IMG/VR virus record: IMGVR_UViG_3300021963_004266
Span: 1-49,677 of that record
DNA length: 49,677 nucleotides
Source of the DNA: a virus
Direction: 5' to 3' (one strand)
The position numbers and the translations under genes were made by a program. Shown in pieces: positions 1-49,677 of the stretch (within the stretch, counting starts at the first letter, position 1; each line of letters starts with the position of its first letter). The notes beneath the pieces are model-generated. The model did no database searches. It was given only the letters and a program-made list of their open reading frames with translations, and had not been told where the DNA came from.

Positions 1-1
1 T

Positions 2-355
2 AAGGATTATGCAGGGATCAGCCAATCTGACTTTGCAACAAAGTACGGCTGGCTAAGAATGGACACCGGAGATTTAATAGTCTCCCTGACAGTTAATACA
101 CCAATTGACCAAGATGCAGATGTAACCGGTAAAGGATTGATGTTATGGCAAGGCGGATCGTCTTCGCCAACACAGTCGATGTTCAGCGGACAGTACAGGG
201 TGCTTACTATACAAAACAATTTTGCAAATGGTAAATTTGAACAGGTGTTAAAACTTGCTAGATATATAAACGGCGATGTAGCCAGCGGACTTGCAACATT
301 GACCAATGATGCAGTATCAAATAGTAGAACTAATCAACAAGCCGGAGGCGGATAA
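2..355 (+). CDS. C-terminal part of a phage structural protein (5' cut by window edge)
   Basis: The reading frame is open from base 2 to the stop at 353-355, so the gene begins before the window. The visible 117 residues include a beta-rich stretch (FSGQYRVLTIQNNF) followed by KFEQVLKLARY. This recalls the last strands of baseplate hub or LysM-type tail proteins, where a 'GxYRVxxVxxxFxxGxFxQxLxLxR' pattern closes the domain. It lies directly upstream of the gp5-like spike gene, which fits a hub or tail-tube-end component. An internal ATG at 59 exists, but the frame continues upstream of it with protein-like sequence, so I treat the gene as truncated. The specific identity, for example a gp27 counterpart, is inference. 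Confidence 0.6.
   Translation, partial: KDYAGISQSDFATKYGWLRMDTGDLIVSLTVNTPIDQDADVTGKGLMLWQGGSSSPTQSMFSGQYRVLTIQNNFANGKFEQVLKLARYINGDVASGLATLTNDAVSNSRTNQQAGGG
344..348 (+). promoter_or_regulatory. Ribosome binding site of the gp5-like gene
   Basis: GGAGG lies ten bases before the ATG at 359, inside the last codons of the preceding gene. It supports the start at 359 and translation coupled to the upstream gene. Confidence 0.6.
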
Positions 356-358
356 TAA

Positions 359-1906
359 ATGGGTGTATCAGATAACATACGCAGAGCTGGTCCGTCAAAG
401 ACCGCTGTAATTGATCAAAATAAACTTGGGCTCAAAGTAGATCCAGGACCTTATGTGGCCACAGTAATGGAGCACGTAAAAGGCAACCGACTTGGTCAGT
501 TAAAAGTTTTTATTCCTGAGTGGGGCGGCAAGATCTCTCCAACCACAGAATATACAACAGTTAGTTACGCTAGTCCGTTTTATGGAAAAACATACGGCAC
601 AGATAGTCAAGAACTTCCAATTGACAGCCCTGCTACCAGTGGGCAGAGTTATGGAATGTGGATGATACCTCCGGACATTGGCAACAAAGTTTTAGTGATG
701 TTTGCCAATGGAGATCGAGATCGAGGGTTTTGGCTAGGTTGCATCTATGATAGTTCAAGCCACCATATGGTTCCAGCAAATGGACGGGCCATTGGCGGCA
801 AAGATAAAACCATGGTTCCTCCCGGGGATCAAAGTGTATCAATAGGCAACGACAGCGTACTACCAGTGACCGAATACAACGCAAAAGTGGACACAGCTTT
901 CCAGAGTGATGGATTGGTGGCAACTCCGCGTTACGCACATCAATATCAAACAGCAGTATTATTACAGCAAGGCTTAGACAGAGACCCAATTCGTGGCGCA
1001 ATTAGTTCTAGCAGTATGCGTGAAGCACCTAGCAATGTCTACGGTATTAGCACGCCCGGTCGTAGTGCAACCAAAACACCACAACTTGGAACCGACAAAG
1101 ATTTAGTAATATTTAGAAAAGGCGGCCACAGTTTTGTCATGGATGACGGCGCCGCTGGCGATGATATAAATTCTGAAGGTACAGATCAACTTATCAGATT
1201 GCGTACCACAGGTGGACATCAAATCTTAATGAATGACACAGAAAATGTATTGTACATCGGCAGTCAATCCGGTGACACCTGGTTAGAATTCAGCAAAGAA
1301 GGACAACTACACGTATTTTCTAGTAACGGGATAAACTTACGCACCAAAGGTGTGATGAATTTTCACAGTGATGCCGCTATTATTATGCAAAGTCCAGTAA
1401 TACAAATGAATGCTTCTGACACCACCGGGCAAGGCGGGCAGAGTGCAATTATTATGAATACCACCGGGCAAATGGCAATAAAAGCCACAATGGGTGCAAG
1501 CATTGCCGCAGATGGTCCGCTATCATTGAGCAGTTTGTCAATGGGTTCATTTAAATGCGGCGCAATGTTAAGTCTGTCATCTGCAGGAATGACCAGTGTA
1601 TACGGAACCTTGTTAAAATTAAATACTGGCATGCCAGGAATACCAACCATAGTAACAACCACGCCAACCAACGTACTGCAAGATACCATTTATTCCGACG
1701 GTACAAAAGCATGGGTATCGTCCACTGGGGCAGTATCGTCTGCGTGTACACAAGTACCCGCACATGAGCCTTGGGTCAGCACAGACGGAAAGAGTCGCCC
1801 AACTCCAAAAATTCCAGGGCAAAGTGGTAATAGCCTTGCAGGGTTTGCAACAGCAGCTGCAATGTCGGGGTTAGTTGGTTCACTGACCAGCAGTTTGTTT
1901 GGATAA
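359..1906 (+). CDS. gp5: Baseplate hub/spike protein, gp5-like (OB-fold plus beta-helix, no lysozyme domain)
   Basis: The 515-residue product should form the membrane-piercing spike at the centre of the baseplate. Residues about 31-140 look like the gp5/VgrG OB-fold: VATVMEHVKGNRLGQLKV, then IPPDIGNKVLVMFANGD and GFWLGCIYD. Residues about 255-420 have short repeated beta strands typical of the trimeric beta-helix or prism (GGHSFVMDD, GHQILMND, LYIGSQSGDTWLEFS, INLRTKGVMNFHSD). T4 gp5 carries a lysozyme domain between these parts, and I see none here. The next gene may supply that activity. The 5' neighbour ends three bases upstream, and gp25 and gp6 follow, which is the usual baseplate gene order. 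The family assignment is firm. Confidence 0.88.
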   Translation: MGVSDNIRRAGPSKTAVIDQNKLGLKVDPGPYVATVMEHVKGNRLGQLKVFIPEWGGKISPTTEYTTVSYASPFYGKTYGTDSQELPIDSPATSGQSYGMWMIPPDIGNKVLVMFANGDRDRGFWLGCIYDSSSHHMVPANGRAIGGKDKTMVPPGDQSVSIGNDSVLPVTEYNAKVDTAFQSDGLVATPRYAHQYQTAVLLQQGLDRDPIRGAISSSSMREAPSNVYGISTPGRSATKTPQLGTDKDLVIFRKGGHSFVMDDGAAGDDINSEGTDQLIRLRTTGGHQILMNDTENVLYIGSQSGDTWLEFSKEGQLHVFSSNGINLRTKGVMNFHSDAAIIMQSPVIQMNASDTTGQGGQSAIIMNTTGQMAIKATMGASIAADGPLSLSSLSMGSFKCGAMLSLSSAGMTSVYGTLLKLNTGMPGIPTIVTTTPTNVLQDTIYSDGTKAWVSSTGAVSSACTQVPAHEPWVSTDGKSRPTPKIPGQSGNSLAGFATAAAMSGLVGSLTSSLFG

Positions 1907-1909
1907 AAT

Positions 1910-2578
1910 ATGGCAACAGATCAAGGCATACGACAATCTCAGGGTGTAGCAGTTACAAACACACTACCACTGAGCTGGCTAGGCAGGGCTGACGCACCAT
2001 CGGGACTACCAACCTGGGCTACAATTGGAAAGCTATCCCCTAACCAAACTAAGTGCCTGGTTGCAGAAATAGGCTACGATCAAAGCCTTTGGGATTATGC
2101 CAAAGTTGGAGAAGATAATCAAGTTGGACGATATCAATTCTCTGCTGAAACGTTGGAATCATATGGTATATTAGCACCAGGGTCAGTCACAGAATACGGA
2201 AATGACGCTGTTAATTATCTGCATTGTTGGACTCCTTCGATGATGCGTAGCAATGTAAATTCATATTTAAATTACATGTACAGCTCAACTAGTTTACAAA
2301 GTTTTTTAATAAACACAATAGCCCAAGATCATTTGGCATATAAAATTATCAGTGACCTACATATAGGTCTTAAAAAAATAAATGCAATTACACCCGATGA
2401 CAATGCAGAAGTCGCAGCCGGTATGATTTATGTCGCCTGGAATTTGGGTGTTGGTACAGGAATTACAAATACAGATGCTCGGGGAACAGGTGCGTATGCT
2501 TGGAGATACAGCGGAATGGGGGACGGTGGTGAATACTACAATGTTGGTAGGTATGCAGTAAGTGTACTGAGCCGTTAA
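1910..2578 (+). CDS. Putative virion-associated peptidoglycan hydrolase (transglycosylase-like)
   Basis: The 222-residue protein has AEIGYDQSLW around residue 53 followed by QVGRYQFSAETLESYGI at residues 71-87. This resembles the 'ESxxxY....GxYQF' catalytic neighbourhood of goose-type lysozymes and lytic transglycosylases, with Glu53 as a candidate acid. A later segment, VAAGMIYVAWNLGVG, is also compatible with that fold. No signal peptide or membrane segment is seen, consistent with a virion component rather than a secreted endolysin. It sits between the spike gene, which lacks a lysozyme domain, and gp25. It would therefore plausibly act in local wall digestion during injection. The match is from motifs only, so a purely structural role remains possible. 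Confidence 0.55.
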   Translation: MATDQGIRQSQGVAVTNTLPLSWLGRADAPSGLPTWATIGKLSPNQTKCLVAEIGYDQSLWDYAKVGEDNQVGRYQFSAETLESYGILAPGSVTEYGNDAVNYLHCWTPSMMRSNVNSYLNYMYSSTSLQSFLINTIAQDHLAYKIISDLHIGLKKINAITPDDNAEVAAGMIYVAWNLGVGTGITNTDARGTGAYAWRYSGMGDGGEYYNVGRYAVSVLSR

Positions 2579-2581
2579 TTA

Positions 2582-2589
2582 AATAAATA
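2582..2589 (+). promoter_or_regulatory. Possible T4-type late promoter motif before gp25
   Basis: AATAAATA matches the NATAAATA late-promoter motif described for marine T4-like phages. It lies only five bases before the gp25 ATG at 2595, so transcription would begin at about the start codon. That makes it a weak candidate. Confidence 0.25.
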
Positions 2590-2594
2590 TTACT

Positions 2595-2981
2595 ATGATT
2601 ACATACAAAGGCTTTAGCACATTAGTTACACCAAAAAAGTTTAAAGTCACTGATTTTGAATTATCTAAGCGTGACCTATTAAATTACTTTAGCATACGCA
2701 AGGGCGAAAAGCTAATGCAACCAAACTTTGGAACAATAATCTGGGATTTGTTGTTTGAACCATTGAATGATGACATACAACAGCTAATCACCGACGACAT
2801 AAATCGAATTATAGGATACGACCCTAGACTCAGAGCAGGGCAAGTATCGGTCACACAACAAACTAACGGCTTTTTGATTCAAATAACATTGTTGTACGTT
2901 CCGTCAGATCAAACTGAAACCATTGGTTTAAACTTTGATCAAAATTCTAAGAATTTAACTTCAATAGTAGACTACAATTAA
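2595..2981 (+). CDS. gp25: Baseplate wedge subunit, gp25-like
   Basis: The 128-residue protein belongs to the GPW/gp25 family. This protein joins the wedges to the hub and helps nucleate sheath polymerisation. The diagnostic segment is residues about 33-58: RKGEKLMQPNFGTIIWDLLFEP in shortened form, with the G-E-x-x-M-x-P-x-F-G and LFEP signatures. The length is typical of the family. It lies immediately upstream of gp6, as in other T4-like genomes, with a 45-base gap that holds a late-promoter-like motif. Confidence 0.93.
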   Translation: MITYKGFSTLVTPKKFKVTDFELSKRDLLNYFSIRKGEKLMQPNFGTIIWDLLFEPLNDDIQQLITDDINRIIGYDPRLRAGQVSVTQQTNGFLIQITLLYVPSDQTETIGLNFDQNSKNLTSIVDYN

Positions 2982-3000
2982 CTGTCCATATTATTATCTA

Positions 3001-3008
3001 AATAAATA
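3001..3008 (+). promoter_or_regulatory. Candidate late promoter for gp6
   Basis: AATAAATA lies in the short gap between gp25 and gp6 and matches NATAAATA. The predicted start of transcription, about six bases downstream, leaves a leader of roughly a dozen bases with an AGG at 3017-3019 before the ATG at 3027. Motif and placement fit; activity is inferred. Confidence 0.5.
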
Positions 3009-3026
3009 GTTTATATAGGTAAAAAT

Positions 3027-6000
3027 ATGGCACAGAATACACGTCAAACAAATCTTCTAGTACAGCAGGACTGGACTAAAATCTACCAATCGTTTGCAAA
3101 CGCAGACTTTACTAGCTACGACTTTGAAACGCTGCGTAGCACAATGATTGGTTATTTACAGCAGTATTACCCAGATACCTTCAACGACTTCTTAGAAAGC
3201 AGTGAGTACCTTGCACTCATTGACATGATTGCTTTCTTGGGACAAAGCCTAAGTTTCCGCACAGATTTAAACACACGTGAAAACTTCATGGATACTGCAC
3301 AACGCCGTGACAGTATTCTTAAACTTGCACGTATGTTGAGTTACAACCCACATCGTACAACAAGTGCTAGTGGCCTATTAAAGATCGACAGCGTTAAAAC
3401 CACAGAATCTGTCTACGACAGCTCGGGCAACAATCTAGCCAACGCTACCATCCACTGGAATGACATTGCCAACGACAATTGGTTAGAGCAGTTTACCAAC
3501 ATTCTAAATGCAAGTTTAGTATCTAGTCAAACAATTGGCAAGCCGGGTAACAGTCAAAAGATCTCAGGAATTCAAACCGACGAGTACGCAATTAACCTAA
3601 ACACCAACACACTACCTATTGCTGGTTTTACAGTTAACGTACAAGGCGCACCAGTTAACTTTGAAGCAGTCAGCGGCACCAGTTTAGGCGAATCCTACAT
3701 CTACGAAAAAGATCCAACTGTCACTGGACAATTTAATGTTTTGTATAGAAATGACAACAACGGAAACGCCAGTAACAACACCGGCTTCTTTATGTTCTTT
3801 AAACAAGGATCAATGCAGGCCACTGATTTTACAATTACCAATGCTATTCCTAATAATTATGTTCCTGTGCTGACCAATAATATTAACAGCACAGACCATT
3901 GGTTATATGCCCTAGATGCTGACAACAATATTCAAACAATGTGGGAAGAAACTCCGGCGTTACCGGGTATCAATGTTATCTATAATCAGTTAACAAATAA
4001 AAATTTATATCAGCTAAACACAACCAACAACGATCAAGTTAACATTGTGTTTGGTGACGGGTCATTCTCTAACATTCCGTCTGGACCTTTTAGATTCTAC
4101 TTCCGTACCAGTAACGGTGCAAGCTATACAATTAATCCAGATGATCTAAGTTCTGTAATTGTTGCATTTAACTACGTTGGTAAAAATAGTGCATTGCATA
4201 CATTAACAGTTACAGCAAGTTTAAAATACACAGTGACCAATGCTAGTTCTGCACAGTCACTGGAGAGTATTAAAATTAGTGCGCCCCAGCAATACTATAC
4301 ACAAAATCGTATGATTACTGCGGAAGATTATAATATCTTCCCGTTGACTAGTTTTAACAGTATTCAAAAGATTAAAACAGTTAACCGCACAAGTTCAGGT
4401 GTTAGTTTATATCTAGATTCATTGGATCCAACTGGTAGTTATTCTAGCACAAACGTATTTTGTGCTGATGGCATTATATCTGCAAACGCAGAAATCAGTT
4501 CCACTACCTTTGATTTCTTGAATACCAATGACATTTATTCTGCTATCTACAATGATGTTGTGCCTATCATTGGTAGTACAGAAATGATTAATTACTATTA
4601 TGCCAACTACCCTAAATTTAACAGTCCGGAAACTACAATTGAATTTAGTCAAACAACTTCTTCAACTTCTGCAAGTTCAGGATATTTACAGTTTGATGGC
4701 GACACATTGCAGATTGGTAATGGCATTAACGGCAATTTACAGTATGTTAACACAGGTGCAAGTCTAAGATTCTCTGCACCAGTTGGCCAATATTTTAACA
4801 GTCAAAATGCATTACAGACAGGAACTCCAAGTGCGGCCGGAGATAAATTAAGTTTTTATGCATCAGTGACTAGTATTATTCCCAATGATGATGCATACAC
4901 TCCTAGCTTAGTTAACTTCGGAACACGAGTACCTACTGGCGCAATTTTAAGCGATGAAGGTTTGATAGGGGCAAATAGTATTATTCCTCCGTATCAAACA
5001 GATTTGAGTACAAGTTTAATTGGAACAGCTATCTCTCAAATTAACGCAAAAGTTAATTTTGGATTAACCTATGATCAGGAAAATCAAACGTGGATTAATA
5101 TTCCTCCTGCAAGCATTAGTGCTAGCACAGATTGGTTAATGAAATTTACCTATAATCAAGGACGTTATACTGTACAAAGTAAAATTTTAAAATATGTATT
5201 TTCTAGTGTGGGCGAGACTACATTCTATTTTGATCCTACTGTGCGTGTGTATGACTCAACCACGGGTACCACAGTCCCCGACACAGTTAAAGTATTAAAA
5301 ATTAACACAGAACCAGGGTCAAATTCGCCAATTGGTAAAGACATAGTCTGGCAAATATATAACAATGTAGTTGATGTAACTGGCTATGCAGAAACAGATC
5401 GCATCTTAGTTAAACCACCAACAATACAAATGGATTCTGTTCCCGATAATCCTGATTTGTATGAATTGATTGCTGGTACAGATGTATCTCGTGGCGATTT
5501 ATATTTCCAGTGGCAACATAATAGTCCAAGTAGAAATCGTATTGATCCAACCCCAGTTAACATTATGGATGTTTATATACTAACAGCCGACTATTCTACT
5601 AGTTATATAGAATGGATACAAGACTTAACAGGTACGGTATCTGAACCCAATGCACCTACATCAAGTAGCCTAGAAATTGCATATAATACACTAGAAGATT
5701 ACAAAGCAGTTAGTGATACATTAATTTATAATCCAGCAAAATTTAAACCGTTGTTTGGATCCAAAGCAGATTCATCCTTGCAAGCACGATTTCAGGTTGT
5801 TATTAATCCAGCAAGTAGTATGACACCGAACGAAATGAAGAGTCAGGTTATTGCGGCTATTAACAAATACTTTGATCTGGCCAATTGGGACTTTGGCGAT
5901 ACATTTTATTTCAGTGAATTAGCGGCATATCTACACAATAAATTAGCACCAAACTTGGCTAGTATATTAATTACCCCCGATGATGCTGGACTAGTATTTG

Positions 6001-6134
6001 GTAATTACTTCCAAATTAATTCTGAACCATGGGAAATTATTACATCTGCGGCTACTGTTAATGACATTGATGTAGTTAGCGCAGTAACAGCGGCACAACT
6101 GAACCTTGGCAACACCCTAATAGGTACATATTAA
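3027..6134 (+). CDS. gp6: Baseplate wedge subunit, gp6-like
   Basis: The 1,035-residue protein matches the gp6/baseplate J-like family, which forms the inner ring of the baseplate and triggers its rearrangement. The N-terminal 120 residues are the most characteristic: VQQDWTKIYQSF, then YLQQYYPDTFNDF, LIDMIAFLGQSLSFRTDLN, RENFMDTAQRRDSILKLAR, and SYNPHRTTSASG. A mid-protein VNIVFGDGSF segment and a C-terminal region around residues 910-1000 (INKYFDLANWDFGDTFYFSEL) are also typical of J-like proteins. It is longer than T4 gp6 (about 660 residues), as often seen in marine relatives. Its stop overlaps the next start by one base (TAATG). Confidence 0.92.
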   Translation: MAQNTRQTNLLVQQDWTKIYQSFANADFTSYDFETLRSTMIGYLQQYYPDTFNDFLESSEYLALIDMIAFLGQSLSFRTDLNTRENFMDTAQRRDSILKLARMLSYNPHRTTSASGLLKIDSVKTTESVYDSSGNNLANATIHWNDIANDNWLEQFTNILNASLVSSQTIGKPGNSQKISGIQTDEYAINLNTNTLPIAGFTVNVQGAPVNFEAVSGTSLGESYIYEKDPTVTGQFNVLYRNDNNGNASNNTGFFMFFKQGSMQATDFTITNAIPNNYVPVLTNNINSTDHWLYALDADNNIQTMWEETPALPGINVIYNQLTNKNLYQLNTTNNDQVNIVFGDGSFSNIPSGPFRFYFRTSNGASYTINPDDLSSVIVAFNYVGKNSALHTLTVTASLKYTVTNASSAQSLESIKISAPQQYYTQNRMITAEDYNIFPLTSFNSIQKIKTVNRTSSGVSLYLDSLDPTGSYSSTNVFCADGIISANAEISSTTFDFLNTNDIYSAIYNDVVPIIGSTEMINYYYANYPKFNSPETTIEFSQTTSSTSASSGYLQFDGDTLQIGNGINGNLQYVNTGASLRFSAPVGQYFNSQNALQTGTPSAAGDKLSFYASVTSIIPNDDAYTPSLVNFGTRVPTGAILSDEGLIGANSIIPPYQTDLSTSLIGTAISQINAKVNFGLTYDQENQTWINIPPASISASTDWLMKFTYNQGRYTVQSKILKYVFSSVGETTFYFDPTVRVYDSTTGTTVPDTVKVLKINTEPGSNSPIGKDIVWQIYNNVVDVTGYAETDRILVKPPTIQMDSVPDNPDLYELIAGTDVSRGDLYFQWQHNSPSRNRIDPTPVNIMDVYILTADYSTSYIEWIQDLTGTVSEPNAPTSSSLEIAYNTLEDYKAVSDTLIYNPAKFKPLFGSKADSSLQARFQVVINPASSMTPNEMKSQVIAAINKYFDLANWDFGDTFYFSELAAYLHNKLAPNLASILITPDDAGLVFGNYFQINSEPWEIITSAATVNDIDVVSAVTAAQLNLGNTLIGTY

Positions 6135-9100
6135 TGAGTCTTTTTAATACAATCAATTTCTTACCTGAAGTATTCCGTACTTCACCAAACCAGGCGTTCC
6201 TTAGTGCAACCATGGACCAGCTGGCGACAGACTCGTATAATGTTCCATTGGACGGATATATTGGCAGAACATTTAGCCCTACATATAAGTCCACTGATAA
6301 TTATGTACCCGAGGTCAACAACGAGCGTAGCCGCTATCAACTCGAGCCTACTGTAGTGGTGCAAGACGCAAATAAGAAAGTTAAGTTTAAATCTGATTAT
6401 ACTGATCTGCTGCACCATATTAAAAGTTCTGGCGGCATTAGCACCAATCATCAACGTTTGTTTAGTGCCGAGTGCTATAACTATGACGGTAAATTTGACT
6501 ACGATAAGTTTGTAAACTATTACAAATATTATTGGATGCCCGACGGCCCTGACGCAGTAGACATTTACAGCAACGAAGTTCCGTATCAAAATGATTATGT
6601 AGTAACACGTAGTACAGGTACTGGCGGGTATTTATTTACTGGGACCGGTACACAACCAAACACACAATTAACATTGGCACGTGGCGGCACCTATACATTT
6701 ACAGTTAACCAACCCGGATTCCGATTTTGGATACAGACTAATCCCGGAATTAGTGGAACTGTGCCGGGGTTGCCAACAGTCACAACACGTGATATATTTG
6801 GTGTAACAAACAATGGCATAGAGACTGGCGTTATTAGATTTAATGTTCCATTATCAACAGCACAAGACTTTTATATCAACATGCCAATCGCGGCCACTGT
6901 GGATGCATTAGTAACAAATATTAGTTACACAAAGATTCAAAATCGTTTACTCAGCGAGTTCTTGGCAGAATTCCCAACGGGGTTTGATGGTATTAATAAT
7001 CAATTATCTGGAAAGAGTTTTGTACTCATCAATGGAGAATATGATGACCTCCAATGGACCACTCCAGCAATGCCTACTGAATTTACTGGCACAGATACCA
7101 GCGATATTGTTCCGGGATATATTGTACCCGAAGAGCGTAGAGTTTACGGATGGAGAGTTGAATTAGTTGCCACAGATTTAACTAACACTGACTATGTAAT
7201 TCAAATACACCCGCAATACACCATTGAGATTAGAGAAAAAGTTTTTGTACGTGCAGGATTAACTTATGCATCTAGTGAGTATTGGGTAGATCCTAACTAC
7301 CGTTATAAAGATGTTCCTATTAATACATCTGCTGCTGAGTACTTGTATTTTCAAGACGGCACTAATCCCGCCTACGTAGGACAAATTAAATTAGTAAACA
7401 ATATCAATTCAACTATTGACGTTGACAATGAGATACTAGGAAAATCAAGTTGGTGCAGCCCAAATGGCGTAAATCTAACCAATGGGTTGAAACTTTCTTT
7501 TGATTCAAACGTTATCCCTGCGGCGTATGCCAATAAAGAATTTTATGTAGAAGGTGTTGGTACAAGCATCAATCTTGTGCCGGTTGACCAATTGGCCGTA
7601 CCCGAATCTTACGGTGAAAATATTGATGTTAGTCCTGATTACATTACAATTAATCGAGGAAGTCAAGACCGTAATGGGTGGAGTAGATATAATCGTTGGT
7701 TCCATGTTGATGTGTTGACTGCAACAGCAGGGTATAACAGAGCCGATATTAACTATGGGCCAAACATCCCTGCACGTCGACCCATTATTGAATTTAATCC
7801 AGGATTACAACTTTTTAATTACGGTAGTCGAAGCATCGACAATGTAGACATTGTTATTTTTGAACCAACTGACGCCTTTAATGAGGTTGAAGGGCAAGCA
7901 ACGGCATCAGTGGATGGAGTAGCAGTTCAGCAGAATGATTACATTGTATTTGCAGACGACTATGACACAAACGTAAAAAATAAAATTTGGGAAGTAATTA
8001 TTGAGATAATCAATGGATCAAATTATATTACTCTAATAGATACAGGTTTAACTGTTACCAATGGATCCAATGTACTGGCGCTCAGGGGAGGAAACCAAGG
8101 TAAAAGTTTTTACTACGATGGCACAAATTGGCATGAGGCCCAGGCTAAAGCACAGATTAATCAACAACCAAACTTTGATCTAGTAGATGCTAACGGGTAT
8201 AGCTTTGCAGACAATACAGTATACCCAGGCAGTACGTTTGTTGGTACGTGTGCATTTCGATATAAAGAAGGGACAGGCACAAATGACTCAATTCTTGGGT
8301 TTCCATTGTCTTATCAAACGTTTAACAACATTGGTGATATTGTATTTGAAAATTGTTACGACAAAGATACATTTACCTACGTTGATGATTTAACTACTGT
8401 TACAAAAAAACATAGCCAGGGCTATTTTGCCGTTAACAACGGAACCACTGTTACCAAAGAAACAAATTGGGTAACTAGTGTTGAGGATACAAAACAGTAT
8501 CAATTGTTTACAAAATTCTATGATGGGCGCACAGTTGCAATTAATGGAGTTGACCGAGCATTTGTTCAAGTTGATGTATTACCGAACACAGAAGAAGGAT
8601 TAATTCCTTATACAAAAGTATTTTTAAATAACAGATTGTTAACTGCTGGTGTAGATTATAATATTGTTGCTTACGGGGTTTACCATTTAGTTGAGATGAC
8701 ATCTCTTCCTTCTGTGGGAGATAAGATTGATGTACAAATATTCAGCGACACTATTAGTAAAATTGGATATTATGAAATTCCAAAGAATTTAGACTCAAAT
8801 CCATTAAACGAAAATTTCCCAACAATTACGTTGGGACAGCTACGTACACACTATAACAAGTTAATAGAAAACTACGCTGGGGTAGGAAAAACCCAGGACA
8901 CATACTTAAAAGCGCAAATTGGTACTATTACTCATCATAGCAGTCCTTTGGTATATGCGGCAACGTTTTTAAACGACCCAGTGGTTAATTTTACTACAGG
9001 TATTAATCTAGCTAGAAAAGAATATACTAGATTTAAAAATAAATTTTTAAGTTTATGTGCTTCATTGACTACGTTAAATTATAACAACCCAGCCAGTGGT

Positions 9101-12100
9101 GTTGACACAATTTTACAATCAATTAATTCAGTTAAGAATAATAGCTTTCCGTGGTTTTACAGTGACATGGTTCCACAGGGCGGTAATTATACTACATTAA
9201 CTTATACAGTATTAAACGCACGTCAGGCAAACTACGAACTTAATTCTATCTTTGATGTAACTCAATTGAGTAACCGTGCAGTATTAATCTATGTCAATGG
9301 TACACAGCTAACTTTAGACGCAGATTATACGTTTAGTACAATTGTTCCTGCAGTTACAATTACTAAAACTCTAGTAGTTGGTGACATAATTACTATCCGA
9401 GACTATTTTAACACCGACGGGAACTATATCCCCGAAACACCGTCTAAACTGGGACTATATCCAAAATTTGAACCTGAAATATATCTAGACGACACATACC
9501 AAACTCCTGTTTCAATGATCCGTGGACACGACGGCTCGATTACTCCTGCATTTGGAGACTTCAGAGATCAATATCTATTAGAGCTTGAGAAACGTATCTA
9601 TAATAATATTAAAGCTAATTATCTAACCAATGAATTAAATCGCTTTGACATTATACCCGGACGATTCCGACAATCCGATTACTCACTGGAAGAATTTAAT
9701 CAACTCTTGACACAAAACTTTTTACAGTGGGTTGGCTCCAATGGTGTAGATTACACCACAAACTCTTGGTATAATGCCTCTAATCCGTGGACATGGAATT
9801 ACTACGGTCTTCCTGATACGGTTAACCGTAGTTCATTGCAAGGTTCTTGGAGAGCTGTTTTTAAATATTGGTATGACACCGACCGACCAAATTTGGCTCC
9901 GTGGGAGATGTTGGGTTTTAGTAGTATACCAAGTTGGTGGTTAGACCGGTACGGAGAAGCACCCTATACCAAAGGTAATCTAACATTATGGGACGACTTA
10001 GAAGCAGGCTACATTTGGAACAATGGAGATCCGTATACCGATCTAAGATTTGCACGTCCTGGGTTAAGCACATTTATTCCTGTTGACTTTTCGGGTAATT
10101 TGTTGAGCCCAAATTTAATTCCGTTATCAACTTTATCAACTAGCAAATATGTAAATGGAAGTTTTGCGGTTGGGCAACAAGGCCCAGTTGAAACTGCCTG
10201 GCGCAATAGCAGTGATTATACATTTGCGGTACAAGTTGCTTTTGCATTGGCCAAGCCTGCGGAATATTTTGCTACACAAATTGATACATCGTTGGTGTAC
10301 AGAAATCCTATAACTAATCAGTTTAGCACAGCAGAGAACATAAAAATTACTCCGAGTATTTTAAAAGTAAATGGCGATACTACGCTTGGCACAATTAAAC
10401 GTACATCTGGTTATATTAACTGGATCGGAGACGGGATTAAAAATCTTGGAATAAATCCTGCAATTACATTACAAGACTATTTTAACAATATGACTGTTCA
10501 GTTATCGTATAAAGTAGCTGGATTCACTGATAAGAATTTATTAACAGTTTCTGCAGAACAAACAACACCAAGCTCAACTAACGCTAGTGTTATTATTCCA
10601 GACGAAAACTATAGAATTTATCTAAGTAAGTCTGTGCCTGTTAGTACAGCCACATATAGTGCAGTTATCGTAGAAAAAGTAACAGGTGGATATTCAGTAA
10701 CCGGATACGACCTAAGCAATCCATTCTTTACTATTATCCCTAGCATTGCAAGTAGTAATAGTACTGTTATTTCTGCTAGCGGTGTTGGCGCTAAAGTATA
10801 TAATGACTCCACTGGAACCTCAACAAAAATTCCATATGGCACAGAATTTACTACCTTACAACAGGTAGTTGATTTCTTAGTAAGCTATCAACGGTACCTA
10901 ACTGCACGTGGATTTATATTCACTGAGTTTAGTAGAGATTTACAAAAACAAAAAGACTTTATATTAAGTGCTGAAGAATTTTTATATTGGAGCCAACAAG
11001 GTTGGGCCAATGGTACTATTTTAGTATTAAATCCAATCACTAATAAATTAATTTTCTCTTCGTACTTTACTGTAGTTGATGAAATTACAAATGCACCAAC
11101 TAGCAGCAGAGTATTGGATCAAAATTTTGTTCCTATTAAATCAACTTCTTTGACCTTGCTTAGAGATAGTGTGTTTACAAAAGAACAGGCCGAGCCAGTT
11201 AACGTCATGACCATGGAAGTAATTAATGGCTCATATGTATCGTTGGCTAAATTAAATCTAGTACAGTACGAGCATACATTGATATTTGATAACGTTGACG
11301 ACTTTGGCGATATTATCTATGTACCATCGCAAGGAACACGTCAATATCGTTTAAAACTCAGTGGCGAAAAAACTGGCGGATGGAACGGTATGTTGTTTGC
11401 ACCGGGATATGTGTATAGTGACCCGAAGATATTAACGTGGGAAACTAACTACGATTATAAGACCGGTGATATTATTACATTCAGCAGTAACTACTATACT
11501 GCTACAAAGAATATTCCTGCAAGTTCAAAATTTGATGCTACACAATGGAAACAAATTTCTTCAGATGACATCCGTACCGGATTATTGCCATCCTTCGGTC
11601 ACAACGCACAGAAATTTGCAAACTATTATGATGTAGACAATCCACCTCCTGAGGAAGATCTACAGTTGTTCAGTGCAGGCTTAATTGGATTTAGACAAAA
11701 ACCTTACCTAACAGATTTAGGTATTAGCATTCCTAATCAGACTAAGTTCTATCAAGGGTATATTAAACAAAAAGGCTCCCGCAATTCGATTAATGCGTTG
11801 ACTAAAGCCAACTTCGAAAACGTTCAAGGTACTGTAACAACCTACGAAGAATGGGCATTCTTAATTGGTAAGTACGGAGACTTTTCTCGTAATCAGTACA
11901 ATGAATTTATTTTAGATCAGTCAATTTTTAATACGAACCCTGTTGCGTTTACCTATGCGTCAGAGTATAGTACAACGCACAGCGATATTATTGACTTGTC
12001 TTCGGCTAACATTTATAACTCTAGCAATTTGAGTAGTACAACAACATCTATCTACAACAACAGAGTTGACAGCACATATATTACAGATCTGCCAACTGCG

Positions 12101-15100
12101 GGGTTTGTACACTTGGATGATGTTGAGTCCACATTGTTTAATATTGCTAATGCAACACCGGCTGATGTACTTGAAGTGGGATCGGGTCACAAAATATGGG
12201 TAGCTAAAGACAGCCAAGAAAATTGGAACGTATTGCGTGTAACAGAAACTAAATTAATTGCAACAAAGATCAACTATATGTTAGATTCTTATGCACAGCT
12301 ATTCTTCAACGGCAATCACAGTTTTGAAGTTGGCGATTCAATGGTGTTAACTAACTTTAATACTATCTACGGAAACTATAATGGTGTGTACACAGTTGAG
12401 GCTGTTCCTAATAGTTCATCTATTACAATTACAGTATCCCCAACGGCAGGCAATAACTTATTGTACTTGGTACAAAATAGTCCTTTAACTGCCGCAGGCA
12501 CAGTATATGCCCTTGAATCAATGAAGATTGATTTAATCACTGATATAACAAATATAACTCCATTAAACGGATGGAGAGACTACGATCGTGTATGGGTTGA
12601 TTCGGCAACAGAAAACGGATGGGGGGTGTATACTTACAGTCGTCCGTGGGATGCTAATACAGTATCAGAAATTACTCCAGTATCATTATCATCTAATGAA
12701 AGATTTGGTAGTGCTATTCGTATAAGCTCTAACACAGAATATGTTTACACTGGTAGTCCCGGTGAAGGCAGGGTATACGCAAATATTATTAACAGTTCGT
12801 ATGCTAATATCATTGTATCAAATGCAAACTCTAGTTTTGGATCTGCAATTGAGTCTCAAGGTAACCTATTAGTGGTTGGCGCACCAACTGACGGAAATGT
12901 ACACGTTTACTTACATAGTACCTCTGCAAATACCATCACAAAATTACAAACAATACATTCAAGTAATGTTAGCGGGCGCTTTGGTACAAGCATTGCAATG
13001 AGCACAGATCAACGGTGGTTATATATTGGCGAGCCCGGCAGTGATGTGGTTCAGGCATATTGGACCGCTAACATTGGTGCCAATGCATACTACGACCGTG
13101 TTACAGCATTTGGCACAGGCACAGGTAATGTTGGCTACAGCGTTAAAACCAATGGGTCAACTATATTTGTGGGCGCACCAAATGCAACCAATGAAGAAGT
13201 GAATAACGGAAATGTGTATGTGTTTACACGCACATCCAATGCATTTGCGTTGAGCAATACATTGTCAAGTAACTGGAAAAACGAAAATGCTAATTTTGGT
13301 GCAAGTTTGGCAGTCGATGGCACAGGCGGAAACTTATTTGTGGGAATCCCAGGGTCTACACAATCAGGGATTTATAACGGTCGCGTAGAACGATATATTA
13401 AAGATGGTAGCAATTATGTATTTAATGAGTATATTGAACATCCCAATGAAGAAATTGGAAACTTTGGTTCTAGTATAAGTGTTAGCAGTGACGCAGTAGC
13501 ATTGGTAGTTTCAAGTCAAGGTTCGTCGGGCAGAGAAGAGACAACATTTGATGACAACGCAACAGTTATTGACGGACAATCGACTATATTCATTGATTTA
13601 ATCTTTAACAGTGGCGCGGTATATTTGTTTGAACCATTAATTGATCGCACAGACGCTGGTACGCTGGGTGAGTACATTTACGTACAAGAACTTGAAACAC
13701 AGATCAATACCGGAGATCAATATGGCACAGCCATTGATGTCACTAGAAGCAAAATTGCTATTGGTGCCCCAGGCACAAACAGCAATGCTGGTGCAGGATA
13801 TTTGTTAAACAATCCAAACGAAGATACTGTATGGATGTTAACACGTGAGCAACAGCCACAAGTTGATATTAACAGTATTAATCGCACGTTCTTGTATAAT
13901 AAAACAAATGACAATATTTTAACTTCAATTGATTACATCGATCCTAAGAAAGGAAAAGTATTAAATTCTGTTGGGAAAGACATCGACTATTACAGAATTG
14001 GCGACCCCGCAGTTTACAATGCAGGCACTGGTGTGCTGAACCCGGGCTTCCATTGGGGTCCTAATCAAGTTGGGAAAATTTGGTGGGATTTAGATTCTGT
14101 TAGATTCATTGAATACGAACAGGATATATTGTCATACCGGTTAAACAACTGGGGCAAGATGTTTGATGGTAGTACAGTAAATGTATACCAGTGGGTGGAA
14201 AGCTCTGTGCTACCGAGTCAATATAGAATATATGGAGGACGTGGTACCCCGGTATTTGATAATGACTCGGCATATTGTACTTACGGATGGGTCGATCAGC
14301 GCGGCACAGTACATTTAAAATATTATTTCTGGGTAGCCGGATTAGATGAAATCGCTAAAAATAAAAGCAATAGCGTTATTAGTATTACAGCAGGAATTGA
14401 AAATCCGCAAAGTCAAGGTGTTACTTACGCAACGGTATTAAGAAATGATACGTTGGCATTGTATAACATCAATAGTTTATTAACAGGTACAAATAGCGTA
14501 CTACACGTTGAAAAACGTACAATTGACGCCGGATTGATTCACAGCGAATATGCATTAATTCAAGAGGGTAACCCAACAAGCAAGATTCCTGGTATATTAC
14601 TGAATAAATTTGTAGACAGCATTGCAGGACAAGACGCCGCAGGCAATGTAGTTCCTGATCCTACACTAACTCCAGCACAAGCATATGGTATTAGTGTACG
14701 CCCACGCCAGGGAATGTTTATTGATAAATCTCTTGCATTGTTGAATTATGTTGGTGTAGTCAATGAAAAGTTAATTAGCTACCCTGTAGTCGAACGTAAA
14801 GTTTTAACTACACTAAACAGTAGTGAAACAATACCTCCGGTAAACTCCGGAGCATATGATCTTATTGTTGCAGACTCTGACGAATTAACTTATGTTGATA
14901 CTAACATGATTTCAGATGGGTATCGAGTATTAGTGTCATCTGTTAGAACACAATCTGGTAAATGGGTAATATATGAATGGGACGGCAACGTATGGAATGT
15001 TGCTATCCGCGAAGACGAGTCTGATTGGATACAAAATTACAAAACTAATCTATATTGGGACTTTGTAGATTATTATGATCCGTTATTTGATTCAACGACC

Positions 15101-17317
15101 ACAGTGGATTATACTGTAGATACTATTCTTGATTTTGGAAAATTGACATTGGTACCCAATACCTATGTTAAAATTTTAGACGCAGGATCGGGAAATTTTG
15201 CAATTTATTATATTGATTCTAGTTTGAATAAAACTTTGGTTGGTATTGAAAACGGAACAATTCAGATTAGCACAGGCGTTATTCCTCCTAAAGAATTGCG
15301 ACAAATTCTAATAGCAATTCAAACAGAAGTATTAATTGATGACCTAGCAGCTGAGTTTAACCAAGTATTTTTCTTATTGGTCAAATATGCATTAACTGAA
15401 CAAAAGAATTTAGATTGGGTATTTAAAACTAGTTTCTTAAGTGCTACACAGTACATTCGTAAGCTACAACAATTCCCATCTTACATTCCTGACAACCAAA
15501 ACTATTATTTGGATTATATCAACGAAGTTAAACCATATAGAACTATATTGCGTGAATTTGTCGTAGATTATCAGGGCGATGATAAATTTGATGGTGACGT
15601 TACAGATTTTGATTTGCAACCATATTGGGATGCTAACTTAAAAGTATATCGTAGTCCCAGCGGCGAACAACGATATGATAGTAGTTTAGTTACATCTGGA
15701 GTGTATTCCCAGTGGAACAACAAACATACATATAGTGTGGTTGACGTTGTAGTTGACGTACCAGGAACTGGATTTAATTCTCCTCCCCAGATTATCATTA
15801 CTGGTGGCGGTGGCACAGGTGCTACAGCAGTTTCTGCCATTGATGGTAACAGTGGAGTTCTGAGTATTACTATAACAAATGCTGGAAGTGGATATACCTC
15901 AACCCCACTTGTAACTATTAACGGTACAGGTTCGGGTACAGTAGCATATCCAATTCTTCGCAATGTTTGGACTCCCAATTTTGTTAACTCCGGCGACGGT
16001 TATACTGGGCATAACATTGTCAGAAGTATTAAAACTACAATAAAGTTTGATCGTATTAACCATGCGCCAGCAAATACATTTGTGATGTGGGATGAAGTAA
16101 GCAGCGGAGATGTAATACCTGTTGATACTATACTAGTATTAGGAACGTCATTGTATAAGTTAACTGATGAATATACTGTTGATCCTACATTAGAATTCCC
16201 GTTGGCAAACGTAATAGTGATTGCTACAAGTTCGTTTGATAATGCCAATGATCGTATTGTTTCATCCAAGGGAAACATTAACCTGTCAAAGACGCAATAT
16301 GGACTAGAGTATCCTGGTGTAAAAGTTGATGGAAATACCTATGTTGGTGAATACATTGATTCTACTATTTCAAGTCGGTACACAGATTCAATTGGTGTAG
16401 CACCCAGTGACATTATTGTCGACGGCGGTAGATATTATGACACTTACAATAGTCATGCGCCTGAAGAAATGGTACCGGGTATTATATTTGATAGTTTAAA
16501 CTTACAAGTATTTGAAGCAAATTTAGCATATCGAGTATTTAAAAATATGCAAGATGTTGAAAACTATACACGGGTATCATCTGCAGGGTCAACAGATCTA
16601 GCTGCCAATCTGTCAATCACTGATACATTAATATATGTCACGGATGTGTCTACATTGCCGCCTCCTAATCCCGAAGGCGGTATCCCTGGTATTGTATTCA
16701 TTAATGGTGAAAAAATTACATACTATGAATATGATTTAGACAATAATACTCTTGGTCGTATCCGACGTGCTGTAGACGGTACCGGAGGCGCCGCATTACA
16801 TACTGTAGGTAGCCGTGTAGTCGATGCAAGTTTGCAACAGAAGATTCCGTTGACAACCTTCACTGAAGCAAACATTGGATTGGCTCCTGTTACCTATCCC
16901 GCAGTAGATTCAGCAACATTAAAACTAGTGCTGAATACAAACATTACAGCAAATGTTGGAGATTATATCACTGAGTATTTTGTAGGCGGAACAGTTGCTG
17001 CTAACTTGTTAGTAATTGAGAGGACCGTTAATTCCAATACTGTTCCTGTAGTAACATTAACAGGCACAATAAGTTTACTTACAGGTAATACAGTACAATT
17101 AAATGGTACACACGTTGCTGGTAATGTAGTAAGTGGAAATCCATTGGGAATGGTATCTTCGGGAGGTGAAGTGACCCTGGCGGCAAATACAGTAGTAACA
17201 ACCGGCACAATTTGGTATGCACTAGGGTCAGGTACTCCAACAAATGGGCTAGGACTAGAGAACAGCAATACAATACAGAGTAATTTCTTATTGGATCAAC
17301 CAGGGTATACGCCATGA
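6134..17317 (+). CDS. Giant baseplate/tail structural protein with seven FG-GAP-like units
   Basis: This 3,727-residue protein directly follows gp6, the place held by wedge genes such as gp7 and gp8 in T4-like phages, but I see no clear sequence match to them. The N-terminus (INFLPEVFRTSPNQAFL) starts without a signal peptide. Residues about 2185-2560 contain seven F/Y-G-[ST]-[SA]-[IVL] units, each followed by a hydrophobic strand and G-x-P: starts near 2190, 2233, 2281, 2331, 2386, 2441 and 2529. This is the FG-GAP/integrin-type beta-propeller pattern. Residues about 3200-3270 hold glycine-rich GSGYTSTP-type repeats, and about 3520-3570 an INGEKITYYEYD...GRIRRAVDGT module common in marine phage tail proteins. 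A baseplate periphery or fibre-network role is inferred. The frame is unbroken over 11.2 kb. Confidence 0.75.
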   Translation: MSLFNTINFLPEVFRTSPNQAFLSATMDQLATDSYNVPLDGYIGRTFSPTYKSTDNYVPEVNNERSRYQLEPTVVVQDANKKVKFKSDYTDLLHHIKSSGGISTNHQRLFSAECYNYDGKFDYDKFVNYYKYYWMPDGPDAVDIYSNEVPYQNDYVVTRSTGTGGYLFTGTGTQPNTQLTLARGGTYTFTVNQPGFRFWIQTNPGISGTVPGLPTVTTRDIFGVTNNGIETGVIRFNVPLSTAQDFYINMPIAATVDALVTNISYTKIQNRLLSEFLAEFPTGFDGINNQLSGKSFVLINGEYDDLQWTTPAMPTEFTGTDTSDIVPGYIVPEERRVYGWRVELVATDLTNTDYVIQIHPQYTIEIREKVFVRAGLTYASSEYWVDPNYRYKDVPINTSAAEYLYFQDGTNPAYVGQIKLVNNINSTIDVDNEILGKSSWCSPNGVNLTNGLKLSFDSNVIPAAYANKEFYVEGVGTSINLVPVDQLAVPESYGENIDVSPDYITINRGSQDRNGWSRYNRWFHVDVLTATAGYNRADINYGPNIPARRPIIEFNPGLQLFNYGSRSIDNVDIVIFEPTDAFNEVEGQATASVDGVAVQQNDYIVFADDYDTNVKNKIWEVIIEIINGSNYITLIDTGLTVTNGSNVLALRGGNQGKSFYYDGTNWHEAQAKAQINQQPNFDLVDANGYSFADNTVYPGSTFVGTCAFRYKEGTGTNDSILGFPLSYQTFNNIGDIVFENCYDKDTFTYVDDLTTVTKKHSQGYFAVNNGTTVTKETNWVTSVEDTKQYQLFTKFYDGRTVAINGVDRAFVQVDVLPNTEEGLIPYTKVFLNNRLLTAGVDYNIVAYGVYHLVEMTSLPSVGDKIDVQIFSDTISKIGYYEIPKNLDSNPLNENFPTITLGQLRTHYNKLIENYAGVGKTQDTYLKAQIGTITHHSSPLVYAATFLNDPVVNFTTGINLARKEYTRFKNKFLSLCASLTTLNYNNPASGVDTILQSINSVKNNSFPWFYSDMVPQGGNYTTLTYTVLNARQANYELNSIFDVTQLSNRAVLIYVNGTQLTLDADYTFSTIVPAVTITKTLVVGDIITIRDYFNTDGNYIPETPSKLGLYPKFEPEIYLDDTYQTPVSMIRGHDGSITPAFGDFRDQYLLELEKRIYNNIKANYLTNELNRFDIIPGRFRQSDYSLEEFNQLLTQNFLQWVGSNGVDYTTNSWYNASNPWTWNYYGLPDTVNRSSLQGSWRAVFKYWYDTDRPNLAPWEMLGFSSIPSWWLDRYGEAPYTKGNLTLWDDLEAGYIWNNGDPYTDLRFARPGLSTFIPVDFSGNLLSPNLIPLSTLSTSKYVNGSFAVGQQGPVETAWRNSSDYTFAVQVAFALAKPAEYFATQIDTSLVYRNPITNQFSTAENIKITPSILKVNGDTTLGTIKRTSGYINWIGDGIKNLGINPAITLQDYFNNMTVQLSYKVAGFTDKNLLTVSAEQTTPSSTNASVIIPDENYRIYLSKSVPVSTATYSAVIVEKVTGGYSVTGYDLSNPFFTIIPSIASSNSTVISASGVGAKVYNDSTGTSTKIPYGTEFTTLQQVVDFLVSYQRYLTARGFIFTEFSRDLQKQKDFILSAEEFLYWSQQGWANGTILVLNPITNKLIFSSYFTVVDEITNAPTSSRVLDQNFVPIKSTSLTLLRDSVFTKEQAEPVNVMTMEVINGSYVSLAKLNLVQYEHTLIFDNVDDFGDIIYVPSQGTRQYRLKLSGEKTGGWNGMLFAPGYVYSDPKILTWETNYDYKTGDIITFSSNYYTATKNIPASSKFDATQWKQISSDDIRTGLLPSFGHNAQKFANYYDVDNPPPEEDLQLFSAGLIGFRQKPYLTDLGISIPNQTKFYQGYIKQKGSRNSINALTKANFENVQGTVTTYEEWAFLIGKYGDFSRNQYNEFILDQSIFNTNPVAFTYASEYSTTHSDIIDLSSANIYNSSNLSSTTTSIYNNRVDSTYITDLPTAGFVHLDDVESTLFNIANATPADVLEVGSGHKIWVAKDSQENWNVLRVTETKLIATKINYMLDSYAQLFFNGNHSFEVGDSMVLTNFNTIYGNYNGVYTVEAVPNSSSITITVSPTAGNNLLYLVQNSPLTAAGTVYALESMKIDLITDITNITPLNGWRDYDRVWVDSATENGWGVYTYSRPWDANTVSEITPVSLSSNERFGSAIRISSNTEYVYTGSPGEGRVYANIINSSYANIIVSNANSSFGSAIESQGNLLVVGAPTDGNVHVYLHSTSANTITKLQTIHSSNVSGRFGTSIAMSTDQRWLYIGEPGSDVVQAYWTANIGANAYYDRVTAFGTGTGNVGYSVKTNGSTIFVGAPNATNEEVNNGNVYVFTRTSNAFALSNTLSSNWKNENANFGASLAVDGTGGNLFVGIPGSTQSGIYNGRVERYIKDGSNYVFNEYIEHPNEEIGNFGSSISVSSDAVALVVSSQGSSGREETTFDDNATVIDGQSTIFIDLIFNSGAVYLFEPLIDRTDAGTLGEYIYVQELETQINTGDQYGTAIDVTRSKIAIGAPGTNSNAGAGYLLNNPNEDTVWMLTREQQPQVDINSINRTFLYNKTNDNILTSIDYIDPKKGKVLNSVGKDIDYYRIGDPAVYNAGTGVLNPGFHWGPNQVGKIWWDLDSVRFIEYEQDILSYRLNNWGKMFDGSTVNVYQWVESSVLPSQYRIYGGRGTPVFDNDSAYCTYGWVDQRGTVHLKYYFWVAGLDEIAKNKSNSVISITAGIENPQSQGVTYATVLRNDTLALYNINSLLTGTNSVLHVEKRTIDAGLIHSEYALIQEGNPTSKIPGILLNKFVDSIAGQDAAGNVVPDPTLTPAQAYGISVRPRQGMFIDKSLALLNYVGVVNEKLISYPVVERKVLTTLNSSETIPPVNSGAYDLIVADSDELTYVDTNMISDGYRVLVSSVRTQSGKWVIYEWDGNVWNVAIREDESDWIQNYKTNLYWDFVDYYDPLFDSTTTVDYTVDTILDFGKLTLVPNTYVKILDAGSGNFAIYYIDSSLNKTLVGIENGTIQISTGVIPPKELRQILIAIQTEVLIDDLAAEFNQVFFLLVKYALTEQKNLDWVFKTSFLSATQYIRKLQQFPSYIPDNQNYYLDYINEVKPYRTILREFVVDYQGDDKFDGDVTDFDLQPYWDANLKVYRSPSGEQRYDSSLVTSGVYSQWNNKHTYSVVDVVVDVPGTGFNSPPQIIITGGGGTGATAVSAIDGNSGVLSITITNAGSGYTSTPLVTINGTGSGTVAYPILRNVWTPNFVNSGDGYTGHNIVRSIKTTIKFDRINHAPANTFVMWDEVSSGDVIPVDTILVLGTSLYKLTDEYTVDPTLEFPLANVIVIATSSFDNANDRIVSSKGNINLSKTQYGLEYPGVKVDGNTYVGEYIDSTISSRYTDSIGVAPSDIIVDGGRYYDTYNSHAPEEMVPGIIFDSLNLQVFEANLAYRVFKNMQDVENYTRVSSAGSTDLAANLSITDTLIYVTDVSTLPPPNPEGGIPGIVFINGEKITYYEYDLDNNTLGRIRRAVDGTGGAALHTVGSRVVDASLQQKIPLTTFTEANIGLAPVTYPAVDSATLKLVLNTNITANVGDYITEYFVGGTVAANLLVIERTVNSNTVPVVTLTGTISLLTGNTVQLNGTHVAGNVVSGNPLGMVSSGGEVTLAANTVVTTGTIWYALGSGTPTNGLGLENSNTIQSNFLLDQPGYTP

Positions 17318-18021
17318 TAAATACTGAAACGCCGAGTTCTAAGAACCAAAATATAGATAAAATAGAGGAAAAAGCAGTGGAAAACAAACAACAACGCCCA
17401 AACGAATCTTCGGGGATTTACGTTAGAGGGCACATTAAGATTTTTGACCCATCATCGGGGGAAGTTTTTATCGACAAGGCTAACGCTATTCACTATGAAA
17501 ACTTTTCTGTTGCTTTGGCTAACTCTATTGCTGACAAATCGCAGAACTTTATCTATGAAATGAACTTTGGTAATGGTGGCACATCAGTTGATCCCACAGG
17601 TATTATTACATATTTGCCAACTAATACCACAGGGCAAAACAGTAATTTATATAATCCAACATACGCTAAGATTGTTGATGATACTAGTGCTGCAAACCTG
17701 GACCCAACAAATAACAAAATGCGTGTAACACACATTCCCGGTACTGTTTACGCAGATATTTTAGTTAGTTGCCTACTTGACTACGGCGAGCCTAGCGGAC
17801 AATCTGCATTTGACAATAGCCAAGACCTAAACAGTGAGTATGTTTTTGACGAACTGGGGTTACGTGGTCGCAGCACTGACGGAACATCGGGACTAACCAG
17901 CACAGGCTTATTGCTGACACACGTGGTTTTTCACCCTGTACAAAAAGCTCTTAACCGCTTGATTCAAATTGACTATACTGTGCGTATTCAAACACTAACA
18001 AACCTAAGCTCGATTGGATAA
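17314..18021 (+). CDS. Small phage structural protein of unknown function; start uncertain
   Basis: The frame opens at ATG 17314, overlapping the end of the giant gene by four bases (ATGA), and encodes 235 residues. A second start is better supported locally: GTG at 17377 follows AGAGGA at 17364-17369 with a seven-base spacer and would give 214 residues. The first 21 residues are polar and low-complexity (SSKNQNIDKIEEK), which also favours the later start. The rest is beta-rich with SGIYVRGHIKIFDPSSGE and a C-terminal LIQIDYTVRIQ. I do not recognise the family. Its position between the giant tail protein and fibre genes suggests a baseplate or fibre-attachment component. Confidence 0.65.
   Translation: MINTETPSSKNQNIDKIEEKAVENKQQRPNESSGIYVRGHIKIFDPSSGEVFIDKANAIHYENFSVALANSIADKSQNFIYEMNFGNGGTSVDPTGIITYLPTNTTGQNSNLYNPTYAKIVDDTSAANLDPTNNKMRVTHIPGTVYADILVSCLLDYGEPSGQSAFDNSQDLNSEYVFDELGLRGRSTDGTSGLTSTGLLLTHVVFHPVQKALNRLIQIDYTVRIQTLTNLSSIG
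17316..17323 (+). promoter_or_regulatory. Candidate late promoter inside the start of the 17314 frame
   Basis: GATAAATA matches NATAAATA. Transcripts beginning about six bases downstream would lack the ATG at 17314 but would carry AGAGGA and the GTG at 17377, giving a leader of about 48 bases. Confidence 0.4.
17364..17369 (+). promoter_or_regulatory. Ribosome binding site favouring an internal GTG start
   Basis: AGAGGA, seven bases before GTG 17377, is a stronger site than anything I see before ATG 17314. It may decide the true start of this gene. Confidence 0.5.
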
Positions 18022-18027
18022 TAAATT

Positions 18028-19941
18028 ATGAGCTATATTATTAACAAAACAGATGGATCAGTATTAACTAACATACTTGATGGAACAACAAACACAGATA
18101 CTGGGCTAACACTAATTGGTCGTAACTTTCCAACTTATGGTGAGATACAAAATGAAAACTTTGTTCGCCTATTAGAAAATTTTGCAGATCCTACCCCACC
18201 GGGTGTGAGCGTAGGTTTTACTCCATTGCCGGGCACACTATGGTATAATACAAATACGATTTCCTCTGCGGGATTGCTTGGTCCTCGTTTGTACGTATAC
18301 AATGGAGCAAATTGGATTCCTGTTAGTGAAAGCACAGTTTCTGCAACAGCACCGACAATTTATAAAACTGGCGACCAGTGGTGGGATACAACTAATCAAC
18401 AGTTAAAAGTTTATACTGGAAGTGGGTGGTCAGTAATTGGCCCCGGCAATTCTTCTTCACAGGGTAAGAGTGGTGCGTTTGTTGAAACAGTAACAGATTC
18501 GTCTAGTGTTAATCATCAGGTTGTTGCTATATATTCAAGTAACAATCTAGCTAGTATTTTTAGTTTAGATGCTGACTTTGATCTGGCACCATCTAATACA
18601 TTGTATGCACAAGGATTCCAAAGTGTTAAGCGTGGAATCACTGTGGCAAACACTAGTATCTTCAATGGCACAGCATCTAATGCATTGACTGTTGGGAATA
18701 TTAGCCCAACAGTACTAGCACGTATTGATAGACCTAATACCTTTGCCAACAACATCACTGCTAACGGAAACATATCTTTTGGCAGTAATGCAAACGTAGC
18801 TGTGGTTGGCAATGATTTAGTAATTCAAAATAAAGTCTATAACGGAAACATAGTTGTTTCTGTAAATGGTTCCGGCGTCACAAATAATGCATTGTTGATT
18901 AATGGAGCAACTGGTACGGTCACAGCATCTGCTACGCCAACTAGCGGTAGTCATTTAACAAATAAAACTTATGTAGATTTTAAAGTTGGTGAAGTTCAAA
19001 CTCAAATTGATAATGTCAATGATCAACTATTAGTTGACATTCAGCAAGTTTTTAATGATTACATTTCAAACATTAATAATGTTGTTGACTCAACTAATTC
19101 TAATTTAAATTTAGCAACGGGTAACATTACTAGTAATGTTGCAGATCTTGCACAATATACAACAAGTAATATTGGACGATTAGATGGCCTGATTACCCAA
19201 TTGCGTGGTAACATTACTGCGGCAAATTCTCAAATTGCATTACGTGCTACATTAAACAGCCCTATTTTTACAGGCATATTAAATGTACCACCAACAACAA
19301 ACTATTTGTCTTATGCAGCCAGCCTGGGACAAAGTAACAACCCTTATCAGCTAACATTAACTGGTGGCATTACTGTTGCTACAGGTGATACAATCAGGCA
19401 GTTTAGGGAAAGTGATTCTGCACTAATTGCCACATTTACCGTACAACAATCTTATACTAATAGTGCTTATGTAACAGTGACATTACAATCCGGGGAGCCA
19501 ACCCAAGGTAGTGTAGCAAACCGTATTTCTGTGAACGGTGTATTAGTTAGCCCCACAACAGGTATCACTACAGCAGTTTATCTTGGTCCCAACTTAACCT
19601 ATCCTGGCATCGGCGATAATACAAGTAAGGCAGCTTCCACGGCCTATGTTGATGCAACTGCAAATAAGATCTACGGTGATTACACTACAAAGATTTCAAC
19701 AGCAAACACCGCAGTAGTATCGTATGTAACGGGATTATTAACACCCAAGGCTCCGTATGAGAGTCCGGCGTTTACTGGTGTGCCAACTGCACCTACAGCA
19801 TCTGCAGGAACACAAACAACTCAAATTGCAACAACGGCTTTTGTTAAAACAGCAGTAAATGCAGTTAGACTTAATTATACAATTAGTTCATCGCCGCCTA
19901 GTGGCGGGCAAGACGGTGATTTATGGTTCCAGATAGGATAA
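18028..19941 (+). CDS. Tail fibre-like protein, paralogue 1
   Basis: The 637-residue protein starts MSYIINKTDGSVLTNILDG. It shares its N-terminal 140 residues with the proteins at 21318 and 24899 (pattern I-N-[KR]-T-[ND/S]-G, YG..ENFV.LLENFA, G.LW(Y/F)(N/D)). This module is common in marine T4-like phage fibres and probably anchors them to the baseplate. The middle is repetitive, threonine/asparagine-rich beta sequence with a helical stretch around residues 320-410 (VQTQIDNVNDQLLVDIQQV), likely a trimeric coiled coil. The C-terminus (PPSGGQDGDLWFQIG) lacks the S74 chaperone found in its two paralogues. A role in host adsorption is inferred. Confidence 0.8.
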   Translation: MSYIINKTDGSVLTNILDGTTNTDTGLTLIGRNFPTYGEIQNENFVRLLENFADPTPPGVSVGFTPLPGTLWYNTNTISSAGLLGPRLYVYNGANWIPVSESTVSATAPTIYKTGDQWWDTTNQQLKVYTGSGWSVIGPGNSSSQGKSGAFVETVTDSSSVNHQVVAIYSSNNLASIFSLDADFDLAPSNTLYAQGFQSVKRGITVANTSIFNGTASNALTVGNISPTVLARIDRPNTFANNITANGNISFGSNANVAVVGNDLVIQNKVYNGNIVVSVNGSGVTNNALLINGATGTVTASATPTSGSHLTNKTYVDFKVGEVQTQIDNVNDQLLVDIQQVFNDYISNINNVVDSTNSNLNLATGNITSNVADLAQYTTSNIGRLDGLITQLRGNITAANSQIALRATLNSPIFTGILNVPPTTNYLSYAASLGQSNNPYQLTLTGGITVATGDTIRQFRESDSALIATFTVQQSYTNSAYVTVTLQSGEPTQGSVANRISVNGVLVSPTTGITTAVYLGPNLTYPGIGDNTSKAASTAYVDATANKIYGDYTTKISTANTAVVSYVTGLLTPKAPYESPAFTGVPTAPTASAGTQTTQIATTAFVKTAVNAVRLNYTISSSPPSGGQDGDLWFQIG

Positions 19942-19944
19942 CCA

Positions 19945-21276
19945 ATGGCATCATCTGACCGAAAGATATGGGCTAATAAAGATGGGGTTTGGTCTCAATC
20001 AAGCTCTTCTTTTAACATTGGCGGCACATGGGTAAATCCAATTGCTGCTTACGGCAAAGTAAACGGCGGGTGGAAACAATTTTGGCCACCAACTGGAGCA
20101 GCATTGTTTACTGCTGATGGTACATGGACAGTTCCAACTGGTATTACTCGAGTTAATGCTATTGTCATGGGTGCAGGCGCTGGTGGTGGCTCAGGTCGTC
20201 GTAGTACCAGTGCAAACGGTGGCGGTGGTGGTGGTGGTGGTGGTGCTATTGCTAAACAAGAAAACCTAGTAGTAGTACCAGGTACCACATGTAGAATAAC
20301 CATTGGGCAAGGCGGTCGGGGAGCTGTCGCAAATAGTGGTCGTGCAGGCTCCAATGGCGGAAATAGTATATTTGTATTGCCGTCGGGACAAACTGTTAAC
20401 GGGTGGGGTGGTGGCGGTGGCGGTGGTGTTGACCAACCCCCTCCCCAAACTCCCGGTGGTGGCGGTGGCGGTGGTGCCGCATCAACAAGCACTGGAATAC
20501 AGCAAGGTGGTGCAGGAGCAGCACCTGGCGGACGTGGATGGTCCAATGGATCCTGGGATTTAGGTGGTGGCGGCGGGGGATCAAACTATGATGGAGCCCC
20601 TGACATTTCGTATGATATTTCTAAAGTCAATGACGGAAGATGGTCACCATTTTTAAATACCTATGGAATTTGGAATCCAAGTACTTACACTCCGACATTT
20701 GATCAAAGTTTTAATGTTTACTTTGCTGAAACAGGAAATTACCTAATTGAAGCGTCAGTTGATAATTATGGACAAGTTTTGATTGGTGGTGCATTAGCAC
20801 TTGATCAAACTGACAGCGGTGGATATAGAACATCAATTACGTCAACATTTTATGTAAACACAGGGTGGCATATAGTACGTTTAGCTTGTACTAATACCGG
20901 AGGCCCAGGCGGGGTTGGAGTTAAAATAAATAGCCCATCTGGCCAAGAAATGTTTAATACTGTAAATCTACCACGTGCTCATGCAGGTGGTCACGCTGAT
21001 GGTATTAACGGCTACGGCGGCGATGGGTCGCAGGTTAACTATTTAGATAAAGACAGGATCCTTGGGTCTGTTGTGATCTGTGGTGGCGGAGCAGGTGGAT
21101 ATCACGTTGACCGCGGAGCCACTGCAGCTCAGGTTAGTAGTCGTAATGGCGGTGCCGGTGGTGGTGGCCTCCCGGGTCAAGACGCTACCGGTGTAGGTAG
21201 CGGTGGTGGTGGCAATGCCGGCGCAGATGGGCCAACAGGGTCAGGTTATCGCGGACAAGTTTACCTGTATTGGTAA
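19945..21276 (+). CDS. Glycine-rich adhesin-like tail fibre protein
   Basis: The 443-residue protein starts three bases after the previous gene. Residues about 54-80 (ADGTWTVPTGITRVNAIVMG) followed by GAGAGGG match the opening of bacterial and phage glycine-rich domains, in which a 'wTVPxGvtxv' strand leads into poly-glycine loops. Long glycine tracts occur near residues 92-100, 155-163, 169-177 and 209-215, and again toward the C-terminus. T2-type gp38 adhesins also use poly-glycine stacks to bind receptors, so a receptor-binding tip is plausible, though no direct homology to gp38 is claimed. Between the tracts, residues about 225-340 form a beta-rich domain (YLIEASVDNYGQVLIGG, WHIVRLACTNTGG). 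Confidence 0.7.
   Translation: MASSDRKIWANKDGVWSQSSSSFNIGGTWVNPIAAYGKVNGGWKQFWPPTGAALFTADGTWTVPTGITRVNAIVMGAGAGGGSGRRSTSANGGGGGGGGGAIAKQENLVVVPGTTCRITIGQGGRGAVANSGRAGSNGGNSIFVLPSGQTVNGWGGGGGGGVDQPPPQTPGGGGGGGAASTSTGIQQGGAGAAPGGRGWSNGSWDLGGGGGGSNYDGAPDISYDISKVNDGRWSPFLNTYGIWNPSTYTPTFDQSFNVYFAETGNYLIEASVDNYGQVLIGGALALDQTDSGGYRTSITSTFYVNTGWHIVRLACTNTGGPGGVGVKINSPSGQEMFNTVNLPRAHAGGHADGINGYGGDGSQVNYLDKDRILGSVVICGGGAGGYHVDRGATAAQVSSRNGGAGGGGLPGQDATGVGSGGGGNAGADGPTGSGYRGQVYLYW
20218..20244 (+). repeat. In-frame GGT/GGC trinucleotide tract
   Basis: Nine glycine codons in a row, the last seven all GGT (20224-20244), form a perfect trinucleotide microsatellite. Changes in copy number would keep the frame and alter the length of one poly-glycine loop. 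Confidence 0.85.
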
Positions 21277-21317
21277 GATCGTTATTTTTAGATAAGTACA
21301 GTAAAGAGAACTAGAAT

Positions 21318-23501
21318 ATGGCATATGAAATTAACAAAACAAATGGCGATGTATTAACGCTGATCAACGATGGATTTGTTGATAATACAACGTCTTTAGC
21401 ATTACCTGGACCAAATTATGTTGGTTACGGGGAAAAACTCAATGAAAATCTAGTACACATGCTCGAGCATTTTGCTGGAAATTCTACTCCAGCTGGTACA
21501 CAACTGCAAGGACAATTATGGTTTAACCTTGCACAACAACAATTAAACGTTTATACTAGCCAAGGGTATATCCCGGTGTCTGGTGTTACTACAGCCAGTG
21601 TGCAACCTGCTAGTGCAAAAAATGGTGATATTTGGTTTAACACCACAACTGAGCAATCGTTTTTGTACAGCAACGGAATTTGGAAACTAGTTGGACCGTC
21701 ATATACAAAACAACAAGGAAATTCGGGTACAGTCCCGTTCCAAGTTGGTGATGCCGCAACAAACACAATAGTACATAATCTTGTGGGATTACAGTACGGT
21801 GATGAAATTTTTGCTATTATTAGCAAAGATGCCACATTTGCTCCCAGCCCTCCAATTGATAATTTTCCGACTATCAGCCCGGGTATTACATTTGCTAACA
21901 CAATTCAGAACGTAGGATTCCGTGCCACAGTAACAGGTAACGTTGTTAGTCAAAATAACGGAACAGTGGTAGTTAACAATCTTGGTACTACTACGATCTT
22001 TACAGGTAACCTAGTAGGTGCAGTCACAGGTAATGTAGCCGGCAATGTAGTAGGCAATGTTGTGGGTAATTTAACAGGAAACGTTTTAGCAACTCAAGTA
22101 ACTGCTGCTAACGTAACTTTATCCGGAAACATAACGGCTCCTTATATTAACGCCACAACGGCACTTTCGGGCACACTAACAACAGCAGGACAACCTAATG
22201 TAACTAGTTTGGGTACCTTGACAGCGTTAACTGTTGGAACTTCGGGGCAGTACACTACCCCAATTAACTTATACGGCCTAGCAAGATATAACGGTGTTGA
22301 AATTGCCACAGTCGGTGGAACAGCAAGTTTTACATCTATTAATAACACGCCAATTGGTAATACAAGCCCAGCATCAGGCGCATTTACTACACTATCAGCA
22401 AGCTCAGGATTGAACACTACTGTAATTGGTGCTAGTTCTCCGGCCGCAGCAACATTTACTACTCTAACTGTAAACAACGGCAGTAGATTTATACAGTCTG
22501 CAACTTTTAATGCTGGACTAACTGCAAGTACAGTACAAGCCGCAACAATTGGTAACAGTGGCGCACAACTTACTGGTACAATTAGTACTGCTAGTCAAAC
22601 AAATATTACCTCAGTGGGTACGCTATCTGGCGGTACTTGGAACGCCACAGTCATTAGCCCAACCTATGGTGGCACTGGTGTTAATAATGGATCAAACACA
22701 TTAACTGTGTCTGGCGGCAATAGAACAATTAACCAAGACATTAGTTCGGGTGCAGCACCAACGTTCAATGGCGCAAACTTTACAGGAATTCCTGCTAGTG
22801 CAGTTACTGGAATAAATGCTGGGGGTACAATCACCGGAGTTGCATCAACTAGTTCAGTTAGTGGATTAACATTGTCGGGTGCCTGGACATCGGGTTCGGG
22901 TACAATTACCTTAGGTGGAACAATACCTGCACCAACGTCGTCACAGATTACAACAGCATTGGGGTTCACTCCGTATAACTCAGGTGGCGCAACAGTACTA
23001 ACTTCAACAAACTACAGTAGTTATATTACCAGCAGTGGATTTACTGCATCTAGCACACTAACTGGAGCAGTTAACACAAGTAGCGCATGTACATTTGGTG
23101 CAGTTACATGTGGTAACTTTAGCGGCTCAGGGTATGGACGCTTTGCTGGAGACGTGGTTGCATTTTATTCTGACCGTAGACTAAAAACAGACATAGTGCC
23201 AATTGAAAATGCATTAAGCAAGGTACTAACCTTGTCCGGTGTACAGTATCGCGGCAATGATGTTGCTGGTAGTCATGGATTTGATACAACAAAACAACAA
23301 GTTGGTGTATTAGCCGATCAGATTCTAGCAGTGATGCCTGAAGCAGTCGAGCCCGCACCATTTGACTCTGATGAAGATGGTAATAGTAAGAGTGGTGAAA
23401 ACTACTTAACTGTCAAGTATGAAAAATTAGTTCCATTATTGATTGAGTCTATCAAAGAACTCAACGCAAAGATTGCGGCATTGGAAGCAAGGTTAAACTA
23501 A
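21318..23501 (+). CDS. Tail fibre-like protein with C-terminal S74 intramolecular chaperone, paralogue 2
   Basis: The 727-residue protein opens with the same module as its paralogues (MAYEINKTNGDVLTLINDG; GYGEKLNENLVHMLEHFAG). The shaft has short repeats: GNVAGNVVGNVVGNLTGNV near residues 235-260, then SPASGAFTTL and SPAAATFTTL, and a TYGGTGVNNG segment common in phage fibres. From residue about 618 it ends in a peptidase S74 chaperone of endosialidase: SDRRLKTDIVPIENALSKV, then QVGVLADQILAVMPEAVEP and YEKLVPLLIESIKEL. That domain helps the trimer fold and usually cleaves itself off after a serine, here perhaps Ser618 in YSDRR. A host-recognition role is inferred. Confidence 0.85.
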   Translation: MAYEINKTNGDVLTLINDGFVDNTTSLALPGPNYVGYGEKLNENLVHMLEHFAGNSTPAGTQLQGQLWFNLAQQQLNVYTSQGYIPVSGVTTASVQPASAKNGDIWFNTTTEQSFLYSNGIWKLVGPSYTKQQGNSGTVPFQVGDAATNTIVHNLVGLQYGDEIFAIISKDATFAPSPPIDNFPTISPGITFANTIQNVGFRATVTGNVVSQNNGTVVVNNLGTTTIFTGNLVGAVTGNVAGNVVGNVVGNLTGNVLATQVTAANVTLSGNITAPYINATTALSGTLTTAGQPNVTSLGTLTALTVGTSGQYTTPINLYGLARYNGVEIATVGGTASFTSINNTPIGNTSPASGAFTTLSASSGLNTTVIGASSPAAATFTTLTVNNGSRFIQSATFNAGLTASTVQAATIGNSGAQLTGTISTASQTNITSVGTLSGGTWNATVISPTYGGTGVNNGSNTLTVSGGNRTINQDISSGAAPTFNGANFTGIPASAVTGINAGGTITGVASTSSVSGLTLSGAWTSGSGTITLGGTIPAPTSSQITTALGFTPYNSGGATVLTSTNYSSYITSSGFTASSTLTGAVNTSSACTFGAVTCGNFSGSGYGRFAGDVVAFYSDRRLKTDIVPIENALSKVLTLSGVQYRGNDVAGSHGFDTTKQQVGVLADQILAVMPEAVEPAPFDSDEDGNSKSGENYLTVKYEKLVPLLIESIKELNAKIAALEARLN

Positions 23502-23502
23502 T

Positions 23503-24435
23503 ATGGCATTACCATCAAGCGGTCAACTTGCAATGTCTCAAATTGAAACAGAGTTGTTTCACGGTAGCTTTCAGCCTAATCCGCCGGGATCTAATCCCTC
23601 CCGATACATCAACTTAGATAGTTGGTATGTTAGAAATCTAGCTTCGTCAGATGGAACTACCATCGGCGGGAAAGCAATTAATACTCAATTGAGTCAAATT
23701 GCAATATCAAATTTGCGCGGCAAAGAAAATTCTCCTATTCCGGGAGTAATACAAAATCCTTTGCCATTTTACTATAGATATGAAAAATCTACTCCAGTTT
23801 ACGAAGGCGCCCCCACGATTGAATATTTTAATAGAAGAGGCATTCCTTTACAAGCATATAATAGTGCGTACACCTCTCAGAATGTTTGGGCAATGACCAG
23901 TGATGCCGCTGACGCTACACAAGTTCCATCTAATGTCTATCCAGGAAGCACATTTCCAATGGCCCAAGGAGGACAAGGCACTGGATCTGCGGTGTTTACT
24001 AGTGTTGCATCTGTGCCACAATATCTGAGAATTACATTTGTGTTTTTTATTGGTGAAGGGGCTCCTACCAAATTTGGAATAATGAAAAATGCCACAGCCG
24101 GAACAACACCACTTGGCGGTAGTGCAGCCACTGCTGCAACTATTGGTATTTCGGGGCGCGGCGCCAATTGGTCAGATACCGGAATAGGAACATCACTAGA
24201 TCCCTCAGCTGGGTCAGCATATCAATCATACTGGAATCCAGGGCCCACTCTAGCAGAAAACGGATATACTCAACGTCTCTATATAACTTTGTCAATTACA
24301 GATACAGTATACCCCGGGCAAACTGTGGGGTATTACGGCCAGTGTATAAATCTTACCAGCAGCACCGATTACGGAATTGACTACAATGGATTGTATACTG
24401 CAAACGTTGAACAATGGGGTTGGCCACTTGGTTAA
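23503..24435 (+). CDS. Probable tail fibre/appendage protein
   Basis: The 310-residue protein begins MALPSSGQLAMSQIETELF, a start often seen in marine phage virion proteins ('LPSSGxISMSxIxxEL'). Residues about 45-80 continue as a small attachment-like domain (SWYVRNLASSDGTTIGGKAI, ISNLRGKENS), followed by a beta-rich domain up to LYTANVEQWGWPLG. No signal peptide or enzyme motif is visible. It starts one base after the stop of the S74 fibre and is followed 12 bases later by a small gene with a good ribosome binding site. This suggests a fibre with a dedicated small partner. The function is inferred from position and composition. Confidence 0.65.
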   Translation: MALPSSGQLAMSQIETELFHGSFQPNPPGSNPSRYINLDSWYVRNLASSDGTTIGGKAINTQLSQIAISNLRGKENSPIPGVIQNPLPFYYRYEKSTPVYEGAPTIEYFNRRGIPLQAYNSAYTSQNVWAMTSDAADATQVPSNVYPGSTFPMAQGGQGTGSAVFTSVASVPQYLRITFVFFIGEGAPTKFGIMKNATAGTTPLGGSAATAATIGISGRGANWSDTGIGTSLDPSAGSAYQSYWNPGPTLAENGYTQRLYITLSITDTVYPGQTVGYYGQCINLTSSTDYGIDYNGLYTANVEQWGWPLG

Positions 24436-24437
24436 AC

Positions 24438-24444
24438 AGGAAGA
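24438..24444 (+). promoter_or_regulatory. Ribosome binding site for the 24448 gene
   Basis: AGGAAGA lies three bases before the ATG at 24448, with its AGGA core six bases away. It supports that start. Confidence 0.5.
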
Positions 24445-24447
24445 ATA

Positions 24448-24873
24448 ATGTTTATATTTGTTATAGAATCAGACAACACAGTTTATCGGGTAGCATCAGC
24501 ACCCTCAGAAGATATCAACCCAATCTTAGGCTATTGGATTAATATTGGCGACTTTCGCCCTGTACCAGAGCCTGGATGGAAATACATCAACGGCGAGCTA
24601 ATTCCTGTAGACCTAACTCCAATTAAAGCTAAATTAAAACAATTTATACATGAAAAATGGCTGGTTGATATTAAACGTACTGCCACAGAAGAACAAAAAT
24701 ATCAATATGAAAAAGCCATTGCTGATGTTAACTCAGCTAGAACAGCAAAACAGTTAGCTGATTTAAAATACGATTATACACTTTCTGCAAAAAGTCGTCC
24801 TACACAACCTGCAATATCCCCGGGACTAATCTTACCCAATGGCGAAATGCTACCCCCGCAGGAACTGCGATAA
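24448..24873 (+). CDS. Small tail-fibre-associated protein, possible assembly chaperone
   Basis: The 141-residue protein has a compact N-terminal beta region (MFIFVIESDNTVYRVAS, then GYWINIGDFRPVPEPGWKYINGELIPV). A charged helical stretch follows at residues about 60-115 (KAKLKQFIHEKW, EEQKYQYEKAI). A short beta head plus long amphipathic helix, placed just after a fibre gene, is the layout of tail fibre assembly proteins of the Tfa/DUF4376 kind. I do not see a diagnostic motif, so this is a suggestion. The C-terminus SPGLILPNGEMLPPQELR is proline-rich. Confidence 0.5.
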   Translation: MFIFVIESDNTVYRVASAPSEDINPILGYWINIGDFRPVPEPGWKYINGELIPVDLTPIKAKLKQFIHEKWLVDIKRTATEEQKYQYEKAIADVNSARTAKQLADLKYDYTLSAKSRPTQPAISPGLILPNGEMLPPQELR

Positions 24874-24876
24874 ATA
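24869..24876 (+). promoter_or_regulatory. Candidate late promoter for the 24899 fibre gene
   Basis: GATAAATA overlaps the stop codon of the preceding gene and lies 22 bases before ATG 24899. It matches NATAAATA with a spacing that leaves a short leader. Confidence 0.45.
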
Positions 24877-24898
24877 ATAAGATAAACGGAATTAATAA

Positions 24899-26167
24899 AT
24901 GGCATATACTATCAATAGAACAAGCGGACAAACAGTTGTACCAGGTGGATTGTCGGACGGTACAATCGACGACAAAGTACATACCAGTCTTAGATTAATT
25001 GGTAGAGATTATGCTGGGTATGGTAGATTCCTGAACGAAAATTTTGTACAGTTATTAGAAAACTTTGCCTATGGCGCAAGCCCTGCTAATCCGTTAACTG
25101 GGCAACTATGGTGGGATACCAACAACAATGTTTTACGTGTGTATTCTGGTACAAGTTGGAAAATCTCCACTGGTGCCACAAGTTCACCGGCCGGAACCCC
25201 ACCCAATGATTTGAGTACACTAGGCGGAGACTTATGGTTTGACTCTACAAACAGTCAATTAAAAGTTTGGTCCGGTGTTGCATGGGTAACAATTGGCCCG
25301 ACTGTAACACCGGCCACTGGTAACACAGGTACATTCCCTGCCATTATGTCTTCCACTGGAGGCCAAAACTATGTTGTTATACAACTGTTTATTAACGGAA
25401 TTGTATATGCAGTATTTTCCAAAGACACTTTTGCTAGCACATTGTCAGGATTCCCATTGGTTAAAGCCGGTATTACATTTAGTACATTAGCAGCTCCTGC
25501 CTGGCAGTTAAGCAATCAAGACGTATTAAATACACCCGGTACATTAGTACAACGTGATCCATCAGGTGGTATTGCAGTTGGTGCCATTTCTGCTACTAGC
25601 TTGACTACAGGATCGTCAATATCCGTAACATCGGGATCATTCAATGGTAACTTAAATGGTAATGTAACAGCAACATCGATTACATCGGGTACAATTAACA
25701 CCGCAGGTATCACAGCAACGACAGGCTTTAGCGGAAATATATTAACCACCAACCAACCATTGGTTGCAACTTTATCAAATATTACAATGACATCCCTGGG
25801 TGTTGGCACAGCCGCTCCGGGTACATCGGGTACCGTACGTGCTACTGGGACAATTACACAAAATTACTCAGATGATAGATTAAAAACTCGTTTAGGCAAC
25901 ATTGAAAACGCTTTAGACAAAGTAGATCAATTATCAGGATTCTACTACGAAGCCAATGCCACAGCACAGGCCTTGGGCTACGAAGCAAAACGCGATGTTG
26001 GTATGTCTGCACAAGAGGCAAATGTAGTTCTACCCGAAGTGATTGCCCCTGCCCCAATTGATGAGCAGTACATGACCATTCGTTATGAACGACTAGCACC
26101 ATTATTAATAGAAGCTATTAAAGAACTACGCACTGAAGTAAACGAATTAAAAGCAAAACTTAGCTAA
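24899..26167 (+). CDS. Tail fibre-like protein with C-terminal S74 chaperone, paralogue 3
   Basis: The 422-residue protein is the shortest of the three fibre paralogues. The N-terminal module (MAYTINRTSGQTVVPGGLSDG; GYGRFLNENFVQLLENFA; GQLWWDTNNNVLRVYSG) aligns with those at 18028 and 21318. A short repetitive shaft covers residues about 200-310. From residue about 324 the S74 intramolecular chaperone follows: SDDRLKTRLGNIENALDKV, then DVGMSAQEANVVLPEVI and YERLAPLLIEAIKEL. Predicted release would be near Ser324. Having three fibres with one anchoring module and different shafts suggests that the virion carries several fibre types or that they join in series. Confidence 0.85.
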   Translation: MAYTINRTSGQTVVPGGLSDGTIDDKVHTSLRLIGRDYAGYGRFLNENFVQLLENFAYGASPANPLTGQLWWDTNNNVLRVYSGTSWKISTGATSSPAGTPPNDLSTLGGDLWFDSTNSQLKVWSGVAWVTIGPTVTPATGNTGTFPAIMSSTGGQNYVVIQLFINGIVYAVFSKDTFASTLSGFPLVKAGITFSTLAAPAWQLSNQDVLNTPGTLVQRDPSGGIAVGAISATSLTTGSSISVTSGSFNGNLNGNVTATSITSGTINTAGITATTGFSGNILTTNQPLVATLSNITMTSLGVGTAAPGTSGTVRATGTITQNYSDDRLKTRLGNIENALDKVDQLSGFYYEANATAQALGYEAKRDVGMSAQEANVVLPEVIAPAPIDEQYMTIRYERLAPLLIEAIKELRTEVNELKAKLS

Positions 26168-26171
26168 TTGC

Positions 26172-26200
26172 TTTACTTTGTCATAAGTATAGTATATAAT
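26172..26200 (+). promoter_or_regulatory. Sigma70-type promoter upstream of the 26255 gene
   Basis: TTTACT (26172-26177, four of six to TTGACA) and TATAAT (26195-26200, perfect) are separated by 17 bases. The start of transcription would be near 26207. Confidence 0.5.
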
Positions 26201-26210
26201 AGCTTTCTAG

Positions 26211-26232
26211 CGTAATAAATAAAAGTATTACG
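26211..26232 (+). repeat. Inverted repeat in the leader of the 26255 gene
   Basis: CGTAATA (26211-26217) and TATTACG (26226-26232) are perfect inverted copies around an eight-base spacer. A late-promoter motif (26214-26221) lies inside. It may be an operator or a leader hairpin; AT-rich chance pairing is also possible. Confidence 0.5.
26214..26221 (+). promoter_or_regulatory. Candidate late promoter for the 26255 gene
   Basis: AATAAATA matches NATAAATA and lies 33 bases before ATG 26255. Together with the TATAAT promoter just upstream, this gap may hold both host-type and late control. Confidence 0.45.
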
Positions 26233-26242
26233 TATTAAATTT

Positions 26243-26247
26243 AAGGA
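26243..26247 (+). promoter_or_regulatory. Ribosome binding site of the 26255 gene
   Basis: AAGGA lies seven bases before ATG 26255, a strong and well-placed site. Confidence 0.55.
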
Positions 26248-26254
26248 CGAGGAT

Positions 26255-27166
26255 ATGGCATATTCACAAGGTGGACTGATTGATGCAGTTGACTATAACA
26301 ATTTTTTAAATGGCTCAAACCAATTTAACACAGTTTGGGGTGTGGGTACTGGCAACGCCGGATACGGACAAACTGCATTAAGTACTGTTAGTAGTGCCGG
26401 AACAGTTACAGCTACTCAGTGGGCTACGCTAATTAATGCGTTAAATAGTGCAAGAACACACCAAAGCGGTTCAGGATCCGGTATTTCAGCAACCACTGCA
26501 GGTTCAACTATTAACTATCTAAGTACATTATCTACTCAAATTAATTCAGCATATACAAATAGATTGACATTTGCTACACAAGGTACTACTACCACTGGCG
26601 GCAACAATGGCAACAATCTTACTGTGGCTAACCAAGCCGCAGCATCAACCCTAAGTTTTACACGAACAGCAACATTTGCTAGTGCGGCACAAATGAGGTA
26701 TTTCTTCAATTGTGGCGGACAGATTAACTTTGTTATTTCTAGTGCTAGTAACGGAGATTCCACAAGTCGATCTGGCGACTTAGTAACATTGGCGCAGACA
26801 AACATGGGCGGCTTCTCTGCATTTAGACAAGGCTCGGGCGGTGGACGCACTGGATCTGGCGGCACATTAAACACCAACGCCACTGGCATTGGTTTTTACC
26901 AATGTACGACTTCTAACCAAACGCTAGTATCAATAACCAGTACCACAGGTAGTTATACTAGCGATACAGCAATATTGTATGTACGTACCAATGCCTCCCC
27001 GGGCGCATCGACTATTTTGTATTTCCAATGTGATATTACTAGTGCTGCAAAAACAGCCCCAGTATTTAATCAATCACTCAACGTAACAGTCAACAACAGA
27101 TTAGACATTGTTTACCCAGAAACAACTAACTTAACCAACAGTTGGGGCACAGTTACTATCGGTTAA
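26255..27166 (+). CDS. Phage structural (fibre or decoration) protein of unknown role
   Basis: The 303-residue protein begins MAYSQGGLIDAVDYNNFLNG. It continues with an N-terminal region rich in small residues (ATQWATLINALNSARTHQSG) and a beta-rich, serine/threonine/asparagine-rich C-terminal half (LNVTVNNRLDIVYPETTNL). It has no signal peptide, membrane segment or enzyme motif. The composition resembles virion proteins of marine phages. It is the last gene before the terminator-like hairpin and has its own promoter-like elements, so it may be expressed independently of the fibres upstream. Confidence 0.65.
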   Translation: MAYSQGGLIDAVDYNNFLNGSNQFNTVWGVGTGNAGYGQTALSTVSSAGTVTATQWATLINALNSARTHQSGSGSGISATTAGSTINYLSTLSTQINSAYTNRLTFATQGTTTTGGNNGNNLTVANQAAASTLSFTRTATFASAAQMRYFFNCGGQINFVISSASNGDSTSRSGDLVTLAQTNMGGFSAFRQGSGGGRTGSGGTLNTNATGIGFYQCTTSNQTLVSITSTTGSYTSDTAILYVRTNASPGASTILYFQCDITSAAKTAPVFNQSLNVTVNNRLDIVYPETTNLTNSWGTVTIG

Positions 27167-27177
27167 TCCTAATTAGG

Positions 27178-27206
27178 TTGACATCGAAGGTGTAGTGCAG
27201 TATACT
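27178..27206 (+). promoter_or_regulatory. Near-consensus sigma70 promoter heading the modification operon
   Basis: TTGACA (27178-27183) is a perfect -35 and TATACT (27201-27206) a five-of-six -10, with the ideal 17-base spacer. It points into the unbroken run of twenty genes beginning at 27229. The predicted transcript start is near 27213, which leaves a very short leader. Confidence 0.7.
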
Positions 27207-27224
27207 AACTGTCTACACCTTTTC
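27187..27224 (+). terminator. Terminator-like hairpin overlapping the promoter
   Basis: AAGGTGTAG (27187-27195) pairs perfectly with CTACACCTT (27213-27221). Inside, CAGT (27198-27201) pairs with ACTG (27208-27211), leaving a six-base loop. Thymines follow (TTTTCT around 27220-27225). This fits a rho-independent terminator that ends the late tail transcript. The -10 element of the next promoter is within the hairpin. Confidence 0.6.
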
Positions 27225-27228
27225 TATT

Positions 27229-27543
27229 ATGACCGAACTAGCTCAACTAACCACAGAAATTCGTCGGGCAACCGATTATCAAATTAATAAACGGATACTA
27301 AGAGAGAAGATCCAAACAGATCTGCACTTTGCACATAATGGCGGACTGTTTAAGATCACACCTGAGATATTAGCATTTGTACAATCTTGGCCCGTTGATG
27401 AATTGTATCTTGAAGATACATATCAAAACCCAATTCAAATTAATAAGAGTGTATTTCTAGTCACAGCACAACAACATTACCAGCAAGTAATGAATACATG
27501 GCACCAACAACATGCAGAACTCCGAAAAATCCGCAAAGTCTAA
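27229..27543 (+). CDS. Small protein of unknown function, first gene of the operon
   Basis: The 104-residue protein is mostly helical and charged, with LFKITPEILAFVQSWP, ELYLEDTYQNPIQI and QQHYQQVMNTWHQQHAEL. I recall similar small proteins near tail-fibre genes of marine T4-like phages, without a known role. It has no signal peptide or membrane segment. The ATG lies just after the hairpin, with no clear ribosome binding site, so translation may begin on a very short leader from the promoter at 27178. Its end overlaps the next gene by 32 bases. Confidence 0.65.
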   Translation: MTELAQLTTEIRRATDYQINKRILREKIQTDLHFAHNGGLFKITPEILAFVQSWPVDELYLEDTYQNPIQINKSVFLVTAQQHYQQVMNTWHQQHAELRKIRKV

Positions 27544-28327
27544 GGGTGTACTAGTATTTGCTTTTAATACTAATGTTGATTATGTTGGTATTGCTGACCT
27601 TACTAGTCAATTAATTGCACACAATTTAAAATTGCCAGTTACGTTAGTAACAGACTTAACAGGCGATCCTAAATTTGACTACGACCAAATTATTAGAATT
27701 AACAATACCGGGGATAATTTTAGAACTAACTTAAATGATCAAACCGTGACCTGGAGAAACTTTGGTAGATACATGGCCTACGAACTAAGTCCCTATGATG
27801 AAACAATTTTGTTGGACACAGACTATCTTGTCTTAGACAACAGTTTACTAAAATTGTTTAGCACAGAATTTGATTATAAGTTAATGCATCATAATGTAAC
27901 TCCTGCGGGTGCCAGTTATGAAATGATGGGCGAATATAGCCTTCCTTATATTTGGGCCACAGTTGTATTGTTTAGAAAAAGTGAACGTAGCCGATTATTC
28001 TTTAATCTAGTTGGCCGCATACAACGCAATTACGGATACTATTCTGTGTTATATAACATTCGTGAAGGCAACTATCGCAATGACTATGCATTTGCTATTG
28101 CTAATAATATTCTTAGTGGATATAACACCAACGAAGACCAAGGAATACCGTGGACTATGTTTACCATAGATAAAAAGATCGACAGTATTATGCTCACTGA
28201 TAACTTTGTGCAAATTAAACACAACGACAATGCAGTAGTGGTGCCCTATCAGAATATACATGTAATGGATAAAGTATATTTACAAAGCAGAGATTTTGAA
28301 CAAGTAGTGGAGGCTATCTGTGCATAA
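27512..28327 (+). CDS. Glycosyltransferase-like protein (GT-A fold, GT8-like)
   Basis: The 271-residue protein starts with a Rossmann-like segment (GVLVFAFNTNVDYVGIA) and carries ETILLDTDYLVLD. The DTD at residues 102-104 has the position and setting of the metal-binding DxD motif in GT-A glycosyltransferases such as family GT8. Cytoplasmic, with no signal peptide or membrane segment. The start at 27512 lies inside the previous gene (32-base overlap), and no better start is available. The next gene encodes a second protein of similar design, so the pair may act in sequence on one acceptor. Donor and acceptor cannot be predicted. Confidence 0.7.
   Translation: MQNSEKSAKSKGVLVFAFNTNVDYVGIADLTSQLIAHNLKLPVTLVTDLTGDPKFDYDQIIRINNTGDNFRTNLNDQTVTWRNFGRYMAYELSPYDETILLDTDYLVLDNSLLKLFSTEFDYKLMHHNVTPAGASYEMMGEYSLPYIWATVVLFRKSERSRLFFNLVGRIQRNYGYYSVLYNIREGNYRNDYAFAIANNILSGYNTNEDQGIPWTMFTIDKKIDSIMLTDNFVQIKHNDNAVVVPYQNIHVMDKVYLQSRDFEQVVEAICA
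28309..28313 (+). promoter_or_regulatory. Ribosome binding site deciding a GTG start
   Basis: GGAGG lies six bases before GTG 28320, inside the end of the previous gene. It supports a GTG start for the next glycosyltransferase-like gene. Confidence 0.6.
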
Positions 28328-29171
28328 AGAACAACAAGGATTTGTTACATTTGCAATCAACAATGATGTAGTTGATTATTTAGAACTTGCGTACTTACAA
28401 TGCCTAAATGTGAAAGCAACACAAAAAACAAATAGTTACGCAGTTATAGTGGACAAGGATACAATGGCTAAAGTCACTGATCGTCATCGGGCAGTATTTG
28501 ACTATGTGATAGAAGCCTATGATGTTGGCACAGGCCTTGGTATCCCATTTAGCAGAGAACCTCAAGTATTCCAACTAACACCGTTTAAAGAAACAATTAA
28601 ATTAGAAAGTGATTTATTGTTCACCCGCAGTATTGACCACTGGTGGACTGCATTTAGATTAAAAGATGTTTGTTTGAGCACAGGAGCAAGAGACTTTAGC
28701 GGTAGTAAATCTTCGGTTAGAAAATATAGAGAACTATTTGACGCCAATGCTTTACCGGATGTTTACAATGGGCTAATGTATTTTAGATATAGCCAAGACG
28801 CAGCAGACTTTTTTCAAATTGCGGCCAATATATTTTACGCCTGGGCCGAAATTTCAATTGAGCTTAGGAAGTATGATGAAATTGTGCCCACTACCGATGT
28901 TGTGTATGCCATTGCCGCACAAATACTTGGCGAAGAAACAGTTACTATGCCCAGCATGGATTTTATAAACTTTGTACACATGAAGTCTGAATTTAACGGG
29001 TGGAGCGATAACCGTAGTTGGATTGATACTGTAATGGGTGAGCGTGACGGAGATGTTATGCGTATTAACAACCTTAATCAATACCATCCCGTACATTACT
29101 TTGATAAAAACTATGCCACGGAAGAATTAATTAAATACTATGAATCAAGAAGAACTCAACTTTTGGCGTGA
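28320..29171 (+). CDS. Glycosyltransferase-like protein, second of the pair
   Basis: The 283-residue protein uses a GTG start with a good GGAGG site and overlaps the previous gene by eight bases. It opens with QGFVTFAINNDVVDYLELAYLQ, similar in layout to its neighbour, and has ETIKLESDLLFTRSIDHWW. Here ESD stands where GT-A enzymes have DxD, so metal binding may be altered. Later segments (PDVYNGLMYFRYS, VPTTDVVYAIAAQ) resemble the acceptor-side region of such enzymes. No membrane segment is present. The assignment is by fold-level pattern; the reaction is unknown. Confidence 0.6.
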   Translation: MHKEQQGFVTFAINNDVVDYLELAYLQCLNVKATQKTNSYAVIVDKDTMAKVTDRHRAVFDYVIEAYDVGTGLGIPFSREPQVFQLTPFKETIKLESDLLFTRSIDHWWTAFRLKDVCLSTGARDFSGSKSSVRKYRELFDANALPDVYNGLMYFRYSQDAADFFQIAANIFYAWAEISIELRKYDEIVPTTDVVYAIAAQILGEETVTMPSMDFINFVHMKSEFNGWSDNRSWIDTVMGERDGDVMRINNLNQYHPVHYFDKNYATEELIKYYESRRTQLLA

Positions 29172-29499
29172 AGTTGAATCGCTAATCAAACCTGTTGTTG
29201 AAACAGTATTTGAATATAGATTACACTACAACGACATTGGCAACATTACTATGTGCTCAATGTCCAATCACCCAGAATCCGCACAATACATTGTAGTAGA
29301 TCAACAGACATACGAAAACTATTTTCGTTATACTATTGTTGATGGAGCCCTTGTAAAAATAAAAACTGATGCAAAGTATTCTAGTAAGCTGAAACCGGCT
29401 GCTACAGGGATCGCTGTAGTACACGGGCATGCCGGATTAATAATTGAAGACACCGAATCACATAACAACATTGAACACTATGAGTACAGAAGTAATTGA
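29140..29499 (+). CDS. Small protein of unknown function
   Basis: The 119-residue protein begins inside the previous gene (32-base overlap). It has an acidic helical start (MNQEELNFWREVESLIK) and a beta-rich middle (YIVVDQQTYENYFRYTIV, GALVKIKTD), then GIAVVHGHAGLIIED. I do not recognise it. It has no signal peptide, membrane segment or catalytic motif. Its place between glycosyltransferase-like genes suggests an accessory or partner role. Confidence 0.6.
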   Translation: MNQEELNFWREVESLIKPVVETVFEYRLHYNDIGNITMCSMSNHPESAQYIVVDQQTYENYFRYTIVDGALVKIKTDAKYSSKLKPAATGIAVVHGHAGLIIEDTESHNNIEHYEYRSN

Positions 29500-30382
29500 C
29501 GTAGCAGACTTGGATTGTATATTCTTAACCTATGATGAACCTAATAAAGAAATTAACTGGATTAAAATCCAAAATATGGTACCTTGGGCAAAACGTGTTG
29601 ATGGCGTCACAGGCAGTGATGCGGCACACAAGGCAGCAGCCGATGCTAGCAATAGCGATCGTTTTATCCTTATTGATGGGGATAATATTCCTGAACCAGA
29701 TTTCTTCAATCTCCAATTACAGTTGGATAGTCGCAGTAATGATTGTGTGTTTCGTTGGAAGGCTCGTAACGCTGTTAATGGCCTTCTTTACGGAAACGGA
29801 GGAATGAGTTGCTGGACCAAAGAGTTTGTCTACAACATGCGTACACACGAAGCCAGTGACGGCACAGCAGAAAATGATGTAGAGTTTTGTTTTCATCCCA
29901 ACTATTGGGCAATGAATGATTGTTACAGTACTACATATCCTAATGCAACTCCCTTCCAGGCCTGGCGAGCCGGTTTCCGCGAAGGTATTAAGATGTGTCT
30001 AGACCGTGGAGCAAAACCTACCATAGAAGAATTTGAACGTCGTGTACATAATCGCAACTATGATCACTTGTGCGTATGGCAAAGCGTGGGTGCCGACGTT
30101 GAAAATGGTCTGTGGGCAATGTACGGAGCCAGACTGGGTACCTATATGTTAATGATCGACAATTGGGATTATAAACAAGTACAAGATTTTAATTGCCTTA
30201 AAATGATCTGGGATGATGGATTACAGTACAACGATCCTGCAAAAAGCATTGAACAATTAGCGGCACCATTGAAAACTAAATTAGGATTGCCTATTACTGC
30301 AATGAGTGCAGATGACAGTAGATTCTTTAAACATCACTACAAATCGCAATTTAAAAATCAAGGACCAATGATCCGTGAGTAA
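29480..30382 (+). CDS. Glycosyltransferase-like protein related to the C-terminus of the 46159 protein
   Basis: I place the start at ATG 29480 (300 residues; MSTEVIDVADLDCIFLTYDEP). A TTG at 29444 would extend it by 12 polar residues with no clear benefit. The N-terminal IFLTYDEPN and later RFILIDGDNIPEPDFF form the nucleotide-sugar side of a GT2-like GT-A fold, with DGD as the likely metal site. The segments VDGVTGSDAAHKAAADAS, ARNAVNGLLYGNGGMSCW and PFQAWRAGFREGIK align with VNGRTEAIRAAAEAS, AHNPVNGLEYGHQAMVCY and PWTTWRTAFREVVK in the protein at 46159. The two therefore share a domain. It immediately precedes the radical SAM array. Confidence 0.65.
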   Translation: MSTEVIDVADLDCIFLTYDEPNKEINWIKIQNMVPWAKRVDGVTGSDAAHKAAADASNSDRFILIDGDNIPEPDFFNLQLQLDSRSNDCVFRWKARNAVNGLLYGNGGMSCWTKEFVYNMRTHEASDGTAENDVEFCFHPNYWAMNDCYSTTYPNATPFQAWRAGFREGIKMCLDRGAKPTIEEFERRVHNRNYDHLCVWQSVGADVENGLWAMYGARLGTYMLMIDNWDYKQVQDFNCLKMIWDDGLQYNDPAKSIEQLAAPLKTKLGLPITAMSADDSRFFKHHYKSQFKNQGPMIRE

Positions 30383-31763
30383 ATCAGATTTTATGTCTAG
30401 TGCAGAGTTTATGAAGGACAATCTTGGTCCTGCACTCTGCCTGGCCAAATGGAAACAAGTGAGTTTACACCTGCCCACTGGACTAAACAATAGTTGTTAC
30501 CATCCACCGTTGCATCCCATTGATGCTACAAAATTAAAAGACAATCCTGGTGCATTACACAACACGGATCACAAAAAATCACAGCGTGTGATAATGTTAA
30601 AGAATGAAAAGCCCGAAGAGTGTAGTTACTGTTGGAATGTTGAAGCACACGGGCAATTAAGCGACCGACATTACCGCAGTGGCGAACCTTGGGCTGCTGT
30701 GGACTACGAAGCAATTAAAAATAGCACAGGAACAGAAGATGATGTTGTGCCTAGTTACGTTGAAGTAAATTTCAACCATGCTTGCAATCTTAGATGTAGC
30801 TATTGTTCACCACAGTTTAGCTCAAGTTGGCAAGCAGAAGTCGATAAGTTTGGCGCTTATCCTACTAGCACTCCTCACAATGATCCTGTACATTTCACTG
30901 GTAATCGACGACCTATCCCTGCAAGGGAAGATAACCCTTATGTAGATGCATTCTGGGAGTGGTGGCCAACTTTATATCCTAAGTTAAAACACTTTCGTAT
31001 GACCGGTGGCGAACCATTGATGGACAAAAATACCTACAAGGTATTTGACTACGTATTAGCATTACCTAATCCCGAGTTACATTTAAATGTAACCAGCAAC
31101 TTCTCTGTTGATGATGCATTGTTTAACAAATATATTGATTACGTTAAACAATTATGCAACACACAAATAGAACATTTCATGCAGTATGTTAGTCTCGATA
31201 GCGGCAACCATGCCCACGCAGAATACATTAGGCACGGACTAATATACAATAAGCTGTTTGAAAATGTACACAGGTATCTATATCAAGTACCGAATAGAAA
31301 TAGTCTAACGTTTATTATTACAATGAATAATTTAAGCGTACTTGGTATCCAACGTCAACTAGAATGGATATTAGAACTACGCAAACTATATAGCAAAACA
31401 TACCAACGTGTATGGTTTGATACTCCGTTGTTACGTACACCTACCTGGCAGAGTTTACAAATCTTACCTCCTGTTTATGCTGGCGTGTTGGAACGTGTTG
31501 CAGATTGGATGGAACTAAATTTAGAAACTCCAGAACAACCATTCCATGGATTTAAAGATTACGAAGTGCAACGTATGCGTAGAGACGTAGCGTGGATGAA
31601 AGAAGGTGCTAATTTAGATCCTGCTTATCTTAAACAACAACGTGCAGACTTTTATAGATTCTTCAGAGAACATGATAGTCGTCGAAAAACAGATTTTACA
31701 ACAACCTTCCCTGAAATGAAAGAATTTTGGAATGAGTGCAGATACTACGCAACTAATCCCTAA
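30375..31763 (+). CDS. Radical SAM protein 1 of 7 (type A)
   Basis: This 462-residue protein should use a [4Fe-4S] cluster and S-adenosylmethionine to start radical chemistry. CNLRCSYC places the cluster cysteines at 137, 141 and 144, and RMTGGEPLMDK gives the SAM-binding GGEP motif. Ahead of the core is a cysteine-bearing domain: ALCLAKW, NSCYHP and EECSYCWNVE. This looks like a SPASM/twitch-type auxiliary cluster domain at the N-terminus rather than the C-terminus, as known for a phage-associated 'twitch domain-containing radical SAM' family. The C-terminus reads RADFYRFFREHDSRRKTDF...TFPEM. The closest relative in the window is the protein at 33983. The start is GTG 30375, overlapping by eight bases; ATG 30393 is an alternative. 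The substrate is unknown. Confidence 0.85.
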   Translation: MSKSDFMSSAEFMKDNLGPALCLAKWKQVSLHLPTGLNNSCYHPPLHPIDATKLKDNPGALHNTDHKKSQRVIMLKNEKPEECSYCWNVEAHGQLSDRHYRSGEPWAAVDYEAIKNSTGTEDDVVPSYVEVNFNHACNLRCSYCSPQFSSSWQAEVDKFGAYPTSTPHNDPVHFTGNRRPIPAREDNPYVDAFWEWWPTLYPKLKHFRMTGGEPLMDKNTYKVFDYVLALPNPELHLNVTSNFSVDDALFNKYIDYVKQLCNTQIEHFMQYVSLDSGNHAHAEYIRHGLIYNKLFENVHRYLYQVPNRNSLTFIITMNNLSVLGIQRQLEWILELRKLYSKTYQRVWFDTPLLRTPTWQSLQILPPVYAGVLERVADWMELNLETPEQPFHGFKDYEVQRMRRDVAWMKEGANLDPAYLKQQRADFYRFFREHDSRRKTDFTTTFPEMKEFWNECRYYATNP

Positions 31764-32871
31764 CACCTTCTGCCCAGGTAAATGGGAAGAATTGTGCTTA
31801 AATATGAACTACAACTATGTCTATGGTTGCTGCGATGCCAAACCTTTGAAATTTGTAAAAGATTTCAATGAAGTACTAAATGAACAAAAAATAAATCTAC
31901 TCAATGGAATTAAAGACTCCAGTTGCAACTATTGTTGGAGTGTAGAGGCAGGTGGCAATTTAAGTAGACGTCACGAATACTTAAAAAAGTTTAATGGCGA
32001 CCTAACTCCATACACTACTAATACTGCCCCTGTTGATTTGTTTGAGATCAACTTGGGTAATGAGTGTAATTTTCAATGTGTTTACTGTAACCCAAAATAC
32101 AGTAGCGTGTGGGAAGCAGATGTAAGGAAACAACAGTATAAGGTTTTTTCTGATAGACATAATTATGAAATATTAGACAAAACAGAAACAACAATGTTAA
32201 GTGCAAACGAGCAGATTCTAAAGCAAGTTGGGCATACTAATATTGTTCGTATAATAGGTGGCGAGCCATTATATAATAAAAGACTATGGAGTTTACTTGA
32301 AGTAATTAATTCGAACGAATTGCACATTGCAACTAATTTATCTTGTAGTACGTCCCACATAGATCGTCTACTGAAATTTGCAGAAACAAAATTTAAAAAG
32401 ATACGATTACAAATTAGTTTAGAATCAACCGGCGAGATTGCGGAGTTTGTTCGGTACGGCACAGATTATAATGAGCTGGTTAAAAACATAGAGTATACCA
32501 TACATAATGCTCCATCAAACGTGTTAGTTAGTATTTCTTCTGCATTTAATAGTATTAGTATTCGAGATCTGGGAAACTTTACAAAAGTAGTTGAATCTTG
32601 GAGAACAGTGAGGCCTGAAATCCCGTGGGTATTTAATTATTGTATCAATCCAAGCATTCAGAGTTTTTATACGCTACCTAACAAATACAGAGAAGATATT
32701 CTTAAAGATATACAGTACGTAAAGACCCTCCAGCACATGGGACGAGTTGAGGTTGTTGAATCGGCCTTATTAAATTATAAATTTAACCCAACTATGCACA
32801 AAGAAATGAAGCATTTTATGCAACAATTTGCAGAACGCAAAAACATAGAAATACCTATATGTCTGGATTAA
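31732..32871 (+). CDS. Radical SAM protein 2 of 7 (type A, short)
   Basis: The 379-residue protein overlaps the previous gene by 32 bases. CNFQCVYC puts the cluster cysteines at 112, 116 and 119, and VRIIGGEPLYNK supplies the GGEP motif. The N-terminal domain has TFCPGKW, GCCDAKP and SSCNYCWSVEAGG, with the same CxxCW ending as the other type A members but a shorter intervening loop. It lacks the FFREHDxRR...FP ending of proteins 1 and 4, closing with MQQFAERKNIEIPICLD. It may be a diverged duplicate with a different substrate. Confidence 0.85.
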   Translation: MSADTTQLIPNTFCPGKWEELCLNMNYNYVYGCCDAKPLKFVKDFNEVLNEQKINLLNGIKDSSCNYCWSVEAGGNLSRRHEYLKKFNGDLTPYTTNTAPVDLFEINLGNECNFQCVYCNPKYSSVWEADVRKQQYKVFSDRHNYEILDKTETTMLSANEQILKQVGHTNIVRIIGGEPLYNKRLWSLLEVINSNELHIATNLSCSTSHIDRLLKFAETKFKKIRLQISLESTGEIAEFVRYGTDYNELVKNIEYTIHNAPSNVLVSISSAFNSISIRDLGNFTKVVESWRTVRPEIPWVFNYCINPSIQSFYTLPNKYREDILKDIQYVKTLQHMGRVEVVESALLNYKFNPTMHKEMKHFMQQFAERKNIEIPICLD

Positions 32872-34013
32872 ACAAGAACAAGGCATTTTGTATATTACCA
32901 TTCATACATCTACACGTTGATGAGCGTAATGATGTTAAACTATGTTGCGTTGCATCTCAACACACAGTGGACAAATACTCTACAGAATTTGATTTTAAAA
33001 CAAATCCTGCTTTGCAGCAAGTTAGGCAAGATATGCTAGATGGCAAACGTGTACCGCATTGTAAAACATGTTATGAGTTTGATGATGGCGGAACCGACAG
33101 CTTACGCACACGGGAAAATAAAGAATGGTCCAATACACTTGGAATCAATGACATCAAACAAGTCTCTACAGATTTAATTTATTACGATGTAAGGAATGAC
33201 AACTTATGTAATCTAGGATGCCGTATGTGCGGGCCGCAATCGAGTAGTCAATTAGAAAAAGAGTTTATAGAGATTGGATGGCCGGTCAGCTCTTCTGCAA
33301 AAAGTTTTGGGTTCAATGATGTCATTGACTTGGCCACAGTTAAGCGTGTTTATGTTGCTGGGGGAGAACCTAGCATTATGCCTACATTTAGACAATTTTT
33401 AAAACGTGCGGTTGAGTCCGGCAAAACAGATTTTGAACTTCGTATGAATACTAACGCTACAAATCTTAATAAGGAATACAGAGATTTATTAAAGAACTTT
33501 AAGTCTCTACACATTACAGTAAGTCTAGATGGATACGATCAAATTAATCGTTATATTCGGTGGCCCAGTGATTGGGATACTATCATTAAAAATGTACACG
33601 GGTTGTATGAAATCACCGAGCAGATATCATTTAATGTAACTGTTAGCATCTGGAATATCAGTAATTTAAGTCAATTAGTGTTTGCACTGGAAAAAGAATT
33701 TTCGTTACCGGACATATTATTAAATCGTGTAACGTACCCCGCATCAAATGAGTGTACAACTTTTCCTAATAAAGAATTAGCAATTACAGACCTAGTAAAA
33801 ATTAAAGAATCTAGATCGTACAACGGTAATATATCGTTTAGATCTAAGATTGATTATTATATCTCCGAAATGCAAAATAGTAAACTCAATAAGGTTGCAT
33901 TATGGAAATTTTTCAAGTACAATGATAGTCTTGACAAGAGTAGAAATATTAAACTACATGATTACATACCGGAATTAGAAATATGCCGCGAATTAATAAC
34001 GAAACAGATTTAG
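32859..34013 (+). CDS. Radical SAM protein 3 of 7 (type B)
   Basis: The 384-residue protein has cluster cysteines at 117, 121 and 124 (CNLGCRMC) and VYVAGGEPSIM. The N-terminal domain differs from type A: AFCILPFIHLHVDERND, then VKLCCVASQ and VPHCKTCYEFDD, matching the C-x-x-P-[WF]...CC...CxxC pattern of SPASM-like domains. The motif after the core cysteines, GPQSSSQLEKEF, matches the 'SSxW' position of its relatives, with Gln-Leu in place of Trp. It overlaps the previous gene by 13 bases and the next by 31. Confidence 0.83.
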   Translation: MSGLNKNKAFCILPFIHLHVDERNDVKLCCVASQHTVDKYSTEFDFKTNPALQQVRQDMLDGKRVPHCKTCYEFDDGGTDSLRTRENKEWSNTLGINDIKQVSTDLIYYDVRNDNLCNLGCRMCGPQSSSQLEKEFIEIGWPVSSSAKSFGFNDVIDLATVKRVYVAGGEPSIMPTFRQFLKRAVESGKTDFELRMNTNATNLNKEYRDLLKNFKSLHITVSLDGYDQINRYIRWPSDWDTIIKNVHGLYEITEQISFNVTVSIWNISNLSQLVFALEKEFSLPDILLNRVTYPASNECTTFPNKELAITDLVKIKESRSYNGNISFRSKIDYYISEMQNSKLNKVALWKFFKYNDSLDKSRNIKLHDYIPELEICRELITKQI

Positions 34014-35332
34014 AATACAAACGCAGAGTGATTGACATTAAGTCAGAGTCATTCTGCGGAGCAAAATGGTACAATGCCACCATTTGGCTGGGTAGCGGAC
34101 AAACAACTAGCTGTCATCACCCCTTACCTCATGCAATTGATGTTGATGAACTGAAAAAAAATCCCAAGGCATTGCACAACACCACCAAGAAGAAAATGGA
34201 ACGTGAGCAAATGCAAAAAGGCGAACGTCCGTCGGGTTGTGAATACTGCTGGAAGATTGAGGACATGAACACCGATGCTGTTAGCGACCGCGTGTATAAA
34301 ACAGTAATTTATAACGATGCGGATTTAGCCTACGCACATCGTACTCCTGCAAGCAAAGACATTGATTTACAAACATTGGAAATTGCGTTTGACCGCACTT
34401 GCCAGTTTGCTTGTAGTTATTGCAATCCTGCTTTTAGTAGCACATGGGTTAAAGATATACGAAACAACGGCGCTTATCAGGGATTGGTTAGCGACGGCAG
34501 GAATCATTTTACTCATGATCACGCATCCTCACAGCTTTACAAGTTTGGAGAACAAAATCCTTATGTTGATGCATTTTTTGCCTGGTGGGAAAAAGACCTA
34601 CACCGAACACTCAAAGAACTTAGAATAACTGGCGGTGAGCCATTGATGTCCGGTGAGACTTGGAAACTAATTGAATGGTTTAAAACTAACAAAGGAAAGA
34701 GTACTACACGACTTGCCATTAACAGCAATCTAGGTACAGACGTAGACATTGATCGGTTACTTGCAGCAATTGATGGGGTTGAAGTGGATCTCTACACAAG
34801 TAATGAATCTATGAGCTTACAGGCAGAATACATTCGCGACGGCCTGGTATTTGATGACTGGGCAAATAATGTAGAACGTTTACTTGACTCAGGTAAGTTC
34901 CGTGGGCTACATGTAATGTGTACTATTAACGCACTATGTCTTGATAGTTTGGATAGCTTTCTTGAAATGGTAATGAATTGGAAACGCGAATACGGAAAAG
35001 ACGCAATCAACTTTTCACTAAATATATTACGCTTCCCAAGTTTTCAATCACTAACAATCTTACCCGAAGACATTCGACTTGCTTATTATAACCGACTGCA
35101 TGCCTTTGCTGACAATTATAGACACGGCACAGAAATGCACGAGTTCGAATGGAATCAATTAACACGATTGCTGAACTATATCAGTGAAGTAAGCGAAGCA
35201 CACAAAGAAGCAATGTCAAAAAGTGTACTACAACGTGACTTTAAAAACTTTTTTGCACAATATGATCAACGCAGAAGTAAAAACTTTGCCGAGACATTCC
35301 CTGCACTAGCAGAATGGTATAATTCAATATAA
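33983..35332 (+). CDS. Radical SAM protein 4 of 7 (type A)
   Basis: The 449-residue protein is the clear sister of radical SAM 1. Cluster cysteines are 140, 144 and 147 (CQFACSYC), with LRITGGEPLMSGETW. The N-terminal domain reads SFCGAKW, TSCHHPLPHAIDVDEL, NPKALHN and SGCEYCWKIED, aligning almost residue for residue with SCYHPPLHPIDATKL, NPGALHN and EECSYCWNVEA. The end (DFKNFFAQYDQRRSKNFAETFP) also matches. Two such close copies in one operon suggest recent duplication and either dosage or closely related substrates. Confidence 0.86.
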   Translation: MPRINNETDLEYKRRVIDIKSESFCGAKWYNATIWLGSGQTTSCHHPLPHAIDVDELKKNPKALHNTTKKKMEREQMQKGERPSGCEYCWKIEDMNTDAVSDRVYKTVIYNDADLAYAHRTPASKDIDLQTLEIAFDRTCQFACSYCNPAFSSTWVKDIRNNGAYQGLVSDGRNHFTHDHASSQLYKFGEQNPYVDAFFAWWEKDLHRTLKELRITGGEPLMSGETWKLIEWFKTNKGKSTTRLAINSNLGTDVDIDRLLAAIDGVEVDLYTSNESMSLQAEYIRDGLVFDDWANNVERLLDSGKFRGLHVMCTINALCLDSLDSFLEMVMNWKREYGKDAINFSLNILRFPSFQSLTILPEDIRLAYYNRLHAFADNYRHGTEMHEFEWNQLTRLLNYISEVSEAHKEAMSKSVLQRDFKNFFAQYDQRRSKNFAETFPALAEWYNSI

Positions 35333-36648
35333 TGGCCGATAACTTAAACGATTACTACAAAGAATATAACTACGGTGCTCGTAAACCTGTATACATTAAA
35401 GAAGAAGAACTACGACCAGACCAACTTGATCGATTGATTAAGAGCAACGAGTTCTGTATGATTCCGTGGATTCATATGCATGCCTTTCCTGACGGGCGAG
35501 CATATCCTTGTTGTTTAAGTGAACCTCAACATCCTGTTGGAAATTTAAAAACGCAGACTATGCGCGACATTTGGAATGATGAGCCATTGAAGCTGATGCG
35601 TAAAAATATGCTAGACAATCAACCTTGTAAAGAGTGTACTAAATGTTACGAGCAAGAGCAAAGTAAATTGTTTAGCATGAGAGAAAGTGCTAACAAAAAC
35701 TTTGGACATCACGTTGGTTTAGTAGATGATACTAAAGAAGATGGCACCTACGAAGATTTTAAATTAAGATATTACGATATTCGATTTAGCAACTTATGTA
35801 ACTTTAGTTGCCGCACCTGCGGCAGTCTGTTCTCTAGTAATTGGTACAAGGATGAAAAAGCCGCAGGTTGGAATCCACAGCACCCACAGGTGATGTATGC
35901 TGGTAAAGACAAAGGTGACATGTGGGAGCAGATGCAAGAGCACATTCCACATCTAGAACAAATCTACTGGGCCGGCGGCGAGCCATTGATTATGGAAGAA
36001 CATTGGAAAGTACTCGACGAACTAGTTAAGCGCAAGATGTTCCATGTACGACTAATCTATAACACTAACTTCTCAGAGATGAAGTTTAAAGGACGCGACG
36101 TATTCGAAATGTGGAAACTGTTTGATTGCGTTAGCGTAGGTGCTAGTCTGGATGGCAGCCACAAGCGTGGAGAATATATCCGTAAAGGACAGGATTGGCA
36201 ACAAACTGTGGATAATCGTCGGCGCATGCTAGAAGTATGTCCTAATGTAGATTTTTATGTTAGTAGCACAATCAGCATGATGAATGTAATGCATATTACA
36301 GACTTCCACAGAGAATGGGTTGATCTGGGATTATTGCGTCCAATGGATTGGAATATCAATATCCTGCAACATCCACATCGTTACCGTGTTGACGTATTGC
36401 CCCAAAATCTCAAAGAGCAGGCTAAAGCTAAGATTGAAAAGCACTTGGAATGGTTACGTCCACTGGATAATCTAAGTCGTGCAGTTAGTGGATACGAAGG
36501 TGTTATTAACTTTATGATGCAACAGGATAGCACACATCAATTACCTGAATTCTTTAGAAACAATAACTTGATCGACGATGTACGCAATGAAAACTTCTTT
36601 GCAATATTTCCCGAACTAGCGGATATTAAACAATATGACCCTTCCTGA
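35332..36648 (+). CDS. Radical SAM protein 5 of 7 (type B)
   Basis: The 438-residue protein starts one base into the previous stop (TAATG). Cluster cysteines are 156, 160 and 163 (CNFSCRTC); the SAM motif is IYWAGGEPLIMEEHW. The N-terminal auxiliary domain is the clearest in the array: EFCMIPWIHMHAFPDG, AYPCCLSEPQHPVGN, TMRDIWNDEPLKLMR and CKECTKCYEQEQ. This has the order of a SPASM domain (C..PW, G..PCC, I.DIW, C..C), normally found after the radical SAM barrel. The C-terminus ends NENFFAIFPELADI, echoing the FP-ending of other members. Confidence 0.87.
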   Translation: MADNLNDYYKEYNYGARKPVYIKEEELRPDQLDRLIKSNEFCMIPWIHMHAFPDGRAYPCCLSEPQHPVGNLKTQTMRDIWNDEPLKLMRKNMLDNQPCKECTKCYEQEQSKLFSMRESANKNFGHHVGLVDDTKEDGTYEDFKLRYYDIRFSNLCNFSCRTCGSLFSSNWYKDEKAAGWNPQHPQVMYAGKDKGDMWEQMQEHIPHLEQIYWAGGEPLIMEEHWKVLDELVKRKMFHVRLIYNTNFSEMKFKGRDVFEMWKLFDCVSVGASLDGSHKRGEYIRKGQDWQQTVDNRRRMLEVCPNVDFYVSSTISMMNVMHITDFHREWVDLGLLRPMDWNINILQHPHRYRVDVLPQNLKEQAKAKIEKHLEWLRPLDNLSRAVSGYEGVINFMMQQDSTHQLPEFFRNNNLIDDVRNENFFAIFPELADIKQYDPS

Positions 36649-37858
36649 GTCTATATGTATGTTGCCTTGGGTTAGCATAGAAACTAGCCCAATGGGCACA
36701 GTACGTCCTTGCTGCCTTGCACATGACGAGGTCACTGATGCCAACGGTGATAAATTTAATCTACGGGAGGCTACAATAGAACAAGCATATCACAGTGAGT
36801 ATATGCAAGACCTACGTAGACAGTTTCGTGCAGGAGCAAAGCCCGATACTTGCAGACGTTGTTGGGATGAAGAAGATGCTGGTCGTACAAGTAAACGCAT
36901 GCACAGCCAGGTTAGACTAAAAGAAATGCTCGGCAAAGTAGATTGGGCCAACGATAATCCAGATCAGCTTTGGTTTGTTGATTTAAAGTTGGGTAATATT
37001 TGTAATTTAAAATGCCGTATATGTGGCTCTTGGTCTAGCAGTAAATGGGCCGAAGAAGAAATGAGTTACCTACCCCCGCATATTGAAAAGAAAAGTCATA
37101 TTGCTTACACTTGGTTAAAGCAGGGACGTTGGCCCCGAGAAAGCAACGACTTTTGGGAAAACCTACGCAACCTATTGCCCAACATCAAGTACTTCGAATT
37201 CACTGGCGGGGAGCCTTGGTTAATTGAAGAACACTGGGACTTGTTAAAATATGCAGTTAAAACTGGGGACAGTAAACATATTGATATCCACTATAATACT
37301 AACGCCACTGTGGATCCGTTTAGTAAAGGTAGATCTGCATTGTGGTCAAATTTTGGTCGCGTGGACATTGCTTTTAGCATTGATAACATAGAACAACGAT
37401 TCGAATATGAACGCTATGGTGCCAATTGGGTACAAGCAAATAACATTATCAATGATGTACATTTTTCAAGACATGTAGATTCTCCTATCACAACGCAACT
37501 GTGCTTTACTATAAACATACAAAATGTATATTACCTAGATGAATTATTAGCATGGGCAGATACCAAAGCATTTGATAGTGTACATTTTAATATGTTGCAC
37601 AGCCCCGAGCATATGAGTATACAATATCTAACACCTCGAGCTAAAGAATTGGTTGTAAACAAATTAAAAACTACCTTCTGGACTTCAAACAAATATCAAG
37701 AAGAAATTAATAATGTTATTAACTTTATTGAAAATGGCACAGGCAGTAATGGCTATGAATTTAAGCGCCATATGAAACTAGGCGACACTCATAGAAAACA
37801 AAACTTTGCAGATACACATGCAGAAATAGCAGAAGCAATGGGCTATAATGAAACCTGA
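36635..37858 (+). CDS. Radical SAM protein 6 of 7 (type B)
   Basis: The 407-residue protein has cluster cysteines at 123, 127 and 130 (CNLKCRIC) and FEFTGGEPWLIEEHW. The N-terminal domain reads SICMLPWVSIETSPMG, VRPCCLAHDE, ATIEQAYHSEYMQDLR and TCRRCWDEEDAG, again SPASM-like. The SWSSSKWAEEE segment after the cluster cysteines and the FEYERYGANW stretch are shared with protein 5. It overlaps its neighbours by 14 and 11 bases, so translation is probably coupled. Confidence 0.87.
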   Translation: MTLPESICMLPWVSIETSPMGTVRPCCLAHDEVTDANGDKFNLREATIEQAYHSEYMQDLRRQFRAGAKPDTCRRCWDEEDAGRTSKRMHSQVRLKEMLGKVDWANDNPDQLWFVDLKLGNICNLKCRICGSWSSSKWAEEEMSYLPPHIEKKSHIAYTWLKQGRWPRESNDFWENLRNLLPNIKYFEFTGGEPWLIEEHWDLLKYAVKTGDSKHIDIHYNTNATVDPFSKGRSALWSNFGRVDIAFSIDNIEQRFEYERYGANWVQANNIINDVHFSRHVDSPITTQLCFTINIQNVYYLDELLAWADTKAFDSVHFNMLHSPEHMSIQYLTPRAKELVVNKLKTTFWTSNKYQEEINNVINFIENGTGSNGYEFKRHMKLGDTHRKQNFADTHAEIAEAMGYNET

Positions 37859-39140
37859 CACACTATGCATGGCGCCGTGGACACACACCTACCTAAGCCC
37901 ACAAACTGAGCGCCGTATGTGTTGCGCCAGCAGAGAGCCTGCACAAAACTTTCAGCAGTATATTGACACCAGTGCAGGCACAGGCAAGTATATACCTATC
38001 ACATTAGATGAACATTGGAACAGTGATCATATGCGATCCGTACGTCGACGCATGATGTCCGGGGAAACACTACCTGAATGCGAGGTGTGCAACGATCGAC
38101 TATTGAACACCAGTGTTTATCGTAGCTATTTTAATCAGTTGTTTGGGCATAAATACAATGAAGCCATTGCTTCCACAGATGACACAGGTTTAACTACTAT
38201 GCAACCTGTAAGTTGGGACTATCGGTTCAGCAATCTCTGTAATTTCAAATGCCGCATGTGTGGTGATATGCTATCCAGTGCCTGGGAAACTGAGCAACGA
38301 CAACATAATATGATCGATTGGACAAATCCAAAAAATACATGGATGGTACCCGAAGTCAAAAAACAAATTGAGCAATTCCAAGAAAATCAAATTGAAGACG
38401 AATTCTCAAGGGCTGTTGAGGAACACCGGATAGAAGAAGTATATTGGGTCGGCGGTGAGCCACTAATGTACGAACAACATTGGCGTTATATGAAACGCAT
38501 CATTGAATTAGGAGATGGACCAAATGTTTACGCTCGTTACAACACAAACCTTAGCCGTATTAATTTTAAGGGCATTAATTTGTATCACGATATTTTACCT
38601 AGGTTACGCGATTGGCAGATCTGTGCAAGCATCGACGGAACTGGAAAGATCGGTGAATACATTAGATCGGGCCTTAATTATAATGAGTGGCGTGAAAACT
38701 TCTGTCAGGGAGTTGAAATCTCAACTCACCGCAGACAGGTTAGAATCGACTTCACACTCACTTTGCCCGGAATGTTTGAAGTTACACATATCAAACAACT
38801 CGCCGAAGAATTTGGGGTAGATGTTCTTGCCAAAGTAATTTTTAGTTTCAGCCCGGATATAGTTATGTCGCCGCTAGCACTACCTAGACATCTCTTAGAT
38901 GAGTGGGTAGACGAAATCTTGCACTCCATTGATAAAGGAGCTCTAAGTGACATACTTGTCCAGCTGAAAACTAGACCTACCTTTGCTGAACAATGGCCCA
39001 ACGAATACCAAAATGGACTAATTAAAGGCAAGAAACGTATATTAGAGCTTGAAAGAATTCGCAAAGACGTGTATACTATGAATGATATATTAAAAGAAAG
39101 ACCTGCTGTATATGAGTGGTGGAACTCAATCCCGAGTTAA
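37848..39140 (+). CDS. Radical SAM protein 7 of 7 (type B)
   Basis: The 430-residue protein has cluster cysteines at 131, 135 and 138 (CNFKCRMC) and VYWVGGEPLMYEQHW. The N-terminal domain is TLCMAPWTHTYLSPQ, RRMCCASREP, HWNSDHMRSVRRRM and LPECEVCNDR. After the core cysteines it has GDMLSSAWETEQ. The segment INLYHDILPRLRDWQICASIDG resembles the matching region of protein 5 (RDVFEMWKLFDCVSVGASLDG), supporting common ancestry within type B. It closes the radical SAM run and overlaps the next gene by 29 bases. Confidence 0.86.
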   Translation: MKPDTLCMAPWTHTYLSPQTERRMCCASREPAQNFQQYIDTSAGTGKYIPITLDEHWNSDHMRSVRRRMMSGETLPECEVCNDRLLNTSVYRSYFNQLFGHKYNEAIASTDDTGLTTMQPVSWDYRFSNLCNFKCRMCGDMLSSAWETEQRQHNMIDWTNPKNTWMVPEVKKQIEQFQENQIEDEFSRAVEEHRIEEVYWVGGEPLMYEQHWRYMKRIIELGDGPNVYARYNTNLSRINFKGINLYHDILPRLRDWQICASIDGTGKIGEYIRSGLNYNEWRENFCQGVEISTHRRQVRIDFTLTLPGMFEVTHIKQLAEEFGVDVLAKVIFSFSPDIVMSPLALPRHLLDEWVDEILHSIDKGALSDILVQLKTRPTFAEQWPNEYQNGLIKGKKRILELERIRKDVYTMNDILKERPAVYEWWNSIPS

Positions 39141-40188
39141 AGTAGTATTGCGAGATCCGTTAAATAAAAACGATCAAGTTGATTACAATATTGTAGTTAA
39201 TGACACTACGATTGCACATAAATGGTTTGGTGCTTTAACAGCAACTCTTAGTGAGCACCGACATTTAGAAAAGAATTTTTGTTTCTTGGGCTTTCCTGAT
39301 AGTCCGCGAAATCTAGATTATATATGTCAAGAACTAACCAGAGCCAAAGATCAAATTAATAGTTTTTTTGATCCTGCAGATTATTGTATTACAGACACGT
39401 GGGTGCCAGATACGTTGCGTACAGGACTTGACCCCAACCAAGATATTATGAATGTTTTGCATAATCATTTTGAAATCTTGCAAGGCACAGTTGATAATCT
39501 TAGTGAGTATTACAAACGTGCAGACCATAATACTAAATTTGCAATTAGACAATTAAATATTTTATGTCACGAAGCTGAAAGTCTCATGCTTAGTCAGCGT
39601 AAAAAAGTACAAGATCCATTTTGGATACGTCCAAGTCAAATAACTACATTTTTAACAACTGCACGGCATCGTTTCCCTGATGAGTGTAAACGGACGTTTG
39701 ATAAATCAAGATATGATAGAAAATTTGGACATGTATACCTACATTGGACACAAATAGGTAAAACACTATTTGAAGTATTCAATGACGAAAACGGAGTAGA
39801 AATAGATCAAGCGACCTGTGACGCTATAACACATCTAAGATATTATAGCGGTGAATTTGACGTTGAGTGGGGTAGAAGCATTGAGTATTATGGAAATTAT
39901 CCGTGGTACAAAGAAAGAATGGACAAATTTGCAGAATGGTTGTGGTGCAATGGGTTTGATCATAATGACACACAATATAACTTTGGTCACCATGAAGTTG
40001 GGCATGTAGAAAATTTAGGTACACCAGAAGAGACATGGGAAATGCTATCTAAGCATATGGACATTTATAGAATTGAAGCCGGCGGGAAAGGTCTGACATT
40101 TGATTACACCTGGGCAGATAAGTTTTACCCACAACAACAACTAGCGAGGTTAAAAAGAGGTTATGATTACAGTAGTAGCAGGGGGTGA
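39112..40188 (+). CDS. Conserved phage protein of unknown function following the radical SAM array
   Basis: The 358-residue protein is soluble and rich in aromatic and charged residues: HLEKNFCFLGFPDSPRNLDYICQEL, ILQGTVDNLSEYYKRAD, IRQLNILCHEAESLMLSQR, YLHWTQIGKTLFEVF, HLRYYSGEFDVEWG. I recall similar proteins in other marine phages, also without a known role. No cofactor motif, signal peptide or membrane segment is evident. An HEVGH string at 294-298 resembles HExxH, but I do not trust it. Its place directly after seven radical SAM genes, with a 29-base overlap, suggests a partner, carrier or substrate-handling role. Confidence 0.65.
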   Translation: MSGGTQSRVKVVLRDPLNKNDQVDYNIVVNDTTIAHKWFGALTATLSEHRHLEKNFCFLGFPDSPRNLDYICQELTRAKDQINSFFDPADYCITDTWVPDTLRTGLDPNQDIMNVLHNHFEILQGTVDNLSEYYKRADHNTKFAIRQLNILCHEAESLMLSQRKKVQDPFWIRPSQITTFLTTARHRFPDECKRTFDKSRYDRKFGHVYLHWTQIGKTLFEVFNDENGVEIDQATCDAITHLRYYSGEFDVEWGRSIEYYGNYPWYKERMDKFAEWLWCNGFDHNDTQYNFGHHEVGHVENLGTPEETWEMLSKHMDIYRIEAGGKGLTFDYTWADKFYPQQQLARLKRGYDYSSSRG

Positions 40189-40987
40189 TAGTTTTGTGTA
40201 CGGTAGTGAATTAAAAGATTGTAATTTTTACACACACAGTGAAAATACGTTTACATCATTATTAGCAAAACAGTCCGGATATGAATATCAATGTGTGGCC
40301 TGGGGCGGATACAGTAATGGCAGTATTGCCAGATCAACTATGACAAAATGCGAAGGGTTAAAGTCCAATGACTTATTTGTTATCGTGAACTGGACGTTCC
40401 CGGGTAGATATGAATTCAGATTTAATTACGAAACTGGTGAAAGACACAGCCCGTGGTATAATATTACTAGTTGGATTATGGAAGATGATCAAGACGCAAT
40501 CAAGGATCAGTTTTCAACATTTGATCAAACAATTTTTGATATACAAATGAAATCTATTCGTAGAGCTAAACAGTCTGGTGTACAAGACTTTGCTAAAACA
40601 TTTTACAAACATGTTGGTAGCAGTGAATATTGGGAAGTATATAACACACTAAAAGAAATTGTTTATTTGCAAAATTATCTTAGATTGAATAATATACCCT
40701 ATATGTTTACATGTGCTGATAATAGCATTATGTATAATTGGACTGTAAATAATCCCGATGATACTATTACAGCGTTACTAAATCAAGTTAATAAACACAG
40801 TAACTCATGGTTTTGGTTTCCTGCTGGCACTGAAAAAAATGAAACCTGCGACCCAAGAGGTTTTTATCAGTGGGCAATTGAAAATAAATACCCAGTTGGT
40901 GCCACACACCCACTAGAGCAGGCACACAACGATGCCGCAAAATTAATGCAGGAGAAGTTCAATGAATTGGTTAAAAAGTCTCTATAA
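40163..40987 (+). CDS. SGNH-hydrolase-like protein 1 of 3
   Basis: The 274-residue protein begins ITVVAGGDSFVYGSEL, the block I GDS motif of SGNH/GDSL hydrolases with the catalytic serine at residue 10. GYSNGSIARS offers the block II-III region, and GATHPLEQAHNDAAKL near the C-terminus has the late histidine (H-P-x4-H) typical of the catalytic dyad. Such enzymes hydrolyse or transfer acyl esters, often acetyl groups on glycans. It lacks a signal peptide, so it acts in the cytoplasm. Two relatives follow in the same operon. Confidence 0.7.
   Translation: MITVVAGGDSFVYGSELKDCNFYTHSENTFTSLLAKQSGYEYQCVAWGGYSNGSIARSTMTKCEGLKSNDLFVIVNWTFPGRYEFRFNYETGERHSPWYNITSWIMEDDQDAIKDQFSTFDQTIFDIQMKSIRRAKQSGVQDFAKTFYKHVGSSEYWEVYNTLKEIVYLQNYLRLNNIPYMFTCADNSIMYNWTVNNPDDTITALLNQVNKHSNSWFWFPAGTEKNETCDPRGFYQWAIENKYPVGATHPLEQAHNDAAKLMQEKFNELVKKSL
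40950..40955 (+). promoter_or_regulatory. Ribosome binding site of the hidden small gene
   Basis: AGGAGA lies six bases before ATG 40962, inside the end of the SGNH gene. Its strength is a main reason to accept the small gene. Confidence 0.6.
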
Positions 40988-41063
40988 TAGAATTAGATTA
41001 GAAATACGATATCGTAAAAAACTTAAAGAGTTACGTAAACGAGATCCTTTTATTTACAAATGA
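40962..41063 (+). CDS. Small basic protein, 33 residues
   Basis: ATG 40962 opens a 33-codon frame ending at TGA 41061-41063. The product begins MNWLKSLYNRIRLEI and ends KRDPFIYK. It is strongly basic, with about a third Lys or Arg, and probably one amphipathic helix. Three things support it: an AGGAGA site six bases upstream, an ATGA overlap with the next start, and the fact that it fills the only gap between 27229 and 45061 in an otherwise fully overlapped operon. I recall similar tiny basic phage proteins ending in DPFIY. It might bind nucleic acid or a membrane surface; the function is unknown. Confidence 0.6.
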   Translation: MNWLKSLYNRIRLEIRYRKKLKELRKRDPFIYK

Positions 41064-41722
41064 TTAAAAAAATATTAACAGTAGGCGACAGCTTTACTTA
41101 CGGCGAAGAGCTAGCAGATATATACCAAGCCTGGCCGTACCAACTTGGTAAATTAACAGGCACAGAAATTGTTAATTTTGGGAAACCTGCAGCTAGCCCA
41201 GATAAAGTAATACGGTTAACATTGGATATGCTAATCCAGGAGTCTGATATAGACTTAGTTATCATTGCCTGGCCGAGCCCAGGGCGTATGGAATTTGCAG
41301 ATGAAAATGGATACTATGATGTATGGCCTGGGTATTCAGGGAATCTTTTTAAGAGGGACGACGCAACCTGGCGCAACGATCTTGTTAATTATATTTCAAG
41401 ATATCATAATGATGCGGCTATACATAAAAAATGGATTCAAAATGTATTGTTGTTACAAGGATACTTTAAATCCATTGATAAAAAATGTCTTATGCTTAAT
41501 ACTGTTCAAAATGAACATTACAGACATACAGACTTTGACGATAAAGAAAAGTATTATAATCAAATTGACAAACAATCCTTTATGGGGTTTAATAAAAGCA
41601 GTATGTCGGAGTGGACTTACGGTTGCCCTGTGGGACCACATGGTCACTTCCTTGATGCAGGACATAGAATAGTAGCAGAAAAAGTAAATGACTATATTAG
41701 GCATATCGGCTGGATTTCATGA
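41060..41722 (+). CDS. SGNH-hydrolase-like protein 2 of 3
   Basis: The 220-residue protein starts MIKKILTVGDSFTYGEELAD, with the block I serine at residue 11. NFGKPAASPDKVIR fits the block II glycine region, IDLVIIAWPSPGRMEF the following strand, and GHFLDAGHRIVAEKV the C-terminal D-x-x-H pair. It is shorter than its neighbour at 40163 but aligned in motif order. No signal peptide. It overlaps the carbamoyltransferase by 35 bases, the longest overlap between same-strand genes in the operon. Confidence 0.72.
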   Translation: MIKKILTVGDSFTYGEELADIYQAWPYQLGKLTGTEIVNFGKPAASPDKVIRLTLDMLIQESDIDLVIIAWPSPGRMEFADENGYYDVWPGYSGNLFKRDDATWRNDLVNYISRYHNDAAIHKKWIQNVLLLQGYFKSIDKKCLMLNTVQNEHYRHTDFDDKEKYYNQIDKQSFMGFNKSSMSEWTYGCPVGPHGHFLDAGHRIVAEKVNDYIRHIGWIS

Positions 41723-43187
41723 TGCATCAGTAACTGTTCTCAAAGAAGGAGAAATCCTTTTTGCCGGACATTCTGAGCGTTATAGTAAATACAAGAGTGA
41801 TCAACATTTAAATAGTGGGCTAATAGCAGATGCACTAAGTTATGGCAATCCTGCAAAAATTGCCTATTACGAACGCCCGTTATTTAAAAAATTACAACAA
41901 CTCTATTCTGGACAATACCGTGCTGCGTTTAATTTTAATAATTTTACTTTGGGTCAGTATCTGCGTGAACATATATCTGATCCTGTTTATCTCGAGCCAT
42001 TACTACAATGCCCTCGAAAATATATGCCCCACCATCTTAGTCATACCGCAGCCGGATTCCAAACCAGTCCCTACACCCGGGCAACAGTGGTTGTAATTGA
42101 TGCCATTGGCGAGTTAGATACCATAAGTATTTGGGGTGCAGAATATGTTGATGGTCGTGCAAAATACAAAAAACTATGGGGCCAAAAATATCCACATAGT
42201 ATAGGTTTGTTTTATAGTGCAATGACCAAAGCAGTGGGGTTGCACCCAATGGACGAAGAATATATTACCATGGGTATGGCAGCGTATGGTAAATCATATT
42301 TTAGTAATATATTAAAATCACAACTTATTAATAATGAGTGGGATGTAACATTTAAACAGAATTTACACATAGGTGTACTTGATAATAGCTTAGATGGAGT
42401 GTCTGAATTTGATTTAGCAGCTTCTGCTCAATCACTTGCAGAAAATTTGATATACAATGTTATGCGTAGGGCCAAGGACTTTAATTGGTCTACTAACTTA
42501 GTATACATGGGCGGCGTGGCACTTAACTGTTTAGCTAATCGTAACCTAGGGGATTATTTTGAAAATATTTGGATTATGCCTAACCCCGGTGATGCTGGTT
42601 CGAGCCTTGGTGCAGCTGCATTGGCGTATGGTAAAAGAATTGACTGGAATAATGCGTACCTTGGTCATGATATTGCTGGCCCTTATCCTGTTAATGATGT
42701 GCTTGACCATTTACTTCACAGCGGCATTGTTGGTGTGGCTTCGGGACGTGCCGAGTTTGGTCCTCGGGCATTAGGTAATCGCAGTCTCCTTGCTGATCCA
42801 AGGGGAAAAGAAATTAAGGATAAAGTAAATGATATTAAACGTAGACAAAAATTCAGACCCTTTGCGCCAGTTATTCTGGAGGAGTTGGCTGATATGTACT
42901 TTGATATGCCTAACGTTTGGAGTGACAGTAGGTATATGCAAATCGTCAGTCGTTGTAGGGTACCTGAGTTATTTCCTGCTGTCGTTCACCATGATGGCAC
43001 TAGTCGTATACAAACTGTTCCAAAAGATGGAAGCGGAATACGAGAGCTATTAGAAAAATGGTATGTAATGACTGGGTGCCCGATGCTACTCAACACCAGT
43101 TTAAATATCCGTGGAGAACCCATGGTCAATGACCGCGCTGATGCGGATCGATTTGAATTATTATATAACGTAAAGGTCTGTTCATGA
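41688..43187 (+). CDS. Carbamoyltransferase (NodU/CmcH/TobZ family)
   Basis: The 499-residue protein would move a carbamoyl group from carbamoyl phosphate, via carbamoyl-AMP, to a hydroxyl of a sugar or similar acceptor. The N-terminal ASKHA-type domain shows ILGISAGFHDASVTVL, EGEILFAGHSERYS, PHHLSHTAAGF (HHLSH at 115-119), HPMDEEYITMGMAAYGK and YMGGVALNCLANR, then MPNPGDAGSSLGAAALAY. The C-terminal YrdC-like domain shows AEFGPRALGNRSLLADPR, FRPFAPVILEE and PMLLNTSLNIRGEPMV. Both domains and the expected histidines appear intact, so an active enzyme is likely. SGNH-like genes flank it on both sides. Confidence 0.93.
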   Translation: MTILGISAGFHDASVTVLKEGEILFAGHSERYSKYKSDQHLNSGLIADALSYGNPAKIAYYERPLFKKLQQLYSGQYRAAFNFNNFTLGQYLREHISDPVYLEPLLQCPRKYMPHHLSHTAAGFQTSPYTRATVVVIDAIGELDTISIWGAEYVDGRAKYKKLWGQKYPHSIGLFYSAMTKAVGLHPMDEEYITMGMAAYGKSYFSNILKSQLINNEWDVTFKQNLHIGVLDNSLDGVSEFDLAASAQSLAENLIYNVMRRAKDFNWSTNLVYMGGVALNCLANRNLGDYFENIWIMPNPGDAGSSLGAAALAYGKRIDWNNAYLGHDIAGPYPVNDVLDHLLHSGIVGVASGRAEFGPRALGNRSLLADPRGKEIKDKVNDIKRRQKFRPFAPVILEELADMYFDMPNVWSDSRYMQIVSRCRVPELFPAVVHHDGTSRIQTVPKDGSGIRELLEKWYVMTGCPMLLNTSLNIRGEPMVNDRADADRFELLYNVKVCS

Positions 43188-44077
43188 TTTTACCAGAGTT
43201 TAATTTATATACATTATCCGGAAAAGGTTGGAAAGAACTTGGACTCGATTCTCTTGAACATTGCCATGACAAAAATCATTACCTGTTGTATCAGTTTGAT
43301 GTAGTTTATAATTATAACAGCAGAGGATTTAGGGGCAATGAATGGCCTGAATCAATTGATAAATTAAAAGAGGCAATATGGTGCTTTGGTGATAGTTTTA
43401 CTGTTGGTTTAGGCAGTCCACTTGCCCACACTTGGCCTTCTATACTAGAACAACAATTAAATAGGCAATGTATTAATGCAAGTTTAAATGGAGCCAGTAA
43501 TTTTTGGATTGCACGTAAGTTGTTACATATATTAAAATATGTAAAACCTGAAATAATAGTGGTACACTGGTCATTTGCACACAGGGTTGAAGAACATAAT
43601 GATTCACTTAGTGATGAGGATAGACAAGTGTTTGCAGACACTAGATCAACCGAAATAATGATCTTAGATTTCTGCGAGCTATTAACTAAAATACGTCTTG
43701 AACAAGGGAAAGGGGATACAAAAATCATACATTCGTTTATTCCGGAATGGAGCACCGTGACATCTGAGGAAATGCGAAGAGAAAAATGGAATTACTTTCG
43801 CGGATCTAGTTGGCCCGATTGCCCTACTAGTCTGCACGAATTAAACTCTCTTAACACTAAAATATTATCCGAAGTAAAAAAATTTAATGTTTTATATGAG
43901 ACTCTAGTAGACTCTCTTAGCTACTATTCAATATTACAAAAACAATTAGATCAAATAGTCTACATCCCAGAATTTGTCAAACTTGATTTGGCCCGAGATG
44001 GATTTCACTATGATATAAAAACAGCAACAAATTTTGCAAATAACATAAAGGAGTTAATATGTCAAAACGAATATTAG
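43184..44077 (+). CDS. SGNH-hydrolase-like protein 3 of 3
   Basis: In this 297-residue protein the GDS motif lies inside (IWCFGDSFTVGLGSPLAHTWP, serine near residue 71), after about 60 residues containing YNYNSRGFRGNEWP. That leader is typical of a family of SGNH-like proteins seen with surface-polysaccharide genes. NASLNGASNFWIARKL provides the block II-III part and DLARDGFHYDIKTATNFA the D-x-x-H pair. It overlaps the carbamoyltransferase by four bases and the next gene by 19. Confidence 0.72.
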   Translation: MILPEFNLYTLSGKGWKELGLDSLEHCHDKNHYLLYQFDVVYNYNSRGFRGNEWPESIDKLKEAIWCFGDSFTVGLGSPLAHTWPSILEQQLNRQCINASLNGASNFWIARKLLHILKYVKPEIIVVHWSFAHRVEEHNDSLSDEDRQVFADTRSTEIMILDFCELLTKIRLEQGKGDTKIIHSFIPEWSTVTSEEMRREKWNYFRGSSWPDCPTSLHELNSLNTKILSEVKKFNVLYETLVDSLSYYSILQKQLDQIVYIPEFVKLDLARDGFHYDIKTATNFANNIKELICQNEY

Positions 44078-44853
44078 TAATGGGATTACCAGGTGCTGGG
44101 AAAACCTATCTAGCACAACATATTGTAGATCATCTACAAGCAGATAAAAAACGTGTGGGTTGGCTTAATGCCGACGATGTGCGTAAGAAATACAACGATT
44201 GGGATTTTAGCGAAGCAGGTCGTATTCGTCAAAGTTTACGTATGCGTGAACTAGCAGATGCTATGACTGATGTAGATTATGTTATCTGTGACTTTGTTGC
44301 TCCATTGGTTGAAATGCGTAATAACTTTAAAGCAGACTGGACTATTTGGGTTGATACCATTGACAAGGGTCGATACGAAGATACTAACAAAGCCTTTATC
44401 CCGCCTGAAGTTTATGACTTTAGAATTACAGAACAAAATGCTGAAAAGTGGGGAGAGTTTATTGCCGCACATATTTTAGACAATCGTCGTAGACCTGTGT
44501 TTGACTGGCAACAAGAAACTGTGCAAATGCTAGGACGCTGGCAACCGTGGCACGAAGGACATCGTGCATTGTTTGAACGTGCTATTGCTAAAACCGGGCA
44601 AGTAGTTATTCAAATTAGAGATTGTCAAGGTTGGCAAGGAAGTAACCCATTTGAAATTGAAAAAGTTAAGAGCTTTATTAAGCGTGACTTGGATATGGTA
44701 TATCAAGGACAATACGAAATTCAAGTTGTTCCTAATATTGTAAACATCACGTATGGACGCGATGTGGGGTATAAGATTGAACAAGAAACGTTTGATAAAA
44801 GTGTAACAGACATTAGTGCTACCAAAATACGCAAGAGTTTAGGTCTTGAGTGA
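44059..44853 (+). CDS. APS-kinase-like domain fused to a HxGH nucleotidyltransferase
   Basis: The 264-residue protein has two enzyme domains. Residues 1-150 look like adenylylsulfate-kinase-type P-loop kinases: GLPGAGKT at 9-16, then WLNADDVRKKYNDWDF and RIRQSLRMRELADAM. Residues about 155-264 look like an adenylyl- or cytidylyltransferase: GRWQPWHEGH at 159-168 with the HxGH pair, and DISATKIRKSLG with the ISxTxIR motif at 252-258. The second domain most resembles NadM-type enzymes (GRFQPFHxGH). It might phosphorylate and then nucleotidyl-activate a small molecule for the operon. A PAPS role is possible but not shown. Confidence 0.8.
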   Translation: MSKRILVMGLPGAGKTYLAQHIVDHLQADKKRVGWLNADDVRKKYNDWDFSEAGRIRQSLRMRELADAMTDVDYVICDFVAPLVEMRNNFKADWTIWVDTIDKGRYEDTNKAFIPPEVYDFRITEQNAEKWGEFIAAHILDNRRRPVFDWQQETVQMLGRWQPWHEGHRALFERAIAKTGQVVIQIRDCQGWQGSNPFEIEKVKSFIKRDLDMVYQGQYEIQVVPNIVNITYGRDVGYKIEQETFDKSVTDISATKIRKSLGLE

Positions 44854-45061
44854 TACCACAAAACGTAGTCTGGCAAAAACAATTAGCTGGCGTATAACTG
44901 GTAGTCTGGCTACGTTTGGTATTAGTTATCTTGTCATTGGTAGTCTAGTTATATCGGGTACCATTGCAATTATACAAATGACCTTTAATACTATTTTATA
45001 TTTTGTGCATGAACGTCTATGGAGTCGTATTTCTTGGGGTCAAACGCAGACTCTAGATTAG
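44846..45061 (+). CDS. DUF2061 membrane protein
   Basis: The 71-residue protein matches the DUF2061 family: RSLAKTISWRITGSLATFGISYLVIG, then a second hydrophobic stretch (SGTIAIIQMTFNTILYFVHERLW) ending WSRISWG. Two membrane segments are predicted. The start must be TTG 44846 or later, because an in-frame TAG lies at 44840-44842. This overlaps the previous gene by eight bases. Its last 71 bases are also the 3' end of the gene on the other strand. The function is unknown. Confidence 0.8.
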   Translation: MSDTTKRSLAKTISWRITGSLATFGISYLVIGSLVISGTIAIIQMTFNTILYFVHERLWSRISWGQTQTLD

Positions 45062-46160
45062 TAATAAGTTCATCCCATGCAAAGTCTAAGAGGTCCTGAC
45101 TATAGAATCTATTGTAATTGTATTCTAAGGTCGGGACCATTTCTAATAGCATCTCACTTAAATCATCTAGACTGCGATTACTTAAATCGTGTAACAATGC
45201 GCCAATTGCATGCATACGCTCTATGGGATCTTCTATATCGTCGTAGCTTTCGTCGAACCAATGGCCAAAAGTTTTAAATCCATATTCTTTTAAATACTTT
45301 AAATTGTGTGCGGGGCCTACTAGGATAAACGGCATTTGGCTTACAATAGGTTTAAAGATCTTTTCAGTTAAGTGACACTTGCGTTCCCAATAACAAGTTT
45401 CGGTAACCACATACACAAAGCTCTCTTGCGTTTGTTCTACAGCACTTAGCACAAAACTATGATTGGGTATGTGTGCATGATTTTGATAATCTATGCGTAA
45501 TGGCAATGGCGCGGCGGCGATGTTATCTACTGCTTCAACAAAGATTTCTTGCGTGATCAATCCATGATCTCTAGCTTCCGCTAAGTTACTCACATAATCT
45601 TTGTTGTTGTCTGGGCACACATCGTTAAAACTAACATATCCTTGATCTAATATATGTCGTTGTATTAGTTCACTAACAAACAAACTACGATAAACACGTT
45701 TACTACTGGTAAGTCTATTAAATGAAATATATTTCTTTTTTAGTATTCTATCTTTGGGACGTTTAAGTCTTGCGTCATATCTAACTCCACGAAACCAATC
45801 GTGTGCGGCAAATATGTGATGAAAGTAATATACCACCGGACACCTATACATTTGTTGGACAGCATCAACATCATCGCTGTTCTTTTCGGTAGTAACCAAA
45901 ATGAACTGCTGTCCCTGTGCATAATTACAACATACGTGGGCAAACAATTTAAGATTGTTTTTAAGAGAAACGGGCTCTTGGTCATGACATAAAAATAACG
46001 GTCCACGATTACCTGCCCAGTGGCTCATATCCCTGCTTAGATTTTCTAAATCTTCTGGACGAGTTGACCCATAAGGAATTAGGTAAAGTACTCTCGGATC
46101 TGCTACAATAGTGTCTAAGTACTGAAATATATTTTCGTAATGACTATTAAGATTATACAT
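44991..46160 (-). CDS. Glycosyltransferase-like protein
   Basis: The 389-residue protein has an N-terminal region with VLYLIPYGSTRPEDLENL and LFLCHDQEPVSL. Its C-terminal nucleotide-sugar region reads FVYVVTETCYWERKCHLTEKIFKPIVSQMPFILVG, then GFKTFGHWFDESYDDI. The TEKIFKPI...PFI pattern is the donor-binding signature seen in GT-B enzymes of the fucosyltransferase type (GT10-like) and related phage proteins. No signal peptide or membrane segment. Its start codon overlaps that of the divergent gene at 46159, and its 3' end runs 71 bases into the DUF2061 gene. The class of enzyme is likely; the sugar is unknown. Confidence 0.65.
   Translation of the reverse strand: MYNLNSHYENIFQYLDTIVADPRVLYLIPYGSTRPEDLENLSRDMSHWAGNRGPLFLCHDQEPVSLKNNLKLFAHVCCNYAQGQQFILVTTEKNSDDVDAVQQMYRCPVVYYFHHIFAAHDWFRGVRYDARLKRPKDRILKKKYISFNRLTSSKRVYRSLFVSELIQRHILDQGYVSFNDVCPDNNKDYVSNLAEARDHGLITQEIFVEAVDNIAAAPLPLRIDYQNHAHIPNHSFVLSAVEQTQESFVYVVTETCYWERKCHLTEKIFKPIVSQMPFILVGPAHNLKYLKEYGFKTFGHWFDESYDDIEDPIERMHAIGALLHDLSNRSLDDLSEMLLEMVPTLEYNYNRFYSQDLLDFAWDELITNLESAFDPKKYDSIDVHAQNIK
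46101..46109 (+). promoter_or_regulatory. Possible extended -10 promoter for the 46159 gene
   Basis: TGCTACAAT matches the extended -10 form TGnTATAAT with one change, about 50 bases before ATG 46159. There is no good -35, and it lies inside the opposite gene. Confidence 0.3.
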
Positions 46161-47994
46161 GTTTGATGTTTTTTACTTTGGCCCTAAGCCAAATTTATTT
46201 GAATTTGAAAAGCCTGCAACAGACTTAGATGATGCTGCGGCACAAAGCCGCACGGGTAGCTACTGGTATATTTATGGGGGTAACGACTACTCAAACTTTG
46301 ATTTTGATTGGCGCCCTGCACCTTGGGAGAGTACGCACGTACATGTATTCCCTAGTCAACATCAACGCAACGGCGAAGTCTACTTTGCTAATCCCACAAC
46401 AGTACATAATCGTGAATGGAACTTTAGACAAGAATCAACAGTGACACGCCTGGCAGAACGAGATCGTTGGATCGTACCACAAGGGGTTAATGACAGTATG
46501 TTTGATTATTCATGGCACCCAGATCGCACTGAACCCGACTACGAATATCGCTTTGGTACACAGTGGCAAAAGGAAGGTGGACCAATATATCCTGGACAAG
46601 CAGGTGTAAAGTATATGCATGATCAACGTATTAAGGCCGGTGCTACGCAGATATTCTACATGGACTTTATGAACTCTACGTTCAATAGATTCCAATTTGA
46701 TTTATTACGAGTAGATCATCCTAGTATAAAGAAAACACGTTATGTAGATAATCATCTTAATGTATTTAAACGCATTATGAATTTAGCCACCACAGAGTTT
46801 GTGTGGATTATTAGTAGTATCTGCGACTACAACCAATTTGACTTTACATGGCATCCTCCGGAAGAGCAACGTGAAATGATACATTGTTTTCCTACCGGAT
46901 ATGAAAAACGTGGCGACACATTCTACGTTCATGTGCCTAGCTTTAAACAACAGATGATTGATTTAGAATTATTAGATTGGTTTAATGTTATTAACTATTG
47001 CAAAGATCAAACAGTGGAAAGGTTTGATACTCCGGTGCATGTCTACGATTCGGATAACCTTGTTGACGTAATTAAAAATTATGAATTTAAAACCCCGTAT
47101 GCGTTGTTTACCAACCAACCCGACACCCGATTCACAGAATCTACTTGCTTGTGGAGTAAGAAAGACCGCACGGTTCAACGTTGTAGTGTCAGCGGTGCTA
47201 CATGTTTAGTACCCCGCGATATCAAGGAGTATTTAGACACACAAATCTACGATTATCCCTACCTTGAGGACTCGGTATTGCGTATTAACGAATACGATAG
47301 GCGATCAAAGAATCCCTGGATGGACATTGTGTTTATCAGTAACGGGGAACCATTGGAACAAAAGCACTTTGAACATTTGGTGTACACCAGTAACAACTAT
47401 GACGTGAAATGGATACGTGGAGTCAATGGGCGCACAGAAGCCATACGTGCAGCCGCAGAAGCCAGTGCCACACCTTGGTTCTTTTGTGTGCCTGCAAAGC
47501 TAGCAGTTGACACTAAATTTGATTGGTATTGGATGCCTGATTACTACCAGGGACCCAAGCACTATGTGTTCACTGCACATAATCCTGTGAATGGATTGGA
47601 GTACGGGCATCAAGCAATGGTATGTTACAATCGTAATTTAGTATTAAACACCACTGATCCGGGCATTGACTTTACACTAAGTCAATCACACGAAGTTGTT
47701 CCTATCAGTTCTGGCGTGGCCGAGTTCAACAGCGATCCATGGACCACTTGGCGTACAGCATTTCGTGAAGTAGTTAAACTGCGACATTATATGACCGTAG
47801 ATCCTACACTGGAAACCGAACACCGGTTGCATACTTGGTGTACAGTTGCACGGGGTCCTAACGCAGAATGGTCGTTGCGTGGATCAAAAGATGCCACCGA
47901 GTACTATAATGCAGTCGGTGGCAATTATGACGAGATTATGAAAACCTATAGCTGGGCTTGGTTACAAAATCACTTTAAACGTTGTTGCCAATAA
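46159..47994 (+). CDS. Multi-module glycosyltransferase-like protein with repeated FDxxWxP motifs
   Basis: The 611-residue protein contains four copies of F-D-[FYW]-x-W-x-P: FDFDWRP at 47-53, FDYSWHP at 115-121, FDFTWHP near 228 and FDWYWMP near 454. Each is preceded by a hydrophobic strand with a tryptophan (SYWYIYGG, DRWIVPQG, FVWIISS, PWFFCVP). This suggests repeated modules built on one glycosyltransferase-like core. The C-terminal third (IVFISNGEP, VNGRTEAIRAAAEAS, AHNPVNGLEYGHQAMVCY, PWTTWRTAFREVVK) aligns with the protein at 29480. In place of DxD the modules carry other residues, so some copies may bind rather than transfer. Its 3' end overlaps the epimerase gene by 25 bases, tail to tail. 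Confidence 0.65.
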   Translation: MFDVFYFGPKPNLFEFEKPATDLDDAAAQSRTGSYWYIYGGNDYSNFDFDWRPAPWESTHVHVFPSQHQRNGEVYFANPTTVHNREWNFRQESTVTRLAERDRWIVPQGVNDSMFDYSWHPDRTEPDYEYRFGTQWQKEGGPIYPGQAGVKYMHDQRIKAGATQIFYMDFMNSTFNRFQFDLLRVDHPSIKKTRYVDNHLNVFKRIMNLATTEFVWIISSICDYNQFDFTWHPPEEQREMIHCFPTGYEKRGDTFYVHVPSFKQQMIDLELLDWFNVINYCKDQTVERFDTPVHVYDSDNLVDVIKNYEFKTPYALFTNQPDTRFTESTCLWSKKDRTVQRCSVSGATCLVPRDIKEYLDTQIYDYPYLEDSVLRINEYDRRSKNPWMDIVFISNGEPLEQKHFEHLVYTSNNYDVKWIRGVNGRTEAIRAAAEASATPWFFCVPAKLAVDTKFDWYWMPDYYQGPKHYVFTAHNPVNGLEYGHQAMVCYNRNLVLNTTDPGIDFTLSQSHEVVPISSGVAEFNSDPWTTWRTAFREVVKLRHYMTVDPTLETEHRLHTWCTVARGPNAEWSLRGSKDATEYYNAVGGNYDEIMKTYSWAWLQNHFKRCCQ

Positions 47995-48938
47995 GGGCTT
48001 TCTGTAAACCAGCGATGGTAACGCTGAAAGCCTTCTTCTACATCTACAATAGGATCAAATCCAAAATCTCTACGAGCAGCGTCGATATTCAATGCACCTC
48101 GACTAGGGAAGTCAGCATCTTTATCTTTAACAATTAATCTTCCGCCACCGGCTAATTTCAATGCTAGTTGTGCAGCCTGCAACAATGTAGTGCTGTGACT
48201 CTTTGTAATATTATAAGTCTTGTTATTGGTATTTTCACTCAACGTGGCCTGTACAATACCACGTGCGGCATCTTCAACATAGGTAAAGTCTAACGTCTCT
48301 CCTGCCCCATTAACGTTGAGAGTGCTTCCTCGCATGGCCGCGAGCATAAATTTTGATACGACTCGATCCTCAACGTCGTACTCACCGTAAACAGCACTAG
48401 GGCGAATAATAGTGTGGTTAAAGCAACCACGGCGGCTATAATCTTTAACCAACCATTCCCCGGCAAGTTTAAGAATGCCATACTGACCTTGTGGACAGCA
48501 GTTGTAATCTTCTGTAACATCATCTTTGAAATCTCCATAAACCATTGAACTACTAATATAAACAAACTTTGGAATCTTAAATGCTTTGGCAAGTTCTAAA
48601 AGATTAACTAATCCAGTACTCATGACTTCTGATCCCACAACAGGATTTTGGTTAACTACTTTTTGTCTAGGAAAACTAGCCAAATGTATCACAGCATCAC
48701 AGTCATGAAATGCTCTAAAGAAATCTTCAATAGGTTTTTGTTCCCTGATATCTAAATGGTGCACAGGAGTGTCCATCCGAGCCAGGCGAGATTGATTTAA
48801 ATATTCTAGTTCAGATTTATCTAAGAATCCATAGTCTGTTATGCTGTCAATGACAAAGCAATCGTGACCTAGTTTTTTGAGTTGCAGAACAACATTGTGA
48901 CCAATAAACCCTGCGCCGCCAGTTACAATAAATTTCAT
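47970..48938 (-). CDS. NAD-dependent sugar-nucleotide epimerase/dehydratase
   Basis: The 322-residue protein is an extended short-chain dehydrogenase. It shows the NAD-binding TGGAGFIG at 7-14, an acidic VIDSITDYG after strand 2, AVIHLAS, the catalytic SSS...VYG followed by YGILK (YxxxK), [10 protein letters not shown] and the C-terminal [14 protein letters not shown]. These are hallmarks of GalE-like NDP-sugar epimerases or dehydratases. It probably prepares an activated sugar for the nearby glycosyltransferase-like enzymes. The start overlaps the thymidylate synthase stop by four bases (ATGA), so the two are cotranscribed from beyond the right edge of the window. Confidence 0.88.
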
Positions 48939-49677
48939 ACAGCCATTTCTGCTTTAATAGCACCGTGACTAGTATACCCATCAAGTCTGATATCTTGCGG
49001 TTTAAACCTGTTAATGTCTGTGATATCAGGGTTTAACCAAAGTTGGGGGGCCGGTAAGGGTTCACGTGTTAGCTGTTCTTTTACCTGCTCTACATGATTT
49101 AAGTATATGTGTGCGTCACCTAGAGTATGAACAAACTCTCCTACACCCAAATCGCACACTTGAGCTATCATCGCTGTTAAGAGGGAGTAGCTTGCGATGT
49201 TAAAGGGTACACCTAAAAACATGTCACAACTTCGTTGATACATCTGACAGCTCAATTTATTATTGCTTACATAAAATTGAGCCATTACATGACACGGGGG
49301 CAAGGCCATCAAGTCTAACTCTCCGGGATTCCATGCTGATAATATATGTCTTCGTCCGTTCGGGTCTTTTTTTATACCTTCTATTAACATAGATAGTTGG
49401 TCGACCTCTTTGATATGTAATGTACTGTGACGATTGTATGTGCTACCAAAATCGTCTTTAAATGTTTCTTTTTTGTGTTCCACAGGAGTGCGCCAATGAC
49501 GCCATTGTACTCCGTATACACGACCTAAGTCGCCTTCGAACTTGGCCTTAGGTTTCCAGTATGGTGCTAATGCATTTGGTGTCCAGATAGTAACAGCGCC
49601 ATCTCTTGTGCCGTGTGTGAGTTCTGCTAATCTACGTTCATCACCTGATCCTTCGATAAACCATAATAGTTCACCAA
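48935..49677 (-). CDS. thyA: Thymidylate synthase, N-terminus beyond the window
   Basis: The frame is open to the right edge (first full codon ends at 49675). It reads [20 protein letters not shown], then [25 protein letters not shown], and continues through the GTG at 49483, which is internal and not the start. The catalytic cysteine is in [34 protein letters not shown] supplies the dUMP-binding region, with the asparagine typical of dUMP rather than dCMP enzymes. [16 protein letters not shown] and the C-terminal IKAEMAV complete the family pattern. It converts dUMP to dTMP for phage DNA synthesis; a dUMP hydroxymethylase cannot be excluded by eye. Confidence 0.94.

Follow-up and report, generated by a model that had tools for sequence, protein, structure and literature searches.

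In phage T4, the genes e, soc, 49 and I-TevI have a late promoter placed inside a hairpin, which forms on upstream transcripts and masks their ribosome binding site, so that only RNA started from the internal promoter escapes it (PMC2988022 section 12, PMC3014915). Promoters within hairpins also occur at T4 segB and at mobE of phage Aeh1 (PMC2988022 section 12). We inspected the sequences of T4 soc, 49 and I-TevII directly. At the Escherichia coli frd terminator and ampC control region, neighboring operons share terminator and promoter DNA, with a hairpin that is part of the ampC transcript and acts as an attenuator. The early hairpin promoters of phage N4 are associated with a DNA inverted repeat.

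We analyzed a virus record of 49,677 bases, hereafter the window, in which a hairpin and a sigma70-type promoter are interlocked behind the tail genes. As in the T4 genes, the start, here predicted, lies within the hairpin, and RNA begun there would be without the 5' arm, so that the hairpin can form only on RNA begun further upstream. The T4 genes have late promoters downstream of early or middle transcripts, whereas the window has TTGACA-17-TATACT downstream of tail genes; the T4 hairpins hide the ribosome binding site, whereas that of the window is terminator-like and leaves the start codon outside. The window belongs with the promoter-in-hairpin devices and is set apart among them because two of their defining features, the buried start region and the late promoter, are absent. 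Its distinguishing traits are the sigma70 promoter, the structural genes upstream and the terminator-like hairpin. Like an intrinsic (rho-independent) terminator, it has a stable hairpin where a transcription unit would end, and a U-rich tract, here moderate, that may correspond to the U-run of a terminator; it differs in also holding the promoter of the next unit and in its long inner stem, bulge and six-base loop. It resembles frd/ampC in its shared terminator and promoter DNA and differs from it in the predicted absence of the 5' arm from the downstream transcript. An inverted repeat at the promoter is common to N4 as well, but here the repeat varies in arm sequence, loop and position around conserved -35 and -10 boxes, and the window and its relatives gave no sign of N4-like hairpin-specific promoter recognition. 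A search of the literature on overlapping promoters and terminators, with most subscription journals outside its scope, found no matching phage report.

The gap downstream of the tail genes

T4-like baseplate and tail-fiber genes occupy the window up to about 27.2 kb, and its gp6-like protein is closest to those of named phages of the XaC1, Hallingskeid, GAP32 and K64-1 types, at about 33% identity. One open frame in this region (6134-17317) spans 3727 aa. Motifs of the AATAAATA type stand 13 to 41 nt ahead of the genes at 2595, 3027, 24899 and 26255, and from their likeness to T4 late promoters the tail genes are probably transcribed late. The motif before 26255 sits inside a short inverted repeat, CGTAATA...TATTACG (26209-26232); a relative, L002, has a different base just ahead of the 3' arm of this repeat. 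Beyond the 62-nt gap, the first gene encodes a 104-aa protein that matched no Pfam or PHROG family. Its predicted model is confident (pLDDT 92); an uncharacterized phage protein is the sole strong match, and DUF4376 phage proteins and prefoldin resemble it weakly. Further on, at 30375-40188 and 41688-43187 and beside the phage tail genes, about eight genes in a row, mostly with radical SAM or SPASM matches, precede a carbamoyltransferase gene and GDSL-like genes (Table 1).

Table 1. Positions of the features in and around the gap
Feature	Position	Strand	Remarks
T4-late-promoter-like motif AATAAATA	26214-26221	+	41 nt before the upstream gene; consensus match only
Upstream gene, end of tail-fiber run	26255-27166	+	303 aa counted from the listed ATG
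-35 element TTGACA	27178-27183	+	TTGAC invariant in the 13 closest sites
5' outer arm AAGGTGTAG	27187-27195	+	upstream of the predicted start
5' inner arm CAGT	27198-27201	+	pairs with the 3' inner arm
-10 element TATACT	27201-27206	+	mostly within the hairpin loop
3' inner arm ACTG	27208-27211	+	pairs with the 5' inner arm
3' outer arm CTACACCTT	27213-27221	+	pairs with AAGGTGTAG; predicted transcription start at about 27213
T-rich tract TTTTCTATT	27220-27228	+	follows the stem's G-C core
First downstream gene	27229-27543	+	104 aa
Downstream gene run	27512-44853	+	unknown genes, radical SAM/SPASM genes, carbamoyltransferase, GDSL-like genes

The promoter is of the sigma70 type, with a 17-bp spacer. 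It is the top match (11/12) of 64 promoter-like sites in 19.9 kb, a number at chance level (59 expected). The hairpin extends over 27187-27221, followed by TTTTC. Its outer stem has nine pairs and its inner stem four, or five if a possible G27197-U27212 wobble is counted; T27196 is bulged, and the loop is ATACTA (27202-27207). One inner-stem base and five of the six loop bases make up the -10 element. The T run (TTTT, 27220-27223) lies partly inside the stem and is followed by CTATTATG; TTTTCTATTATG follows the hairpin. Pairing and coordinates thus confirmed the description in an earlier note on this DNA, of nine outer and four inner pairs and a thymine run overlapping a promoter whose -10 element lies in the hairpin. 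That note had also proposed that transcripts from near 27213 are free of the hairpin. The sequence agrees: RNA begun at 27211-27215, around the predicted start, lacks the 5' arm and cannot form the hairpin, and the predicted promoter RNA carries only the 3' arm. The interpretation in that note as a whole, in which late read-through would be stopped where a new transcript begins, is partly supported.

Folding of the RNA from 27170 to 27240 gave -21.9 kcal/mol (z -4.33), a value equaled by 1 of 200 shuffles, and the stem alone gave -17.4 kcal/mol; the window thus has the stable hairpin expected of an intrinsic terminator. None of 200 shuffles reached its interlock score (z 4.4). The tract TTTTCTATT is moderate and T enrichment is class-wide (see below), yet the hairpin was missed by a simple terminator scan, for which its bulge and loop are the probable reason. 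The hairpin likely acts as a terminator. No Rfam model matched it at E ≤ 1, and no second copy was found within the window.

A promoter and an inverted repeat might coincide by chance in a short AT-rich gap, and the count of promoter-like sites around it fits this. As that number is at chance level and the terminator scan missed the hairpin, the case against chance rests on the relatives.

Conservation of the architecture in relatives

The 104-aa protein was used in four scans, which yielded 171 loci. After removal of near-identical upstream regions, 85 were kept, which with the window made 86 sites. At all 86, the gene ahead of the gap has about 290 to 370 codons; the gene pair is conserved, and at most sites its members lie about 60 nt apart. 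The 'phages' collection held no relative of the DNA from 26600 to 28200 and none of the 104-aa protein, and no relative was found in the cellular genome set.

Sites were classed partly by eye, and the tallies include the window. At 50 of the 86 the strongest hairpin straddles the -10 element (interlocked), and 3 are weakly interlocked (L029, L037, L153). Five are abutting (L018, L102, L111, L128, L164), the hairpin starting at the -10 element and the predicted start lying within the 5' arm. A separate ordinary terminator, e.g., AAAAGCACTC-GAAA-GAGTGCTTTT, stands ahead of the promoter at 19, and 9 are of other kinds. L031 and L075, whose interlocked score comes from G-U-rich pairing with coding sequence, were classed by eye as having separate terminators. 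In six of the 19 (L056, L064, L066, L070, L071, L160), the terminator is followed by a T4-late-like GATAAATA a few bases before the ATG, with no sigma70 promoter. The promoter class seems to have been swapped there from sigma70-type to T4-late-type, and the downstream gene can, as predicted from this motif, also come under a late-like promoter. On a poorly resolved protein tree of 104 columns there are at least 21 class changes, and it supports no direction or number.

We fixed the hexamers and shuffled the remainder, keeping mononucleotide composition only. Interlocking reached p ≤ 0.05 in 57 of the 80 distinct sites with a promoter, a count that includes L031 and L075 although the interlocked tally excludes them, and p ≤ 0.005 in 49. 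As controls we took 254 further sigma70-like promoters in intergenic DNA of the window and of nine relative genomes. A score of at least 11 was found for 58 of the 80 junction promoters, chosen at a score of at least 8, versus 17 of the 254 controls, chosen at a stricter score of at least 10 (Fisher 4e-31); the sites are phylogenetically non-independent, and kinship inflates these interlocking figures. The architecture is thus specific to the junction.

The arms fall, on a reading by eye, into about 20 unrelated sequences (for example, GGTGTAG, CTGGTTAG, TCTACRCAG, GATAAGCTAG, AGCACAGTCT, GTACAGGTATATA). In the two best-sampled clades, pairing was kept in 91% and 92% of cells, and covariation, likewise inflated by kinship, was 0.193 versus 0.155 in shuffled data (reached by 1 of 500) and 0.210 versus 0.109 (0 of 500). 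Stems changed on both sides, C-G being replaced by U-A or A-U, and arm pairs changed as from CTGGTTAG/CTAACCAG to AAGATTAG/CTAATCTT. The search for compensatory changes suggested in the earlier note therefore turned out in its favor, as stem sequence changes and pairing is kept. When stem mismatches were counted symmetrically, G-U exceeded A-C (27 versus 8, p 0.002), as expected of plus-strand RNA pairing and not of a DNA palindrome. With the architecture conserved despite changed sequence and so distinct from the 254 other promoters, we rejected chance overlap, whose probability is negligible. The interlock of promoter and hairpin is real, selected and recurrent.

The arms are nearly fixed within clades (GGTGTA/TACACC; GGTTAG/CTAACC) and the dyad is centered near the -10 element in many sites, as it might be if a dimeric repressor or activator bound the inverted repeat as a palindromic operator. 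Between clades, however, the arm sequences are wholly different, and the dyad center ranges from -4.5 to +16.5 relative to that of the -10 element; the G-U excess and the one-sided U-run also speak against an operator. We found no conserved half-site at a fixed place relative to the promoter and rejected this reading as very unlikely.

Class A and B together have 50 sites whose hairpin is significant, and at every one of them a distance of 5 to 21 nt separates the end of the 5' arm from the predicted start further downstream, so that RNA from upstream would fold and promoter RNA would not. This loss of the 5' arm from promoter RNA, and the retention of the promoter inside the hairpin, would be left unexplained if the hairpin stabilized or trimmed the tail-gene mRNA after read-through, by 3'-end protection or RNase processing and with no termination. 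Such a role accords with the fact that every main class has a stable hairpin a short way past the stop codon, whether or not a U-run follows, but we give it little credence. Class A sites have a T-rich tail after the stem (4.3 of 8 versus 2.9 in the background).

Start-codon and MazG variants

About six relatives keep the hairpin without any U-run, and the function shared by all sites may therefore not be termination. At L004, L030, L032, L033, L112 and L156, which lack a U-run, the 3' arm contains or adjoins a leaderless-type start codon, and the -10 element ends about 6 nt or less before the ATG. A second junction, where a structural gene is followed by a MazG gene (Pfam MazG), also carries the interlocked hairpin at sites with a TTGACT promoter. 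There, the 3' arm reads AAGGAGTT or nearly so, combined with several different inner stems, and the -35 element lies partly inside the 5' arm; about seven distinct versions occur, for example, at L204:1680-1760 (G005:221686) and G009:70843. Essentially only those MazG genes that have their own TTGACT promoter have such a site.

In the genomes G001 to G011 (loci L173 to L260), the distance from predicted start to start codon peaks sharply at 0 among 264 intergenic sigma70-like promoters (44 sites, with 9 at -1 and 10 at +1), which suggests many leaderless mRNAs in this phage group.

A buried Shine-Dalgarno sequence and/or AUG is present in the class B relatives and the MazG sites, where AAGGAGTT is the Shine-Dalgarno sequence ahead of the ATG. 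These variants match T4 e, soc, 49 and I-TevI (PMC2988022 section 12, PMC3014915) and raise the question of a translational switch of that kind in the window too, with the hairpin on read-through RNA burying the start of the 104-aa gene and RNA from the internal promoter being free and translated. In the window, however, the ATG lies outside the stem, 7 nt past it, and the arm has no Shine-Dalgarno sequence; class A arms have U-runs, and 19 relatives place plain terminators in the gap. A switch of this type is unlikely to be its main role. Where relatives have no U-run, the start codon is paired and its burial is probably how this geometry acts there, so that termination would not be the sole use of the architecture.

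A putative self-exempting insulator

We favor the reading, which we hold to be reasonably probable, that the gap is a self-exempting insulator at the operon boundary, by which transcripts from the tail genes would be ended or silenced. Polymerase coming from the tail genes would copy both arms and produce a stable RNA hairpin with a U-rich tract, at which most elongating complexes would stop, near 27221-27226. The sigma70-type promoter of the next operon lies in the DNA of that hairpin, with its -10 element in the loop. RNA from this promoter would start near 27213 with only the 3' arm and would neither fold nor stop, and a single 47-bp stretch would both end one transcript and begin the next. 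The tail genes would be read late and the downstream genes by a host-type sigma70 polymerase. Because 19 of the 86 sites have an ordinary terminator in the same gap, we consider the stopping of incoming transcripts to be the shared task of the window's class; these separate terminators fit a stop function for the gap.

In this compact genome, one short sequence would thus serve for stopping and for starting with no clash between the two, since half of the stop signal has already been passed where the second transcript begins. The part is small and easily tested in a reporter. More tentatively, and with less confidence than for the window itself, it is possible that a large group of uncultivated T4-like phages shares a widespread, unrecognized architecture in which a start is nested in a stop signal or in a start-codon/Shine-Dalgarno hairpin, placed after structural genes and repeatedly rebuilt with new sequence. 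On this wider reading, the terminating polymerase may even reload directly onto the promoter beneath it, which single-molecule work on polymerase recycling would allow (PMC6978322, PMC6978380). The relatives form a natural series, from a separate terminator followed by a promoter, through abutting and interlocked forms, to forms interlocked with the start codon, which would let the fusion and splitting of terminators, promoters and leaderless starts in evolution be tested.
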